Part shown: one piece after another, positions 1 to 64,000 of the stretch
How the letters are laid out: each line of letters begins with the position of its first letter
Position numbering within the stretch: position 1 is the first letter of the stretch
NCBI GenBank assembly: GCA_021613375.1
Contig: CM038717.1
Coordinates: 35,504,327 to 35,568,326, forward strand
Direction: 5' to 3'
From: Megaleporinus macrocephalus
Lineage: Eukaryota; Chordata; Actinopteri; Characiformes; Anostomidae
DNA length: 64,000 nucleotides
The notes under the pieces: model-generated
Seen by the model: the letters and a program-made list of their open reading frames with translations, nothing else
What the model was told of the DNA's origin: nothing
Database searches by the model: none
Translations under genes and position numbers: made by a program

Positions 1-544
1 CAATGTAAGATAACCTTTGTAAGCAAGATTAAAAATGTGTTATTAATTTACATGTGTTCAAAAGGTTTTCTGCTAATTAGTTGCAAATCATTTGTTGGAT
101 AATGAGTTATGCATAAATGGAATTTTGTGTTAGAAGCATTTGTGAACTGTCTTTAAAATAATCAAGGCAGATACTAATACCTTAAATTCACATCAACCAA
201 ATGTGCTAGTAAAGAAGCATGCTCCATAAATTGTGGACACTTGGATGCTTGTAATTTAACACTAACTTAAAATACAATTTATAAGAACAATGTTTATGTA
301 ATGAGTCAGTCAGTTCCCGCCACAGCCGCCAGAGAGTGCTGAAAACCCACCAAGGCAGTAAGGTGGGAAACTGACAAGGTCGATTGACTTCACCTGGGAA
401 AGCCCCCCCATAAAAGACCGGAAGCTCCCGCAGGTCTCTGTCGCACCCTTGCCTGTGCAGACTGGTAAACAATAGCCATACGGGGCAAACAAAAGACAAA
501 AGAGGAATAAAAGTCCCAACAAAGGAGGATCAAAAATCCCAAAA
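1..544. other. AT-rich non-coding flank
   Basis: No exon, conserved protein or RNA gene is visible. The first 300 bases are AT-rich. A GC-richer patch around 305-460 resembles no family I can name. The short reading frames here have no recognisable domain. Confidence 0.5.
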
Positions 545-760
545 ACATGAAAAACAAATGAATAAAAAGTGCCTGCCTCTCAACACGGAGATTGCGTGTT
601 CGAATTCGCATCCAGGCTGCATAGCTGTCTCCCTTTTTTCCTTCCTTTCTTTTTTTTTACATTCTAATAAAAGCTTCCACACCACATCTAGCCCATTTTC
701 ATGCCTTAGTGGCGAGCACATACTCCCTTTTTACCACTAAAATCTTTTATTTTTGGCTTT
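545..760 (+). mobile_element. tRNA-derived SINE copy, + orientation
   Basis: A tRNA-like head carries a B-box-like motif (GTTCGAATTC near 597-606) after a CTCAACACGGAGATTG segment. It is followed by a pyrimidine/T-rich stretch and a body containing AAAAGCTTCCACACCAC. The same head and body occur in reverse complement at about 62275-62505, so this is a dispersed family and not a single-copy gene. The divergence between the two copies points to an old family. I do not recognise a named SINE. Confidence 0.55.
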
Positions 761-1009
761 CCGTCTCTGCACTTGGCTCCTACCTCACCCTGTACAGTAA
801 CAGTTTAATTAAATTCCTTGATTTAATTGTACACAAATGTGTGGGAGCTCAGTTTATTTATAGAGCACATTTAACACAACATTATTTGACCAAAGTGCTG
901 CACAAATGAAGAAAACTTAAAATTCACAATACTAGGACTAAAAACAACAACCAAATAAAACATTAATTACATAAAAGCCATGGAATAATAATGAGCTTTA
1001 AACCTAGAT

Positions 1010-2087
1010 TTAAAACTTGACAGAGTAGGTGCTAATGGAATCTGCAGTGGTAACTAGTTCCAAAGTTTCAGGGCAGCTACTACAAATGCTCGGCCCCCCC
1101 CTCTGCTTTAGCCTTGATTTGGGGACAACCAGCCAAAGCTGATCTGCAGATCTTAGGGACCGTGCTGGAACATAGGGCACAAGCAGTTCAGTTAGATAAC
1201 TGGGAGCAAACCCATTAAGAGACTTGTACACTAAAAGCAGGATTTTAAACTGTATTCTAAAAGTCACTGGGAGCCAATGAAGTGAAGCCAGTACGGGAGT
1301 GATATGTTCCTTCTTGGACGTACGTGTTAATAACCTCGCAGCAGCATTTTGCATCAATTGAAGCTTGCCGATCAAGAAATGACCAACACCAACATATAGC
1401 GAGTTACAATAATCAAGCCTTGTTGAAATAAATGCATAAATTACTTTCTCAAAATCAGAGAAAGATAAGAATGGCTTGATTTTGGCTAGTTGTCTTGGAA
1501 GAAACTGGACTTGACAACTGCATTTATCTGCTTATCAAATTTAAAACCATTATCAAATATTACGCCCAGGTTTTTGACTGATGCCAATGTCCCAGGTTCC
1601 ATTGAGGACTAAATGATGATCTGTCCTTGCCAAATAGGACAATTTCTGTCTTGGTCTCATTTAAATAAAAAAAATTAAAAGCCATCCAGGCTTTTATTTC
1701 ATCAAGGCAACTAAATAAAGTAGTCAAAGATGTACCATCCTGCTTCTTTAAAGGTAAGGAAATCTGGGTATCATCGGCATAACAATGAAAGGAGATACCA
1801 TACTTTCTAAAAATAGCTCCCAAAGGCAACATATACAGCGTAAATAAAAAGGGGCCCAAGATCAATCCCTGGGGAACCCCACATGAGAGAGGTTCCGCTG
1901 GTGAAACAAACTCCCCACTGCTAACCACAAAGCTCCTGTCCGATAAATAGGACTCAAATACCTTCTTAAAAAATTGAGGATCCAATACATCAAAAGCACA
2001 AGAGCTTGTATTCAGTTGCCCAACAATTTCCTTCAGCTGCATAAAAGAAACAGGCTCAAACTGCTCCAAGACAGTAGAGCTAGTCAC
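1010..2087 (-). pseudogene. LINE reverse transcriptase, broken
   Basis: Two blocks remain. Positions 1560-2087 carry [19 protein letters not shown] followed by the catalytic box HCYADDTQ. Positions 1010-1375 carry the thumb/C-terminal region (LQLMQNAAARLLTR, then ITPVLASLHWLPV). They are in different frames with a gap between them. The RT fingers region is largely missing, because sequence before the GVPQG block does not align with a full RT core. The fragment is non-functional and belongs to the LINE at 845-3535. Confidence 0.8.
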
Positions 2088-2629
2088 TATGGTAGGCGAG
2101 ACAAAAGAAGGACACTTAATTGTAGACCTTAAATTTGTGATTTTCTCAATAAAAAATGTGAAAAATTTTCACAAATATTTAAGGAGGACTTAAAACATAC
2201 AGGATTATTGCTGTTCAGAGCAGAATTTATAGTATTAAATAATGTACGAGGTTTATGACTTATTTTGAATAATGGTAGAAAAATACAGATTTTTTTCTGC
2301 CTTCACTGTCTTTTGATACTTAAACCATTTTTCTTTAAGTATCTCATAAGATACCTGTAGCTTATTCTTTTCCATTTATGTTCTGCTTCTCTACACTCTT
2401 GCCTGCCTGCACGGGTAGTGGAATTGAGCCAGGGTTCATTTTTAAACTTAAAAGGAATGAATCTAAGTGGAGCTATAATATCCAGCAAATTACTACAGGT
2501 AGACTGGAAAGCTGCCAGTATCATTGGGATCATGGTGTTCATAAAATACATTACACGATTCAAAAGTATTAAATGCAGCAGTAAAACGTTCAGTAGTATT
2601 CACATTTAACATACGAGAGTACCGACCCA

Positions 2630-3175
2630 TTACAGAGGGAGCAACAGTCTTAACCTGTGATGTTTAAAACCTAATGGGATTGTGATCTGAAAACACTGCA
2701 TCATACAGTTCAAGATTGTCCACAGGGACATCAAAAGATAAAACAAGGTCAATAGGTCAACAAGATCTAAAACTTCTTTGGTCAAGGGTTTGTCTGGGCA
2801 ACATACATGGAGATTAAAGTCCCCCCTTATTAGAACCCTGTCGTGTTTAAGCATTAAATCTGCCAAAAAGTTTAAAAAGTTACTTAAAAATTCCTTGTTG
2901 TATTTCGGAGGGCGGTAAATTATGACACAAGCAATTGGATCAGGGAGTAATCCAATTCAAACAGCAAAAGTTCAAAGCTGCAGTAAGACATTTCTGCAGC
3001 TGATATCATCTCTAAAGAGACATGCCACACCACCTCCATGTCCAGTACTTCGAGGTACATGAAAAAACGAGCAGGCTGCAGGCAGCAGATCGCTAAAAAC
3101 GCTTAACTCACCAGCATTGGCCCATGTCTCGGTTACACACATCACATCCAGCGTATGTGTGGTAAAAAAAATCAT
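2630..3175 (-). pseudogene. LINE apurinic-type endonuclease fragment
   Basis: The segment 2972-3175 reads LDVMCVTETWANAG and then a TGHGGGVACLFRD block, the N-terminal half of the APE-like endonuclease of CR1/L2 elements. A second piece at 2630-2866 includes IRGDFNLHV, matching the conserved GDFN motif, in another frame. The blocks are ordered as expected on the minus strand, upstream of the RT relic. Frame breaks show it is inactive. Confidence 0.7.
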
Positions 3176-3535
3176 TAAGAATATGCGTCTTATTACTCAA
3201 AGATCTGCCATTTATAAGGGCTATCCTTGTGAGAGTCGCTGGCGAGGAGACCAGAGGGCGAAGATTTTGTAGATGCCATGCCGTCTAAAACGGCCCTTCC
3301 GCGGGAACAGGCCCGGTTCCTGAAGCAGCTGAGCAGGTATTCCTGCTAAGAAGAGAGGGCACGAAAATCGACAATTATAACCTCCTTGTCCAAAGTTACC
3401 AGCTGCAGATCGAATATCCAGTAAAGTTTGGCGATCATTAACTAAAATTGAGCTGCTAATGATAAAAACAGAACAAACGCTAGCCAAACTAAGAGCAACA
3501 GACGGCATGCCACGTACACCGGCACCATCTTAGTC

Positions 3536-4388
3536 ATCAATGTCAACAGTTTATAACCTTGAAATATTATTTATAAACAATTTCTAATAGTAAGGCAGTG
3601 GCTATTAACAATTAACAAGTTTCATATTAATAAAGAATTCATTAATAAAAGTCTTGTACATGTATCTCATTGTAAGGTATTTCCAGGTCATTTGTAATCA
3701 TTTAATAACGTATTGCTAATCAAAAATGAGTAATTTCCACTTTTATTATGGTATTGCATATTTAGTTGCAAAGATCTTTTAAATGTATTTTAGCATTTGC
3801 ACCCATCCCCAAGTATTTGCAAACTTATATTTTAATGTCAGTGATCAAGCTAATTATTGTTTATGATGAGTTGCACCTAAAATGTTCCTTGATTAGCATG
3901 TCACATAAAGACAACTAACACCTTTACTAACAATTTACTAACATTTAATTAAACAGTCGACAAACACTTTACACATTATAACTAATTTACACAAGTCCTT
4001 ATTAATACATCATACAAATATACTTGTACCACGTTCCTAAGTTTGCTTACAAATGATATGTTTCTAATTATTAGGAGATTTTAATTGCTTACAATGTAGT
4101 TTTAAACTGCTTGTTAATAATTTAGTATTATGTAGGACGCAGATATTTAAATAAAGTGATAATAAGTGATAATAAAACAGATGCATTAATGCACAGAAAA
4201 TTGATCAAGAATTGATAAGGGAATCGATACAGAATTTGACTAATAAGCTGAATTAATAAAAAGTTATTGTTACATTATTAAAAGTTATTGTTACATTATA
4301 GAACAGTCTAATAAAAGCATTAAAGAGTATCATTTAATAACAATTTTTGTTTAATGACTTTTTCTTCATCATGTCTTTATGTTTGCAG
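3536..4388. other. AT-rich intron or 5' flank of LRR exon 1
   Basis: Strongly AT-rich sequence with many short TTAATA/TAATTA motifs. Similar sequence recurs around 16500-17100, so it is probably a decayed dispersed repeat. It ends in the T-rich acceptor tract and CAG of the first LRR exon. No exon is visible. Confidence 0.4.
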
Positions 4389-4562
4389 GCTGAACAAGAG
4401 CAGTATTACAGAAGAAGGCTGTAATGCTCTTTCATCAGCTGTTTGTTCAAATCCTTCACACCTGATAGAACTGGATCTGAGTGATAATAAACTAGGAAAC
4501 TCTGGAGTGAATAAGATTTGTTCTCTACTGAAAGATCAAAACTGCACACTGCAGAAGCTGAG
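4389..4562 (+). CDS. LRR exon 1 (type A)
   Basis: 174 bp, acceptor TTTGCAG, donor GTGAGT, phase 2 at both ends. It starts [16 protein letters not shown] and has the [13 protein letters not shown] core typical of type A. It is the first exon of the array visible here. The preceding exon must lie left of the LINE relic or outside the window. Confidence 0.85.
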
Positions 4563-7500
4563 GTGAGTTCTAGAAGTACACTATTGTATGAACACATTTG
4601 TGTTAATCTTGCGTGTCCATTTTGTGGTTTAAATTCAGTTACTGGCATATGATCATACATCGAAGTAAAGCACCTCACTGTTTATCAGTCTTTGCTCAAG
4701 TCTTGGGATTGATTAACACTGCCTGTTATTTGAGTAAGATATGATTTCCTCACCAAGATCACATTAAATAGTATTTTTTTAATGTCAACAAACACATTTT
4801 GTCTTTTGTGTAGTCTTTCATTCTGCAGCATAACAGAGGAAGGATATGATGCTCTGGCTTCTGCTCTGAAATCATGCACCTCATCCCACCTAATAGAGCT
4901 AGATCTCAGAGGAAACAATCCTGGAGAAACAGGAGTGAAGATGTTCATTGATCTACTAAATTATCATAAACTGAAAACATTGAGGTAAATTTGGGGGGAT
5001 GTGGATATTTATTCAATTGTGAAACAACTCTAGATTAGTCAAGTATTTGTTTAAGTTTATTTATTTTAAAATAATTACCTGACCAGATATATTCAGATAT
5101 TTTTATCTTTAGATAGTTCTCAAATAATCTCAAACTCTCCACTAAAGTAATCATTATGACTTAGTGTGATTTCCTAATGACTCATCCAAACTGGAGCAGT
5201 CTCATCCTATTCATACCAATATTTGAAGCAATTAAGTCCATGAATAAAATCCAGTTAAACACAGTAAATGCAAAGAATTAGTCCAAAGTTTATATATGTT
5301 CTGTCCAGCTATGTAAGGTGTGTTGATCAGGGGGTTACTTGCAAATAATCAGAAACATCACATAATTTTATTGGCAACCTAAATGACTAAAATCCTAAAC
5401 TAAAATTAGAAAACATTTCCGGGTTAGTTTTTGTTTATACTTTGTGTAATGCTGTTGTATTCAATTATGGCTTTTTGATTCCTCAAAATCATTGTAATGT
5501 GATGATCACAGTTGTAATTTGAATGTAGGATTGTAGACTTTGAGTCATATGTTCTACATAAATGCGGATGCACAAATGCACTGTGCCTGCATGAAATCAG
5601 ATATAATTATTTTTATTTTTGTTTACAAAATTTTCTTTTGCCTTCTACTGCCAGATTGTCATTTGTCTATATCAATTGAACATTACGGCAGTGAAAAGTT
5701 TCATGATAAATAGACAAAAAGAAATAAGCTTATTATAGAGTTCACAATGTATTACAACTGCATTAGTACTACATGTACATTTTTATGTGTGAATGGATAA
5801 TAGGTAAACTTTACACACTATATGGCCAAAAGTATGTAGACAACCCACTAAATTATTGGGTTCCACAATCATTGCTAATGAATGTATAATCAAGCATATA
5901 ACCATGCTTTCTATGTAGACCAACAGTGGCAGTATAATGAGCTCTTTTGAAGTGCTCAGTGACTTTAATTATGGCACTTTATAGAATGCCATCTTTTGCC
6001 ATAAGAGATCTCTGCCCTGTTTGGTCTGCCCCAGCCAACAGTAAAGTTTGGAGGAGGATCCATTGGTTCCAGTAAATCATATTGTTAATGCTACAGCATA
6101 AAAAAATATTTTAGACAATTTTAGGCTTCCAACTTTCAGCGGTTTTCTGTTCCTGACCTTACAAACACCCTTTTCGCTGAATGGACACAGGCAGAATCTT
6201 ACAGTAAGCATTCCAAATAAAATGGAGGCTGTTAAAGCTGTCCACCTTAATGCCCATGGCTTTTAAAAAGGGATGTCCAGCAAGCTCATATAGGAGTGAT
6301 GGTTAGGTGTCTGCATCATTTTGGCCATATAATGATTACACTGATATGACATTTGGTCCAGACAAAGAGCTTGATGAAAGAACTAAACAAAACCTTAATT
6401 GTGCATTTTTAATCTTTCTGCAGGCTGAGCAAATGTAATATAACAGAACAAGGCTGTGGTGCTCTGGCCTCAGCTCTAAAATTAAACCCCTCACACTTGA
6501 TGGAGCTGGATCTGAATAACAATAATGTAGGAAACTCAGGGGTGAAGCAACTCTCTGATCTACTAATGAATTCAAGTTGCATTCTACAAATACTCAGGTG
6601 AGTCAATTTCCTAACAGATGAAAATGATGATCTCAATGGCAATGGTGTTTATACTATGGAATTCCTAAAGATGTTTTCTTAATAAAATGCAGATATTTTT
6701 TGCATTGTTAAATATTTTATTGGCAGAATAAAATTTTGTGTAACATTGAGGAATTTGACCATTAGCAGCAAATAGCCCAATTTAAAGTTCCTATAAATGT
6801 TATATTGTTTTGGTTTTATGTGAAATATGTGAAATATAAATCAGTAGAATTTACCTCATTGCTTGTCTTCCAGAGTCAGTGAAAATAACGTCACAGAGGA
6901 AGGATATGCTACTCTAGCTTCAGCTGTAAAATCAAACCTCTCATCACATCTGATAGAGCTGGATCTCAGAGGGAACGATCCTGGAGACAAAGGAGTGAAA
7001 AAGTTTATGGATCTACTAGAGGATCCAAACTGTAAACTGAAGAAACTGAAGTGAGCAGTTTTATAGCTCATCAGTTATATCAATTTTATAGCTCATCAAT
7101 TATATAGCTACTAAAGTGTTCCTGTGTTTTGCTCATATTGTCGAGTAGTGGGGCTTTTGATTCATTCTGTGTGTTAATAAGGTTGTCATGGCTTTGATGA
7201 AAGGAATATGGTCCTCTATTTATATAAACCTATGTATGGCACTTACCTAGAATGATGTTCAGGTGTAAATCCGATGTTGTGTCCAGGCATTCTAATGTAA
7301 AATTATGTGTGTATATATGTGATAATGCTGTGTTAAATTATCTAGTTATTAATGAATTTAAATCTCTTTCATTTCATTTAATACATAATGATATATTGAA
7401 TTATTTTCTTTTTCTGCAGCTGGTTAAACAGTCCTGTCGCAGAGGAAGTCTGTGATTCTTTGAGCAAAGCTCTAGGAAAAAACCCTTTACTGCTGAGAGA

Positions 7501-10500
7501 GTTGGATCTGAGTGGGAAAATACAAGGAGATTCACATATGAAGAAGCTCTCTGATCTACTGAAGGATTCACACTGCAGAACTCAAATTCTGAAGTGTGTA
7601 CTTTGCATCATTTGTCATTTAAAAAAATATATAATTTTGTATTGTTTTGTTGGGTTGATATTTTTTGCTTAATTAACCATTCTTGGAATTTGAATTTTGG
7701 AATGGTTGATCTTGTATATACTTATCCAATACCAGGTACTTATCTGCTCTCTCTGTCTCTCTCTCCCTCCCTCTTTCTGTCCCTCACTCCTCTGTCCACA
7801 GACTGAATAAGACCAGTATTACAGAGGACAGTTGTGTAGCTCTTTCATCAGCTCTTTGTTTAAATCCTTCACACCTGATAGAGCTGGATCTGAGTGAGAA
7901 TGCAATAGGAAACTCTGGAGTGAAGAACATCTGTGGTGTGCTGGGAAATGAACGATTCAAACTGTTGAAGCTGCAGTATGTTCTGATTTAAAATAACACC
8001 ATAATCAGAAAACCTGTGTATATGCATTTACAGAGATTCTTTGAAAAAAGTTTAAGCCCTTAAATGACCAGGTCCCCTCCACCAGATCCAAAGTCTTACA
8101 ACACACTTCTATAACAATCAAATATCTAGGCTGGTTTGCACTGCAGTCCTAGTTGTTACTATATAACAAACATTAGTATATATTAATTGAAGGTTAATTG
8201 AGTGAATTGGTTAATTGAGTTTAATTTAAATCCATTGTAAATCTATGTAAAATAAAAATTAATCAGTTTATATTTTTGGGGTGACTATATACAGAGTGTA
8301 ATGTTTGTGTGTATATAATATTAACAAAATTATTAATAATAATTCAGTGATTAATTTATTCATTCATTCATTTATTCATCTTCTAAGCCGCTTTTCTCTC
8401 TGGGTCACTGGGCAGAAGATGGGAATTACCTTGGCCGGGCTGCCTGTCCATCACAGGGCAGACACAGCGACAATAATAATAATAATAACATAGAGTTTTA
8501 ATTAAACACTAAGTAAATTGAATTTAAATGTTTTAGAAGCAGAATAATAGAAAGACTTCACATTTTCTGGATTTTTTGGCAAAAGTTTGTCATCTGAAAA
8601 TCTAAGATCATAGACAGACATTTCACTCGAAGGTCGTTTAGTGCTTTAATAACTTGTAACAGAACTTTGAATCTATCCTAAGCTTTACAGACAGTCAGTG
8701 CAATAGTTATAAAGTGTCTCTGATACTCTGTAGTGACTGGCTGCAGCAAATTTTTTACACTCTCAGTCTCTCTACCTCTCTCTCTCTCTCTCTTTCTCTC
8801 TCTGCAGGCTGGGTAAATGCAGTATTACAGGTGAAGGCTGTGCTAATCTGGCATCAGTTATCAGAACAAACCCATCACATCTTAAAGAGTTGGATCTGAG
8901 AGGGAATAAAATAGGAAGTTCTGGAGCGAAACATCTCTCCGAATTACTGACACATTCAAAGAGCGCCCTGGAAAAACTACAGTGAGTATTTTGTGAAGCG
9001 CAAGACTATAAAACACTGACAGGGGAGGTTTTAAGCTTTAACACCATGCCAAGTTTCACCAGGGACACACTGGCTTGTGTAGCTTGAGAGAGCTTATCCA
9101 TAAATAATACTACAGTAGCTCTGATGATGTATGCATTTTAGTGTAAATCAATATTTCTTTTATATCATTGGTGAGTTCACCTCTTGAACTTTCAGTCTTG
9201 ATTTTTGCTCAAATTTAAAACACAGTACACATCTTTAAACCTTTAAACTGTCTTTCTTCAGTCTTTCATTCTGCAGTATAACAGAGGAAGGATACACTTT
9301 ACTGGCTTCAGCTTTGCAGTCAAACATCTCATCACACCTGACAGAGCTGGATCTCAGAGGGAACGATCCTGGAAATACAGGAGTGAAGATGTTCACTGAT
9401 CTATTTGATGATCCAGTCCATAAACTGAAGAAACTGAGGTGAAACATTTTTATATTATGACCTGTATGCACTTGGGTTGCATTACAATTGATTTAACTAA
9501 TGGCTTATTTTCTCACATTTAACATCATTTTGCTATTTGTTTTTGTTTCTACTGAAAGATTTCAATTTGCTATTGAATATGCAAAATACCAGTTGAAGAC
9601 TCGTTGATGTTGCTCTGTATACACCAATTTATTAATTTACTAAAGGTCTGATCTACTATATAGCATACATTACAGCTTAAGCATTACAAAATATTGTGTT
9701 GTAAAATTTGAAATTTGAAATCCTGTTTCCTTTAAAATTATCCAAAACTTAATCAGAAAGAATAAGGTGATAAATGTTCATTATTATTAACTGCAGGTTT
9801 TTATTATTAACTGCAGGTTAGTAATGTAAATTATCTTTTTTCTTGCATTTTCTGAAGGTTTTTGAAAAGTTCTACTGCAGAGGAAGTCTGTGATTGTCTA
9901 ACTAAAGTTCTAGGATTAAACCCCTTACTGCTGAGAGAGCTGGATCTGAGTGAGAAAATACAAGGAGATTCAGAAATGAAGAAGCTCACTGATCTACTAG
10001 AGGACTCACACTGCAGAACTCAGATACTAAAGTCAGTGTTTTTTTATCATTTTTGTGAGCATGCAATATATAGTTAGCTTTATGAGTGTGTTTTTCCTTG
10101 TATTTTCTTGTATTTATTTTATTATATTATTGAAGATTCCTTTCTGTCTGCAGGTTGAATAAGAGCAGTATTACAGAAGAAGGCTGTGCTGCTCTATCAT
10201 CAGCTCTTTGTTCAAATCCTTCACACCTGATAGAGCTGGATCTGAGTGATAATAAACTAGGAAACTCTGGAGTCCAGCAGATCTGTTCTCTATTGAAGAA
10301 TTCAAACTGCAAACTTGTAAAATTAAAGTTAGTGTTCTAATGAGACTTATCATGGATCAACTTGAATCGTTTTAGGTTTTAATCGTTATTCTCTCTTTTT
10401 TCAGTCTTTCATTCTGTGAAATAACAGAGGAAGGTTATGCTGATCTGGCTTCAGCTCTACTAAACCCTCCATCACAGCTGATAGAGCTGGATCTCAGAGG

Positions 10501-12699
10501 GAACAATCCTGGAGATACAGGAGTGAAGAAGCTCAGTGATCTACTACAAAATCCAAACTGTAAACTAAAGAAACTGAGGTAGATGTTTTTAGAGATTTTA
10601 CCCTTTTGGCTGAAACTAAAATTTTGGACGGCTGTTAAACCTCTTTACTGTAGCAAACTTTAAACTGGGCTTACATTTATCTAAATTGTTGGTACAGTAT
10701 AAAAAATTATATTGTAACTAAAATGAGTGTGTTGTTTTGTTTGTTTGTTTTGTTTTTTAGGTTTTTGAAAAGTACAACTGCAGAGGAAGTCTGTGATTCT
10801 TTGACTAAAGCTCTAGGCATGAACCCATTATTGATGAAAAAGCTGAATCTGAGTGGGAAAATACAAGGAGATTCAGAAATGAAGAAGCTCTCTGATCTAC
10901 TGAAAGATTCGCACTGCAGAACCCAGAAACTCATGTATGTACTTCATGTAGTTCTTTTCAACAACAGATATGAAAGTTTCAGTTGATGTGGGACACATAC
11001 TAATATATATATAGGGTGTTTATTGTATTGTATTCTTTTTTTAGTTTGCAATACACAGCTAGATCAAGTCAAACATTCAAGACAGAATTCAAATATTCAT
11101 ATATTAAAAAAGCTGTCACTCCAGTGTCTTTTCTCTGTGATCTTTCTTTTCTGCAGGCTGAAAAAGAACAGTATTACAGAAGAAGGCTGTGCTGCTTTAT
11201 CACCAGCTCTTTGTTCAAATCCTTCACACCTGATGGAGCTGGATCTCAGTCATAATAAACTAGGAAACTCTGGAGTGAAGCAAATCTGTTCTATACTGAA
11301 GAATCATAACTGTAAACTGCAGAGACTGAGGTGAGTTCTATGGCATTTTTAATGACTGGAATAACATCCAAGCATGGATATTAAATTATATTGTCTACTT
11401 TTTACACTTTCACATTTTAGTAATGCCTATGTTTTTTCTCCAGTCTTTCATTCTGCAGTATAACAGAGGAAGGATACGCTGCTCTGGCTTCAACTCTGAA
11501 ATCAAACCTCTCATCACAACTGAAAGAGCTAGATCTCAGAGGAAACGATCCTGGAGATACAGGAGTGAAAAAGCTCACCCACATATTTGCTGACTCAAGT
11601 AAAGTACTGAGGTGAGATACAATAAAATATGTCACTTGCACATTTCAAATATTTAACTGATGTTTAACTAGGTAATTAACCAATTCAGAACTATACCAGT
11701 TAAAAAACTACAGATGTGTGCAGCTTGCTATTACAGACACAGCCTGTAATTGCATATTATTGCTCTAGATACTGGTATAGAAGATTCCTATGTTTCTGAT
11801 TATGTAGTTGTTAATGTGGCTGTGTGGCTCCTGTTTTCAGATTGTTGAACAGTAATGACGCAGTGGAAGCCTGTAAATCTCTTGAAGGTATTCTACGTAT
11901 AAACCCCTTACTGCAGAGGAATTTAGATCTGAGTAAGACTGAACCACATCGTATCAAAGTGGAGCAGCTGTGTGCTCTACTGCAGGATCCACACTACAGA
12001 CTGGAGAAACTCACGTAAGCAGTTATATTCAGTACATACATTTAGTCTAACATGCCTTAAACTGAGTTCATGGTTCAGTTTTTTTTTTACATTTTATACC
12101 TTATACCTTTTAACAATAAATGAATTTTAAAGAGTATTTTGTAATTGCAGTCTGTGTAGCTAATTGCATGTGTAATGGTTTCAGGTTGATTTTAACTTAA
12201 AGGATTGTGTAAATAAGATTTTTGGCTAAATTTTTGAGGTGTATTCAAAACAGCAGTTTTTTCACTGCTGGGCATCAAATCAAATAGTGAGAGATTTAAA
12301 ATCATATCAGTATTTGAGATTCTTACTGGTATTGGGGTCAGGCTGTACAATATAAAATATTTTTACCTTATTTTGCACCGTAAGTGAGAACTTCATAATA
12401 AAATCATAATAAAAATAAAAGGGAGGGAAAATCTATATAAGTCTTCTTGCTAGCTGATGCACATCTCCTCATCTCCAGTCTAAGAATAGTGTTAATGACA
12501 ATATTATCTATAAATGTTAAAATATTGTTTGTGTATAATCTCATTCGGTTCTGTATAACTTTGCTCATTATTAAGTAAAGAACACAACTCTGTAAATCGC
12601 TTGTAAATCACCATAGTAACCACAGAAGTCTTCAGGAGTAAATAATCACAAATGATGCATATTTTGCATTAGCTGTATCAAAGCAATATGTTCCTAGTT

Positions 12700-12734
<35 letters not shown>

Positions 12735-15700
12735 GCAGGCTGTATAAATCATGCAGTATTAAAGGCAAAGACTGTGCTGCTGTGATTTCTACTGTAAACC
12801 CCTCACACCTGAGAGATCTGGATCTGAATAAGAATAAACTGGATCAATCAGGAGTGCAGAAGCTCTGCAGTCTACTGGAGAATCCTGACTGTAAACTGGA
12901 GAAACTGATGTAAGTAATACTTCATTAATGGGTTAATTACATGTGTTTAAGAGCATCAGCTCTATAAATCAGTTATGGTTTTGTGAGACTGACAGTAGTT
13001 TAGCAGCAGTTTAGAATACATTCATAGTTTCTGTACTTTATTCATTACTCATGATCTTTAACATATAATTGAAGGTGATTTATTATTAATTAAAGTAATG
13101 TAGAGATGCACTGATCCCTTTTTTTCAGACCGAGTATGATCTAGCTTATTTTAAATGATGTATGTTAGCTAGCTCTGCTACATTCGTTAACTTGGGTTGC
13201 ACTGCAGTGGAAAAGAAAGCAGCTGTATCTACAGACAATGGTCTCATTTCAGTCAAAACTATCCTGCCTAACCACAACTAACACTAAACCAAAAATACAA
13301 CAAGTGGTACTCTTCCCTAACCTGGTGTTTCTAAACAATGCTGCCGTTGCTGTGTGCATGTGCGTAGGCATGAAAACTTACTTTTAAAAACCCAAACATA
13401 ACACAGTCCCAAAAGAATAAAGCTACAACAACCAAACTGTCGCTCAAACAAAAGATTAAGGTTCATTTATTTTAATAGTGTCGTTCACAACAGATTTCAA
13501 AAACAAAATCTGGGCCCAAGCCCCCAATGAGCAACCCAGAGGAGACAGTGGCAAGAACAAACTTCCTCATATCAAGAGGAAGAAACCTCGAGAGGAACCA
13601 GATTCAAAAAGGGGAACCCATCCTCCTCTGGTCCACACCGAATAGCAAATCAAGTATTAATACAATAAGAATAAAATGGACTACTTTGTGTGTAAATGAA
13701 TACTGAGACAGAAGGAGGAGAAGAAACTGAGTGATTAGAGCAGGAGAAGAAAACATCTATGATTAAATTAGCTGATTGAATCTTTAAAGGTGCCAGTGGT
13801 ATGTAGACAAGTTCTCCATGAGGCACAGTACTGCATGAAGCTTCCTGATGATAAAACAGGTCCAGAATGCAAACACGGGCACCTGATCATGGCAGGTGAA
13901 GCAGCAGCATCAGATCACAGGACGAGCAGCTGTTCAGCATCAGACCACATGGGATGGGCAGTTGTTGAGGTCAACAAGAGAAACACATGGATAGTTAGTT
14001 CTGCTGTGGGTAACAGAGAACAGTATATAGTGTTATTGAGGTGCAGCAGTGACTCCGGAAGGTCTGACTATTACAGCAGAGCTAAAAAGGGAGAGCTAGA
14101 AGGTAACAACGATATGAGGGCTCCCTGAGAGGTCAGCGCCACAACTCTCCACCGTCAGCAAGCTTGGGTGAGCACATGAGAGCAGCGGGGGGCGACAGTA
14201 CCAACATTCCCAGTTAACCATAATACTCTGAATTAACCCCCAGATCTGCACCTCTTATCTAACAGACACACTAATTACCAAACGCTCAACTGAACATGTG
14301 ACTTTTTAGCCTAGACTTTTTTTCAAATCCCGCCCCTCGAAACTCACATCCCGACTCCCAACAATCAGCAGTTACTCCTGATTGGTGCACAGAACGAACA
14401 GTCACTCCATAATTGGCTCGCACCTGTAGAAAAGTGTGGTGGAGAAAAAAGGGGAAAAAAGAAAGAAAAACAAAAACACAGAAAAAACATACATACCTCA
14501 CATAACAATATTATTAACTAATGATTAATAACTGTAAACAAATCATCAGTTTATCAGAATTTCAGAGTATTAGAACAGTTCAGGTAGTTGCCAACATGAG
14601 CTTTCATATTATTAAACCTAAACAAAAAATCTAAAATCTACGATGGACGTCCAACGTTCACTTTATCTGTCTCTGAGAGAGTGTGAAGTTGGGGGACCAC
14701 ATCTTGAAGTTTAAAACAGTTAGCTGAAGGTCCCTATCAGCACTGAACTGATCTACACCATCCATATCAGCACTGAACTGATCTACACCATCCATATCAG
14801 CACTGAACTGATCTACACCATCCATATCAGAACTGAACTGAACTAAACCATCCAAATCAGCACTGAACTGATCTACACCATCCATATCAGAACTGAACTG
14901 AACTACACCATCCATATCAGCACTGAACTGATCTACACCATCCATATCAGCACTGAACTGATATACACCATCCATATTAGCACTGAACTGATATACACCA
15001 TCCATATCAGTACTGAACTGAACTAAACCGTCCATATCAGAACTGAACTGATCTACACCATCCATATCAGCACTGAACTGATCTACACCATCCATATCAG
15101 CACTGAACTGATATACACCATCCATATCAGCACTGAACTGATCTACACCATCCGTATCAGCACTGAACTGATCTACACCATCCATATCAGCACTGAACTG
15201 ATCTACACCATCCATATAAGCACTGAACTGAACTACACCCTCCATATCAGAACTGAACTGAACTAAACCGTCCATATCAGAACTGAACTGATATACACCA
15301 TCCATATCAGCACTGAACTGAACTACACCATCCATATCAGAACTGAACTGATATACACCATCCATATCAGCACTGAACTGAACTACACCATCCATATCAG
15401 CACTGAACTGATCTACACCATCCATATCAGCACTGAACTGAACTAAACCATCCATATCAGCACTGAACTGAACTACACCATCCATATCAGCACTGAACTG
15501 ATATACACCATCCATATCAGCACTGAACTGATATACACCATCCATATCAGCACTGAACTGAACTAAACCATCCATATCAAGACTGAACTTATCTACACCG
15601 TCCATATCAGCACTGAACTGATCTACACCATTCATATCAGCACTGAACTGATCTACACCATCCATATCAGCACTGTACTGAACAAAACCGTCCATATCAG

Positions 15701-18700
15701 CACTGAACTGAACCGTCTAGATCAGCTCTGAACTGCACTAAACCATCCACATCAGCACTGAACTGAACTAAACCGTCCATATCAGCACTGAACTGAACTA
15801 AACCATCCAAATCAGCACTGAACTGAACTAAGCCATCCATATCAGCACTGAACTGAACTAAGCCATCCATATCAGCACTGAACTGAACTAAACCATCCAT
15901 ATCAGCACTAAACTGAACTAAACTGTCCATATCAGCACTGAACTGAACTAAACTGTCCATATCAGCACTGAACTGAGCTAAACCGTCCATATCAACACAG
16001 TACTGAACTAAACCGTCCATAAGAGTACTGAACTGAATTAAACCGTCCATATCAACACTGAACTGAACTTAACCGTCCATATCAACACTGAACTGAACTA
16101 AACCTTCCATATCAGGTGTGATATGAGCACAGATGTGCAAATCCACACATACAGCTTGTGTAGTCCCTGTAGTGAAGTACTGGCAATAGAAAAGAACTCT
16201 CTATTGGCACCATATCTAATGCCATGCGTGAACTGGACAGGTGGAAAGCCTACAGCAATACTCTAAAATCTGGTAGAAAGCTTCTCTGGACAATTTCATA
16301 ATACACCTGATTTAAGAAGAAACAATAAATGAGTAGGCGCCACAATAACTATTGTTCTAGGAGCTTTGTTCAGTGCATAAAGCCGAAACTATTTGTATCT
16401 AGTTAAAGTTTATATATTCTTACAAACGATGAGTAAATATGTAGAGAGCTAAAATAAATGTTAACAAACATGTTTAAGCTATATAAGCAGTTATATAACT
16501 TTTTGCCGTACCTGAACTAGAGTTGAAACTCTTCATTATTAGTTAATATTTATAAAGGCTTATAACCTGTTAATGAACATGGATTCAAATTTCATATGCA
16601 TGTTAATAGGAGCTCCTGTGATTGGTCGTGGGCAGACACGAGACCACACACTGCTGTAAACCAGCTGTCAATCATATTCATTTATAAATGTTTAACCTCT
16701 TTTTAACTAATGATTTGTTCAGGTTTAATAATCTGAATGCTCATTTTGGCAACTTCATGAACTGCTCTTTATAAACTGGTTCATTTTTAAATTCTGATAA
16801 AAATAATTTGTTTACAGCTATAAATCATTAGTTAATGGTATATTAATGAAAGTTATTAATAAACTAATGAGTTGTTAACATGTTTGTGAATACTATTGCA
16901 CAAACTGGCAACATGAACTTAGTAAGCATTTGGTAAATATGATAAACAAATGATTCACTTACATTTGAAAGGATGAATACATGCATTAGTAACTATGCGA
17001 ACTGTGATGTTCACATTCTGATGAACCAAAGATTTGTTCACAGCTATTAATCATTAATAGTTAATGGTATATAAATAATATATTAATAAGTTATTATAAA
17101 GTGTTACAACATAGCTTTAAGCTTTATGTGCTTAGCAGAGACTATGTCTCCAAGACAACATTTAGGCATACTAGTATTTTATTGACTGAAAGTAAGTGGG
17201 CTACCTGAAGGGTTACATCATGACATGCAAATATTAACATTTATAACATTATTGCATGATCATGGATTATGAATTTGATTATGTAGTAATTTTGATCATT
17301 AAACCTGCATTAACCATCACTGAAGTACTTTTTCCAGCACAGTAAATTATTCCACAGTAACTGGTAAATTTACTGGTAAGGTCTCTGTAATTCTGTGGTA
17401 ACAGGACTGTAAAAGTAACTTGCTTTATTGTATTGATTGTATGTGTAGTATAGCCAGAACACAGTGTTCCAAACCAAAAATAATGTTATAAATGGTAATC
17501 ATTAAATCTAGAGTTCAGTATTGATTCAAACAGAGTTCAATAAAAATTCAGACACAGAATTTAGAACAGAATCTGAGAGCGAGCATGCACACACAGCAAA
17601 ATCGCCAGTGTTAATTTAACTCCTATAGTGTTAAAATTAACACTACTGCAGTGTTTATATAGTTCTCACTGGTTCTGAGTTAAAGTTACACTTTGAATAG
17701 TGTTAAAATTTAACTCCTTTTATAGTGTTAATGTCTGACACTCACAGTGTTACTTTATGACACTCAAATGTGTATTTTTAACACTAAGTTGTGTTATTCA
17801 TTTTCACTATAAGTGTTAATTTCTGACACTCACAGTGTTGCTTTATGACACTCAAGTGTGTATTTCTGACACAAAAGTTATTACTTTTGTGTTATTGTAG
17901 TTTTACAACATGAATTTACCACTATATTAAAAAGGTGTGCAGTCCCATCTTGAATATTTTCATGAAATTCTGAAATCTACTTATCTGCAAGGCTACAGAA
18001 CATCAGTACTAACACTAACATGCAACAAATTTCTTTACCATCTGTTTGCATATTATAATTTGTTGATTCACCAAACTCAACAGTGAAAAAGAAAACAAAA
18101 CAAATCATTTTGAACTTTTTATTCAAAAGAAAATCTCCCAAGCACCATGTAGAACAACTGAAACACAGTTACAAAGAAAACATGGGTACAATATATAGGC
18201 TTTCATCTTCACCATAGGCACTTTGTAAATCGAAGGGCTTATAATATACAAGACTGTCTGCTTTGATCACATCTTTCTCATCACTTTCAAATACTTTATA
18301 GGCATGAAAATGCTCACTGAAATGGTCAACCACCAGGTTGTCCACTAGGAAGTAGATAATACTTCTGACTAATACAACCTTCTGTATTCTACAAAACACC
18401 GGCATTTCGTTTGCAATCTCACTGCAAATGATCAGCCCAACCTTGTACTCTGTCCCACTGATTTTGACCCAGTTAGTAGAATAAGCGTCTTGTGGCCCAG
18501 CATCTTGAAGGGCTTGGGAAAATAGGGCACTATTGTCTTCACTGTACATATTAAATGATTTCAAAGGTCCATACTCAATATGGTTTTAAGGTGATGTCTC
18601 CCAATGATACCCTATGGACATCTGATGTTTCTTCGCAAGTGATTTGGTTATGTTCTTGAAGTTTTTAAGAGTATTTTTAAAAACCCTGTGTTTTGCTTCG

Positions 18701-21700
18701 AATCTCATGCTCCAAATATGTATTAGGGGCCCTATTTTTCTTATTAACGCTGGGTAGTGGATCATAAAGTGATGTTTCGGGATAAGGTTTCTTTCTGGAT
18801 ACAACTGTTTGAACATGTCATGATGTTCCATTATTAAATACTTCAAATATACAGTCATGCCTTCGCTAAGTGATGGAGAAAATATGATGTTGATTATCTG
18901 CAGTAAAAGCAGTAGCAATGTCCAATTTTGGTTTCCTTCTGGCACAATGTCACCAAAAAGCAAAGGAATGTTTCTTACAAGACAAAGAGTCTGAATGGAA
19001 TTGAGTCCTATATTATTCCCACTACTGTCCAAGTTGATCCTTGTAGGACGATTTTTACGCTCCAAGTACCCATAGTCAAAGGCATAAATTCTAGAACACA
19101 GATCAGCTTTTGACAAAACATGTTTTGAGAGATACTCTAACAGTAACTTTATCTCATACTGAGCCACCCCTTCAAGAATGTCATGCATAATGTCCAAAGA
19201 AAAATTGTGGCAAACATGAAAGAACTGTAAGCTGTTAAGTGTTGAATTCTGCTTTAAACCAAACACAGATAACTTGTGTGGGTCTGATTGCAACTCCTGG
19301 CAATGTCGTTCAAAAAGTTCTTTTCCACGCAGTATTATCTTGGGGTCATCACTACTGTAAACATTTTGCACATCCTCTTTTTCAATCAAACACAAACGAC
19401 AGAAATAACGTCCACTAAAAGATTCTGTAAAACCCAGGATAGAGTGCATCCCCAAATTATCTCCAGTTATCTGACAGACAGTTCCATGGACTTTTTCAGT
19501 GGAAAAAGGTAAATCAAGTGTTTTGATGTCAGTAATCAGGGGATGTAGAATAGGGTCAAAGCCATATTTTTTCACATCATCAGCATGAAACAGTGCAACC
19601 AAGTGAATGTTCATCACAGCAGAGTTAAACTTTGGTGGCAGATTTCTGAGGATAAAATACAGAGCACCTACTTTGTGCAAACCACGCTTTGAACCCAGTG
19701 GGTTAGCAGTTTCAAAGTCGTCATAGTATAACTGAATTTGTAAAGACCTCTGTTTAGAGAACAATGGATGTGTCTTGAAATAACTCCCATCGCAAAAGTC
19801 TTCATATCGGTCAGTTTTTGGTACACAAGGTTCCCCAAGCAGCTTACAAATCTCAGAATTGCGGCACATAAATTTTATTGTTTCCAAAATTGGAATGTAC
19901 ACAAAAGTGTCTTTTACAGGAACTTGTTCGTAAATACCTGTACATTTGTTTCGCCTTGTATCAAATCGAACTCCTAAATCTATTTCTACTGGCTCTACTA
20001 TGCCCCATTTATCACTAAAATATCTCATTCTTTTAGTTTCAGTATTAAACCCATCAAATGGATTTTCAAAATTATCAAGACTTTCTTTTAATGTAGATCT
20101 AACAGGGTCATCTTTAGATAAAGCAGATAGTATGTCATGCCTCATTTGGGAGTGCAGTCCAGTAGCAAGTTCTTCCAAATCACTAACAATTGTTGAAACA
20201 ACACTGTTTGCCGCACCACTTCCTTGGAGTTTAGCAATAATTGAAGCACACACCTGTTTTGTTTTTTCTTTGAGAATATTCAATCCACTGTTCTCAAAAC
20301 ATGCAGCCTCAAGGTTCGGTGTTACCCTTATTTGACCAACTTCTGTATCATCTTGGAGATTGGGAAAATTAGCTTGAAAGGACTCAGAGTTTGTATCTTC
20401 ACGACTTTGGCCAAAATCACGCTCATGAACCTTACTTAAATGTTTCTTGAAGCCTGAATACGTTGAAAACTGACGCCTACAACAATCCTGTGCACAAACC
20501 AACTTAAACTTGGTGCTGGGGTAAAAGCTGGGGTGAACAATTCTTAAATGAGTTATTAAGGACTGGCAGGCCACATGTACAGCCTGACAAATGAAACATT
20601 TAAACATTTAACCTAGTTGAAAAGCTTTGCACGAAACTCACAAACTCTTGGAGACTCATCTGTTGTTGTAATGTCAATGCTGTAGACTGTTGTCTGCACA
20701 AATGTGTAGAAATGGACCAGGGACTCATCATAAGTAAGATTAAACACGTAGTGAGAATTGAACAGCTCATCAAAGGCACCCAAGGATCTGGTGGCTTGGC
20801 AAGGGATTAGCTGCTTGTCCACAACGATGTAGAACGTGTCGATTCTCTCCTGAGCCCGGCCAACAGCAAGGATGTAAGGTTGTTTACCCTCTCTTCCTCG
20901 CAGATGTTCATCAATGCTGCAGCATGATTAAAAAACAGAACATTAACACCTTAATGTTAGTTCAGCTACTTACCCATACTCTGGGTTTGCTGCTCAAAGG
21001 AGAACTCCGGTGTGAAATGGATTTGGGGTGTAGTGAAACAATTACGAGTACTAACCTTTGTTGAATAGCACACCTATGTTCACCCTCCACATTCCAAAAT
21101 CCAGTATTTTTTTTCAGTTTCTACACACAGGCTTTAGAATGGGCGCTATAGGGCATATTTTTCTACTAATTTTACCAAAGAAGTGTGGAGATACTTTGAG
21201 CTTGTTAGCTGTGGAAAAACGATTTCAGGGGCAAAAATATGCCCTATAGCGCCCATTCTAAATGTGGTGTGCTATTCAACAAAGGTGAATACTCAATTAT
21301 GTTTCACTATACCTGAAGTCCATTTCACACTGAAGTTTTCCTTTAATAAAACAGTCAACCTGCTCAGTAAAACACTTGTAAGAATCTTAACTGTCAAGGA
21401 GAACAGTGGGAGGAACTGACAGCAAGTTTTCAACTGCTATTAATAAGATTTGGCCCAATGAGATTTTAGCAGATGAGACATATATACCTTGTGAAAGTGC
21501 ACCAATTTGTCCACTGCATCACTGGCACTAATTTTGATTCTCTTTCGTCCTGCTGTCTTTGGCAAGAGATGGAGAAGAAGCAGCAAAGAAGCCATGTCAC
21601 TGTCCCAGTCTAATAAGCAGTGGGTGGGGGGTGGGAAACACAAACAATAACTTGCCATCATTAATATGCATTTGGAATACGCAAAAGACATAACACTAGT

Positions 21701-24700
21701 CAACTGACTAGATACCAAGACTATCTTACTTACTGGTGTCATCATCCTCTGCATGTTTTTCCGCAGCGTTTAGAAGTCGGTGCAGCTCAGTTGACCTAGT
21801 CAGGTGTTTGGACTCTTCGATAACCTTCGGCTTGAAGGTCGTCTCCCACTTCTCAAGCAACCTGGAGGATGTTTCCTCACCAAATAGCAGCACAAAGTCT
21901 TGATTCAGCTGGTGATCGTATACACATACAAATGTATTAGTGGTCAATGCACTGTAAACAGCCAAACCAAATCAAAGATTTTAAAAACCATTGCATAACT
22001 CACTAGTCCTTGGACATCTAAAAAACGTGGGAATGTTTTTAGGACATCTGTGGTTCTCTGTGAATCATGCACTTGGTCCTGGCGATGTTTAAAGGTCATC
22101 TTCATCTTCTTAAACACACTTTGTTCATCATGACAATGAACAAGAAATGATATAGCTTCCTGGCAGGCATCTCCATCAAGCTGCTCAGGCACTGATCCTA
22201 CTGATCTTCTGCGATTTGGTCCTTGTGCTTGTGGCACTGTGGTTGCCTTAACTGGTCGTTGAGATTTATTCCTGGACATAGTCTTCAGGCGCCATGCTAA
22301 ATATCCTGTGCCCTTTTCGCCATCATAGAAATGCTCCTGTTAATAATAAAAAAAGTTACAAAATCCATCATTCATTGATCTTACATAGTGTAGCTACAGC
22401 ACTGTGAATTAAAAAAACTTCTTTGAAAAACGAAACTGGGACAGTAGCAGGTTTGTAATTTTTAATTTCTTGTGTAAAACTAGGGCTATGAAAGTTAAAG
22501 CAGTTACTCAAGCAGGTAATCTTGATATTTTAACGTTTTTTTTATCACAGATTAAAATCTGACCAACTTTACAGAGCTTGCTGACGCATTAGTTTTTATT
22601 TAGCAATATAAACATAGCATTGCTTACTGTTGAGTTCAGAAGGTATTTCTGGTATTTAATTACTTTTTAAACTTACATAGCCCTTTGGAGAAAAAGGATC
22701 CTTCAGGGAAGGAAAGAGTGTAATGATCCCCAGGGCATACTTCTCCTTCTGTTTACGGGATGGAATCCTCCTTTAAAGCAAAAGCAATATTAAAAATAAA
22801 TAAATAAACATGTCCTACTACAGACTACAGGGCACTAATTCAATGCTATTCATTTAAATAAAATCATTACATCCACTTGATATAAAACACTTCAGTCTAA
22901 AAATGGTTTAAACAGTTTAAGACACACTTACCCATGCATCTCAGTCATATGGCTAGCCAGTATGTTGACAAGCTGTCTCCGGGTCCGATGATTCAGTGAT
23001 TTCTCTGACTTGTACGCTTCAAGGACATCCTGACCTCTGGGTTTCATAACCAAGGCATCTATTAAATCCACACATAAGAAATGTTTTTACTATACAATTC
23101 AGAACCAAAAGTTTATTTCATGGGATTTGTTGCAATGAGCGACTTTGTCGGTGACAAATTCCACGTGCTGTGACTGGTTTGTGTACTCTTGCCAGTATCA
23201 AGTTTTCGGATATGATTTACTGTACCTTTTACTGTTTATGGCTGGCCAGTTAGAAAACGGTTTTCCTTCTTTCAGTTCGGTCCCACACACATCCACATCA
23301 TTCTAAATTTCTCATTTTGGAGTTCAAAGTTTACTGATGGTGTTGAGAGTCCAAATTGTATTAATCAATTGTTCAAGTACCTCTTTGCAACCTCAGCCTC
23401 AGAAAACACTGTGGTAGGTGGGTTCCCATCTCTGAAGTTATGAACAGGTCTGTCTCTGGAGTGTCGACTAAAGAGCTCATTGTCACTTGAAGGTGACAGG
23501 GTATCCGTGAGGAAAGATGATTCTGATTGACCTAAAGGAGAATTTTTGTTTTAGATACTTATATAAAAAAGGAATACAAAATGTGTAGTGGTATTCATAT
23601 TTATATCAATGTGTCACACTATGGTTTATATAGGTGCATAATAAAAGAAAAAATGGAAATAATCCACCTCATCTTTAGTGACTCTAACACACCTTAAATT
23701 GCGACGAGAGGATTTCATATGTTCACCTTACACTTAAAATTGATTTTAAAAAAAGACAAAATACTGGCCATTATTTTATGAACAGTAATTTACAGTTAAA
23801 ATACAGTATAGTATACCAAGTATGCACTGGGTCATGTGGGTGAAAGAAAAATAATCTAAACTGCGAAGTTCATTTTTTTGTTTCAGTTATACTGAACCAT
23901 AAGGTCCAAACCTTGATATCCAAGTACTGTACTGTGTGTTTTTGTATAGTGATTTTTTTTTTAGAAAAATATACACAACTTGTATAGCAAGAATGGGATG
24001 CAAACCAAATGTACATTTGCAAACTTATGCTGAAAACATGATTACACTGACTACACTGGAAAAAAAAAACCTACCTTCATCAGACTCACTGTCACGTACT
24101 GTCAGGCATAAGTCAGGATTGGCCTCGATCAGTTCAAGAAGGATGTCTTCCTCCACTGCTGTGTCACTTTTATCAAAAATGTATAGTTCAGATGCACTGG
24201 GAATCCCAAACTTGTTTTTGACTATAGGAAGAGCAACAAAACTAAACATTAGTTTGCAGAAAAATCCATGCACCTTGAACACTAACAGCTCCAGTCGCAA
24301 AAATGCATAGAATAGGGGTCATTTTAAGTTTAAAATATAAAGCCAAAGTTCCAATGGAAAAAAGAGAAATCAGATTAAGGAAAAAGTCTGAAGAGAGAAG
24401 TTGTTGGGTTTATGGTAAAACTGGCTGCAGTACATGCATAATGTTCTGAATTTACTGCATATGGTTTATTGGAACCATACATAATTCATAATCAGAGTAA
24501 AAATCAGAGTAAAAAAACCTTGTGTTACACATGCTACTTACCTTCACTGATGAAATCCAAATATGTAAAACCAGAGTGTAATCGAATGTACTTCTTGGTA
24601 CCTTGGTATTTCACCTTCAGCAACATACTGGCATATCTCAGATCCTACACACAACAGAGAAAATCTAACTTTTACAGGTGCAAGGGGTAATAAACTAAAT

Positions 24701-27700
24701 CTCAACTTCAGTCAAATGGCCAGAAAAGCACAGAAAAAAAGGTTATTACAATGCTATTGGTAGATCTAACCATGAACATTAGATAAACCTGAACAATAAC
24801 TAGCAAACAATTTAGGGTGTAAAGTTGTAAACTGCATTCATGCAAATGACAAACTATACTAGCATGAAAACAATGGTGACAAATTATGGAAATGGGAAAG
24901 TTTAATTAAAGATTTAAAGACTTTTTTTAATATCACTCAGACAAAATTGAGCCCACTTTCACAATAATAAAATAGCAAAAGTACACAAAACCTGTCAGGT
25001 GATTTGAGCCAGTAATTACACATTTCACTATATGACTTATGTATGCAAAATCATAACCTAAATAAACTGCAACCTAACTATAGCTTCATCTGTCATTTAA
25101 TAAACTAACTTGAATACAAAATGTGGAAATTTCGAAATGCCTTATGAGAAAATAAACCCAAAATTGTATTCAGTAGTTAGCTAGCAGCTAACTTCATGTG
25201 GCATTTTAAGACATTTAGGAGAGGAATTTAAGACAAATGAATGTCTTTGTTTTTGGATAAACCAATTTGCAAGACTGCATGGCCACCCTGCACACTACAG
25301 CATGAAGCTTGCTAATATTTCGCCTTAAAATGGTGTGGAAGTCACATAATCTAGGCAGCTACTGCCTCCAGTAAGTTCTCCACCATTTAGAGTGAAGCAG
25401 AAAGTTCCAGAATTAAGCTGGGTAGTTAAATAGCTAACCTAGGATAGCTAACCGCTAGCTAGCTAACTAGTATGGCGTTACATTATTGTCAAAACTCGAG
25501 CGGGCAAATCGTGAGTTGAAAGATAAAGCTGTAGTTTTAAGATTTCACCTCAGAATTTTGCGCGCTCAAGTTTTGACGCCATAAACTAGCTAATAACTCC
25601 AGCCTCGCTTGTTCAGTCACATTTGTTTAGCCATAAAACCCCCACATTCTGAATTTAAACCTGAAATATTACATATTATGAGAATTATCAGAAGCACGAA
25701 CGACAAAAAAATTGTGCCTCATCGTTAATATTCGGTAGTTCTAGGCTAGCTAGCATTTGTTAGTTAGTTACCTAGCTAACACTATCATTCAAAGCTAAAC
25801 AAGTAGAGCTACTATGTAAATCGTTTACACTTACTTAACGTTAATACAGTTTTATATCGCAAATATAGTAATTTATAGGTAAATATATTGGGTTCTTAAC
25901 TTTTGAAAAAGTAGATTGACGCTACAGACGCTTGGTCTTCCATCTGCCTCCAGAAAAATGGGCGCGATAAAACCAGATGCAGGAATAACTCAGTCAAAAG
26001 TGTAAGCAGTCAACTCGTTTATAGAGCACCGCCCCCAGAGCTTGTTCAACACTGCTGGTGTTCAGAAAACACCAAGATTAACACCCACCAACACAAAATA
26101 ATTTACACTAGAAAAATTAACACAATTTCACACTACAGATTTTGCTGTGCAGAAGTACAACTCACATCTTTCCAATCAGCAACGGCATGTTCCAGCAACG
26201 GCAAGTGCACAGATGTGGAAGATGGTAACTGTAGTGTTAGATTGAACTGTATTTGACCTACATTACTGTTCTGTTACCATGCAGTTACAGAGAAACACAA
26301 TGTCATGTTAATTTCTGTATATGATGATACAGGGATAAATAGTCTTATATACAATACTACATTTTTACAATTTTATAATCTTATTACCAAACTTTAACCA
26401 CAGGGTAACAGAAAACTTATAGTGAACATTAAATCATTTGGAAATAATTATTATACTGAAATCAAATACTTATTATATCTTACTCTTTACTTCTTTGTCA
26501 CATGTACATGTAACAATGCTAAATTGGATTTCTTAATTTAGTTACTCTGTACTTACAAATTGTGCACCAACTTGTAAAAACTACATATTTACCATTAAAT
26601 TCTGAGTAAGTACAGTTATGTTTTTAACATTCTCTGACATGCTGTATTTTCTGATTTCCTCATTCTACTTTCAGACTCAGTAAATGTAACATAAAAGGAG
26701 AAGGATATGCTGCTCTGGCTTCAGCTCTGAAATCAAACACCTCGTCATGCCTGACAGAGCTGGATCTCAGAGGGAATGATCCTGGAGATACAGGAGTGAA
26801 GATGTTAACTGATTTGCTGAAGGATTCATGCTGTAAACTGTCGACGCTGAGGTGATTTTTTTTAAATATAACATGCCAACAGAGTAATTTGAATTAAATA
26901 GATACAGTAAATGATCTGAATAAAGCATCCTGATCGTGAATATTTTCCACTTTTGGCTGAAATTCAGGAGCCACTCTTCATTGTTGTTAATTTGAAAATA
27001 TTTACCTAAATAATTATAATTCAACTGGCATTAAATATAAATTAACATGACCACTTGAATTACATTGTAATTAATGTATGTTTTTTGTTCTGCAGGTTCT
27101 TAGAAAGTTCTGCTGCAATAGAAATCTGTGACAGTCTGAATGAAGTTCTAGGAATGAACCCTTTACTGCTGAAAGAGCTGGATCTGAGTGGGAAAATACA
27201 AGGAGATTCACAAATAAAGAATCTGTCTGATCTTGTTAAGGATTCACACTGCAGGACTCAGAAACTGAAGTAAGTTCATTTTGTTATAGGTGTAGGTGTT
27301 GTTTTATGTGAGAAGTAACTATTTTGTTATATGTTGTGATATCTAATAAATGCTATTACAAGATTTTTATAGAATAATGTAGCACTGTAGTTGAATTTAG
27401 ATAATAAGTCACTCCACATGATTACATGATTATTTTGTACAATATTAATGCATAAAAAATGATTTTCCTAACTTCATACCAGGTGATGTTAATGAAAAAA
27501 TATGCTTTTTGCTCTTTCTATAGGCTGAATAAGAATAGCATTACGAAGGAAAGCTGTGCTGTTCTGTCATCAGCTCTTTGCTCAAATCCCTCACACCTGA
27601 TAGAGCTGGATCTGAGTGAGAATGAACTAGGAAACTCTGGAGTGAAGAGCATCTGTTCTCTACTAAACAATCAGTGCTGTAAACTGGAGAGACTGGGGTG

Positions 27701-30700
27701 AGTTTCTATGTTGCAAAAATATCTAGAAATTAATACATTAACACATTTGTAAACATAAACAAACATTGACTAGATCACACAAGCAACACTTTTTACAACG
27801 ATGTTGTCTCAAAGCAGCTTTACAGAGTTTTGAAAACAGTTATGACATATATCCCCCAGTGAGCAAGCCAGAGGCAACAGTGGCAAGGAAAAACTCCCTC
27901 AACTGGAGGAAGAAACCTTGGGAGGAACCAGACTCACAAGGGGCGACCCATCCTTCTCTGGTCAAACAGTATTTACAGTTTGAACTAAATACCAAAGAAA
28001 GGAGTCTCTGTTTGAAATCTGGATAGCAAAGCTTTAGAAGCTGCACAGATAGAGGCAGTGTATGACTGAGGCAGTCTCTGGCTGAGGCAGTCTATGACTG
28101 AGTCTTTATGTAAAGTGGGCGTGAGCTGAAACAGTCCCATCCTATCTCAGTGCTGGTACATCTGGATGGCACAGTGATGTTATTGAGGGTGTAGCAGTAA
28201 ATGGACAGGTGAGCTGGCTGGTGATGGTGGGGTGATGGCCCGATGATCAGTCCTTCAACAGCCTTCAACAGACAGGAGGACAGTCATTTCCTCAGGAAGA
28301 GTAAAGAGAAAGAGTTAGTTGGGCTCAGGAGTAAGACTGTAGAGAATATGAATTTTCAGAATTTTAGAGTGTGGTTGGTGACCCCCGGCAGATCTAATTA
28401 TAACAGCCTAAACTAAAAGGAGAGAACCAGAAGGTAACATGGACATGAGAGTACCCTGAGACACTGGGGTCCCCCCACTCCACCATCAACAAACCTGTGT
28501 GATCGCGTGAAGTGGTGGAACAACAGCACCAACATCTCAGTTTACCATAAACCTCTGTGTCCAAGAACCCCCAGATCTCCTGCCTTTATCTAAAAGAGAA
28601 GATTAATAACCAAAAGCTACACTAAACAAGTATGTTTTCAGTCTAGACTTAAATATTGAGACTGTGTCAGAGTCCCGAACATTAACTGGGAGATTATTCC
28701 ACAATTTGGGGGCTTTGTAGGAAAAAGCTCTTCCCCCCATTGTAGTCTTCTGAATTTTAGGAACTATTAGAAAACCAGCATCCTGTGATCTGAGTGAACG
28801 TGGCGGTTCATAATAGGAAATTAGATCTTGCAGGTACTCCGGTGTGAGACCGTGCAGGGCTTTATACGTCAGTAATAGAATTTTATAGTCGATACGGATT
28901 TAACAGGAAGCCAGTGTAGCGCTGATAAAACTGGACTGATGTGATCGAATTTCCTGGTTTTAGTTAGTACTCTAGCTGCAGCGTTCTGAACTAACTGAAG
29001 TTTATTCAGGTTCCTGCTGGAGCATCCTGACAATAATGCATTACAGTAATCTAGCCTTGAGGTTATAAAGGCATGTATCAACTTTTCAGCATCAGACACA
29101 GAGAACGCATTTCTTAACTTTGAAATGTTTCGTAGGTGAAGAAACGCTGTTCTTGTAATATTACCTATGTGTTGATTAAATGTCAGATCTGAGTCAATTG
29201 TTACACCAAGATTTTTGGCTACTGAACCAGGAACTACAGAGAAGTCAGCAAGATTTAACATTAAATCTGAACATTTAGTCCGAGCAGCCTTTGGGCCGAG
29301 GAGGAGAACTTTCGTTTTATCTGGGTTTAAAAGAAGGAAGTTCTGTAGCATCCAAAGTCTAATATCTCTTACACAATCTTCTATCTTATTTAATCTGGAT
29401 TTTTCATCTGGTTTGGCTGATATGTACAGTTGTGTATCATCGGCATAACAGTGGAAACTAATTCCATGTCTATTTATAACTGAGCCTAATGGTAGCATAT
29501 ATAGTGTAAATAACAGAGGACCTAAAACAGAACCTTGTGGAACTCCATATTTCACTTTTGTAGTGTTGGACGATACATTATTTATCTTTACAAACTGAAA
29601 GCGATCACTAAGGTAAGATGTGAACCAGGATAACGCTGTTCCTGTGATTCCAACTATATTTTCTAGCCTGTCCAAGAGAATAGTGTGATCTATAGTGTCA
29701 AAAGCTGCACTTAGATCTAGTAACACCAGTAGAGATACGTGGCCCTGATCAGAGGCAAGAAGAAGATCATTTGTTATCTTAACTAAAGCTGTCTCTGTGC
29801 TGTGATGTGGCCTAAACCAGATTGGAATTTTTCATATATGTTGTTCTTATGTAGATGAGAACAGAGTTGTCGAGCTACAGCCTTTTCTAAAATCTTAGAG
29901 ATAAAAGGTAAATTGGAAATGGGTCTATAACTGGACAGTTCTCTGGGGTCAAGATTTGGCTTCTTTATCAAGGGTTTTATCACAGCTAGTTTAAAAGACT
30001 TAGGTACATGACCCAGACTAAGAGAAGAGTTGATGATAGTTAAGATAGGTTTAATAATAGCTGGTAATACTTGTTTCAATAGGCTTGTTGGAATCATATC
30101 GAGTGTGCATGTAGCAGAAGTTGAGGAAGAGATAAGTTTTTCTAGTTCTGTCTACTGTAGTGGAGAAAATGTTTCTAGTCTTTCTTCTAAAATCACATTT
30201 TGTGCTGTTTGAGCCAAACCGGATGAAGGATAGGTTACTCGTATTGGTAGATTTTGCTATTGAAAAAGTCCATGAAATCATTGCTGCTGTGGTTGGCGGG
30301 TATTTGAGGTTCAGATCCTGCCTGATTTTTGGTAATTTTTTGCGATGGTGCTAAATAAAACTCTAGGATTGTTTTTGTTGTGTTCGATGAGTGTGGACAG
30401 GTATGCTGAGCGTGTTTTAATAAGTGCCTTTCTGTAACTGCTAAGGCTGTCCTTCCAAGCAGAGTGAAATACCTCTAGCTTGGTCACTCTCCATTTGCGT
30501 TCTAATTTCCGTACTGTCTGTCTTAAGGTGCATACTTCATTGTTGTACCACGGAGCGAGCTTTTTTTGTTGCATCTTTTTAATTTTTATAGGTGCAACGT
30601 TGTCTAAAGTTAGTCGGAGCGTATTTTCTACGCAGTCAGTTATTCTGTCTAGCTCGGTTGGGTCTGATGATGGAAAAATTATGGTTGATAAATCTGGAAG

Positions 30701-32753
30701 AGTTTCAATAAAGTTCTGAGATGTATTTGGCATTATTGAACGTTTCATGCAATAACGGGGTGATGTACATACATTTTTACTAAGACTCAATTCATATGAA
30801 ATTAGGTAGTGATCTGAAACTACTGAAGTCTGTGGAAGAACAGTAAGATTATGTATATCAACACCTAAAGTCAAAACTAGATCTAGTGTGTGATTACAGG
30901 AATGTGTAGGCCCTATTACATTCTGAGTGAGACCTATAGAGTCTAAGATAGATGAAAAAGCCTTTTTTAATGGATCTGCTGAGTTTTTCAAAGTGAATAT
31001 TAAAATCTCCTGCGATTATTAGTTTCTCAGCGCTCACTGCTAGATCTGCAACAAAGTCACTAAATTCTTTTAAGAACTCAGAATAAGGTCCTGGTGGTCT
31101 ATAAAGGCTGACTAGGGTGAGTACACTTCTATTAGTGGTCGGATTGGTGATGTTTATGAGAAGAATTTCAAAAGAATTGAAAGTGAGATTGTGTTTCTGA
31201 CTTATGTCTAATGAATTTTTATGAATGACACATATACCCCCTCCTTTACCGGACAGTCTGGGGCTGTGTACATACTTATAGCCTATGGGGGTGGCTTCAT
31301 TTAATGCCAAATATTCCTCAGGTTTAATCCATGTTTCTACGAGACATAACACATCAATTTTATGGTAGGTTATTGTATCATTTACAATGACAGCCTTAGA
31401 GTTCAGTGATCTTATATTAAATAAACCAAACCTTAATTCAGAAACACTGCAGCTAGACACTGGATCTAATATGCTTATATTAACTAAGTTATTTAAACAA
31501 ACTGATTGAGATTTTCTAAGTTTGTGTTTAATTCGGGGCAGTGAAACAGTCTCAATATAGTTGTACCTAGGTGACGTCTCAAGGCAGCGAGCAGACGGTC
31601 GGTTTAGCCTGTTTGTCTGCTGCCTGGTCTCGGCTCTGGACAGTCAGCAACTACCTCCGCTGCTCTGCCGACTAACTAAGAGGCTATGGGCTATGCTGCA
31701 CGATAGCAGAGCGGCACCCTCCCGCGTGGGGTGGACACCGTCCCGCCCTACGAGACCAGACTTCCCCTCAAAGTTGGACCAATTGTCTATGAAGCCCACA
31801 TGTTTTTCTGCACACCACTTGGACATCCAGCAGTGTAGCGCCCAAAGCCTGCTGTAAGCTTCAGCACCCTGCCGTCTTGGAATAGGGCCAGAGCATATTA
31901 CGGCATCGGACATCGTATGGGCTATTTTGATCACCTCTTTAATATTACTCTTAGTGACCTCAGACTGCCGCATACGGATATCGTTACCACCTACGTGAAT
32001 CACTATCCTCGAATATCTATTCTTTGCTAACACCCTAAGGTTGCTGCTAATGTCCGGCGCCCTGGCTCCTGGTAAGCAGATAACTCTAGCTGCTGGTGCC
32101 CCTAAAGGAACACTACAAAGCATGTCTAAGACAATATGCCTTTTAAAGCATAACCTGCTAAGAGGAAACTCTGGTATGGAGAAGATTTCTCATCTACTAA
32201 TGAAATCAAACTGCAAACTTGAAAAACTAAAGTTAGTATTTATAAGAATCCAAACAGAGGTCAGAAAATGTTTGAAATGACGTTCTATTAATAATTTTCT
32301 CTTTTCTCCAGACTTTCATTCTGCAGTATATCAGAGGAAGGCTATGCTGATTTGGCTTCAGCTCTGAAATCAACACACTCATCACATCTAATAGAGTTGG
32401 ATCTCAGAGGGAACAATCCTGGAGATACTGGAGTGAAGAAGCTGATTGATCTACTAGAGGATCAAAAATGTAAACTGAAGACACTGAGGTAAAGTTTGTG
32501 GTATTGTAAGCTGGTTAATTTCAGTCTAGACTTATTTGTACATCATAGACTGCAGTTCCTTACTTACAGCTCCCACCATTTAGTGCTTTGGATATTTTAT
32601 TTGAAAATTTTATTCAACCATTAGCATCTCCTAAAATATTTGACAGCAAAACATTAGAGGATTTGCATATAAAGACATCACTCTAGAGAGTCAAATATAG
32701 ACCATATATGCAGTGACACAAGTAAGAGTAAAAACAAGTCTGTAGGAGAGATT

Positions 32754-32808
<55 letters not shown>

Positions 32809-35664
32809 CCATATGATCTCCACAGAATACCCTTCTCTAAAGGCTCTTTCTGCTCTCTGTTCCTCTCTGTTTTATCTTGAACAGACTGTTATTGTTTAAA
32901 ATCTAGATCAGTCAAAAGTAAATGTTGGGAACATTCCCCAATCTGAAAGAGGACCACCAAGACTCTGAAATGCAGACACTGGTAAGAATTGTCTGTTTGA
33001 GGTCAGGGTAGAGCAGCTCTTAAATAAAACCATCAAAGAAAACATTTTTAGCCCTACAGTCTTAAAAATTGATCTGTGTGTCAAAGCTGAATGGAAGATT
33101 CCAGTGACTCTACACTTCACACTTCACAGAACAGTGTAGTGTGAACTAGTCACACTCATAATCAGTGTGGGTCTAACAAACAACATGTTAGCCTAGATTT
33201 TTTAACCAACACCGCTGCTGTGTAGTGGGAGAGGAGGATGGAAGACAATGGGCAATGTCTAAGAAGAAGCTTTCACAGGGAGAATCAAATGGACAGTAAT
33301 TTTTATTGTTTTAATTTAATTGTTAGTAATGTGAGTTTTTTTAACTCCTTCCACAGGTTGTTGAACAGTCCCGCTGCAGAGGAAGTGTGTGATTCTCTGA
33401 CTAAAGCTCTGGGAAAAAACCCTTTACTGCTGAAAGAACTGGATCTAAGTGAGAAAATACAAGAAGATGTAGAAATGAAGAAGATCTCTGACCTACTGGT
33501 GGATTTACACTGCCGACCTCAGAAACTGAAGTGTGTAAATCAGTATATTTGTGTTTTTTGTTGATGTTTTTAAATATATACAGTCATATGGAAATATTAG
33601 GGTACCACATAAAAACCTTTATCTTTTTAAACATATTTAAACATATGAACAATTAATCTTCATTTTTAACAGTAGTGAGAGATGCTAATAAAATAAACAA
33701 TAAAGCTGAAAAAGTGTTGTGAAAAAATTACTGATAATATAATTAATAGAAATGCAGTTTTCTGCAAGGTAAAAGTTGGATACTTCCATGTTTATTATTA
33801 CTTAGGATCTAAAATTTTAAAAAAAACAAGTGCACCACTCGTTAGAGAGGACTTTCCTATGTTATTGAAACCTTAGATACCTAGTTTGTTGATAGTTGAA
33901 GTAAATAGTCTCACCATGGCCAGGTCGAGGCTGTCCTAGCAAGTTCAGCCCAAGAGCAGACCGCAAGATGTGTAAAAAATCTCAAACAATCTTAAAATAT
34001 CATCAAGGGACCTACATGTAGCTCGTACCAAAGATATGAGACTATCTGTCCAAAAACAGAAGTGGAGGTGGACCAGGCAACATGACATCGGTCCATGTGA
34101 GAGACTGGTAGACAGTTACAGGAAACTTTTTACTAAGATTTTTTAGTAAAGAAGGTGGAAATACCAGCTATAGGACACATAGTTTCTTTCATTTTTTCTC
34201 AATAGGGATTGACATTCTTTCTGGTTTTGTTTAATAAGCCAGTCAGATGAAACATCAAAGAGTAATTATTAGAAACTAAATATTTATGTATTTGATTGTA
34301 AAAATTATTAGTTGTATTCTTTTGTATTTTGTTGCATGCATGGTGTTACTACTTTGTGCATAAGTAAAAAGTTTTCTTCTTCTCTGTCTGCAGACTGAAT
34401 AAGAGCAGTGTTACAGAGGAAGAGTGTGCTGTTCTATTTTCAGCTCTTTGTTCCAATACTTCACACCTGATAGAGCTGGACCTGAGTGAGAGTAAACTAG
34501 GAAACTCTGGAGTGAGACAGATCTGTTCTCTACTGAATAGTCCTAACTGTAAACTGCAGAAACTGGGGTGAGTTCTAGATCTTTCGTCCAAAAATAAAAA
34601 CACTAAATATGGGAAGGCATTTTTAATGATGGTATTAACATTGAATGTGAATTTTAAATTATATAGCCTATTTAAATGCACAAACTTTTATGTTTTAGTA
34701 ATGCCTATGTTTTCTCTCCAGTCTTTCATTCTGCAGTATAACAGAGGAAGGATATACTGCTCTCGCATCAGCTCTGAAAACAAAACCCCCATCACCCCTG
34801 ATAGAGCTGGATCTCAGAGGAAATGATCCTGGAGAAACAGGAGTGAAGAAGCTCACTGATGTATTCATTGACTCAAGTAAAACACTGAGGTGAGATGGAA
34901 TTTTAAAAAGTCATTTGGGAGTTTAAATGTTTAATTGTTGGTAAACTAAACTATATAATTAACCAAATTCAGAACTATACGAGTTGGTGTTTCTTTCTGG
35001 TGTTGTGTATTCCTAATGTTTATCATTATACAGTTATTAATGTGGCTGTGTGTCTTCTTTTTACAGACTGCTGAACAGTGATGATGCAGTTGAAGCCTGT
35101 AAATCTCTTCATAAAATTCTGCATATAAACCCCTTACTGCAGAGGAAGTTAGATCTGAGTAAGACTGAACCACATCATATCAAAGTGAAGCAGCTGTGTG
35201 CTCTACTGGAGGATCCACACTACAGACTGGAGAAACTCAAGTAAGCAGTTCAATTCATTACATATGTTAATGCTGGTTGTCTAACAGAACACTAGCCTTG
35301 GTCTGCAATCAAGACTCAATTAGTATTTAAATATTTTTTCTCCTGTATGAAAGTCCTAACCAGTGGAGAGGTGTTTTTCGTGTTTCTATTTATTTGGGGA
35401 TCTGACATAAAATACAACATCCTAGTTACAAAAGTAGCTACATTGATAACGGGTAACCATTATCAGTTAATAGCTGATAACGACATCTGCAGCTTATAAT
35501 AGTTCTTTATTGTAAATAAAACACAAATGTAGCCAGAATTATGTTAGTGTTTTTCATAAATATACTAATACACAAAGAGACAATCACTGCTTCTACATTC
35601 ATGAAGAAAACATTAAAAAATGAATTCATTTGTTTTTTACATACAGCAACTTCTGACCTCCTGA

Positions 35665-35703
<39 letters not shown>

Positions 35704-35997
35704 GGCTGTATAAATCAGGCAGTATTACAGGGAGAGATTGTGTTGATATGATTTCTACTGTAAACCCCTCACACCTGAGAGAGCTGGATCTGAATGAGAA
35801 TAAACTAGATCAATCAGGAGTGCAGAAGCTCTGCAGTCTACTGAAGAATCCTCTCTGTAAACTGGAGAAAGTGATGTAAGTAATACTTCATTAATGGGTT
35901 AATTACACGTGTTTAAGAGCAGCAGCTCTATGTTGTGGGACTGACAGTAATTTAGCAGCAGTTTAGAATACATTCATATTTCCTGTTATTCATGATC

Positions 35998-36053
<56 letters not shown>

Positions 36054-39000
36054 TAAAGTAATGTATTACAGTTGCACCAAGATTATTATTATTAAATTAT
36101 TGTCTTTATAACAATACAAGGCTGTATAACAAAACACTGTCAGGCTACTTCTCCAGTGCTGTACTTTAAGTAGTTATAATTAAAAAAAGTTAAAAAGAGA
36201 TAAAAAAGCAATAGTGCAAATACAACATACAATACAAAAGACAGAAACAATAAAGGCAAAATGAGACAATTTTAAAACAACTTTATTCTTACAACCCCTA
36301 ACCCTAACCCTAGAACACATTTTATACTGGTGACTGCTCAAAGTTCTTTACTGACTAATAATAAAACTTACCAATAATATAATAAATTACAATTGAGTTT
36401 TATTTCATTCTATCAGTGTTACTGTTTGGCAGCATGAATTCATAGTATCCCATTAATATCACACATTGGTGCCATTTTAGTGGCACTGTGACAGTTTTTT
36501 AGGATAACAGTCATAACTTTTTGTACAACTTGTAGAGGACAGATTGTGTTCTCAAGTACAAAGAGCAGTACAGTAAACATCTCTAACAACTCGCTGTTTT
36601 CTGTCTACTTTAGTAAACGAGTTTACATGTGAGATAAAACAGAACTTCTAGATCACAACCAGGTTTTCAATTTCACGTTTGGTATTTTCCTACTTCAGGT
36701 TTGGTATACAAAGCTAAGAGCTTCTTAAAGCACATTTCTCTGAGTTTATTTGAGGGAAAAAATGTGAGATCCACTGAAAAATCTGACAAACCTGGTAAAC
36801 CTATAAACCTGTGGAGTCTTAAGAAAAGGAAAAGCATCATCAGTGTACCTGATATAAAAATTGCTATTATAATATTTCCTGTTGACCTCTCACCTAGAGG
36901 CAACAGGTACAAAGAGTAAAGCAGGAGCCCCAAACCTGAAACATGTTACCCTCCACAAAAAAAAATATTAAAATCTGTTGATTAATGATTTATCAGTGAA
37001 ATCAATGACTGTCTATTAATTAAATATGATCAATGCTATCACAAACCCCAACAGATCCGATAAAACCAAAACAACAGGTTTTTGTGCATCATCACTAATA
37101 TTGCCTTCCCTGAAGCTCCTACGGTTCATATAATTAATAGACAAACTTAATTTATTTCCAACAGTTGTATGCTGTAGATAATTAGTACCACAGAAAGATG
37201 CCATTGATGATGTAGATGGCTTGTCAGGAAGGTTATTGAAACTTGAGTTATGTTCTGTCTTATTAAACTCTGTAAATTTTAGAAGATAAATCACCGTAAA
37301 GCACACCAGCAGAAATGATTAATTAGTCCATCTATGGTGGGGAACAGGACTTTGGTATCATTTTTGTGTTTAATAACTGGAGACGTCTGACTGTCTGGAT
37401 AGTTTCATTGCATTATCGTAGGTGGAAATCTTTTCATTCAGAATATCATAACTAGGGCTGAAATGTTTGCCAGGTGACGCGGAGAAGGTTGGGAATTGCA
37501 AAATAGAGAAAGAGAGAAAATAAGGAGAGGTGAAGACGGAAAACCATACAAATTGTCCACAGTCTACTGTAAAACCGAATTAGCCAAGGGACCCATTACT
37601 GAGCATAAACCTGAAGAAAGACGTGGTTAAAGTTAGTTTCTTATGTGAATTCCGGCATTTCACCTTAAATGATTCCTGCAAACTGAGAGTGAGTGTGTTT
37701 TACAGTAACACCTACCCGAGCACCACATCAGTGTTTCAGCATCTGAGCAGAAACAATCAGTCTACACATCCAGTCCACAGAGCGGAGAGACACACAGTAA
37801 TCATAACATTTAGCTTAAATCGGTGTGATGGTGAGTTGAGATGAAGGCTAGTAAAGCGTGTATGTTAGTTATGGTTATATGTAATGGCTAGTTAAGAAAG
37901 TAAGTCAGTATGATGGTGAGTTGAGATGAAGGCTAGTAAAGCGTGTATGTTAGTTATGGTTATATGTAATGACTAGTTAAGAAAGTAAGTCAGTGTGATG
38001 GTGAGTTGAGATGAAGGCTAGTAAAGTGTGTATGTTAGTTATGGTTATATGTAATGACTAGTTGAGAAAGTAAGTCAGTGTGATGGCGAGTTGAGATGAA
38101 GGCTAGTAAAGCGTGTATGTTAGTAATGGTTATATGTAATGACTAGTTAAGAAAGTATGTCAGTGTGATGGTGAGTTGAGATGAAGGCTAGTAAAGCGTG
38201 TATGTTAGTTATGGTTATATGTAATGACTAGTTGAGAAAGTAAGTCAGTGTGATGGTGAGTTGAGATGAAGGCTAGTAAAGCGTGTATGTTAGTTATGGT
38301 TATATGTAATGGCTAGTTAAGAAAGTATGTCAGTGTGATGGCGAGTTGAGATGAAGGCTAGTAAAGTGTGTATGTTGGTTATGGTTATATGTAATGACTA
38401 GTTAAGAAATTAAGTCAGTGTGATGGCGAGTTGAGATGAAGGCTAGTAAAGTGTGTATGTTAGTTATGGTTATATGTAATGACTAGTTAAGAAATTAAGT
38501 CAGTGTGATGGCGAGTTGAGATGAAGGCTAGTAAAGCGTGTATGTTAGTTGTGGTTATATGTAATGACTAGTTAAGACATTAAGTCAGTGTGATGGTGAG
38601 TTGAGATGAAGGCTAGTAAAGCGTGTATGTGAGTTATGGTTATATGTAATGACTAGTTAAGAAAGTAAGTCAGTGTGATGGCGTAAATGATCTAAGCTTT
38701 ACTTAAGAATGTAATCGTTTTGATCATAGTCACAAACAAACACGCTTACAAGAACATACACCCCTCACACATCCTTTTCACTCACAGTGATGCATAAACT
38801 AAATATCAGGTGGCATTTGTAGCAATTTGGAGCCTAAAATGAACCAACTCCAATATAGCCAGAATATTTAGTTTAGTTTGCAGTAAGTGGGTCAGCAAGT
38901 GTAGGACAAGCGTCAGCATAGTAACTGAGTGTACAGTAGACAGTCCTGTGAACTATGATATATAATTGTAGTAATACATTTCCATAACAGTAATTATTAA

Positions 39001-42000
39001 AATGTTTTCTTTTAAACCACACTATATGCAATTTAAGAAATAATATGTTAAGTAATGTCTTATATGTTTACTATTGCTCTTTAATAAAGCAAAATATTTT
39101 ATCAGATTAATTGATGGAATAATCTATAGAATACTTGATTACTAAAATAATCAGTAGCTGCAGCCCCAATCATAATGTATCTGCTCCATAAGTGCTCTGA
39201 TTTTTCTCATGAGTTGATTTTCTTTCTAATTTTTCTGCAGATTATGATTTTGCAAGTTTTTCTTCTATTTCACTGGTGCAAGAATGTCAATAGATTCCTT
39301 TAATCTAGCATTTAATTTAGAGATGTGTTTATTACATGAGTGAGCCAGAGCTGTATTTGACACACTATTATAAACACTTTCAAAATTCTCAGCTGATTCT
39401 GAATCAGTGCAACATCTGGAAATAACTTGAAATGGTCAGATATAGATGTATCAGAGATTTAGCAGAGGGATTCTGTGGTATGTTGCTGTAGCAAGCTTCA
39501 CAGTGTTGTTCTGCAGGTTGTGTTGTCCACTTATTCTAATAAAGATATAGGGTTTATTTTAATAATAATACTTGGCTTTAAATTGTAATTTGTTGTCCAT
39601 GGCAACAGAGAAATAACATCTATAAAACAGCAGTATCAGAATTAAGGCAAGTATCTATTGTACTTACACAAGCTAACCAGTAAGACAATACTTTACATAC
39701 GGTGAATATCTCCATAATATACACAAATATAGCAAGCGATTAAATTACTAAATGGAAAAAATTAGAACACAGTAATAATTTAAATAGTTTTTTTAATAGT
39801 TTTATCACGTTTCAAACACCATGTTCAGAACAGAATCTAATGAGTAAGCGTGCACAGAGTTAAAGATTTGGATTGAACTGTATCAGATTTACAAATTGTA
39901 CACTGAATATTACTTGTAAATATGACATATTTACTATTAAATGTGTAGTTGATCTTAGAACATTCTGTAATATGTTGTATTTTCTGATTTCACCGTTCTA
40001 CTTCCAGACTCAGTAACGGTAATATTAAAGGAGAAGGATATGCTGCTCTGGCTTCAGCTCTGACATCAAACCCCTCATCATACCTGACAGAGCTGGATCT
40101 CAGAGGGAATGATCCGGGAGATACAGGAGTGAAGATGTTAACTCACTTACTAACGGATACAGGTTATAAACTGACGACACTGAGGTAAATTATTTCCACA
40201 CTATTACATACCAGCAGAGTAGTTTGGATTTAATAGATACAATATATGTTCTTAATAATAATAATCAGAGTGCCTGTATATATTTTTACTTTCAGACTGT
40301 TAAAAGGTGCTCCTGCTATAGAAATCTGTGACAGTCTAACTAAAGTTCTAGGAATAAACCCTTTACTGCTGAAAGAGCTGGATCTGAGTGGAAAAATACA
40401 AGGAGATTCACAAATAAAGAATCTGTCTGATCTTGTAAAGGATCCACACTGCAGAACTCAGAAACTGAAGTAAGTTAATTTTATTATAGGTATTGATTTA
40501 TGTAAGTAACTTGTTTATTGTATGTTGTGATATCTGATAAATACTCTGCAGTTGTATTTAACACATTATTGCTGTAACTTTACCATTTTAGTTAAATCTA
40601 CAAAGAAAGTCTGTCTACATGATTTAGAGTTTTTATTTAATCTATGGGAAAATATGAATGTGTTTATTTTCCTTCATTCAATGTCATTTAAATAATAAAA
40701 GATGCTTTTTGCTTTTTCTACAGGCTGAATAAGAGCAATATTACAGAAGAAGGCTGCGATTCTCTTTTATCAGCTCTTTATTTAAATCCTTCACACCTGA
40801 TAGAGCTGGATCTGAGTGATAATAAACTAGGAAACTCTGGAGTCAAGAAGATTTCTCATCTACTGAAGCAACCACAGTGCAAACTTGAAAAACTAAAGTC
40901 AGTATTTTTAAGAATACATATAAAATATAAAAACATACATCATTTATCTTTAAGAAGAATATATATATATATAACAGTGATCAAGAAACCTTCTCTTTTC
41001 TCCAGTCTTTCACTTTGCAGTATAACAAAGGAAGGATATGCTGAACTGGCTTCAGCTCTGAAATCACCACACTCATCAAACCTGATAGAGCTGGATCTCA
41101 GAGGAAACCATCCTGGAGATACAGGAGTGAAGACGTTCATTGATCTATTAGAGGATTCAAACTGTAAACTGAAGAAACTAAGGTAGATACTTTGGTAAAT
41201 ACAAGTATTGTAAGTCAAAGTTTCCTTATTAGTCTCATTCCTTATTCAACCATTCTTATTTAACAGCAATGTACAACACAGACAGTGTATGCAGTAAAAA
41301 TGTAAACAAAGTTTAAATAATACAGAGAAGAAGCTATCTTCCATAGATAAAACTCTTTCAGTGGTAACACTATAGTACTTACTCAAGTAGACAGGTATGC
41401 TAGCACCTCCTGAAAAAATGTTTCATTTGCGCCATAAAATGACCTATTTTTGCTTCACAAACCCATCATATAAAATCCAGATCTATTATTCCCTTATATA
41501 CACTTAGATAAGATGTATTGTATTATACCACAGTCAGAGAAATAACATTAAATCTCACTCCATGTCTGCTTTTTATGCTCAATTAGTTTAATTTTGTGTT
41601 AATTTGAGTTCAACAGGTCTCTGATGTCTGTCCCAGCCTATCAGAAACATGTTCTGTGATTTGTGTAAAAATGTATTGTTTTTTGTTCGTCTGGCATTAT
41701 CAACAGCAGCTTGTGCTGCAAGAATGATACTTGCTTCTTCAAAGAGTCAAAATATTAAACAGACATGTAATACATGTAATGCAGCGCTGGTGTGCTCTGA
41801 GAAAAACATGTTCTGATGTTGAATTCCACCATCATAAAAAAAGTTAATCCGTACAAAACAAAGAAGGTGTAAAACGAGGGAGAAAGAAAGCCTTATAAAT
41901 GCTTGAATACTGAATTAGGCCATGAAAGAAGAATTTTTGTGATGGTCCACAACAAATGAGGGAGTTCAACAGCAAAGCATCATGTTATCTTGCAGAAGCA

Positions 42001-44596
42001 TGTCAGTGTACAATCTGCTTGTTTTAATATCGGACTCCAACTGTGGTTTGGATTTAGACCCTTCCTCTGCCCTACAGTCTTAGAGTTGGTATGTGCATCA
42101 AATGGGAATGTGGAATTGAAAGTTACTGCAACTGTTAACTGAAAACATTACTAAATGTTTATATAACACACTGATCTAACAGACAATTTGTTGGCTGAGA
42201 TTTCTTCATCAACACTGCTGCTGTGTAGTGGGAGAGGAAGATGGAAGAGAAGGGGCAATGTCTTAGAAAAAGTCTTTAAAGGAGGAATTAAAAAGAAATG
42301 TCAGTTTTACTGTCTTATAATTGATTGTAATGTGAGTGTTTTTAACCTTTTCTTCAGGTTGTTGAACAGTCCTGCTGCAGAGGAAGTCTGTGATTCTCTG
42401 ACTAAAACTCTAGGAATAAACCCTTTACTGCTGAAGGAGCTGGATCTGAGTGGGAAAATACAAGGAGATGTAGAAATGAAGAAGATCTCAGCTCTACTGG
42501 CAGATTCACACTGCAGACCTCAGAAACTGAAGTGTGTAATTCAGTATATTTGGATTTTAGTTTTAGTATGTATAATGTATAATATTGATATGTATAATGT
42601 AATGTTTGGCGCAAAGCAGGGTGTGGTAAGCTGTCCATCACAGAAGGAATTCTTTATTGTGTCATTCCTTATTTTGCATCACTTTGTCTATAGATATTGT
42701 TTGAAAGATGATAAAAAAATAACTAAAAAACTAAATATTTAGTGGAGTGTGCTATTTTTAAACGTGACTGTAGATGTATTTACTATCACCCAATGATATT
42801 TTGTTGGGCGCATAGTATTACTACTTTGTACTTAAGTAAAAAGTTATTTTCTTCTGTTTTCCTCACATTCTGCAGGCTGAGTAAGAGCATTGTTACAGAG
42901 GAAGACTGTGCTGTTCTGCTCTCAGCTCTGTGTGTAGATACTTCACACCTGATAGAACTGGATCTGAGTGAGAATGAACTAGGAAACTCTGCAGTAAAGC
43001 AGCTCTGTTCTCTACTGAGCAATCAGTGTTGTAAACTTCAAAATCTAGGGTGAGTTTAATGGTTTATTAAAAAAAATAAGTATATAAAAGTGTGATTGTA
43101 AAAAAAGACAATTGCATGCTGTTTTAACAAAGCCATCATAACTTTTCTCTCCAGTCTTTCATTCTGCAGCATAACAGAGGAAGGATATACTGATCTGGCC
43201 TCAGCTCTGAAATCAAACCTTGCATCACACCTGATAGAGCTGGATCTCAGAGGGAATGATCCTGGAGATACAGGAATGGAGGAGCTCATTAAATTATTTG
43301 TGAACCTGGGGAGAAAACTGAGGTAAGAATTATAAAAGCAAAGATTTATGTTTTTAATAATAAATTGTGGCCATATATTCTGATACTTTCATTCTTTATC
43401 CACATGTCATAATTTAATTGAACCATTGAATGACAATTATTTATTGGATAATTACAGAAACTGAAAATTCTAGGAAGGTTTTGGACAGTAAATAACATTA
43501 CAATAATGCACACTTTGTGATAGTTGCTGGTTGATTGATGGTTGATTGATAGCAATATAAATCTAATAGGTCTGTCTTTAACTGTGGCTGTGTGACTGCT
43601 CACTGCTGAGAGTACAGAATAAATGTTCTTTACTGTAAATTTAACCTCTAGTGACTACACTGAAAAATAAATTAAGAAAAAAAGACAGAAAGAAATAAAG
43701 AGAAAACATTTACTGAAAACATTTAAACTGAATAATAAAGCAATTACAAAAAGACAAGAGCATCTAAAACAGGCCTTCTTTTCACTCTGGGCAACCCTCA
43801 ACCTCTTATCCGTTAAAGGAGGATGTTCACTCTCATTTTATGCTTTGTGTTATCTTGGGGCCCTGTGTCCAGCTGCCTAAATCAGTTTAGGTTTTATAAA
43901 CTATATAATGACACAATATTAAATTCCTTATTACAGAAATAGTGCAGTATAATTTGTCAGCCATTTTGTAATGTTGTTCAAAACCAATAAATTTCACTAT
44001 TGAATACAATAACGCATTGGATATTTTAGAGTACAGAGCATGTACACTTCAAATTCCAGTTTATACCAGAATGCAATAGTGTATGTCTAAAGTATTAGAG
44101 GAAGAAACTTCATGAGAACGAGAACTCTTGCATAAACACACAAAGCAGAGAGTGCTACACAGCAATTTTTAAAATAAATTAAAATTGATATTATTTTGAC
44201 TAACAATAATTTACTTTAGTGACTTGATAGTTTGTATTAAACAGCTTTACTGACAGATTTAAACTTCTGGAGGTACAAATAGACTACATGTATGACAGCT
44301 GATTGGTTGATGTATTAATGTGTTTTGCTGGCTCATCCTAAAGTTTTACCTACTAAGCCCCTACTTTACCTACTATAGCTAGATGAGAATGAGAGAAATT
44401 CAGGGCATGAGACTTGGGGTGAGTGTGTCATGACAGAATAATTAGAATAATTTAGATCAGACACACCAATTCTAATAATCAGTTATCAATATTATTACCG
44501 TTATCAACAGATTCTGAGCATACGATCAAGATCATGCCAGCCTTACTCTCTCACCTGAACCTGAATCGAATATCTATAGCTGACTGGCTGACCACA

Positions 44597-44640
<44 letters not shown>

Positions 44641-47425
44641 GTGTTACGTTATAGCATCATCGCTTCATATCTTATCATTCTGTAACATTAATTAGCTAAT
44701 ACACATACAGACAGTACTACTCTAGCACCTCGACTTTAATAACACACAGACTAACCAACAGCACAGCAGCTCCAGCTTCTCTCTCCTTTATAAACAGTAA
44801 ACAGACCACCTGCAGCATTAGCCTGCTAAATTAAAATAAACCATCAAATAGTCACTCCTAGCTAACAGTAACAGAATAAAGAGTGAATCAGAAATATGGG
44901 TTAGGGTTAGAGCTAGGCTGATAATGACTGCAATGTGTTGGTTCTGAGTGATAAAGTACAAAAATACTCCTTTACAAAACTAACTAGAAACACAACACCA
45001 GCCATTACTATAATCTTTAGAGGTGCTGGGGCTTAAACTAGGGCTAGCTACACCCTGCACAAAAAACATTCATGTTCACAATGCTAGACAAAACTAGAGA
45101 CAAACATAAGGGTATAAATACACAATGACTGATAAGGGACACCTAGGAATGGGAGGAGCCACAAACTAGGTTAAGGGGCGTGGCAAGAGGGCAGAGACAG
45201 GGAGGAGCTGAAAACCAAAACAAAGAGAAGCATGTGGCAAGAACATGAGGGCAGAATAAACAAACACCGAAACAGGACAGTAGAGAAACAGGGCAAGTTG
45301 TGACAGTAGCACACAAAACCTGGTTCCTGAAAAACTCTGTGGTTAAACAGCGATGATGTTTACATTCTACAGTAACAGACTCAGTTACAGAGTTTTTCCT
45401 CATTGTACAGTTATTAATGTAGCTGTACTGTTCTTCTCTACAGGTTGTTCAGTAGTGATGCTGCAGAGGAAGCCAACAACTGTCTTAATTCATTTCTAAA
45501 TGAAGACCATTTACTGCTGAAGGATTTAGACCTGAGCAAGAATAAACCAACAGACATTGAGGTGAAGCAGCTGTGTGCTCTACTGGAGGATCCACACTAC
45601 CGACTGAAGAAACTTAGGTAAGTAGTTAATTGTACACATACAGACTATAGTTTGCCCTGAAGACTGGGTTTAGTCATATAGCATTTCAGTGGTTATTTAA
45701 TGGGGTTAAGTTGGGTTGAAATAACTGTTATTCTGTGTTTGTTATTCTAGCTAAATAGTGAAACACTTTGTTTTCTTACAGATTTCAAGCTTGAATAACT
45801 GAACTTGTGCACAGTGGTAGACTGTTTATCTAAATAGTGTGCTCGTCTACTTTATCAGCTGTAAACATCGCAAACACCGCGAGTCCCGCCATTGTTCATG
45901 TAGGCTGCAGGTGGCGACTGTCCGAGTTGAGGATCTTTTCTATTCTCTTCCCCCCACTGCGTTTAGCTGCTCTCGCTGACCACCAAGGCCGGGCGCAGCT
46001 GTATCTCGAGCAAGCCTAATTACTTGCTTTTGCGTGGCCAGTGTGCCGTGCTAGGAAGGTTAATCGTGTGCCTATTTATTGGTGCTATAGACAACAATTG
46101 CAAGCGAAATGTTTTCATTTTTTTTTTTTACATAAAAGTTATGTAAATCCTTATTTGTTGTTCTTTTTATTAGAATTATTTATATAATGATACATTTGTG
46201 TCATAATAATGAGGAAATCTATGTAAATCGGTGGTTCAGTGTTCGATTGGCAGTGCCTATTCAGCGCCGACACGGGGGGCGGAGTCAACAAAGAGCTACT
46301 TGAAACCAGTTCGTAAGTTTGGAGACTAAGAAGGCGTTTGGGAAACACTCGCAAAATTGGGGTTCTTAAAGTTACATCGTTCTTAAAGTTGTTCGTAAAT
46401 CACTAAGATCAATCGTTATCGGGAAACACACCCCAGATCAATTTCCAGCGTTGAGAAATGTGTTGATAATGGACTTTCACTAGAGTCATGCAATTATAAA
46501 TTATATAATTACATAATCTAAATTTTTGTGTATATATCTCTTCTGGTTTACGTACACAGTGAATAAATTTAATGCTAAAATGTCTGTATTACCTTAAATT
46601 GAGCTAATGTCAGGCTTACACTGATTAACACCATCAAACAGATCCGCAGCTGTTCCTCACTTCTGCGATCACAGTGTTGTTTGATAGTGTAGTTATTTAC
46701 ACTATGTGTAGAATAGGTCTGACCCTTCAACAGATCAAATAATTATATGATTCTAGTGACTTGTGTGCTTTTGTGATGTATGATGTGATGCTGATGCAGT
46801 GTTTAAGCTAATTATAGATGTCTGAATATGAAATCTCATGCAACCATGCAGAATCAGGACTCAAAGATTTATTAATTTAGTACAGATCAACACCTCCAAC
46901 AATTTTTTTAGAGCTGGCACTGACTGCTTGGACACAGTATACTGATGGAATGTCAACAATATGGCTTTGGGGCACCTTTTCTGGGTTTTGTGAATATTTT
47001 CTATATATAAATTCACATACTTGCTAAACAGACCATTTTAATACCATATGAACCACTTGGCAACCTCTCTGCAATCACCATGTATACCATAGCAACCACT
47101 TAGCAAGAGAGAAATTATATTTTATTAGCTTTTATATTATATTGTTCTTATATACATTGTTTAATATTTCCGATACTCTATACTATCTTATTATTTCCTG
47201 TGAGCATTTCACTGCTAGTTGTACTGTGTATGACTATGTATGTGACAAATGAACATTGATTTGATTTGATATTAACCACTTAACAACAATCTAGCACCTT
47301 CAATTACATAGCAACCACAAAGGATGCCACAGCAACTGTCTAGTGACCACCTAACAACACCCTAGCAACTATCTGCCTCAATCTAGCAACCACCTTCTTC
47401 TTCTTAAATTTTTCTTATTCTTATG

Positions 47426-47463
<38 letters not shown>

Positions 47464-50166
47464 GTTATATTTTGAGTGGATTTAAGATAATTTCATTTGA
47501 AATATGCCATTCTTTGCATTTTAGCAATACGAAACTACATAATGGTCACTGACCACCCATGCAAAATGCAAAAACAACAACAGCAGACAGCAAACATCTG
47601 TCCAATGAACTAAAATACTAAATATAACAAATTGCAAAATAAGAATTATGAAAATATTACAAATAACTTACAGGTTGTTTGTCCTTGTTGCTTCCGTCTG
47701 CAGGCTGTATGAGTCGGGCAGTATTTCAGAGAGAGACTCTGCTGAACTGATTACTGCTTTGACTGTAAACCCCTCACACCTGAGAGAGCTGGATCTGAAT
47801 GAGAATAAACTAGATCAATCAGGAGTGCAGAAGCTCTGCAGTCTGCTGAAGAATCCTCTCTGTAAACTGGAGAAACTGATGTAAGTAATGCTTTATACAA
47901 TGGTTAATTACTTGTTCTTCACAGAGATATCACAGAGTACTACATTAAAACAGTAATTCAGTAATTTAGTATAGATTCAATATATACACAGAATTTATTT
48001 AGGATTGACGTGATTTAAAACTATTCACTAAACTATACTTTTCTAATAACTATTATTGTGTTGATTACTCTTTAATTATCATGTGATAACAATATGTCAA
48101 ACATCTTAAGACTTTATATGTAATATTTATTGAATAAATATCTACCAGGTTCTGGTGGTTGTGTTTATAATTTATTGTAGTTTATTCTCCACCATTTTGT
48201 TCTCATTTTCTTCATTATGTTCAAAAATGAACTTTCTCTCTCTCGCTAAGAATAAACTGAGAGATTCAGTTTTATATTAACCACAAATTAAAATGATGTA
48301 TCGTTTTTGTAGTGTTCTGGCGTTAAGAACCAGTTTCTCTGTTTACAGGATTAAAAAATGCAGTATAAAAGAAAAAGCCTGTGCTGATCTGACTTCAGCT
48401 CTAACCTCAAACCCTTCACACCTGAGAGAGCTGGATCTGAGTGGGAATAAACTGGGAAAATTAGGAATGATGGATCTCTGTTCTCTTCTAAAGAATCAAA
48501 ACTGTAAACTTCAGAAACTACTGTAAGTAACTATTCTAATGAAAGTTATTCACCTCAAACAAAACAGCGTTTATTTTCTATGAAAAAGATTTACAGCATA
48601 TTAACATTAATACACAGGATTTTCATGATTGTTACAGTTTATCAGCTGTGTTATTGTGGGATGAAATTAAACATGATGTATAGTTTTTGTTCTGGCATTA
48701 AGAACCAGTTTATCTGTTTACAGACTTAAAGAATGCAGTATAGAGAAAGACTGTACTGCTCTGACTTCAGCTCTAACCTCAAACCCCTCACACCTGAGAG
48801 AGCTGGATCTGCGTGGGAATAAACTGGGAGATTCTGTGAAGTACCTCGCTGACCTGCTGCAGAAATCCGGATGCAAACTAGAGTAAGTAAATTTAGCACA
48901 GTAATGAAAAAATACCTAAATACTTGAAATCATATGCACATTACAGACAAATCTACCACATACATCCATATCCAGATGTTCTCTCACTCTTCTTTCTCTG
49001 TACAGTCTACTACATACATACATCCATATCCAGATATTCTCTCACTCTTCTTTCTCTGTACAGTCTACTACATACATACATCCATATCCAGATGTTCTCT
49101 CACTCTTCTTTCTCTGTACAGTCTACTACATACATACATCCATATCCAGATGTTCTCTCACTCTTCTTTCTCTGTACAGTCTACTACATACATACATCCA
49201 TATCCAGATGTTCTTTCACTCTTCTTTCTCTGTACAGTCTACTACATACATACATCCATATCCAGATGTTCTCTCACTCTTCTTTCTCTGTACAGTCTAC
49301 TACATACATACATCCATATCCAGATGTCCTCTCACTCTTCTTTCTCTGTACAGTCTACTACATACATACATCCATATCCAGATGTTCTCTCACTCTTCTT
49401 TCTCTGTACAGTCTACTACATACATACATCCATATCCAGATGTTCTCTCACTCTTCTTTCTCTGTACAGTCTACTACATACATCCATCTCCAGATGTTCT
49501 CTCACTCTTCTTTCTTTGTACTGCGCTTTTATTTATTTGAAAGAGTCTCAGAACACTCTGTACCACCGTCTTAACCAGTGACTACTGTTCTTCATATTTA
49601 TATCTATTTAATTCAGTCTGTCTCTCCTTCACTGCTGCACTCAGCACTTTACTTTAAATATACAACTTTGCACATGTTAAGTTTACAGGTGTGTCTGTGC
49701 GTGTATGTCACTGTGTCTGTGTGTGTGTGTGTGTAGGTTGGGTGTGTTTGTTACTTCTGTAATGTCAGTTATCATGCACTGTGAGCTACTGTAACCAAAA
49801 ACAAATTCCTTGTATGTGTGAGTATACTTGGCAAATAAAGTCAGATTCTGATTCTGATTCAAACCAGACCAAGCCTAACAGGAAGGACAAGTTCACAGAA
49901 ATGGGGAGGAGAGCGAAGAGAAGCCAACTAACTAAGTCCTCCTACCTCCCTTCATAGAGTTTGAGCGACAGTCCCACAATTAACCTGCACTACTATTAAC
50001 GCTTTACTTCTCAAAAGAGAAAAAAAACACCATCTGCCACAATAGCAATAATAATAGTAACAGCTAAAATAAACTAAAATAAACTAAAAAACTAAATCAT
50101 ATTTATTAGGCTAAGTAGAGAAGGATAGACATTCTAAAGTTCAAAATAGTAGTAGTAGTAGTAATA

Positions 50167-50197
<31 letters not shown>

Positions 50198-53100
50198 TGA
50201 TCTACAAACAACAATCTTAAAAATGTCTATCCTTCTTCTGTCAGATTAATAATTAAAATGGTGGAGTGACTCCAGGGAGTGGTGTTTTAGAGATTCCTGT
50301 AGTAAATTTCAGCTGGCTGGTGCTCCAGAGCCAATAGCAGTTCAGTAATGCTCTGTGCACCTGAAGGGTGATCCAGTCACTGGAGCCAGTTTGATCATTA
50401 TTTAGAGAACACTGATGTGAAGTGAGTGATCTGTTGATGAACAGAAGCCAATGTGATTCCGCCTCACTGCCAGAGATCACCAGCCTACTGTGTAATACAG
50501 TGTGCAGTGAGCAGTGTAGGGGTCTCTGGTGATACATCTCAGAGTGAAAGATTGAGTCTAAGGGCTTGAGGCTATTGGGAGGTGCATACGTGTATATTAC
50601 ACCATCATAAGTAATAATTCATAACAAAGTACTCTCAGTGACCCTTTTTCTAGTGTGAGAGAAACATGGTTTTCAATACAGTAAACTGAGCTTCTGTCTT
50701 AATTAAATCTACTAGTTCATGTCGGGGCAAATGACTACAGAGTCACGTTATTATGATTCCTACTTTTGACTGCGGCATTGCCTAGGTGGCAGTGTTATGG
50801 TCTGGGGAATGTTTTCATGGTATTTTCTAGACCCACACTTCTATGTGGAAGGCACCCCCAACAGATTTGGGTATGAATCCATCCTTGCAGATCACATACA
50901 CCATACATGCTGAGTGTCTTATCTGGGGCAGATGGGATTTTCCAGCAAGACAATGTGAAACAGCTAGAAATGTCCCATATTGGTTGGAAGAGCTGACCAA
51001 GACTTCCAGGTACTCCACTGGACCCCTAATTCCTCAGATTTAAACCCAATTAAGCATCTGTGTGACGTTGTGTTCGCTCTATGGATCCTCCACCATGCTC
51101 CCTCCAGCAGCAGTGGTGTGCACTGCAGTCAGCATGGCTCCAGATACCTGTGACCACTTACCAGTTGAGTCTCCCAGCCAGACTACATGCTGTTCGTGCT
51201 GCACATGGTGGTTACTCTACTTATTAGCTGGTGCTTGTAATAATGTGACTCGACCATCTAAGTTCATGATAAGTGAAGACATAAACATAATTAAGAACAA
51301 ATGTTTTTAAAATAAAATTGAGCAGTTAATTTCTCGAGAAAGACAGCTTGTGTTGAACATTAAATATCACTGAGGTGGGACACTAAAAAAATTATGATTG
51401 GCTTAGACTGTGCTAGGCCTCAAAACAGCAACTAATCACAGCAGCTGCCAACACCAACCACAAACTAAACCACAGAGAGTCACACTATTTCAGGTACAAG
51501 AAGCAGTACATATGTCTGAACAGCAGCTAGTGAACGATACTCACTTAACTGATGCCAACAACAGTGCACGATAAACTAAATGAACTGTAAGTTACTCCAC
51601 AACACAAAGTAGGAACTGGAGCCTTCTCACCTTTTTCTCCAACATAGCCTTTTATACAAACATCAATATATAAAACAGTTAGAGCACAGTTTCATCATGT
51701 GTTGTATGTTTTAAATATCTCATGCACTCATCACTAATGTTCGTATGCAAGAATGCTATCCAGAAATCTGGCAATGGCTTAAAAAACTCACTATTTAAAG
51801 ATTTGTAAGCAGATTTTGTGAAATTCTCTTGTTTAGGAGTTGATGAGGGAAGTGCAGAGCTGTATTAGGGGTGTAAGCGTGTAATTGTGTAAGATTATAC
51901 AATACAAAGATCTTATAATGAAAAGATTTTGTGTGTACCACAGTTTATCATGCTTGCAATCAAGTCCAAAAGCCAAAAAGTCAACCAAAATAAAAGATAA
52001 TGTAAAAAAATAAAAAAACGTTTTGTGGAAAAACACAAACAAGGTTAGATCGATTAAAAAAGTGAATGTCATCTATAACAGGTAAACAACATGATAACAG
52101 CGAGAAAGGTTTTCTATTAGAAATGTGTCATTTATTCCACAGTAGGACTAATATTATTAATGGAGAATGTTTCATTAAAATTAAATAAGTCAACATACTG
52201 ATGTAACTAAACCTGGTTACATCAGTTCAAACCTAAATGTGTTAGTGCCATACATACATATACACAGTGAGACGGCTGGTGTAATGCATGTAAGACTTAT
52301 TTTCTTCCTTTTCTCCTTTCAGACTGGACCCATCTTGGAGCGAAAGATTTGTTTCTTATTTTTGGGGTAGTTCTAAAAAGTCTGCAGCCACAGATACCGA
52401 GCGGAGCGGATCAGGCCGCACCACCACAGACGCTGAGCAGAGCGGAGCAGAGCCGAGTCAGCTAACAGGGATGAGCGGAGCGGAGCAGGCAGAGCGGACT
52501 GGAGCAGCCTGCACAACCACAGACGCCGAGCCGAGAGGAGGAGCTAAGTTGGCCGACAGAGACAAGTGGAGAGGAGCGGAGCAGGCCACACAACCACAGA
52601 CGCCGAGCGGCGCAGACGGGCCAAGTCAACATACAGAGAGGAGCGGAGAGGAGCAGGCTGCACAACCACAGACGCCAAGCGGGGCAGACAAGACAAGTCG
52701 GCTGACAGTGAAGAGCGGAGAGGAGCAGGCTGCACAACCACAGACGCCAAGCGGGGCAGACAAGCCAAGTCGGCTGACAGTGAAGAGCGGAGAGGAGCAG
52801 GCTGCACAACCACAGACGCCGAGTGGCACAGACGAGACAAGTCAGCCTACAGACAAGAGTGGAGAAGAGCAGGCCGCACAACCACAGACGCCAAGCGGCG
52901 CAGACGAGCCAAGTCGGCCGACAGTAAAGAGCGCAGAGGAGCAGGCTGCACAACCACAGACGCCAAGCGGCGCAGACGAGACAAGTCAGCCTACAGAGAT
53001 GAGCGCAGAGGAGCAGGCTGCACAACCACAGACGCCGAGTGGCACAGACGAGACAAGTCAGCCTACAGACAAGAGTGGAGCGGAGCAGGTCGTACAACCA

Positions 53101-56100
53101 CAGACGCCAAGCGGCGCAGACAAGACAAGTCAGCCTACAGACAAGAGTGGAGAAGAGCAGGCTGCACAACCACAGACGCCAAGCGGCGCAGACGAGCCAA
53201 GTCGGCCGACAATGAAGAGCGCAGAGGAGCAGGCTGCACAACCACAGACGCCGAGTGGCACAGACGAGACAAGTCAGCCTACAGACAAGAGTGGAGAAGA
53301 GCAGGGCTGCACAACCACAGACGCCAAGCGGCGCAGACGAGACAAGTCAGCCGAGAGTAAAGAGCGGAGAGGTACAAACCACAGACGCCGAGCGGCGCAG
53401 ACGAGACAAGTCAGCCGAGAGTAAAGAGCGGAGAGGAACAGGCCGCACAACCACAGATGCCGAGTGACGCAGATGAGCCAAGTCAGCCTACAGAGACGAG
53501 CGGAGAGGAGCAGGCCGCACAACCACAGACGCCGACCGGAGAGGAGCAGCCAAGTCAGCCGACGGGGACGAGCACAGCGGAGCAGGCCACACAACCACAG
53601 ACGTCGAGCGGCGCAGACGAGCCAAGTCGGCCGACAGTAAAGAGTGGAGCGGTGCAGTTCGTACAACCACAGACGCCAAGCAGCGCAGACGAGCCAAGTT
53701 GGCCGACAATGAAGAGTGCAGAGAAGCAGGCTGCACAACCACAGACGCTGAGTGGCACAGACGAGACAAGTCAGCCTACAGACAAGAGTGAAGAGGAGCA
53801 GGCCGTACAACCACAGACGCCAAGCGGCACAGACGAGACAAGTCAGCCTACAGAGACAAGCGGAGTGGAGCAGGCCGTACAACCACAGACGCCAAGCGGC
53901 ACAGACGAGACAAGTCAGCCTACAGAGACGAGCGCAGAGGAGCAGGCTGCACAACCACAGACGCCGAGTGGCACAGACGAGACAAGTCAGCCTACAGACA
54001 AGAGTGGAGAGGAGCAGGCTACACAACCACAGACGCCAAGCGGCACAGACGAGACAGGTCAGCCTACAGAGACGAGTGGAGAGGAGCAGGCTGCACAACC
54101 ACAGACGCCGAGCGGTGCAGACGAGACAGGTCAGCCTACAGTGACGAGCGGAGAGGAGCAGGCCGCACAACCACAGACGCCGAGCGGGGCAGACGAGCCA
54201 AGTCAGCCAACAATGAAGAGCGCAGAAGAGCAGGCCACACAACCACAGACGCCGAGCGGCGCAGACGGGCCAAGTCAACATACAGAGAGGAGCGGAGAGG
54301 AGCAGGCTGCACAACCACAGACGCCAAGCGGGGCAGACAAGACAAGTCGGCTGACAGTGAAGAGCGGAGAGGAGCAGGCTGCACAACCACAGACGCCAAG
54401 CGGGGCAGACAAGCCAAGTCGGCTGACAGTGAAGAGCGGAGAGGAGCAGGCTGCACAACCACAGACGCCGAGTGGCACAGACGAGACAAGTCAGCCTACA
54501 GACAAGAGTGGAGAAGAGCAGGCCGCACAACCACAGACGCCAAGCGGCACAGACGAGCCAAGTCGGCCAACAATGAAGAGCGCAGAGGAGCAGGCTGCAC
54601 AACCACAGACGCCAAGCGGCGCAGACGAGACAAGTCAGCCTACAGAGATGAGCGCAGAGGAGCAGGCTGCACAACCACAGACGCCGAGTGGCACAGACGA
54701 GACAAGTCCAGCCTACAGACAAGAGTGGAGCGGAGCAGGTCGTACAACCACAGACGCCAAGCGGCGCAGACGAGACAAGTCAGCCTACAGACAAGAGTGG
54801 AGAAGAGCAGGCTGCACAACCACAGACGCCAAGCGGCGCAGACGAGCCAAGTCGGCCGACAATGAAGAGCGCAGAGGAGCAGGCTGCACAACCACAGACG
54901 CCGAGTGGCACAGACGAGACAAGTCAGCCTACAGACAAGAGTGGAGAAGAGCAGGCTGCACAACCACAGACGCCAAGCGGCGCAGACGAGACAAGTCAGC
55001 CGAGAGTAAAGAGCGGAGAGGTACAACCACAGACGCCGAGCGGCGCAGACGAGACAAGTCAGCCGAGAGTAAAGAGCGGAGAGGAACAGCCGCACAACCA
55101 CAGATGCCGAGTGACGCAGATGAGCCAAGTCAGCCTACAGAGACGAGCGGAGAGGAGCAGGCCGCACAACCACAGACGCCGACCGGAGAGGAGCAGCCAA
55201 GTCAGCCGACGGGGACGAGCACAGCGGAGCAGGCCACACAACCACAGACGTCGAGCGGCGCAGACGAGCCAAGTCGGCCGACAGTAAAGAGTGGAGCGGT
55301 GCAGTTCGTACAACCACAGACGCCAAGCAGCGCAGACGAGCCAAGTTGGGCCGACAATGAAGAGTGCAGAGAAGCAGGCTGCACAACCACAGACGCTGAG
55401 TGGCACAGACGAGACAAGTCAGCCTACAGACAAGAGTGAAGAGGAGCAGGCCGTACAACCACAGACGCCAAGCGGCACAGACGAGACAAGTCAGCCTACA
55501 GAGACAAGCGGAGTGGAGCAGGCCGTACAACCACAGACGCCAAGCGGCACAGACGAGCCAAGTTGGCCGACAATGAAGAGTGCAGAGAAGCAGGCTGCAC
55601 AACCACAGACGCTGAGTGGCACAGACGAGACAAGTCAGCCTACAGACAAGAGTGAAGAGGAGCAGGCCGTACAACCACAGACGCCAAGCGGCACAGACGA
55701 GACAAGTCAGCCTACAGAGACAAGCGGAGTGGAGCAGGCCGCACAACCACAGATGCCGAGTGACGCAGATGAGCCAAGTCAGCCTACAGAGACGAGCGGA
55801 GAGGAGCAGGCCGCACAACCACAGACGCCGACCGGAGAGGAGCAGCCAAGTCAGCCGACGGGGACGAGCACAGCGGAGCAGGCCACACAACCACAGACGT
55901 CGAGCGGCGCAGACGAGCCAAGTCGGCCGACAGTAAAGAGTGGAGCGGTGCAGTTCGTACAACCACAGACGCCAAGCAGCGCAGACGAGCCAAGTTGGCC
56001 GACAATGAAGAGTGCAGAGAAGCAGGCTGCACAACCACAGACGCTGAGTGGCACAGACGAGACAAGTCAGCCTACAGACAAGAGTGAAGAGGAGCAGGCC

Positions 56101-58468
56101 GTACAACCACAGACGCCAAGCGGCACAGACGAGACAAGTCAGCCTACAGAGACAAGCGGAGTGGAGGCAGGCCGTACAACCACAGACACCAGCGGCACAG
56201 ACGAGACAAGTCAGCCTACAGAGACGAGCGGAGCGGAGCAGGCCTCACAACCACAGACGCCGAGTGGCACAGACGAGACAAGTCAGCCTACAGACAAGAG
56301 TGGAGAGGAGCAGGCTACACAACCACAGACGCCAAGCGGCACAAGACGAGACAGGTCAGCATACAGAGACGAGTGGAGAGGGAGCAGGCTGCACAACCAC
56401 AGACGCCGAGCGGTGCAGACGAGACAGGTCAGCCTACAGTGACGAGCGGAGAGGAGCAGGGCCGCACAACCACAGACGCCGAGCGGGGCAGACGAGCCAA
56501 GTCAGCCAACAATGAAGAGCGCAGAAGAGCAGGCCACACAACCACAGACGCCGAGCGGCGCAGACGTGCCAAGTCAACATACAGAGAGGAGCGAGAGGAG
56601 CAGGCTGCACAACCACAGACGCCAAGCGGGGCAGACAAGACAAGTCGGCTGACAGTGAAGAGCGGAGAGGAGCAGGCTGCACAACCACAGACGCCAAGCG
56701 GGGGCAGACAAGCCAAGTCGGCTGACAGTGAAGAGCGGAGAGGAGCAGGCTGCACAACCACAGACGCCGAGTGGCACAGACGAGACAAGTCAGCCTACAG
56801 ACAAGAGTGGAGAAGAGCAGGCCGCACAACCACAGACGCCAAGCGGCACAGACGAGCCAAGTCGGCCAACAATGAAGAGCGCAGAGGAGCAGGCTGCACA
56901 ACCACAGACGCCAAGCGGCGCAGACGAGACAAGTCAGCCTACAGAGATGAGCGCAGAGGAGCAGGCTGCACAACCACAGACGCCGAGTGGCACAGACGAG
57001 ACAAGTCAGCCTACAGACAAGAGTGGAGCGGAGCAGGTCGTACAACCACAGACGCCAAGCGGCGCAGACGAGACAAGTCAGCCTACAGACAAGAGTGGAG
57101 AAGAGCAGGCTGCACAACCACAGACGCCAAGCGGCGCAGACGAGCCAAGTCGGCCGACAATGAAGAGCGCAGAGGAGCAGGCTGCACAACCACAGACGCC
57201 GAGTGGCACAGACGAGACAAGTCAGCCTACAGACAAGAGTGGAGAAGAGCAGGCTGCACAACCACAGACGCCAAGCGGCGCAGACGAGACAAGTCAGCCG
57301 AGAGTAAAGAGCGGAGAGGTACAACCACAGACGCCGAGCGGCGCAGACGAGACAAGTCAGCCGAGAGTAAAGAGCGGAGAGGAACAGGCCGCACAACCAC
57401 AGATGCCGAGTGACGCAGATGAGCCAAGTCAGCCTACAGAGACGAGCGGAGAGGAGCAGGCCGCACAACCACAGACGCCGACCGGAGAGGAGCAGCCAAG
57501 TCAGCCGACGGGGACGAGCACAGCGGAGCAGGCCACACAACCACAGACGTCGAGCGGCGCAGACCGAGCCAAGTCGGCCGACAGTAAAGAGTGGAGCGGT
57601 GCAGTTCGTACAACCACAGACGCCAAGCAGCGCAGACGAGCCAAGTTGGCCGACAATGAAGAGTGCAGAGAAGCAGGCTGCACAACCACAGACGCTGAGT
57701 GGCACAGACGAGACAAGTCAGCCTACAGACAAGAGTGAAGAGGAGCAGGCCGTACAACCACAGACGCCAAGCGGCACAGACGAGACAAGTCAGCCTACAG
57801 AGACAAGCGGAGTGGAGCAGGCCGTACAACCACAGACGCCAAGCGGCACAGACGAGACAAGTCAGCCTACAGAGACGAGCGCAGAGGAGCAGGCTGCACA
57901 ACCACAGACGCCGAGTGGCACAGACGAGACAAGTCAGCCTACAGACAAGAGTGGAGAGGAGCAGGCTACACAACCACAGACGCCAAGCGGCACAGACGAG
58001 ACAGGTCAGCCTACAGAGACGAGTGGAGAGGAGCAGGCTGCACAACCACAGACGCCGAGCGGTGCAGACGAGACAGGTCAGCCTACAGTGACGAGCGGAG
58101 AGGAGCAGGCCGCACAACCACAGACGCCGAGCGGGGCAGACGAGCCAAGTCAGCCAACAATGAAGAGCGCAGAAGAGCAGGCCACACAACCACAGACGCC
58201 GAGCGGCGCAGACGAGACAAGTCAGCCTACAGAGACAAGCGGAGTGGAGCAGGTCGTACAACCACAGACGCCGAGTGGCACAGACGAGACAAGTCAGCCT
58301 ACAGACAAGAGTGGAGAGGAGCAGGTCGCACAACCACAGACGCCAAGCGGCACAGACGAAACAGGTCAGCCTACAGAGATGAGTGGAGAGGAGCAGGCTG
58401 CACAACCACAGACGCCGAGCAGTGCAGACGGGCTAAGTCAGCCGACAGTGACGAGCGGAGAGGAGTAG
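4389..58468 (+). CDS. Giant NLR-type LRR gene, C-terminal exon array
   Basis: This span collects the + strand exons that splice together in one phase: 36 intact LRR exons, one truncated exon, and a repeat-coding last exon. Each LRR exon has two ribonuclease-inhibitor-type repeats (LxxLxLxxN..., with SHLIELDL as the commonest core) and both boundaries in phase 2, so any exon can be skipped without losing frame. The architecture and exon size match fish NLRC3/NLRP12-like receptors, where such LRRs form the ligand-sensing or regulatory part of cytosolic innate immune proteins. Neither an initiation exon nor a NACHT ATPase domain is in the window, so the 5' end lies to the left. No poly(A) signal plus new start is seen between modules, favouring one gene, but two or more genes with shared or alternative ends cannot be excluded. 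It is much longer than the usual 5-15 LRR exons. Confidence 0.65.
4814..4984 (+). CDS. LRR exon 2 (type B)
   Basis: 171 bp, acceptor TGTGTAG, donor GTAAAT. It opens [16 protein letters not shown] and has [13 protein letters not shown]. It is one codon shorter than the usual type A exon and two shorter than the long type B exons, with the loss near the C-terminal helix ([10 protein letters not shown]). Confidence 0.85.
4985..5810. other. Intron sequence, no gene seen
   Basis: AT-rich intron between LRR exons 2 and 3, left of the Tc1-like insertion. No coding exon, RNA gene or tandem repeat is visible. Confidence 0.5.
5811..6337. mobile_element. Internally deleted Tc1/mariner-like element
   Basis: The ends are inverted copies of CACTATATGGCCAAAAG-type sequence (5816-5832, and reversed at about 6318-6335). 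The interior keeps scraps of a Tc1-like transposase gene and its 3' region (for example GGAGGCTGTTAAAGCTG and CCAGCAAGCTCATATAGGAG), but most of the transposase is missing. At about 525 bp it is a non-autonomous copy. It sits in the intron before LRR exon 3. I cannot confirm a clean TA target duplication. Confidence 0.7.
6424..6597 (+). CDS. LRR exon 3 (type A variant)
   Basis: 174 bp, acceptor TTCTGCAG, donor GTGAGT. It reads [16 protein letters not shown] and then [16 protein letters not shown], a divergent type A with an asparagine-rich ladder segment. It lies 86 bp after the Tc1-like element, so that insertion has not disturbed the acceptor. Confidence 0.85.
6874..7050 (+). CDS. LRR exon 4 (type B)
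   Basis: 177 bp, acceptor TCTTCCAG, donor GTGAGC. It begins [16 protein letters not shown] in place of the usual [11 protein letters not shown], then [13 protein letters not shown]. The end [10 protein letters not shown] is typical of type B exons. Confidence 0.85.
7420..7593 (+). CDS. LRR exon 5 (type C)
   Basis: 174 bp, acceptor TTTCTGCAG, donor GTGTGT. Type C signature: [17 protein letters not shown], then [13 protein letters not shown]. It has a W at the first full codon (WLNSP) where other type C exons have F or L. Confidence 0.85.
7802..7975 (+). CDS. LRR exon 6 (type A)
   Basis: 174 bp, acceptor TCCACAG after a CT-rich tract, donor GTATGT. It reads [16 protein letters not shown] with [20 protein letters not shown]. 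The second repeat is more divergent ([11 protein letters not shown]) than in other type A exons. Confidence 0.85.
7976..8807. other. Intron with a dispersed repeat fragment
   Basis: Intron between LRR exons 6 and 7. Around 8350-8470 lies sequence ending CCATCACAGGGCAGACACA, which resembles a fish dispersed repeat seen in many loci. I do not assign it to a class. A (CT)n tract at about 8762-8803 directly supplies the polypyrimidine tract of the next acceptor. Confidence 0.4.
8808..8981 (+). CDS. LRR exon 7 (type A/F-like)
   Basis: 174 bp, acceptor CTCTGCAG fed by a CT microsatellite, donor GTGAGT. It reads [16 protein letters not shown], then [16 protein letters not shown]. Its LDLRGNK core is closer to the terminal type F exons (36-37) than to types A or B. 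It precedes the first of the three nine-exon modules. Confidence 0.85.
9262..9438 (+). CDS. LRR exon 8 (type B, module 1 position 1)
   Basis: 177 bp, acceptor CTTCAG, donor GTGAAA (weak at +4 and +5). It reads [16 protein letters not shown] with [16 protein letters not shown]. It opens the first B-C-A-B-C-A-B-D-E module, matching exons 17 and 27 in position and length. Confidence 0.8.
9439..9857. other. Intron sequence, no gene seen
   Basis: AT-rich intron of 419 bp between exons 8 and 9. A short direct duplication of TTATTATTAACTGCAGG occurs at about 9781-9820. Nothing else is recognised. Confidence 0.4.
9858..10031 (+). CDS. LRR exon 9 (type C, module 1 position 2)
   Basis: 174 bp, acceptor TTCTGAAG, donor GTCAGT. 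It reads [19 protein letters not shown], then [13 protein letters not shown]. The residue before the final LTKVL is C where relatives have S (CDCL versus CDSL). Confidence 0.85.
10154..10327 (+). CDS. LRR exon 10 (type A, module 1 position 3)
   Basis: 174 bp, acceptor TCTGCAG, donor GTTAGT. It reads [16 protein letters not shown] with [15 protein letters not shown], almost identical to exon 1. The intron after it is only 77 bp. Confidence 0.87.
10405..10578 (+). CDS. LRR exon 11 (type B, module 1 position 4)
   Basis: 174 bp, acceptor TTTTTTCAG, donor GTAGAT. It reads [20 protein letters not shown] and [16 protein letters not shown]. It is one codon shorter than its counterparts in modules 2 and 3 (exons 21 and 30, each 177 bp). 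Confidence 0.85.
10761..10934 (+). CDS. LRR exon 12 (type C, module 1 position 5)
   Basis: 174 bp, acceptor TTTTTTAG, donor GTATGT. It reads [19 protein letters not shown] and then [18 protein letters not shown], with LNLS replacing the LDLS seen in nearly every other exon. Confidence 0.86.
11157..11330 (+). CDS. LRR exon 13 (type A, module 1 position 6)
   Basis: 174 bp, acceptor TTCTGCAG, donor GTGAGT. It reads [20 protein letters not shown], then [17 protein letters not shown]. The intron downstream contains TAATGCCTATGTTTT, also present before exon 24, which shows the shared origin of modules 1 and 2. Confidence 0.87.
11444..11611 (+). CDS. LRR exon 14 (type B short, module 1 position 7)
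   Basis: 168 bp, three codons shorter than the long type B exons, exactly like exons 24 and 33 at the same module position. It reads [20 protein letters not shown] and ends FADSSKVLR. Acceptor CTCCAG, donor GTGAGA. Confidence 0.86.
11841..12014 (+). CDS. LRR exon 15 (type D, module 1 position 8)
   Basis: 174 bp, acceptor TTTTCAG, donor GTAAGC. It reads [18 protein letters not shown] and [17 protein letters not shown], then DPHYRLEKL. Type D occurs only at this module position (also exons 25 and 34). Confidence 0.86.
12015..12738. other. Intron with CT microsatellite acceptor
   Basis: 724-bp AT-rich intron. Positions 12703-12734 are a (CT)n run immediately before the TTTCTGCAG acceptor of exon 16. 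No gene or mobile element is recognised in the rest. Confidence 0.45.
12739..12909 (+). CDS. LRR exon 16 (type E, module 1 position 9)
   Basis: 171 bp, acceptor TTTCTGCAG, donor GTAAGT. It reads [20 protein letters not shown] and [17 protein letters not shown]. The intron that follows is closely similar for about 120 bp to the intron after exon 26, so module duplication carried intron sequence with it. Confidence 0.86.
12910..13454. other. Intron sequence, duplicated beginning
   Basis: The first 120 bases match the start of the intron after exon 26 (GTAAGTAATACTTCATTAAT in both). The remainder, up to the LINE fragment, is unremarkable AT-rich sequence with no exon. Confidence 0.5.
13455..14325 (-). 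mobile_element. LINE 3' UTR fragment, minus orientation
   Basis: The sequence matches the 3' UTR of the large LINE at 27.8-32.15 kb block by block: CCCCCAATGAGCAACCCAGA, GGAACCAGATTCAAAAAGGG, the CTCCACCGTCAGCAAGC block and the CCCCCAGATCTGCACCTC block, all in the same order and orientation. No coding region remains, so this is a heavily 5'-truncated copy. The 112-codon + frame at 13790-14128 lies inside it and is spurious. Confidence 0.7.
14326..14734. other. Unassigned intron sequence
   Basis: Short stretch between the LINE fragment and the 30-bp minisatellite. It contains a purine-rich run around 14440-14490 and no coding similarity that I can see. Confidence 0.4.
14735..16116. repeat. 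30-bp minisatellite, about 46 copies
   Basis: Tandem unit ATCAGCACTGAACTGATCTA plus ACACCATCCAT, with an exact 30-bp period across more than 20 sequence lines. Variation is limited to a few positions (GATC, GAAC or GATA in the middle; ACCA or ACCG near the end). Because 30 is a multiple of three, the minus strand is open for 345 and 117 codons as [14 protein letters not shown] decapeptides. With no splice context, no other domain and only repeats, I take these as non-coding. Confidence 0.95.
16117..17591. other. AT-rich intron left of the CACTA-like insertion
   Basis: It contains repetitive TTAATGGTATATTAATGAAAG-like motifs at about 16830 and 17060, similar to 3540-4340. The final 40 bases (AACAGAATCTGAGAGCGAGC and on) match the sequence at 39828-39853, which marks the left half of a duplicated intron split by the transposon. 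Confidence 0.5.
17592..17920. repeat. Left terminal and subterminal repeats of the CACTA-like element
   Basis: The terminal CACAGCAAAATC is followed by a dense set of AGTGTTA, TGACACTC and CACAGTGTTACTTTATGACA motifs in both orientations. Such subterminal motif clusters are the usual transposase-binding regions of CACTA elements. The right end (about 26080-26149) has fewer of them. Confidence 0.65.
18169..20607 (-). pseudogene. tnp2-like EnSpm/CACTA transposase with one in-frame stop
   Basis: An 812-codon frame read leftward from ATG at 20607, broken only by TAA at 18586-18588. Reading resumes in the same frame to the stop at 18169. The N-terminus has a C2H2 finger (CFICQ...THLRIVH, about residues 4-24) and a second Cys/His cluster ([10 protein letters not shown]...KKHLSKVH). 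The core has [16 protein letters not shown] (probable first catalytic Asp), [13 protein letters not shown], and [20 protein letters not shown] (probable second Asp), then HHFMIHYP and [10 protein letters not shown]. These match animal tnp2-like transposases. The last 130 codons match the usual C-terminal extension of the family. The first Met is right at the first zinc finger, as expected. Whether the TAA is real or an assembly error decides if it is a pseudogene. Confidence 0.75.
20613..24626 (-). CDS. SAMD3-like gene carried by the transposon
   Basis: Minus-strand spliced gene resembling the fish 'sterile alpha motif domain-containing protein 3-like' family. Coding exons that I can join in phase, 5' to 3': 24626-24542 (start [19 protein letters not shown]), 24221-24075, 23531-23381, 23302-23233, 23058-22932, 22770-22677, 22336-22004, 21908-21734, 21609-21488, 20916-20613. 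All have GT-AG borders except where noted. Hallmarks are [46 protein letters not shown] and the C-terminal [20 protein letters not shown]. Two junctions are doubtful. Exon 3 ends in phase 2 while exon 4 appears to start in phase 0. The last acceptor also fits the family only if a degenerate AA at about 20929-20930 is used, since the CTGCAG at 20917-20922 gives the wrong phase. A MITE sits in that last intron. Molecular function is unknown, and co-mobilisation with the transposase is inferred from position. Confidence 0.7.
20996..21344. mobile_element. Foldback MITE nested in the SAMD3-like gene
   Basis: Nearly palindromic 349-bp unit. The left arm starts AAAGGAGAACTCCGGTGTGA and reaches GAATGGGCGCTATAGGGCAT; the right arm has ATGCCCTATAGCGCCCATTC and ends CACTGAAGTTTTCCTTT. 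The arms are about 150 bp with a loop of about 75 bp. It lies wholly in the last intron of the SAMD3-like gene, so it is younger than the host element. The superfamily is not assigned, as no clear target duplication is seen. Confidence 0.75.
24645..26149 (-). promoter_or_regulatory. 5' region of the transposon genes and right end
   Basis: Upstream of the first coding exon of the SAMD3-like gene (acceptor at 24645-24646) there is a long stretch with no coding exon. A non-coding first exon and promoter are expected here. A possible donor (AAAA then GTTAAG, read on the minus strand) lies near 25900, but I cannot prove it. A 113-bp snapback sequence occupies 25471-25583, and many GCTAGC/AGCTAAC motifs surround it. 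The right terminal repeat ends at 26149. Confidence 0.35.
25471..25583. repeat. Snapback inverted repeat
   Basis: TATGGCGT...GTCAAAACTCGAGCG on the left faces CGCGCTCAAGTTTTGACGCCATA on the right, with about 60 bp between the arms. It would form a strong hairpin in single-stranded form. It lies between the expected promoter region of the SAMD3-like gene and its first coding exon, inside the CACTA-like element. Confidence 0.7.
26150..26674. other. Right half of the split intron
   Basis: From about 26225 the sequence matches 39870-40007 (ATTGAACTGTAT..., CTGTATTTTCTGATTTC), the intron before LRR exon 27. This confirms that the CACTA-like element entered a duplicated intron. No exon is seen before 26675. 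Confidence 0.6.
26675..26851 (+). CDS. LRR exon 17 (type B, module 2 position 1)
   Basis: 177 bp, acceptor CTTTCAG, donor GTGATT. It reads [16 protein letters not shown] with [16 protein letters not shown]. Its closest relative is exon 27 ([16 protein letters not shown]). Both differ from module 1 exon 8 in the KGEG motif. Confidence 0.85.
27096..27269 (+). CDS. LRR exon 18 (type C, module 2 position 2)
   Basis: 174 bp, acceptor TTCTGCAG, donor GTAAGT. It reads [19 protein letters not shown], then [19 protein letters not shown]. The AIEICDSL and QIKNLSDLV features are shared only with exon 28. Confidence 0.86.
27524..27697 (+). CDS. LRR exon 19 (type A, module 2 position 3)
   Basis: 174 bp, acceptor TCTATAG, donor GTGAGT. 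It reads [20 protein letters not shown] with [15 protein letters not shown] and ends [13 protein letters not shown]. Its upstream intron resembles that of exon 29 (position 3), but the NQCCKL...LG end resembles exon 32 (position 6). This suggests exchange between type A exons. Confidence 0.85.
28869..30097 (-). pseudogene. LINE reverse transcriptase, frameshifted
   Basis: Segment 29783-30097 carries the RT N-terminal blocks ([28 protein letters not shown]). Segment 28869-29726 carries [13 protein letters not shown] (catalytic Asp), [30 protein letters not shown] (catalytic ADD) and ALHWLPV. A frame change separates the two pieces, and another near 28890 cuts off the C-terminus, whose continuation can still be read toward 28650. 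All catalytic residues are present but the ORF is not intact. Confidence 0.85.
30311..31460 (-). pseudogene. LINE endonuclease and linker, frameshifted
   Basis: Segment 30894-31460 reads [33 protein letters not shown] and [14 protein letters not shown], the APE-like endonuclease blocks of CR1/L2 elements. It shifts frame around 30900-30990 into 30311-30991 ([12 protein letters not shown], then the basic linker before the RT). The SDHYLI block is the last catalytic motif of the domain. One indel separates these parts. Confidence 0.85.
31644..32123 (-). pseudogene. LINE ORF1 SGNH-esterase domain, truncated
   Basis: 159 codons with [12 protein letters not shown] (block III, GxND) and [12 protein letters not shown] (block V, DxxH), diagnostic of SGNH hydrolases found in ORF1 of some CR1/L2 LINEs. 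The N-terminal part with the catalytic-Ser block is missing, because the element ends near 32150. It cannot be a working ORF1 protein. Confidence 0.75.
32155..32231 (+). pseudogene. LRR exon 20, 3' remnant (type A)
   Basis: Only the last 77 bases of a type A exon survive: [20 protein letters not shown] followed by a normal donor GTTAGT. The 5' half and acceptor are replaced by the LINE 5' end. Its best match is exon 29 ([12 protein letters not shown]). Without an acceptor it should be skipped, and skipping from exon 19 to 21 keeps phase 2. Confidence 0.75.
32312..32488 (+). CDS. LRR exon 21 (type B, module 2 position 4)
   Basis: 177 bp, acceptor TCTCCAG, donor GTAAAG. It reads [16 protein letters not shown] and [16 protein letters not shown]. 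It pairs with exon 30 at the same module position (both follow a KISHLL exon by a short intron). Confidence 0.86.
32489..33356. other. Intron with GA microsatellite, duplicated in module 3
   Basis: Positions 32758-32799 are a (GA)n run. Around 33205-33300 the sequence GCTGCTGTGTAGTGGGAGAG and its surroundings recur at 42218-42300 in the equivalent intron of module 3. No exon is visible. Confidence 0.55.
33357..33530 (+). CDS. LRR exon 22 (type C, module 2 position 5)
   Basis: 174 bp, acceptor TTCCACAG, donor GTGTGT. It reads [39 protein letters not shown] and CRPQKLK. It is close to exon 31 with the same CRPQKLK end. An E replaces the G of the usual IQGD. Confidence 0.87.
33590..34250 (+). 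mobile_element. Tc1-like transposon relic
   Basis: Non-coding remnant in the intron between exons 22 and 23. It starts around ACAGTCATATGGAAATATTA and includes CCTAGCAAGTTCAGCCCAAG and ATCATCAAGGGACCTACATG, which correspond to the helix-turn-helix part of Tc1-like transposase genes. Stops and a large internal deletion leave no usable frame. Confidence 0.5.
34394..34567 (+). CDS. LRR exon 23 (type A, module 2 position 6)
   Basis: 174 bp, acceptor TCTGCAG, donor GTGAGT. It reads [20 protein letters not shown] and [17 protein letters not shown]. The GC replaced by EC and the VLFS segment distinguish it from exon 10. Confidence 0.87.
34722..34889 (+). CDS. LRR exon 24 (type B short, module 2 position 7)
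   Basis: 168 bp, the short form shared with exons 14 and 33. It reads [20 protein letters not shown] and ends IDSSKTLR. Acceptor CTCCAG, donor GTGAGA. The preceding intron is only 154 bp and resembles that of exon 14. Confidence 0.87.
35067..35240 (+). CDS. LRR exon 25 (type D, module 2 position 8)
   Basis: 174 bp, acceptor TTTACAG, donor GTAAGC. It reads [18 protein letters not shown] and [17 protein letters not shown], then [10 protein letters not shown]. Very similar to exon 15. Confidence 0.87.
35705..35875 (+). CDS. LRR exon 26 (type E, module 2 position 9)
   Basis: 171 bp, donor GTAAGT. The acceptor CTGCAG directly follows a (CT)n run at about 35666-35700. It reads [20 protein letters not shown] with [17 protein letters not shown]. 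It ends KVM where exon 16 ends KLM. Confidence 0.87.
35876..36640. repeat. Intron with (TTA)n microsatellite
   Basis: The start duplicates the intron after exon 16. Positions 36001-36052 are a pure (TTA)n run. A short CCCTAACCCTAACCCTA at about 36297-36313 is too short to be called telomeric repeat. No exon is seen. Confidence 0.6.
36640..36960 (-). mobile_element. LINE reverse-transcriptase fragment
   Basis: On the minus strand [19 protein letters not shown] corresponds to the GPLLFxLYLLPLG block of L2/CR1 reverse transcriptases, followed by a degraded ADD region ([10 protein letters not shown]). Only about 300 bp remains with no further domain. It is a third LINE remnant in the locus. Confidence 0.55.
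36961..37825. other. Intron sequence, no gene seen
   Basis: Mixed sequence without a recognisable exon. The open frame at 37623-37844 shows no known domain and overlaps the start of the 85-bp repeats, so I do not call it. Confidence 0.4.
37826..38684. repeat. 85-bp minisatellite, about 10 copies
   Basis: GATGAAGGCTAGTAAAGCGT recurs at 37840, 37925, 38010, 38095 and onward with an exact 85-bp step. Copies differ at a few sites only (AGCG/AGTG, GGTG/GGCG, GAAAG/GAAAT), so homogenisation is recent. It lies in the intron between exons 26 and 27, the boundary of modules 2 and 3. Confidence 0.95.
38685..40007. other. Intron upstream of module 3
   Basis: Mostly unremarkable AT-rich sequence. From about 39825 to 40007 it is homologous to the two flanks of the CACTA-like element (17552-17591 and 26225-26674) and gives the uninterrupted version of that site. 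No exon. Confidence 0.6.
40008..40184 (+). CDS. LRR exon 27 (type B, module 3 position 1)
   Basis: 177 bp, acceptor CTTCCAG, donor GTAAAT. It reads [20 protein letters not shown] with [16 protein letters not shown]. Its closest relative is exon 17. Confidence 0.86.
40296..40469 (+). CDS. LRR exon 28 (type C, module 3 position 2)
   Basis: 174 bp, acceptor CTTTCAG, donor GTAAGT. It reads [19 protein letters not shown] and [14 protein letters not shown], the pair of features shared with exon 18. The intron before it is only 111 bp. Confidence 0.87.
40724..40897 (+). CDS. LRR exon 29 (type A, module 3 position 3)
   Basis: 174 bp, acceptor TCTACAG, donor GTCAGT. It reads [20 protein letters not shown] with [20 protein letters not shown]. 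This is the intact counterpart of the LINE-truncated exon 20. Confidence 0.87.
41006..41182 (+). CDS. LRR exon 30 (type B, module 3 position 4)
   Basis: 177 bp, acceptor CTCCAG, donor GTAGAT. It reads [20 protein letters not shown] with [17 protein letters not shown] replaces the N or D of the usual GNDPG/GNNPG. Confidence 0.87.
41183..42357. other. Intron, partly duplicated from module 2
   Basis: 1.18-kb intron. The last 160 bases align with 33190-33356 before exon 22, and CCCTACAGTCTTA around 42072 matches 33051. No exon, RNA gene or intact mobile element is visible. Confidence 0.5.
42358..42531 (+). CDS. LRR exon 31 (type C, module 3 position 5)
   Basis: 174 bp, acceptor TCTTCAG, donor GTGTGT. 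It reads [19 protein letters not shown] with [20 protein letters not shown] and CRPQKLK. It is nearly the same as exon 22. Confidence 0.88.
42876..43049 (+). CDS. LRR exon 32 (type A, module 3 position 6)
   Basis: 174 bp, acceptor TTCTGCAG, donor GTGAGT. It reads [20 protein letters not shown] with [17 protein letters not shown] and ends [10 protein letters not shown], like exon 19. Confidence 0.87.
43155..43322 (+). CDS. LRR exon 33 (type B short, module 3 position 7)
   Basis: 168 bp short form, acceptor CTCCAG, donor GTAAGA. It reads [20 protein letters not shown] and [17 protein letters not shown]. The C-terminal part (FVNLGRKLR) has diverged from DSSK of exons 14 and 24. Confidence 0.87.
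43323..45443. other. Long intron with CA microsatellite and repeat-like sequence
   Basis: 2.1-kb intron. Positions 44597-44638 are a (CA)n run. Around 45150-45310, GGAGGAGCC and GGCAAGTTGTGACAG-like sequence resembles fish dispersed repeats, but I cannot name a family. No exon is seen. Confidence 0.45.
45444..45617 (+). CDS. LRR exon 34 (type D, module 3 position 8)
   Basis: 174 bp, acceptor CTCTACAG, donor GTAAGT. It reads [20 protein letters not shown] with [17 protein letters not shown], then [10 protein letters not shown]. It is the most divergent type D, with ANNCLN where exons 15 and 25 have ACKSL. Confidence 0.85.
45618..47703. other. Long intron with GC-richer block and repeat debris
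   Basis: 2.1-kb intron. The block at about 45820-46450 is richer in CpG than its surroundings and holds CGTTATCGGGAAACACACCC-like sequence, probably a degraded DNA transposon. Around 47040-47400, repeated TAGCAACCAC motifs flank a LINE-tail-like piece ending TTGATTTGATTTGAT. A (TAA)n run occupies 47427-47462. No exon is recognised. Confidence 0.4.
47704..47880 (+). CDS. LRR exon 35 (type E, module 3 position 9)
   Basis: 177 bp, two codons longer than exons 16 and 26 because it has [11 protein letters not shown] instead of ISTVNPSH. It reads [20 protein letters not shown] and [17 protein letters not shown]. Acceptor GTCTGCAG, donor GTAAGT. It closes module 3 and its acceptor has no CT microsatellite. 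Confidence 0.87.
47881..48348. other. Intron sequence, no gene seen
   Basis: 468-bp AT-rich intron between exons 35 and 36. The last part (GTTCTGGCGTTAAGAACCAG) is duplicated before exon 37 at about 48690, so exons 36 and 37 arose by tandem duplication. Confidence 0.5.
48349..48522 (+). CDS. LRR exon 36 (type F)
   Basis: 174 bp, acceptor TTTACAG, donor GTAAGT. It reads [20 protein letters not shown] with [17 protein letters not shown]. It lies outside the nine-exon modules and pairs with exon 37. Confidence 0.86.
48724..48882 (+). CDS. LRR exon 37 (type F, last LRR exon)
   Basis: 159 bp, the shortest intact exon. It reads [20 protein letters not shown] and [19 protein letters not shown], ending CKLE before donor GTAAGT. 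The end is five codons earlier than usual (no KLR/KLM end), which fits its role as the exon joined to a non-LRR tail. It leaves GA, completed by A of the exon at 52323. Confidence 0.86.
48957..49510. repeat. 58-bp minisatellite with repeated acceptor-like motif, about 9.5 copies
   Basis: ACATCCATATCCAGATGTTC recurs every 58 bp. Each unit also contains CTTCTTTCTCTGTACAG, a good polypyrimidine tract plus AG. It lies in the 3.44-kb intron between the last LRR exon and the tail exon. The long + frames here (up to 216 codons) are by-products of the repeat. Confidence 0.95.
49600..49862 (+). mobile_element. LINE or SINE 3' tail
   Basis: A (TG)n run near 49714-49735 is followed by ATTCCTTGTATGTGTGAGTA, then AATAAAGTCAGATTCTGATTCTGATTC. 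This 3' end with a short TGATTC tandem tail is common in fish non-LTR elements. No coding part is attached. Confidence 0.5.
49863..50769. other. Intron with trinucleotide microsatellite
   Basis: Positions about 50148-50199 are an (AGT)n/(AAT)n run. The minus frame at 50253-50537 has no recognisable domain. Nothing else is supported. Confidence 0.4.
50770..51260 (+). pseudogene. Tc1/mariner-like transposase relic
   Basis: + strand remnant with [11 protein letters not shown] (catalytic-domain strand), an FQQDN-like segment near 50945, and SDLNPIKHL at about 51035-51061, the pattern preceding the third catalytic residue of Tc1-like enzymes. Several stops and frame changes make it dead. Neither terminal repeat is evident. 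Confidence 0.65.
51261..52322. other. 3' part of the last intron
   Basis: No exon or element is recognised. The last 30 bases (CTTATTTTCTTCCTTTTCTC and on) form a long pyrimidine tract ending TTTCAG at 52322, the acceptor of the tail exon. Confidence 0.5.
52323..58468 (+). CDS. Last exon: unique linker plus 24-residue repeat tail
   Basis: It starts after TCCTTTCAG in phase 2, matching exon 37. The unique part reads [19 protein letters not shown], passes through variant units ([16 protein letters not shown]), and enters the main frame of 24-residue units such as [19 protein letters not shown] plus EEQAA. As sequenced the frame shifts at about 53304 and stops at 53424, giving about 366 residues. 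The main frame is then recovered after each indel and ends VTSGEE-stop at 58468. If the indels are errors, the tail is about 2000 residues, acidic, and low in hydrophobic residues, so probably disordered. No domain is recognised. The usual fish NLR terminal B30.2 exon is absent. The function is unknown. An alternative is that the real transcript ends earlier. Confidence 0.55.
52560..58468. repeat. 72-bp tandem repeat, about 82 units, higher-order structure
   Basis: CAACCACAGACGCC recurs every 72 bp with few exceptions (shortened PRVKSGE units and an added [13 protein letters not shown] block). The + strand is T-poor, so all three + frames stay open for long stretches and at least one minus frame does too. 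Blocks recur as larger copies: 52566-53360 is close to 54245-55040 and 56540-57340, and 53430-54240 is close to 57390-58200. Single-base gains or losses cluster between 53300 and 57570. Confidence 0.95.
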
Positions 58469-58563
58469 AATACGTTTTTGTATTTTTGTCCCATTACCTT
58501 TTTAAAAACAATACTGACTTTTTCAAATGTTGTGAAAAGTGAAGGAATCACTTCTCTAACCTT

Positions 58564-58569
58564 AATAAA
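58564..58569 (+). terminator. Poly(A) signal of the LRR gene
   Basis: AATAAA 96 bp after the stop at 58468, in AT-rich 3' UTR sequence. It is the first canonical hexamer after the repeat tail, which supports the end of the transcript here. Confidence 0.6.
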
Positions 58570-59652
58570 TTATTAAAAGTAATTGTAGCATGTGAGGGTT
58601 GATTATAAACACTTGAGTGGTCAAAATTTGGATTTAATTAAGGTTTAAATAAAAAAGCGTAACTTGTTGTCAAAGGAATGGCCTAAATTATACAATACAC
58701 GCACCCACAGTGATTTCAATACAACAACTACTTACTATAAGAAAATCACAAGAAAAATGAAGCATTCAAACAATAAGAGTGATTGTGTAAGCGTATGAAA
58801 TCGAATATTAATATTAACTGACAGACAAAATCAACACAGAAGTGACGTAGTCTAACCCTAAAGAGCGTATGGGAAGACTGATAGTAAACTGTTTAGGCAT
58901 CACTTATTAGACTAAACTGATGGAAAATAAGTTTAGTCAGGTTTGGGTTTGGTGTCAGCTGAGCTGTAAAGAAGTGGAGTCACCTTACTCTGCAATGGTT
59001 TCCGGAGCCTTTAGATGAGTCGCAGTGGAGCCACCCAGAGCGGGCGGCCTGCGGCCGCGTGATGCCATCTACAGGGGACGGGGCTTCTCCCGGGACCACG
59101 GGGACGGCTCTTCTTTCAACACTGCGGCAGCGGTGATGACTCGCTTCTAGTTGGTGGCAGTTTGGTGGTTCTGCCTCGGGTGTGACTCTCTCAACAGCAG
59201 CTGCTTGCTGCTTGCCACAGCGGTGGCGGTGTGCGTTGCGAGAGTTGGTTCTCACTCAGTTCCAGCTTCGGAACAGCGGTGTCATCACTCGATTCTTCAC
59301 ACTTGGAGTGTAGACTCATTGCCATGGTAACGTACACTAAGAAGCTCAAGTCTTGAGTTTTGCGTCAAGTAAACGTTCACTGGCCAAGTGATAATTTAAT
59401 CTGGACTAAACTCAGACAAAAAAAACGAACAATGGGCAAAAAGACAAAGAAAGAAACAAAAGCGTGCAAACAAAATAAAGCATTCTGCAGATCTGATCTT
59501 TCGGAGGCAGATGTGTTGAAACGTTTTCTTCTTCTCCTTCTCGAAGCTTCTTATCGGCTGGTCTTCAACTTCTCAAAACTGCTCTGCTCCCCACCTACCC
59601 TTTCTCGGCTTTCACGTCCCTCCAGGGCGAGGTCCAGCCAGGATAGTCTGTT
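58570..59652. other. Intergenic, with a GC-rich block
   Basis: Sequence at 58980-59340 is clearly GC-richer than its surroundings, with several CpG sites. It holds a 91-codon minus frame (59255-58980) without a recognisable domain. It could be a first exon with promoter, or transposon-derived. I see no proof for either. The rest is AT-rich. Confidence 0.35.
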
Positions 59653-59762
59653 GCTATACAGGTGGATTCTCCTATACGGGTGGATTCTCCTATACAGGTG
59701 GATTCTCCTATACGGGTGGATTCTCCTATACGGGTGGATTCTCCTATACAGGTGGATTCTAA
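59653..59762. repeat. 17-bp minisatellite, about 6-7 copies
   Basis: GGTGGATTCTCCTATAC repeated in tandem with one variable base (ACAGG/ACGGG). Frames crossing it read as repeats of WILLY-like residues on + and IGEST-like residues on -. Not coding. Confidence 0.9.
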
Positions 59763-60695
59763 TTTCGAGACTTCACCACAACGAAATAAAGTTCCTCTTT
59801 TTAACACGTGAAAAGAGTCACATGCAATTAAACCAACTATAAGAAAACCTATAAACTCTAAACCTGATAATCTAGAAGGGAAACCTTATAAGTATAAAAA
59901 AAGAATAAAAGAATGAGAAAAAAAAGAATAAGAATAAGAATATTCATAGTTAAAGAAAGAAATCCCAAAAGCAAGGAAAGGTTACAAATCTCAGACAGAA
60001 ATTTCAGTATGCTTTTTAGAACCTGGTAGTTTAGAGATTCCATTTCTGCTAAGGTTAAGATACACAAGCAAAAAGTACAGAGTAACAATTTAAAAGACAA
60101 GATTATATAACAAAGCATAACAAAACAGATACATGTCAATGTTGGTTTCAGCTGTTGTTCTGGAAGAATGTGACCCAATGTCTTAATTCGTGGAAACTTT
60201 TTAAAAATGACTTAAAATGTTTTGGCCCTGTAGAACGAGGCAGGATAACCGTAGATCTGGATGCTTTACGCACAATCCTGGGTGTTTGACCTGAGTCAGT
60301 CCGTGCATCAGCACCAGGGGGTGCTGTCGTTCTATAGATGCCTGAATTAATTTTTCAGAAAGTTGATAATTCCGGAATGCAATGTGGTATGAGGACTGTT
60401 CTCGTACTATTCGAATCCATTAACTGTTGTGAGATTGGTGGTCCTTTCAGCAATTTAATGTTCAGTTTGGAGCTTAGCTCACTGGTTTAGTTGTAAGTTT
60501 TTTTCCCGGTTATCTGGAATGTAGCACCTTTTGATCTTCTGTGGTTTATTGACAATTGTCCTTCTGAAAAAGGGGTCGGTACACAGGCCTCCTTTGTTTT
60601 GCGTAAGATTAGAAAGATAACGGACCTTTTGTGCAACATATGGAAGGTATGACTGATGCTGCCTGGGGTTAATGGCTGGCCTTAAGCTGGGCAGA
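59763..60695. other. Intergenic, no gene seen
   Basis: A-rich then mixed sequence. The 106-codon minus frame at 59858-60178 is hydrophobic low-complexity sequence from AT-rich DNA and is not supported as a gene. Confidence 0.45.
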
Positions 60696-61876
60696 CACTG
60701 TACGATATTTTCAATCGCGTACTTAGCTCCAGCTCAAACTGTACGACTAAATCGCAGGGTTTAAAAGTTCACAGCTCACGATATCTCATACTATACGACA
60801 CAATGCTCTCATGCGGCCTGACTGCTCACACTGTACGTCCACACACACACACACACACACATCGGACTCTTGTATCTGGAATTGCAGCGTAAAAACGGAA
60901 GAAGAAAAAGTAGAAGAACCCGGAAGTGGGGAGACGCTCACCTGAAATGCGATAAATGTCCAACAAACAAAAGCGCGCTGCCTTGGCAGTTTGTGCCATT
61001 ATGTGTGCAGTGTGCAGCAATTTGTGCCATTATGTGTGCAGTGTGCAGCAATTTGTGCCATTATGTGTGCAGTGTGCAGCAATTTGTTCCATTATGTGTG
61101 CAGTGTGCAGCAATTTGTTCCATTATGTGTGCAGTGTGCAGCAATTTGTGCCATTATGTGTGCAGTGTGCAGCAATTTGTGCCATTATGTGTGCAGTGTG
61201 CAGCAATTTGTGCAATTATGTGTGCAATGTGCAGCAATTTGTTCCATTATGTGTGCAGTGTACAGCAATTTGTGCCATTATGTGTGCAGTGTGCAGCAAT
61301 TTGTGCACTTATGTGTGCAATGTGCAGCAATTTGTGCCATTATGTGTGCAGTGTGCAGCAATTTGTGCCATTATGTGTGCAGTGTGCAGCAATTTGTGCC
61401 ATTATGTGTGCAGTGTGCAGCAATTTGTGCCATTATGTGTGCAGTGTGCAGCAATTTGTGCCATTATGTGCAGAAACACCTACAAAAAGGCGACGTGCAT
61501 GGACAAGGAAATGGCTGGGTAGACGTGGGCAGTAAGGTCTGGAGGTAAGCAGCAACATCTAAATTGCACGTTATTGGTCATTATTGGCTGGTGTCTTACG
61601 CTGCACACGCCAAGGTAATAGGTGTAAGTAGCTAATATCTAGTCCGCTTCTGTGTTTGCGCATGCGCAGTGTGAGAGGTTGCGGTGACTCGGCTCGTGCC
61701 ACTGCTTCAACAGTGCGATACTCTCACGAGGAGCGATTTGAATTTCAAACATGTTTTCTGATCAGGAGTTGCCCGTGAGGTGTTAATCGCTCCCCGTTAC
61801 CCCATGTGAACTATACGATGCACGACATGCGATTGAGCTGAAACTCGGCCCGATCGCAAAAATAGTCACACGAGTG
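60696..61876. mobile_element. Possible non-autonomous DNA element holding a minisatellite
   Basis: The left edge (CACTGTACGATATTTTCAAT) and the reverse complement of the right edge (CACTCGTGTGACTATTTTTG) are imperfect inverted matches. Internal TACGAC/GTCGTG motifs also face each other. No transposase is present. Boundaries are uncertain. Confidence 0.3.
60988..61475. repeat. 31-bp minisatellite, about 15-16 copies
   Basis: Unit AATTTGTGCCATTATGTG plus TGCAGTGTGCAGC, exact 31-bp steps (61021, 61052 and so on). Since 31 is not a multiple of three, each frame cycles through all three readings, and all are open. That explains the three overlapping + frames of 185-221 codons. Not a gene. Confidence 0.95.
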
Positions 61877-62274
61877 AAAAATGAGGAGCCAAATGGGCCA
61901 AAAAATTGTTTTATTGCGGACCATGGCATGTTTCTTGTGAAACCAGCCCTCGTGCTGGCCTAATGGCTGGGGGCCCCAGGAAATGTTTATTGCAAGATGG
62001 CTGGTGTGCATCAGGTCCTTGGAGGGTTAATCCTTGTGACAGATGTTGTCCTACATAATAATTGAATGATGTCACATAATGTCTGTGTCCATCCTTTAAT
62101 ATGGTGATTATGGGTTTTCCTACCTCACTGACCTTTGTTTATTTGTTTCAGATCCAAACACTTTAATGTTAAAATAATCATTTTCCACCGAGACGTACTT
62201 AAAATTAACCAAAAGCTGTTATGGGACGGGGTAAGGGAGGAGCCACATGCAGAGATGGAAATCCCAGATTTTTT
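61877..62274. other. Intergenic, no gene seen
   Basis: Non-coding sequence between the possible DNA element and the SINE. Nothing is recognised. Confidence 0.4.
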
Positions 62275-62505
62275 TATTTATCTTTATTATCTTTATTAAT
62301 AGAACAGGAGTATGTGTTTGCCACAAAGGTGTGAAAATGTGTTATTGGTGGTGTGAAAGCTTTTAGGAGGATGTAAAAAAATAAAAGGAAGGAAGGGAAA
62401 AAGGAGACAACTGTGTAGCTTTGCTCGGATTTCAACCTGCAATCTCTGCATTGAGAGGAGGGAGCCATACCGAAGCAGCTGTGGGTAGAAGCCCCAAGGT
62501 GTTGG
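62275..62505 (-). mobile_element. tRNA-derived SINE copy, - orientation
   Basis: The reverse complement starts with a tRNA-like head (CTCTCAATGCAGAGATTGCA, then a B-box-like GGTTGAAATCC). The body has AAAAGCTTTCACACCACC and GTGGCAAACACATACTCC. It is homologous throughout to 545-760. Confidence 0.6.
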
Positions 62506-62864
62506 TTTTTGAATAGTAGTGATGGGCAAATGATACCGAGACTTCTGAGCTTGTGTCGAGAAATCCATACTGGATTTATTTACTGACTGAAATCATACTG
62601 GCAAGTTTTTTTAAATTAACAGACCTCTATTACCCACACAATCAAACACAGATGAGATGAACAAATAGTGAATAGGGCGGTCCCCTCTGAGCAGTGTGTA
62701 GATCAGACCCTAGCAGTTGTAGTGTGTTTCCAGGATAGAAATCCTGTCTGAGCAGATACTAAACCCCTATCTAAACCCCTACCTAAATTTTTAAAGAGTT
62801 CAAAGGATGAAATAAACTCTATTTATGGAAAGTGCCCTATGTCCTTTGTTAATTTAGGTCATAA

Positions 62865-63440
62865 ATGTAGGTATTGTGAGTCTACAGTTTCTCATTAGGT
62901 TGAATGTATAACTCTAAATGTAGACATTGTGATATAAACTGAGTCTACAGTTGCTCATAGGGTTAAATGTATAACTCTAAATGTTGGTATTGTATATAAA
63001 CTGAGTTCTACAGTTTCTCATCAGGTTGAATGTATAACTCTAAATGTAGGTATTGTATATAAACTGAGTTACAGTTTCTCATTAGGTTGAATGTATAACT
63101 CTAAATGTAGGTATTGAATATAAACTGAGTTACAGTTTCTCATTAGGTTGAATGTATAACTCTAAATGTAGGTATTGTGTATAAACTGAGTTACAGTTTC
63201 TCATTAGGTTGAATGTATAACTCTAAATGTTGGTATTGTGTATAAACTGAGTTACAGTTTCTCATTAGGTTGAATGTATAACTCTAAATGTTGGTATTGT
63301 GTATAAACTGAGTTACAGTTTCTCATTAGGTTGAATGTATAACTCTAAATGTTGGTATTGTATATAAACTGAGTTATATACTTTCTAATTAGGTTGAATG
63401 TATAACTCTAAATGTAGGTATTGTATATAAACTGAGTTTA
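62865..63440. repeat. 61-bp minisatellite, about 9 copies
   Basis: GGTTGAATGTATAACTCTAA recurs at 61-bp steps (63024, 63085, 63146, 63207) with small variation (TAGGTATTG/TTGGTATTG). The edges are degraded. Non-coding. Confidence 0.92.
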
Positions 63441-64000
63441 TATACACTTTCTATAAACTGCACTTTCTAATAATTATATTATTTTTATTTTTTATAGCAG
63501 CCGCTTACTATTGTTTCAGTGTTCGGGGTGTTTACACAAGTACCAGGAGAAATGTTTAGAGTCTTACCTTTAATGGAAACACACAGACACACTCGTGTGA
63601 CTTTTATTAATAAATGCACCATTTTCATGATTTTATTTCCACAGTTCATTATAGAGTTACATATCACTCTATTCTTTACAGCAAATATTGTTAAAGGAAC
63701 TTTTCATTTAAACACAGTTTTTGTGTATAAAGTAAATGTTTAAAATATGAAATGAGAAAAGGAGGAAATAATATATAAATGTAATTTCACACATTATGTT
63801 CATTTAACTATATTTACTCAAATATTTTTAAAATGTTTACCCTGTCCCCTCTGGGGCCCCATATCTGTGGCCTCAAGGAATTTAGGAAAAAGCTGAATTT
63901 GCTTTATAGGGTGGGAAAGGTAAGTTATCACTGTCCAAAGAAAAACATGTATCTCCATTTTTGCAGATTTTCATTTTTCCAAATCATTTGAGCACAACAT
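63441..64000. other. AT-rich right flank, no gene seen
   Basis: No exon, conserved peptide or repeat family is recognised. The short frames at 63485-63743 have no known domain. Confidence 0.45.

Follow-up and report, generated by a model that had tools for sequence, protein, structure and literature searches.

Results and Discussion

LRR Exons and a Terminal Repeat Array

A total of 36 intact LRR exons were found on the plus strand of the window, by which we mean the whole 64,000-nucleotide stretch of Megaleporinus macrocephalus DNA that was analysed. All 36 have an AG acceptor, all 36 have a GT donor, and all have lengths that are multiples of three; one is 159 nt long and the remaining 35 are 168–177 nt. 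Every exon is phase 2-2 and, when joined, the series encodes 2,082 residues with zero stops. The LRRs are of the ribonuclease-inhibitor type with one unit per symmetric exon, as in fish-specific NLRs; the solved structure that matches best is the ribonuclease inhibitor 3tsr, and the Pfam-type label is LRR_6. Downstream of the series lies a 72-bp tandem array that ends at a stop codon. The features that bear on the 3' end of this putative gene are as follows.

4389–48882, plus strand: intact LRR exons (n = 36)
32134–32232, plus strand: broken LRR exon, 3' part only, adjoining a minus-strand cluster of retroelement-like ORFs
48724–48882, plus strand: last LRR exon, 159 nt, ending in phase 2
48883–52322, plus strand: putative intron of 3,440 nt, deduced from phases, acceptor scores, and the linker profile
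48958–49521, plus strand: 58-bp minisatellite with an acceptor-like site in its units (rival splice targets)
52323–52386, plus strand: start of the putative terminal exon, with acceptor CAG/A and an aromatic linker (from the sequence, the acceptor score, and the linkers of relatives)
52387–52590, plus strand: degenerate partial units in another frame, with a 5-bp insertion (from unit anchoring)
52591–58465, plus strand: 72-bp tandem array in the frame of a 24-residue unit (from TRF and unit anchoring)
58466–58468, plus strand: TAG in the unit frame at the 3' edge of the array
58564–58569, plus strand: AATAAA, a possible poly(A) signal, weak by itself

The LRR exons comprise a few recurring types arranged in three blocks (4389–12909, 26675–35875, and 40008–48882), and in each block an exon resembling LYKSGSI or LYESGSI stands last or nearly last. 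Stretches common to the blocks, introns included, align at ~70–88%, and thus the array seems to have grown through block duplication. The minus-strand ORFs that adjoin the truncated LRR exon at 32134 span 28606–32232 and appear retroelement-like by eye, and two further minus-strand ORFs of 138 and 673 aa (18172–20607) perhaps belong to a transposable element.

Relatives of the LRR Series

Relatives were collected as 219 different proteins (the best 120 of 7,655 together with 120 of 140), and the names shown are all those of fish. The protein P0125 (Colossoma macropomum LOC118803910 isoform X2; 3,340 aa) lists FISNA, NACHT, and LRRs, with the motif GVAGIGKS at residue 426. Its alignment with residues 1–2082 of the window series follows the exons almost one for one, and 70% of 2,019 aligned residues are identical (BLASTP gives 64% over 2,152 columns). 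The window exon at 8809 pairs over 13 residues only. Between the partners of the window exons at 4815 and 6875, P0125 carries additional LRR residues, and its penultimate LRR is the counterpart of the last LRR exon of the window. Such colinearity supports a single gene running across the whole array of the window.

No large ORF of the FISNA/NACHT type was seen in the 64-kb window. Since P0125 and P0152 list both domains, FISNA and NACHT would be expected upstream of the window. It should be noted that the close matches P0001, P0045, and P0164 list neither domain; they may be proteins made up of LRRs alone or incomplete gene models. A B30.2 domain or any other folded C-terminal domain within the window was considered and set aside, as no fitting ORF was seen; no B30.2-like ORF was seen on the plus strand, and a single YWEV match at 50573 lies amid stops.

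The Proposed Junction Between the Last LRR Exon and the Terminal Exon

The first-pass annotation of this DNA had proposed that the last LRR exon ends in phase 2 at a strong donor and that an exon with a long pyrimidine tract, a CAG, and the matching phase begins at 52323. Both proposals are borne out. The last LRR exon ends in AAACTAGA, directly followed by GTAAGT, and its protein ends in SGCKLE, the usual KLR being absent. The leave-one-out score of its donor is 7.52, where the 36 LRR donors span 1.25–13.8. At 52323, the pyrimidine tract and CAG are present and the matching frame is opened there. With a weight matrix trained on the acceptors of the 36 LRR exons, the acceptor at 52323 scores 14.64, the highest of 1,364 AGs between 48900 and 60000. 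Window-wide, 29 of 4,885 AGs score at least as high, 24 of them LRR acceptors that themselves went into the matrix. The acceptor at 52323 thus exceeds chance.

The peptide that follows each acceptor was also compared to a profile of the terminal linkers of 26 relatives. Among the 930 phase-2 acceptors followed by at least 20 open codons, 52323 ranked first (score of 7.0), with a mild bias in its favor in that the linkers in the profiles came from searches whose query included the window linker. Ranks 2 and 3 were occupied by AGs within the 52323 linker itself. A profile restricted to 12 characiform linkers was tried as a test and did not single out 52323, which ranked just 32 of 930. Taken by itself, the linker profile is weak evidence: shuffled versions of the window linker scored as high in 78 of 5,000 cases with the 26-linker profile and in 1,109 of 5,000 with the 12-linker profile, and in a six-frame scan the window linker was absent from the six best listed. 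Moreover, alignments of several relatives cross the junction into their terminal segments (P0163, 3e-23; P0172, 2e-22; P0152, 7e-21; P0138 and P0164, both 1e-18), with E-values that apply to the 219 proteins and to which the LRR part contributes most. Together, acceptor rank and the linker and tail homology in annotated relatives support the splice from 48882 to 52323 that had been proposed. The junction is well supported; an open frame beyond it is not.

The next-best acceptors after 52323 between 48900 and 60000 are nine identical sites scoring 13.83 in the 58-bp minisatellite just 3' of the last LRR donor. The acceptor-like site in this repeat is TTCTTTCTCTGTACAG, and the minisatellite could mislead splicing as a decoy or supply alternative ends.

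Composition and Frame of the Putative Terminal Exon

Tandem Repeats Finder (TRF) places the array at 52491–58465 (83.2 copies, 83% matches), and unit anchoring recovers 83 units from 52514, the first degenerate and the last partial. Two degenerate units before the array are in the TTTDAE frame, and a 5-bp insertion then gives the QPQTPSG frame. The 72-bp array, the stop (TAG), and the AATAAA that had been reported were all located, the last at 58564, with the caution that this hexamer is present in 15% of 120-nt stretches drawn at random from the window. The GC content is 0.61 in the array vs. 0.31 in each flank. In the consensus unit, 9 of the 24 residues are P, T, or S, and the net charge counted from that consensus is -4. 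The helical (amphipathic) moment of the linker yields P = 0.25 for the window alone; over 27 related linkers the Fisher sum is 100 on 54 degrees of freedom, a result that is only suggestive, since the linkers are related to one another. When the tail alone was searched against proteins, none of the 7,997 scored candidates (~180–570 aa) had an E-value at or below 0.01.

The assembled sequence does not read openly through the array as had been claimed. The frame set by the junction stays in the unit frame for ~10 units, is then broken, and reaches a stop at 53422 after 367 codons. Of the 83 units, 13 have lengths that break the frame: the degenerate first unit is 77 bases long, and the other 12 are 73, 64, 71, or 74. 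Two further units are short by exactly 9 bases. The array consists of higher-order copies with the same order of unit types (units 1–23; units 24–41 plus 45–55, with 42–44 extra; and units 56–78). In genuine divergence, substitutions far outnumber short indels. Copies A (units 1–23) and C (units 56–78) differ by 7 substitutions. They also differ by 5 length changes of one base, none of which occurs in more than one copy: those in units 10 and 11 belong to A and those in units 56, 58, and 70 to C. The middle copy has private length changes in units 30, 35, 39, 50, 51, 53, and 54. Each of the 12 frame-breaking lengths after the first unit is private to one of several near-identical copies. Because the length changes are copy-private and the differences are rich in indels relative to few substitutions, the pattern suggests that the frame breaks are assembly errors; errors in single-pass long reads are described as mainly indels (PMC6868369). 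Units 50, 51, and 53 also show 2, 5, and 3 differing positions, respectively, relative to their sisters, and thus some differences go beyond indels.

Evidence for Coding

Among 32 distinct complete units (of 75 complete units in all), the unit frame contains no stops, and the other two plus-strand frames contain 17 and 3. Openness was rejected as a test of coding: one minus-strand frame likewise lacks stops in these units, an ORF of 501 aa runs in a minus frame of the array, and other arrays in the window, with units of 30, 58, and 31 bp, contain ORFs of up to 352, 225, and 237 aa. With these other readings and arrays also open, openness is weak evidence. In all, eight window arrays, including the 72-bp array, have units of at least 18 bp and at least 5 copies. 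The 30-bp minisatellite (14731–16115), which has 46 units, contains a minus-strand frame open over 352 codons and is itself a control against equating openness with coding. Further long minisatellites lie at 37816–38681, 60986–61470, and 62877–63438 (units of 85, 31, and 61 bp).

Of the six frames, the unit frame has the lowest pairwise dN/dS-like ratio, 0.46, the same value as obtained for 66 control pairs of LRR exons. CpG sites hold 32% of the diversity in the array, and the low pairwise ratio is in part due to CpG decay. In a permutation stratified by base and CpG, the synonymous share of diversity was 0.361 vs. a null of 0.32 (P = 0.26); by variant type, there were 19 synonymous types vs. 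16.9 expected (P = 0.26). Codon constraint on the tail is thus neither demonstrated nor excluded.

Terminal Segments in Relatives

Among the matches listed, at least 25 aa follow the last matched LRR in 76 of the 219 relatives and at least 60 aa in 49, although some of the 76 segments are further LRRs or unrelated domains (e.g., P0142, P0218, and P0117). In 26 relatives the linker was aligned. These linkers mostly start with LD or a like pair, have 1–6 aromatic residues in 24, and are followed by sequence rich in S, T, E, D, K, and Q. Judged by name, all 26 proteins presumably belong to Otomorpha (anchovy, milkfish, cypriniforms including carps, characins, catfishes, and electric fish); taxonomic placement was looked up for Prochilodus, Colossoma, and Sardina. 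No perch-like fish was recognised among the 76 proteins with terminal segments in the matches listed, and perch-like matches such as P0019 of Lates end shortly past the LRRs. The tails of relatives are those of gene predictions, the proteins being unproven. These annotated linkers and low-complexity tails support the earlier proposal that an NLR-type LRR protein would carry a disordered tail of the P/T/S/E/Q kind.

Tandem repeats beyond all 100 shuffles were detected in 8 of the 65 tails of at least 40 aa (P0037, P0201, P0152, P0122, P0164, P0170, P0137, and P0163), with the qualification that the P0122 repeat sits in the linker itself and that P0137 and P0163 have two copies only. By eye, the repeat units of the eight tails are unlike each other and unlike the window unit; on the simplest reading they may have been born independently. 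In Leuciscus chuanchicus, the 9-residue unit DLSSVVDKS of P0037, a protein whose C-terminal end is DLSSVVDKHEYGSSV, is similar to the last part of the P0069 tail, which has no repeats (PDLSSVEDKPEYGSSV), as if the P0037 repeat had grown from a pre-existing tail. In P0201 (Sardina pilchardus), P0122 (Xyrauchen texanus), and P0002 (Megalobrama), a repetitive stretch rich in Gly, Ala, Val, and Ser follows soon past the last LRR, in the place occupied by the aromatic linker in other relatives.

Interpretation and Alternatives

These observations are probably best explained if the window holds the 3' part of a gene for a giant, many-LRR fish NLR whose last LRR exon is spliced to a terminal exon with a linker and a repeat tail. 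Exon phases, splice signals, colinearity with a FISNA-NACHT-LRR protein, and the presence of linkers and tails at the same place in relatives all point to this structure, for which a transcript would be expected. It is also conceivable, if unlikely, that the splice is real and the tail short, with the frame breaks true and the protein ending at 53422 after ~10 units and a shifted stretch. Such a protein would match the sequence as assembled; its tail of ~366 residues would still be long, as most of the 76 terminal segments in relatives, of which the first 170 residues each were considered, are 28–170 aa; and the near-identity of the array copies leaves copy number uncertain, so that it may be a product of assembly. 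The distribution of changes argues otherwise, since the 12 frame-breaking lengths past the first unit are copy-private while most substitutions are common to copies, and the first break (one extra base in unit 10) is absent in sister units 33 and 65.

That the array is an ordinary untranslated minisatellite, the gene ending at the last LRR exon or at another exon, appears distinctly unlikely. The abundance of arrays in the window, three others of which are open for 225–352 aa, would accord with it, as would the lack of significant codon constraint and the differing frame of the first degenerate units, but it would leave unexplained the rank and phase of the 52323 acceptor, the resemblance of the linker to the terminal segments of relatives, a last LRR exon that is short like the last LRR of relatives, and a stop in the unit frame at the very edge of the array. 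A different tail, reached by splicing from the last LRR exon to an acceptor within the 58-bp minisatellite (48958–49521), is very improbable. The nine acceptors there, at 13.83, do open phase-2 frames of 37–178 codons, and use of the nearest would create a 123-nt intron, but the peptides they would yield fall below zero against the 26-linker profile, and no such tail was seen among the 76 relatives (first 170 residues each).

If the gene does extend through the linker and repeat tail, the terminal exon would encode an aromatic linker of ~20–25 residues followed by a disordered acidic tail, which a 72-bp minisatellite may have expanded to dozens of 24-residue units, up to the TAG at the 3' edge of the array. 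A mucin-like extension, which the first-pass annotation had raised as a possibility, would imply O-glycosylated P/T/S repeats on a protein that is secreted or sits in a membrane, whereas NLRs are cytosolic. Through the linker, the LRR solenoid might dock by its C-terminal cap to a membrane or a partner, a role that we propose with less confidence than the gene structure. The tail could serve as a flexible spacer or a multivalent surface whose presence lasts while its sequence does not; since tail sequence is unconserved between species and presence is often kept, such a function would fit better than a folded domain. Slippage in the array could alter tail length freely, because units of 3n bases preserve the frame.

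More tentatively, the terminal exon of giant Otomorph NLRs may be a repeated birthplace of coding minisatellites, in which herrings, carps, and characins independently acquired unrelated repeats of 9–24 residues and selection keeps a long, flexible, polar tail rather than its sequence. If so, tail length would be a fast-changing and individually variable trait of an immune sensor. A linker with a hypervariable disordered tail, if real, would also represent a different C-terminal module for receptors that lack B30.2, one whose length can change quickly. For annotation, it should be noted that such exons lie in tandem arrays, which can come out broken in long-read assemblies, and tails may therefore be missing or truncated in gene models.

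Comparison with Known Systems

Accounts of fish NLRs describe features that the window shares. LRRs are reported to show strict exonic modularity (PMC6642158), and groups 2b and 4 of the zebrafish NLR-B30.2 (NLR-C) family are described as lacking B30.2 and as possibly having more than 20 LRRs (Howe et al., 2016; PMC4852459), with one LRR per exon, as in the window, where 36 intact exons were found. In that family B30.2 has been proposed as the recognition module (PMC4852459). The excerpted description of groups 2b and 4 does not mention a terminal linker-tail exon or other C-terminal module (PMC4852459), and the excerpted account of NLR-C architecture in eLife 2024 (PMC11192531) does not mention such a tail. 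In the literature searched, mostly titles and the beginnings of abstracts, no account of a linker-tail terminal exon of NLRs was found, an absence that is not proof.

Among individual proteins, P0125 of C. macropomum shares nearly the same LRR exons and an aromatic linker past the last LRR (DDLKGWFSWVSSLWK) and differs from the window in its 46-residue acidic tail without repeats and in one extra LRR at the end. P0163 of Prochilodus magdalenae matches the last LRR exon of the window best (79%). P0163 and P0172 of Prochilodus have a comparable terminal linker (SGCKLLLDRSF..WSWWRGD), whereas their tails are 64 and 51 aa, that of P0163 ending in two 14-residue repeats. Similarly, Danio rerio si:ch211-11p18.6 (P0126) continues from its last LRR into an aromatic linker and an acidic S/E/D tail, in this case 62 residues long and repeat-free.

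The first-pass annotation knew of no NLR with a long repeat tail of this sort. That view does not hold, as Astyanax mexicanus P0152 and P0164, Sardina pilchardus P0201, and Leuciscus P0037, all present in databases, are likewise LRR proteins with tandem-repeat ends. Their repeat periods are 17 (P0152), 17 (P0164), 22 (10 + 12; P0201), and 18 (two 9s; P0037), and the repeats are unrelated by eye to the window unit. Unlike the window, all four have shorter tails, and P0201 and P0037 are without the aromatic linker. Because Otomorph relatives have a linker and a polar low-complexity tail, in some cases repetitive, the window tail is not unprecedented. If copy number and frame hold, it would be ~2,000 residues long, the longest among the cases compared, and it seems to represent the far end of the variation in a hypervariable terminal exon of Otomorph NLRs.
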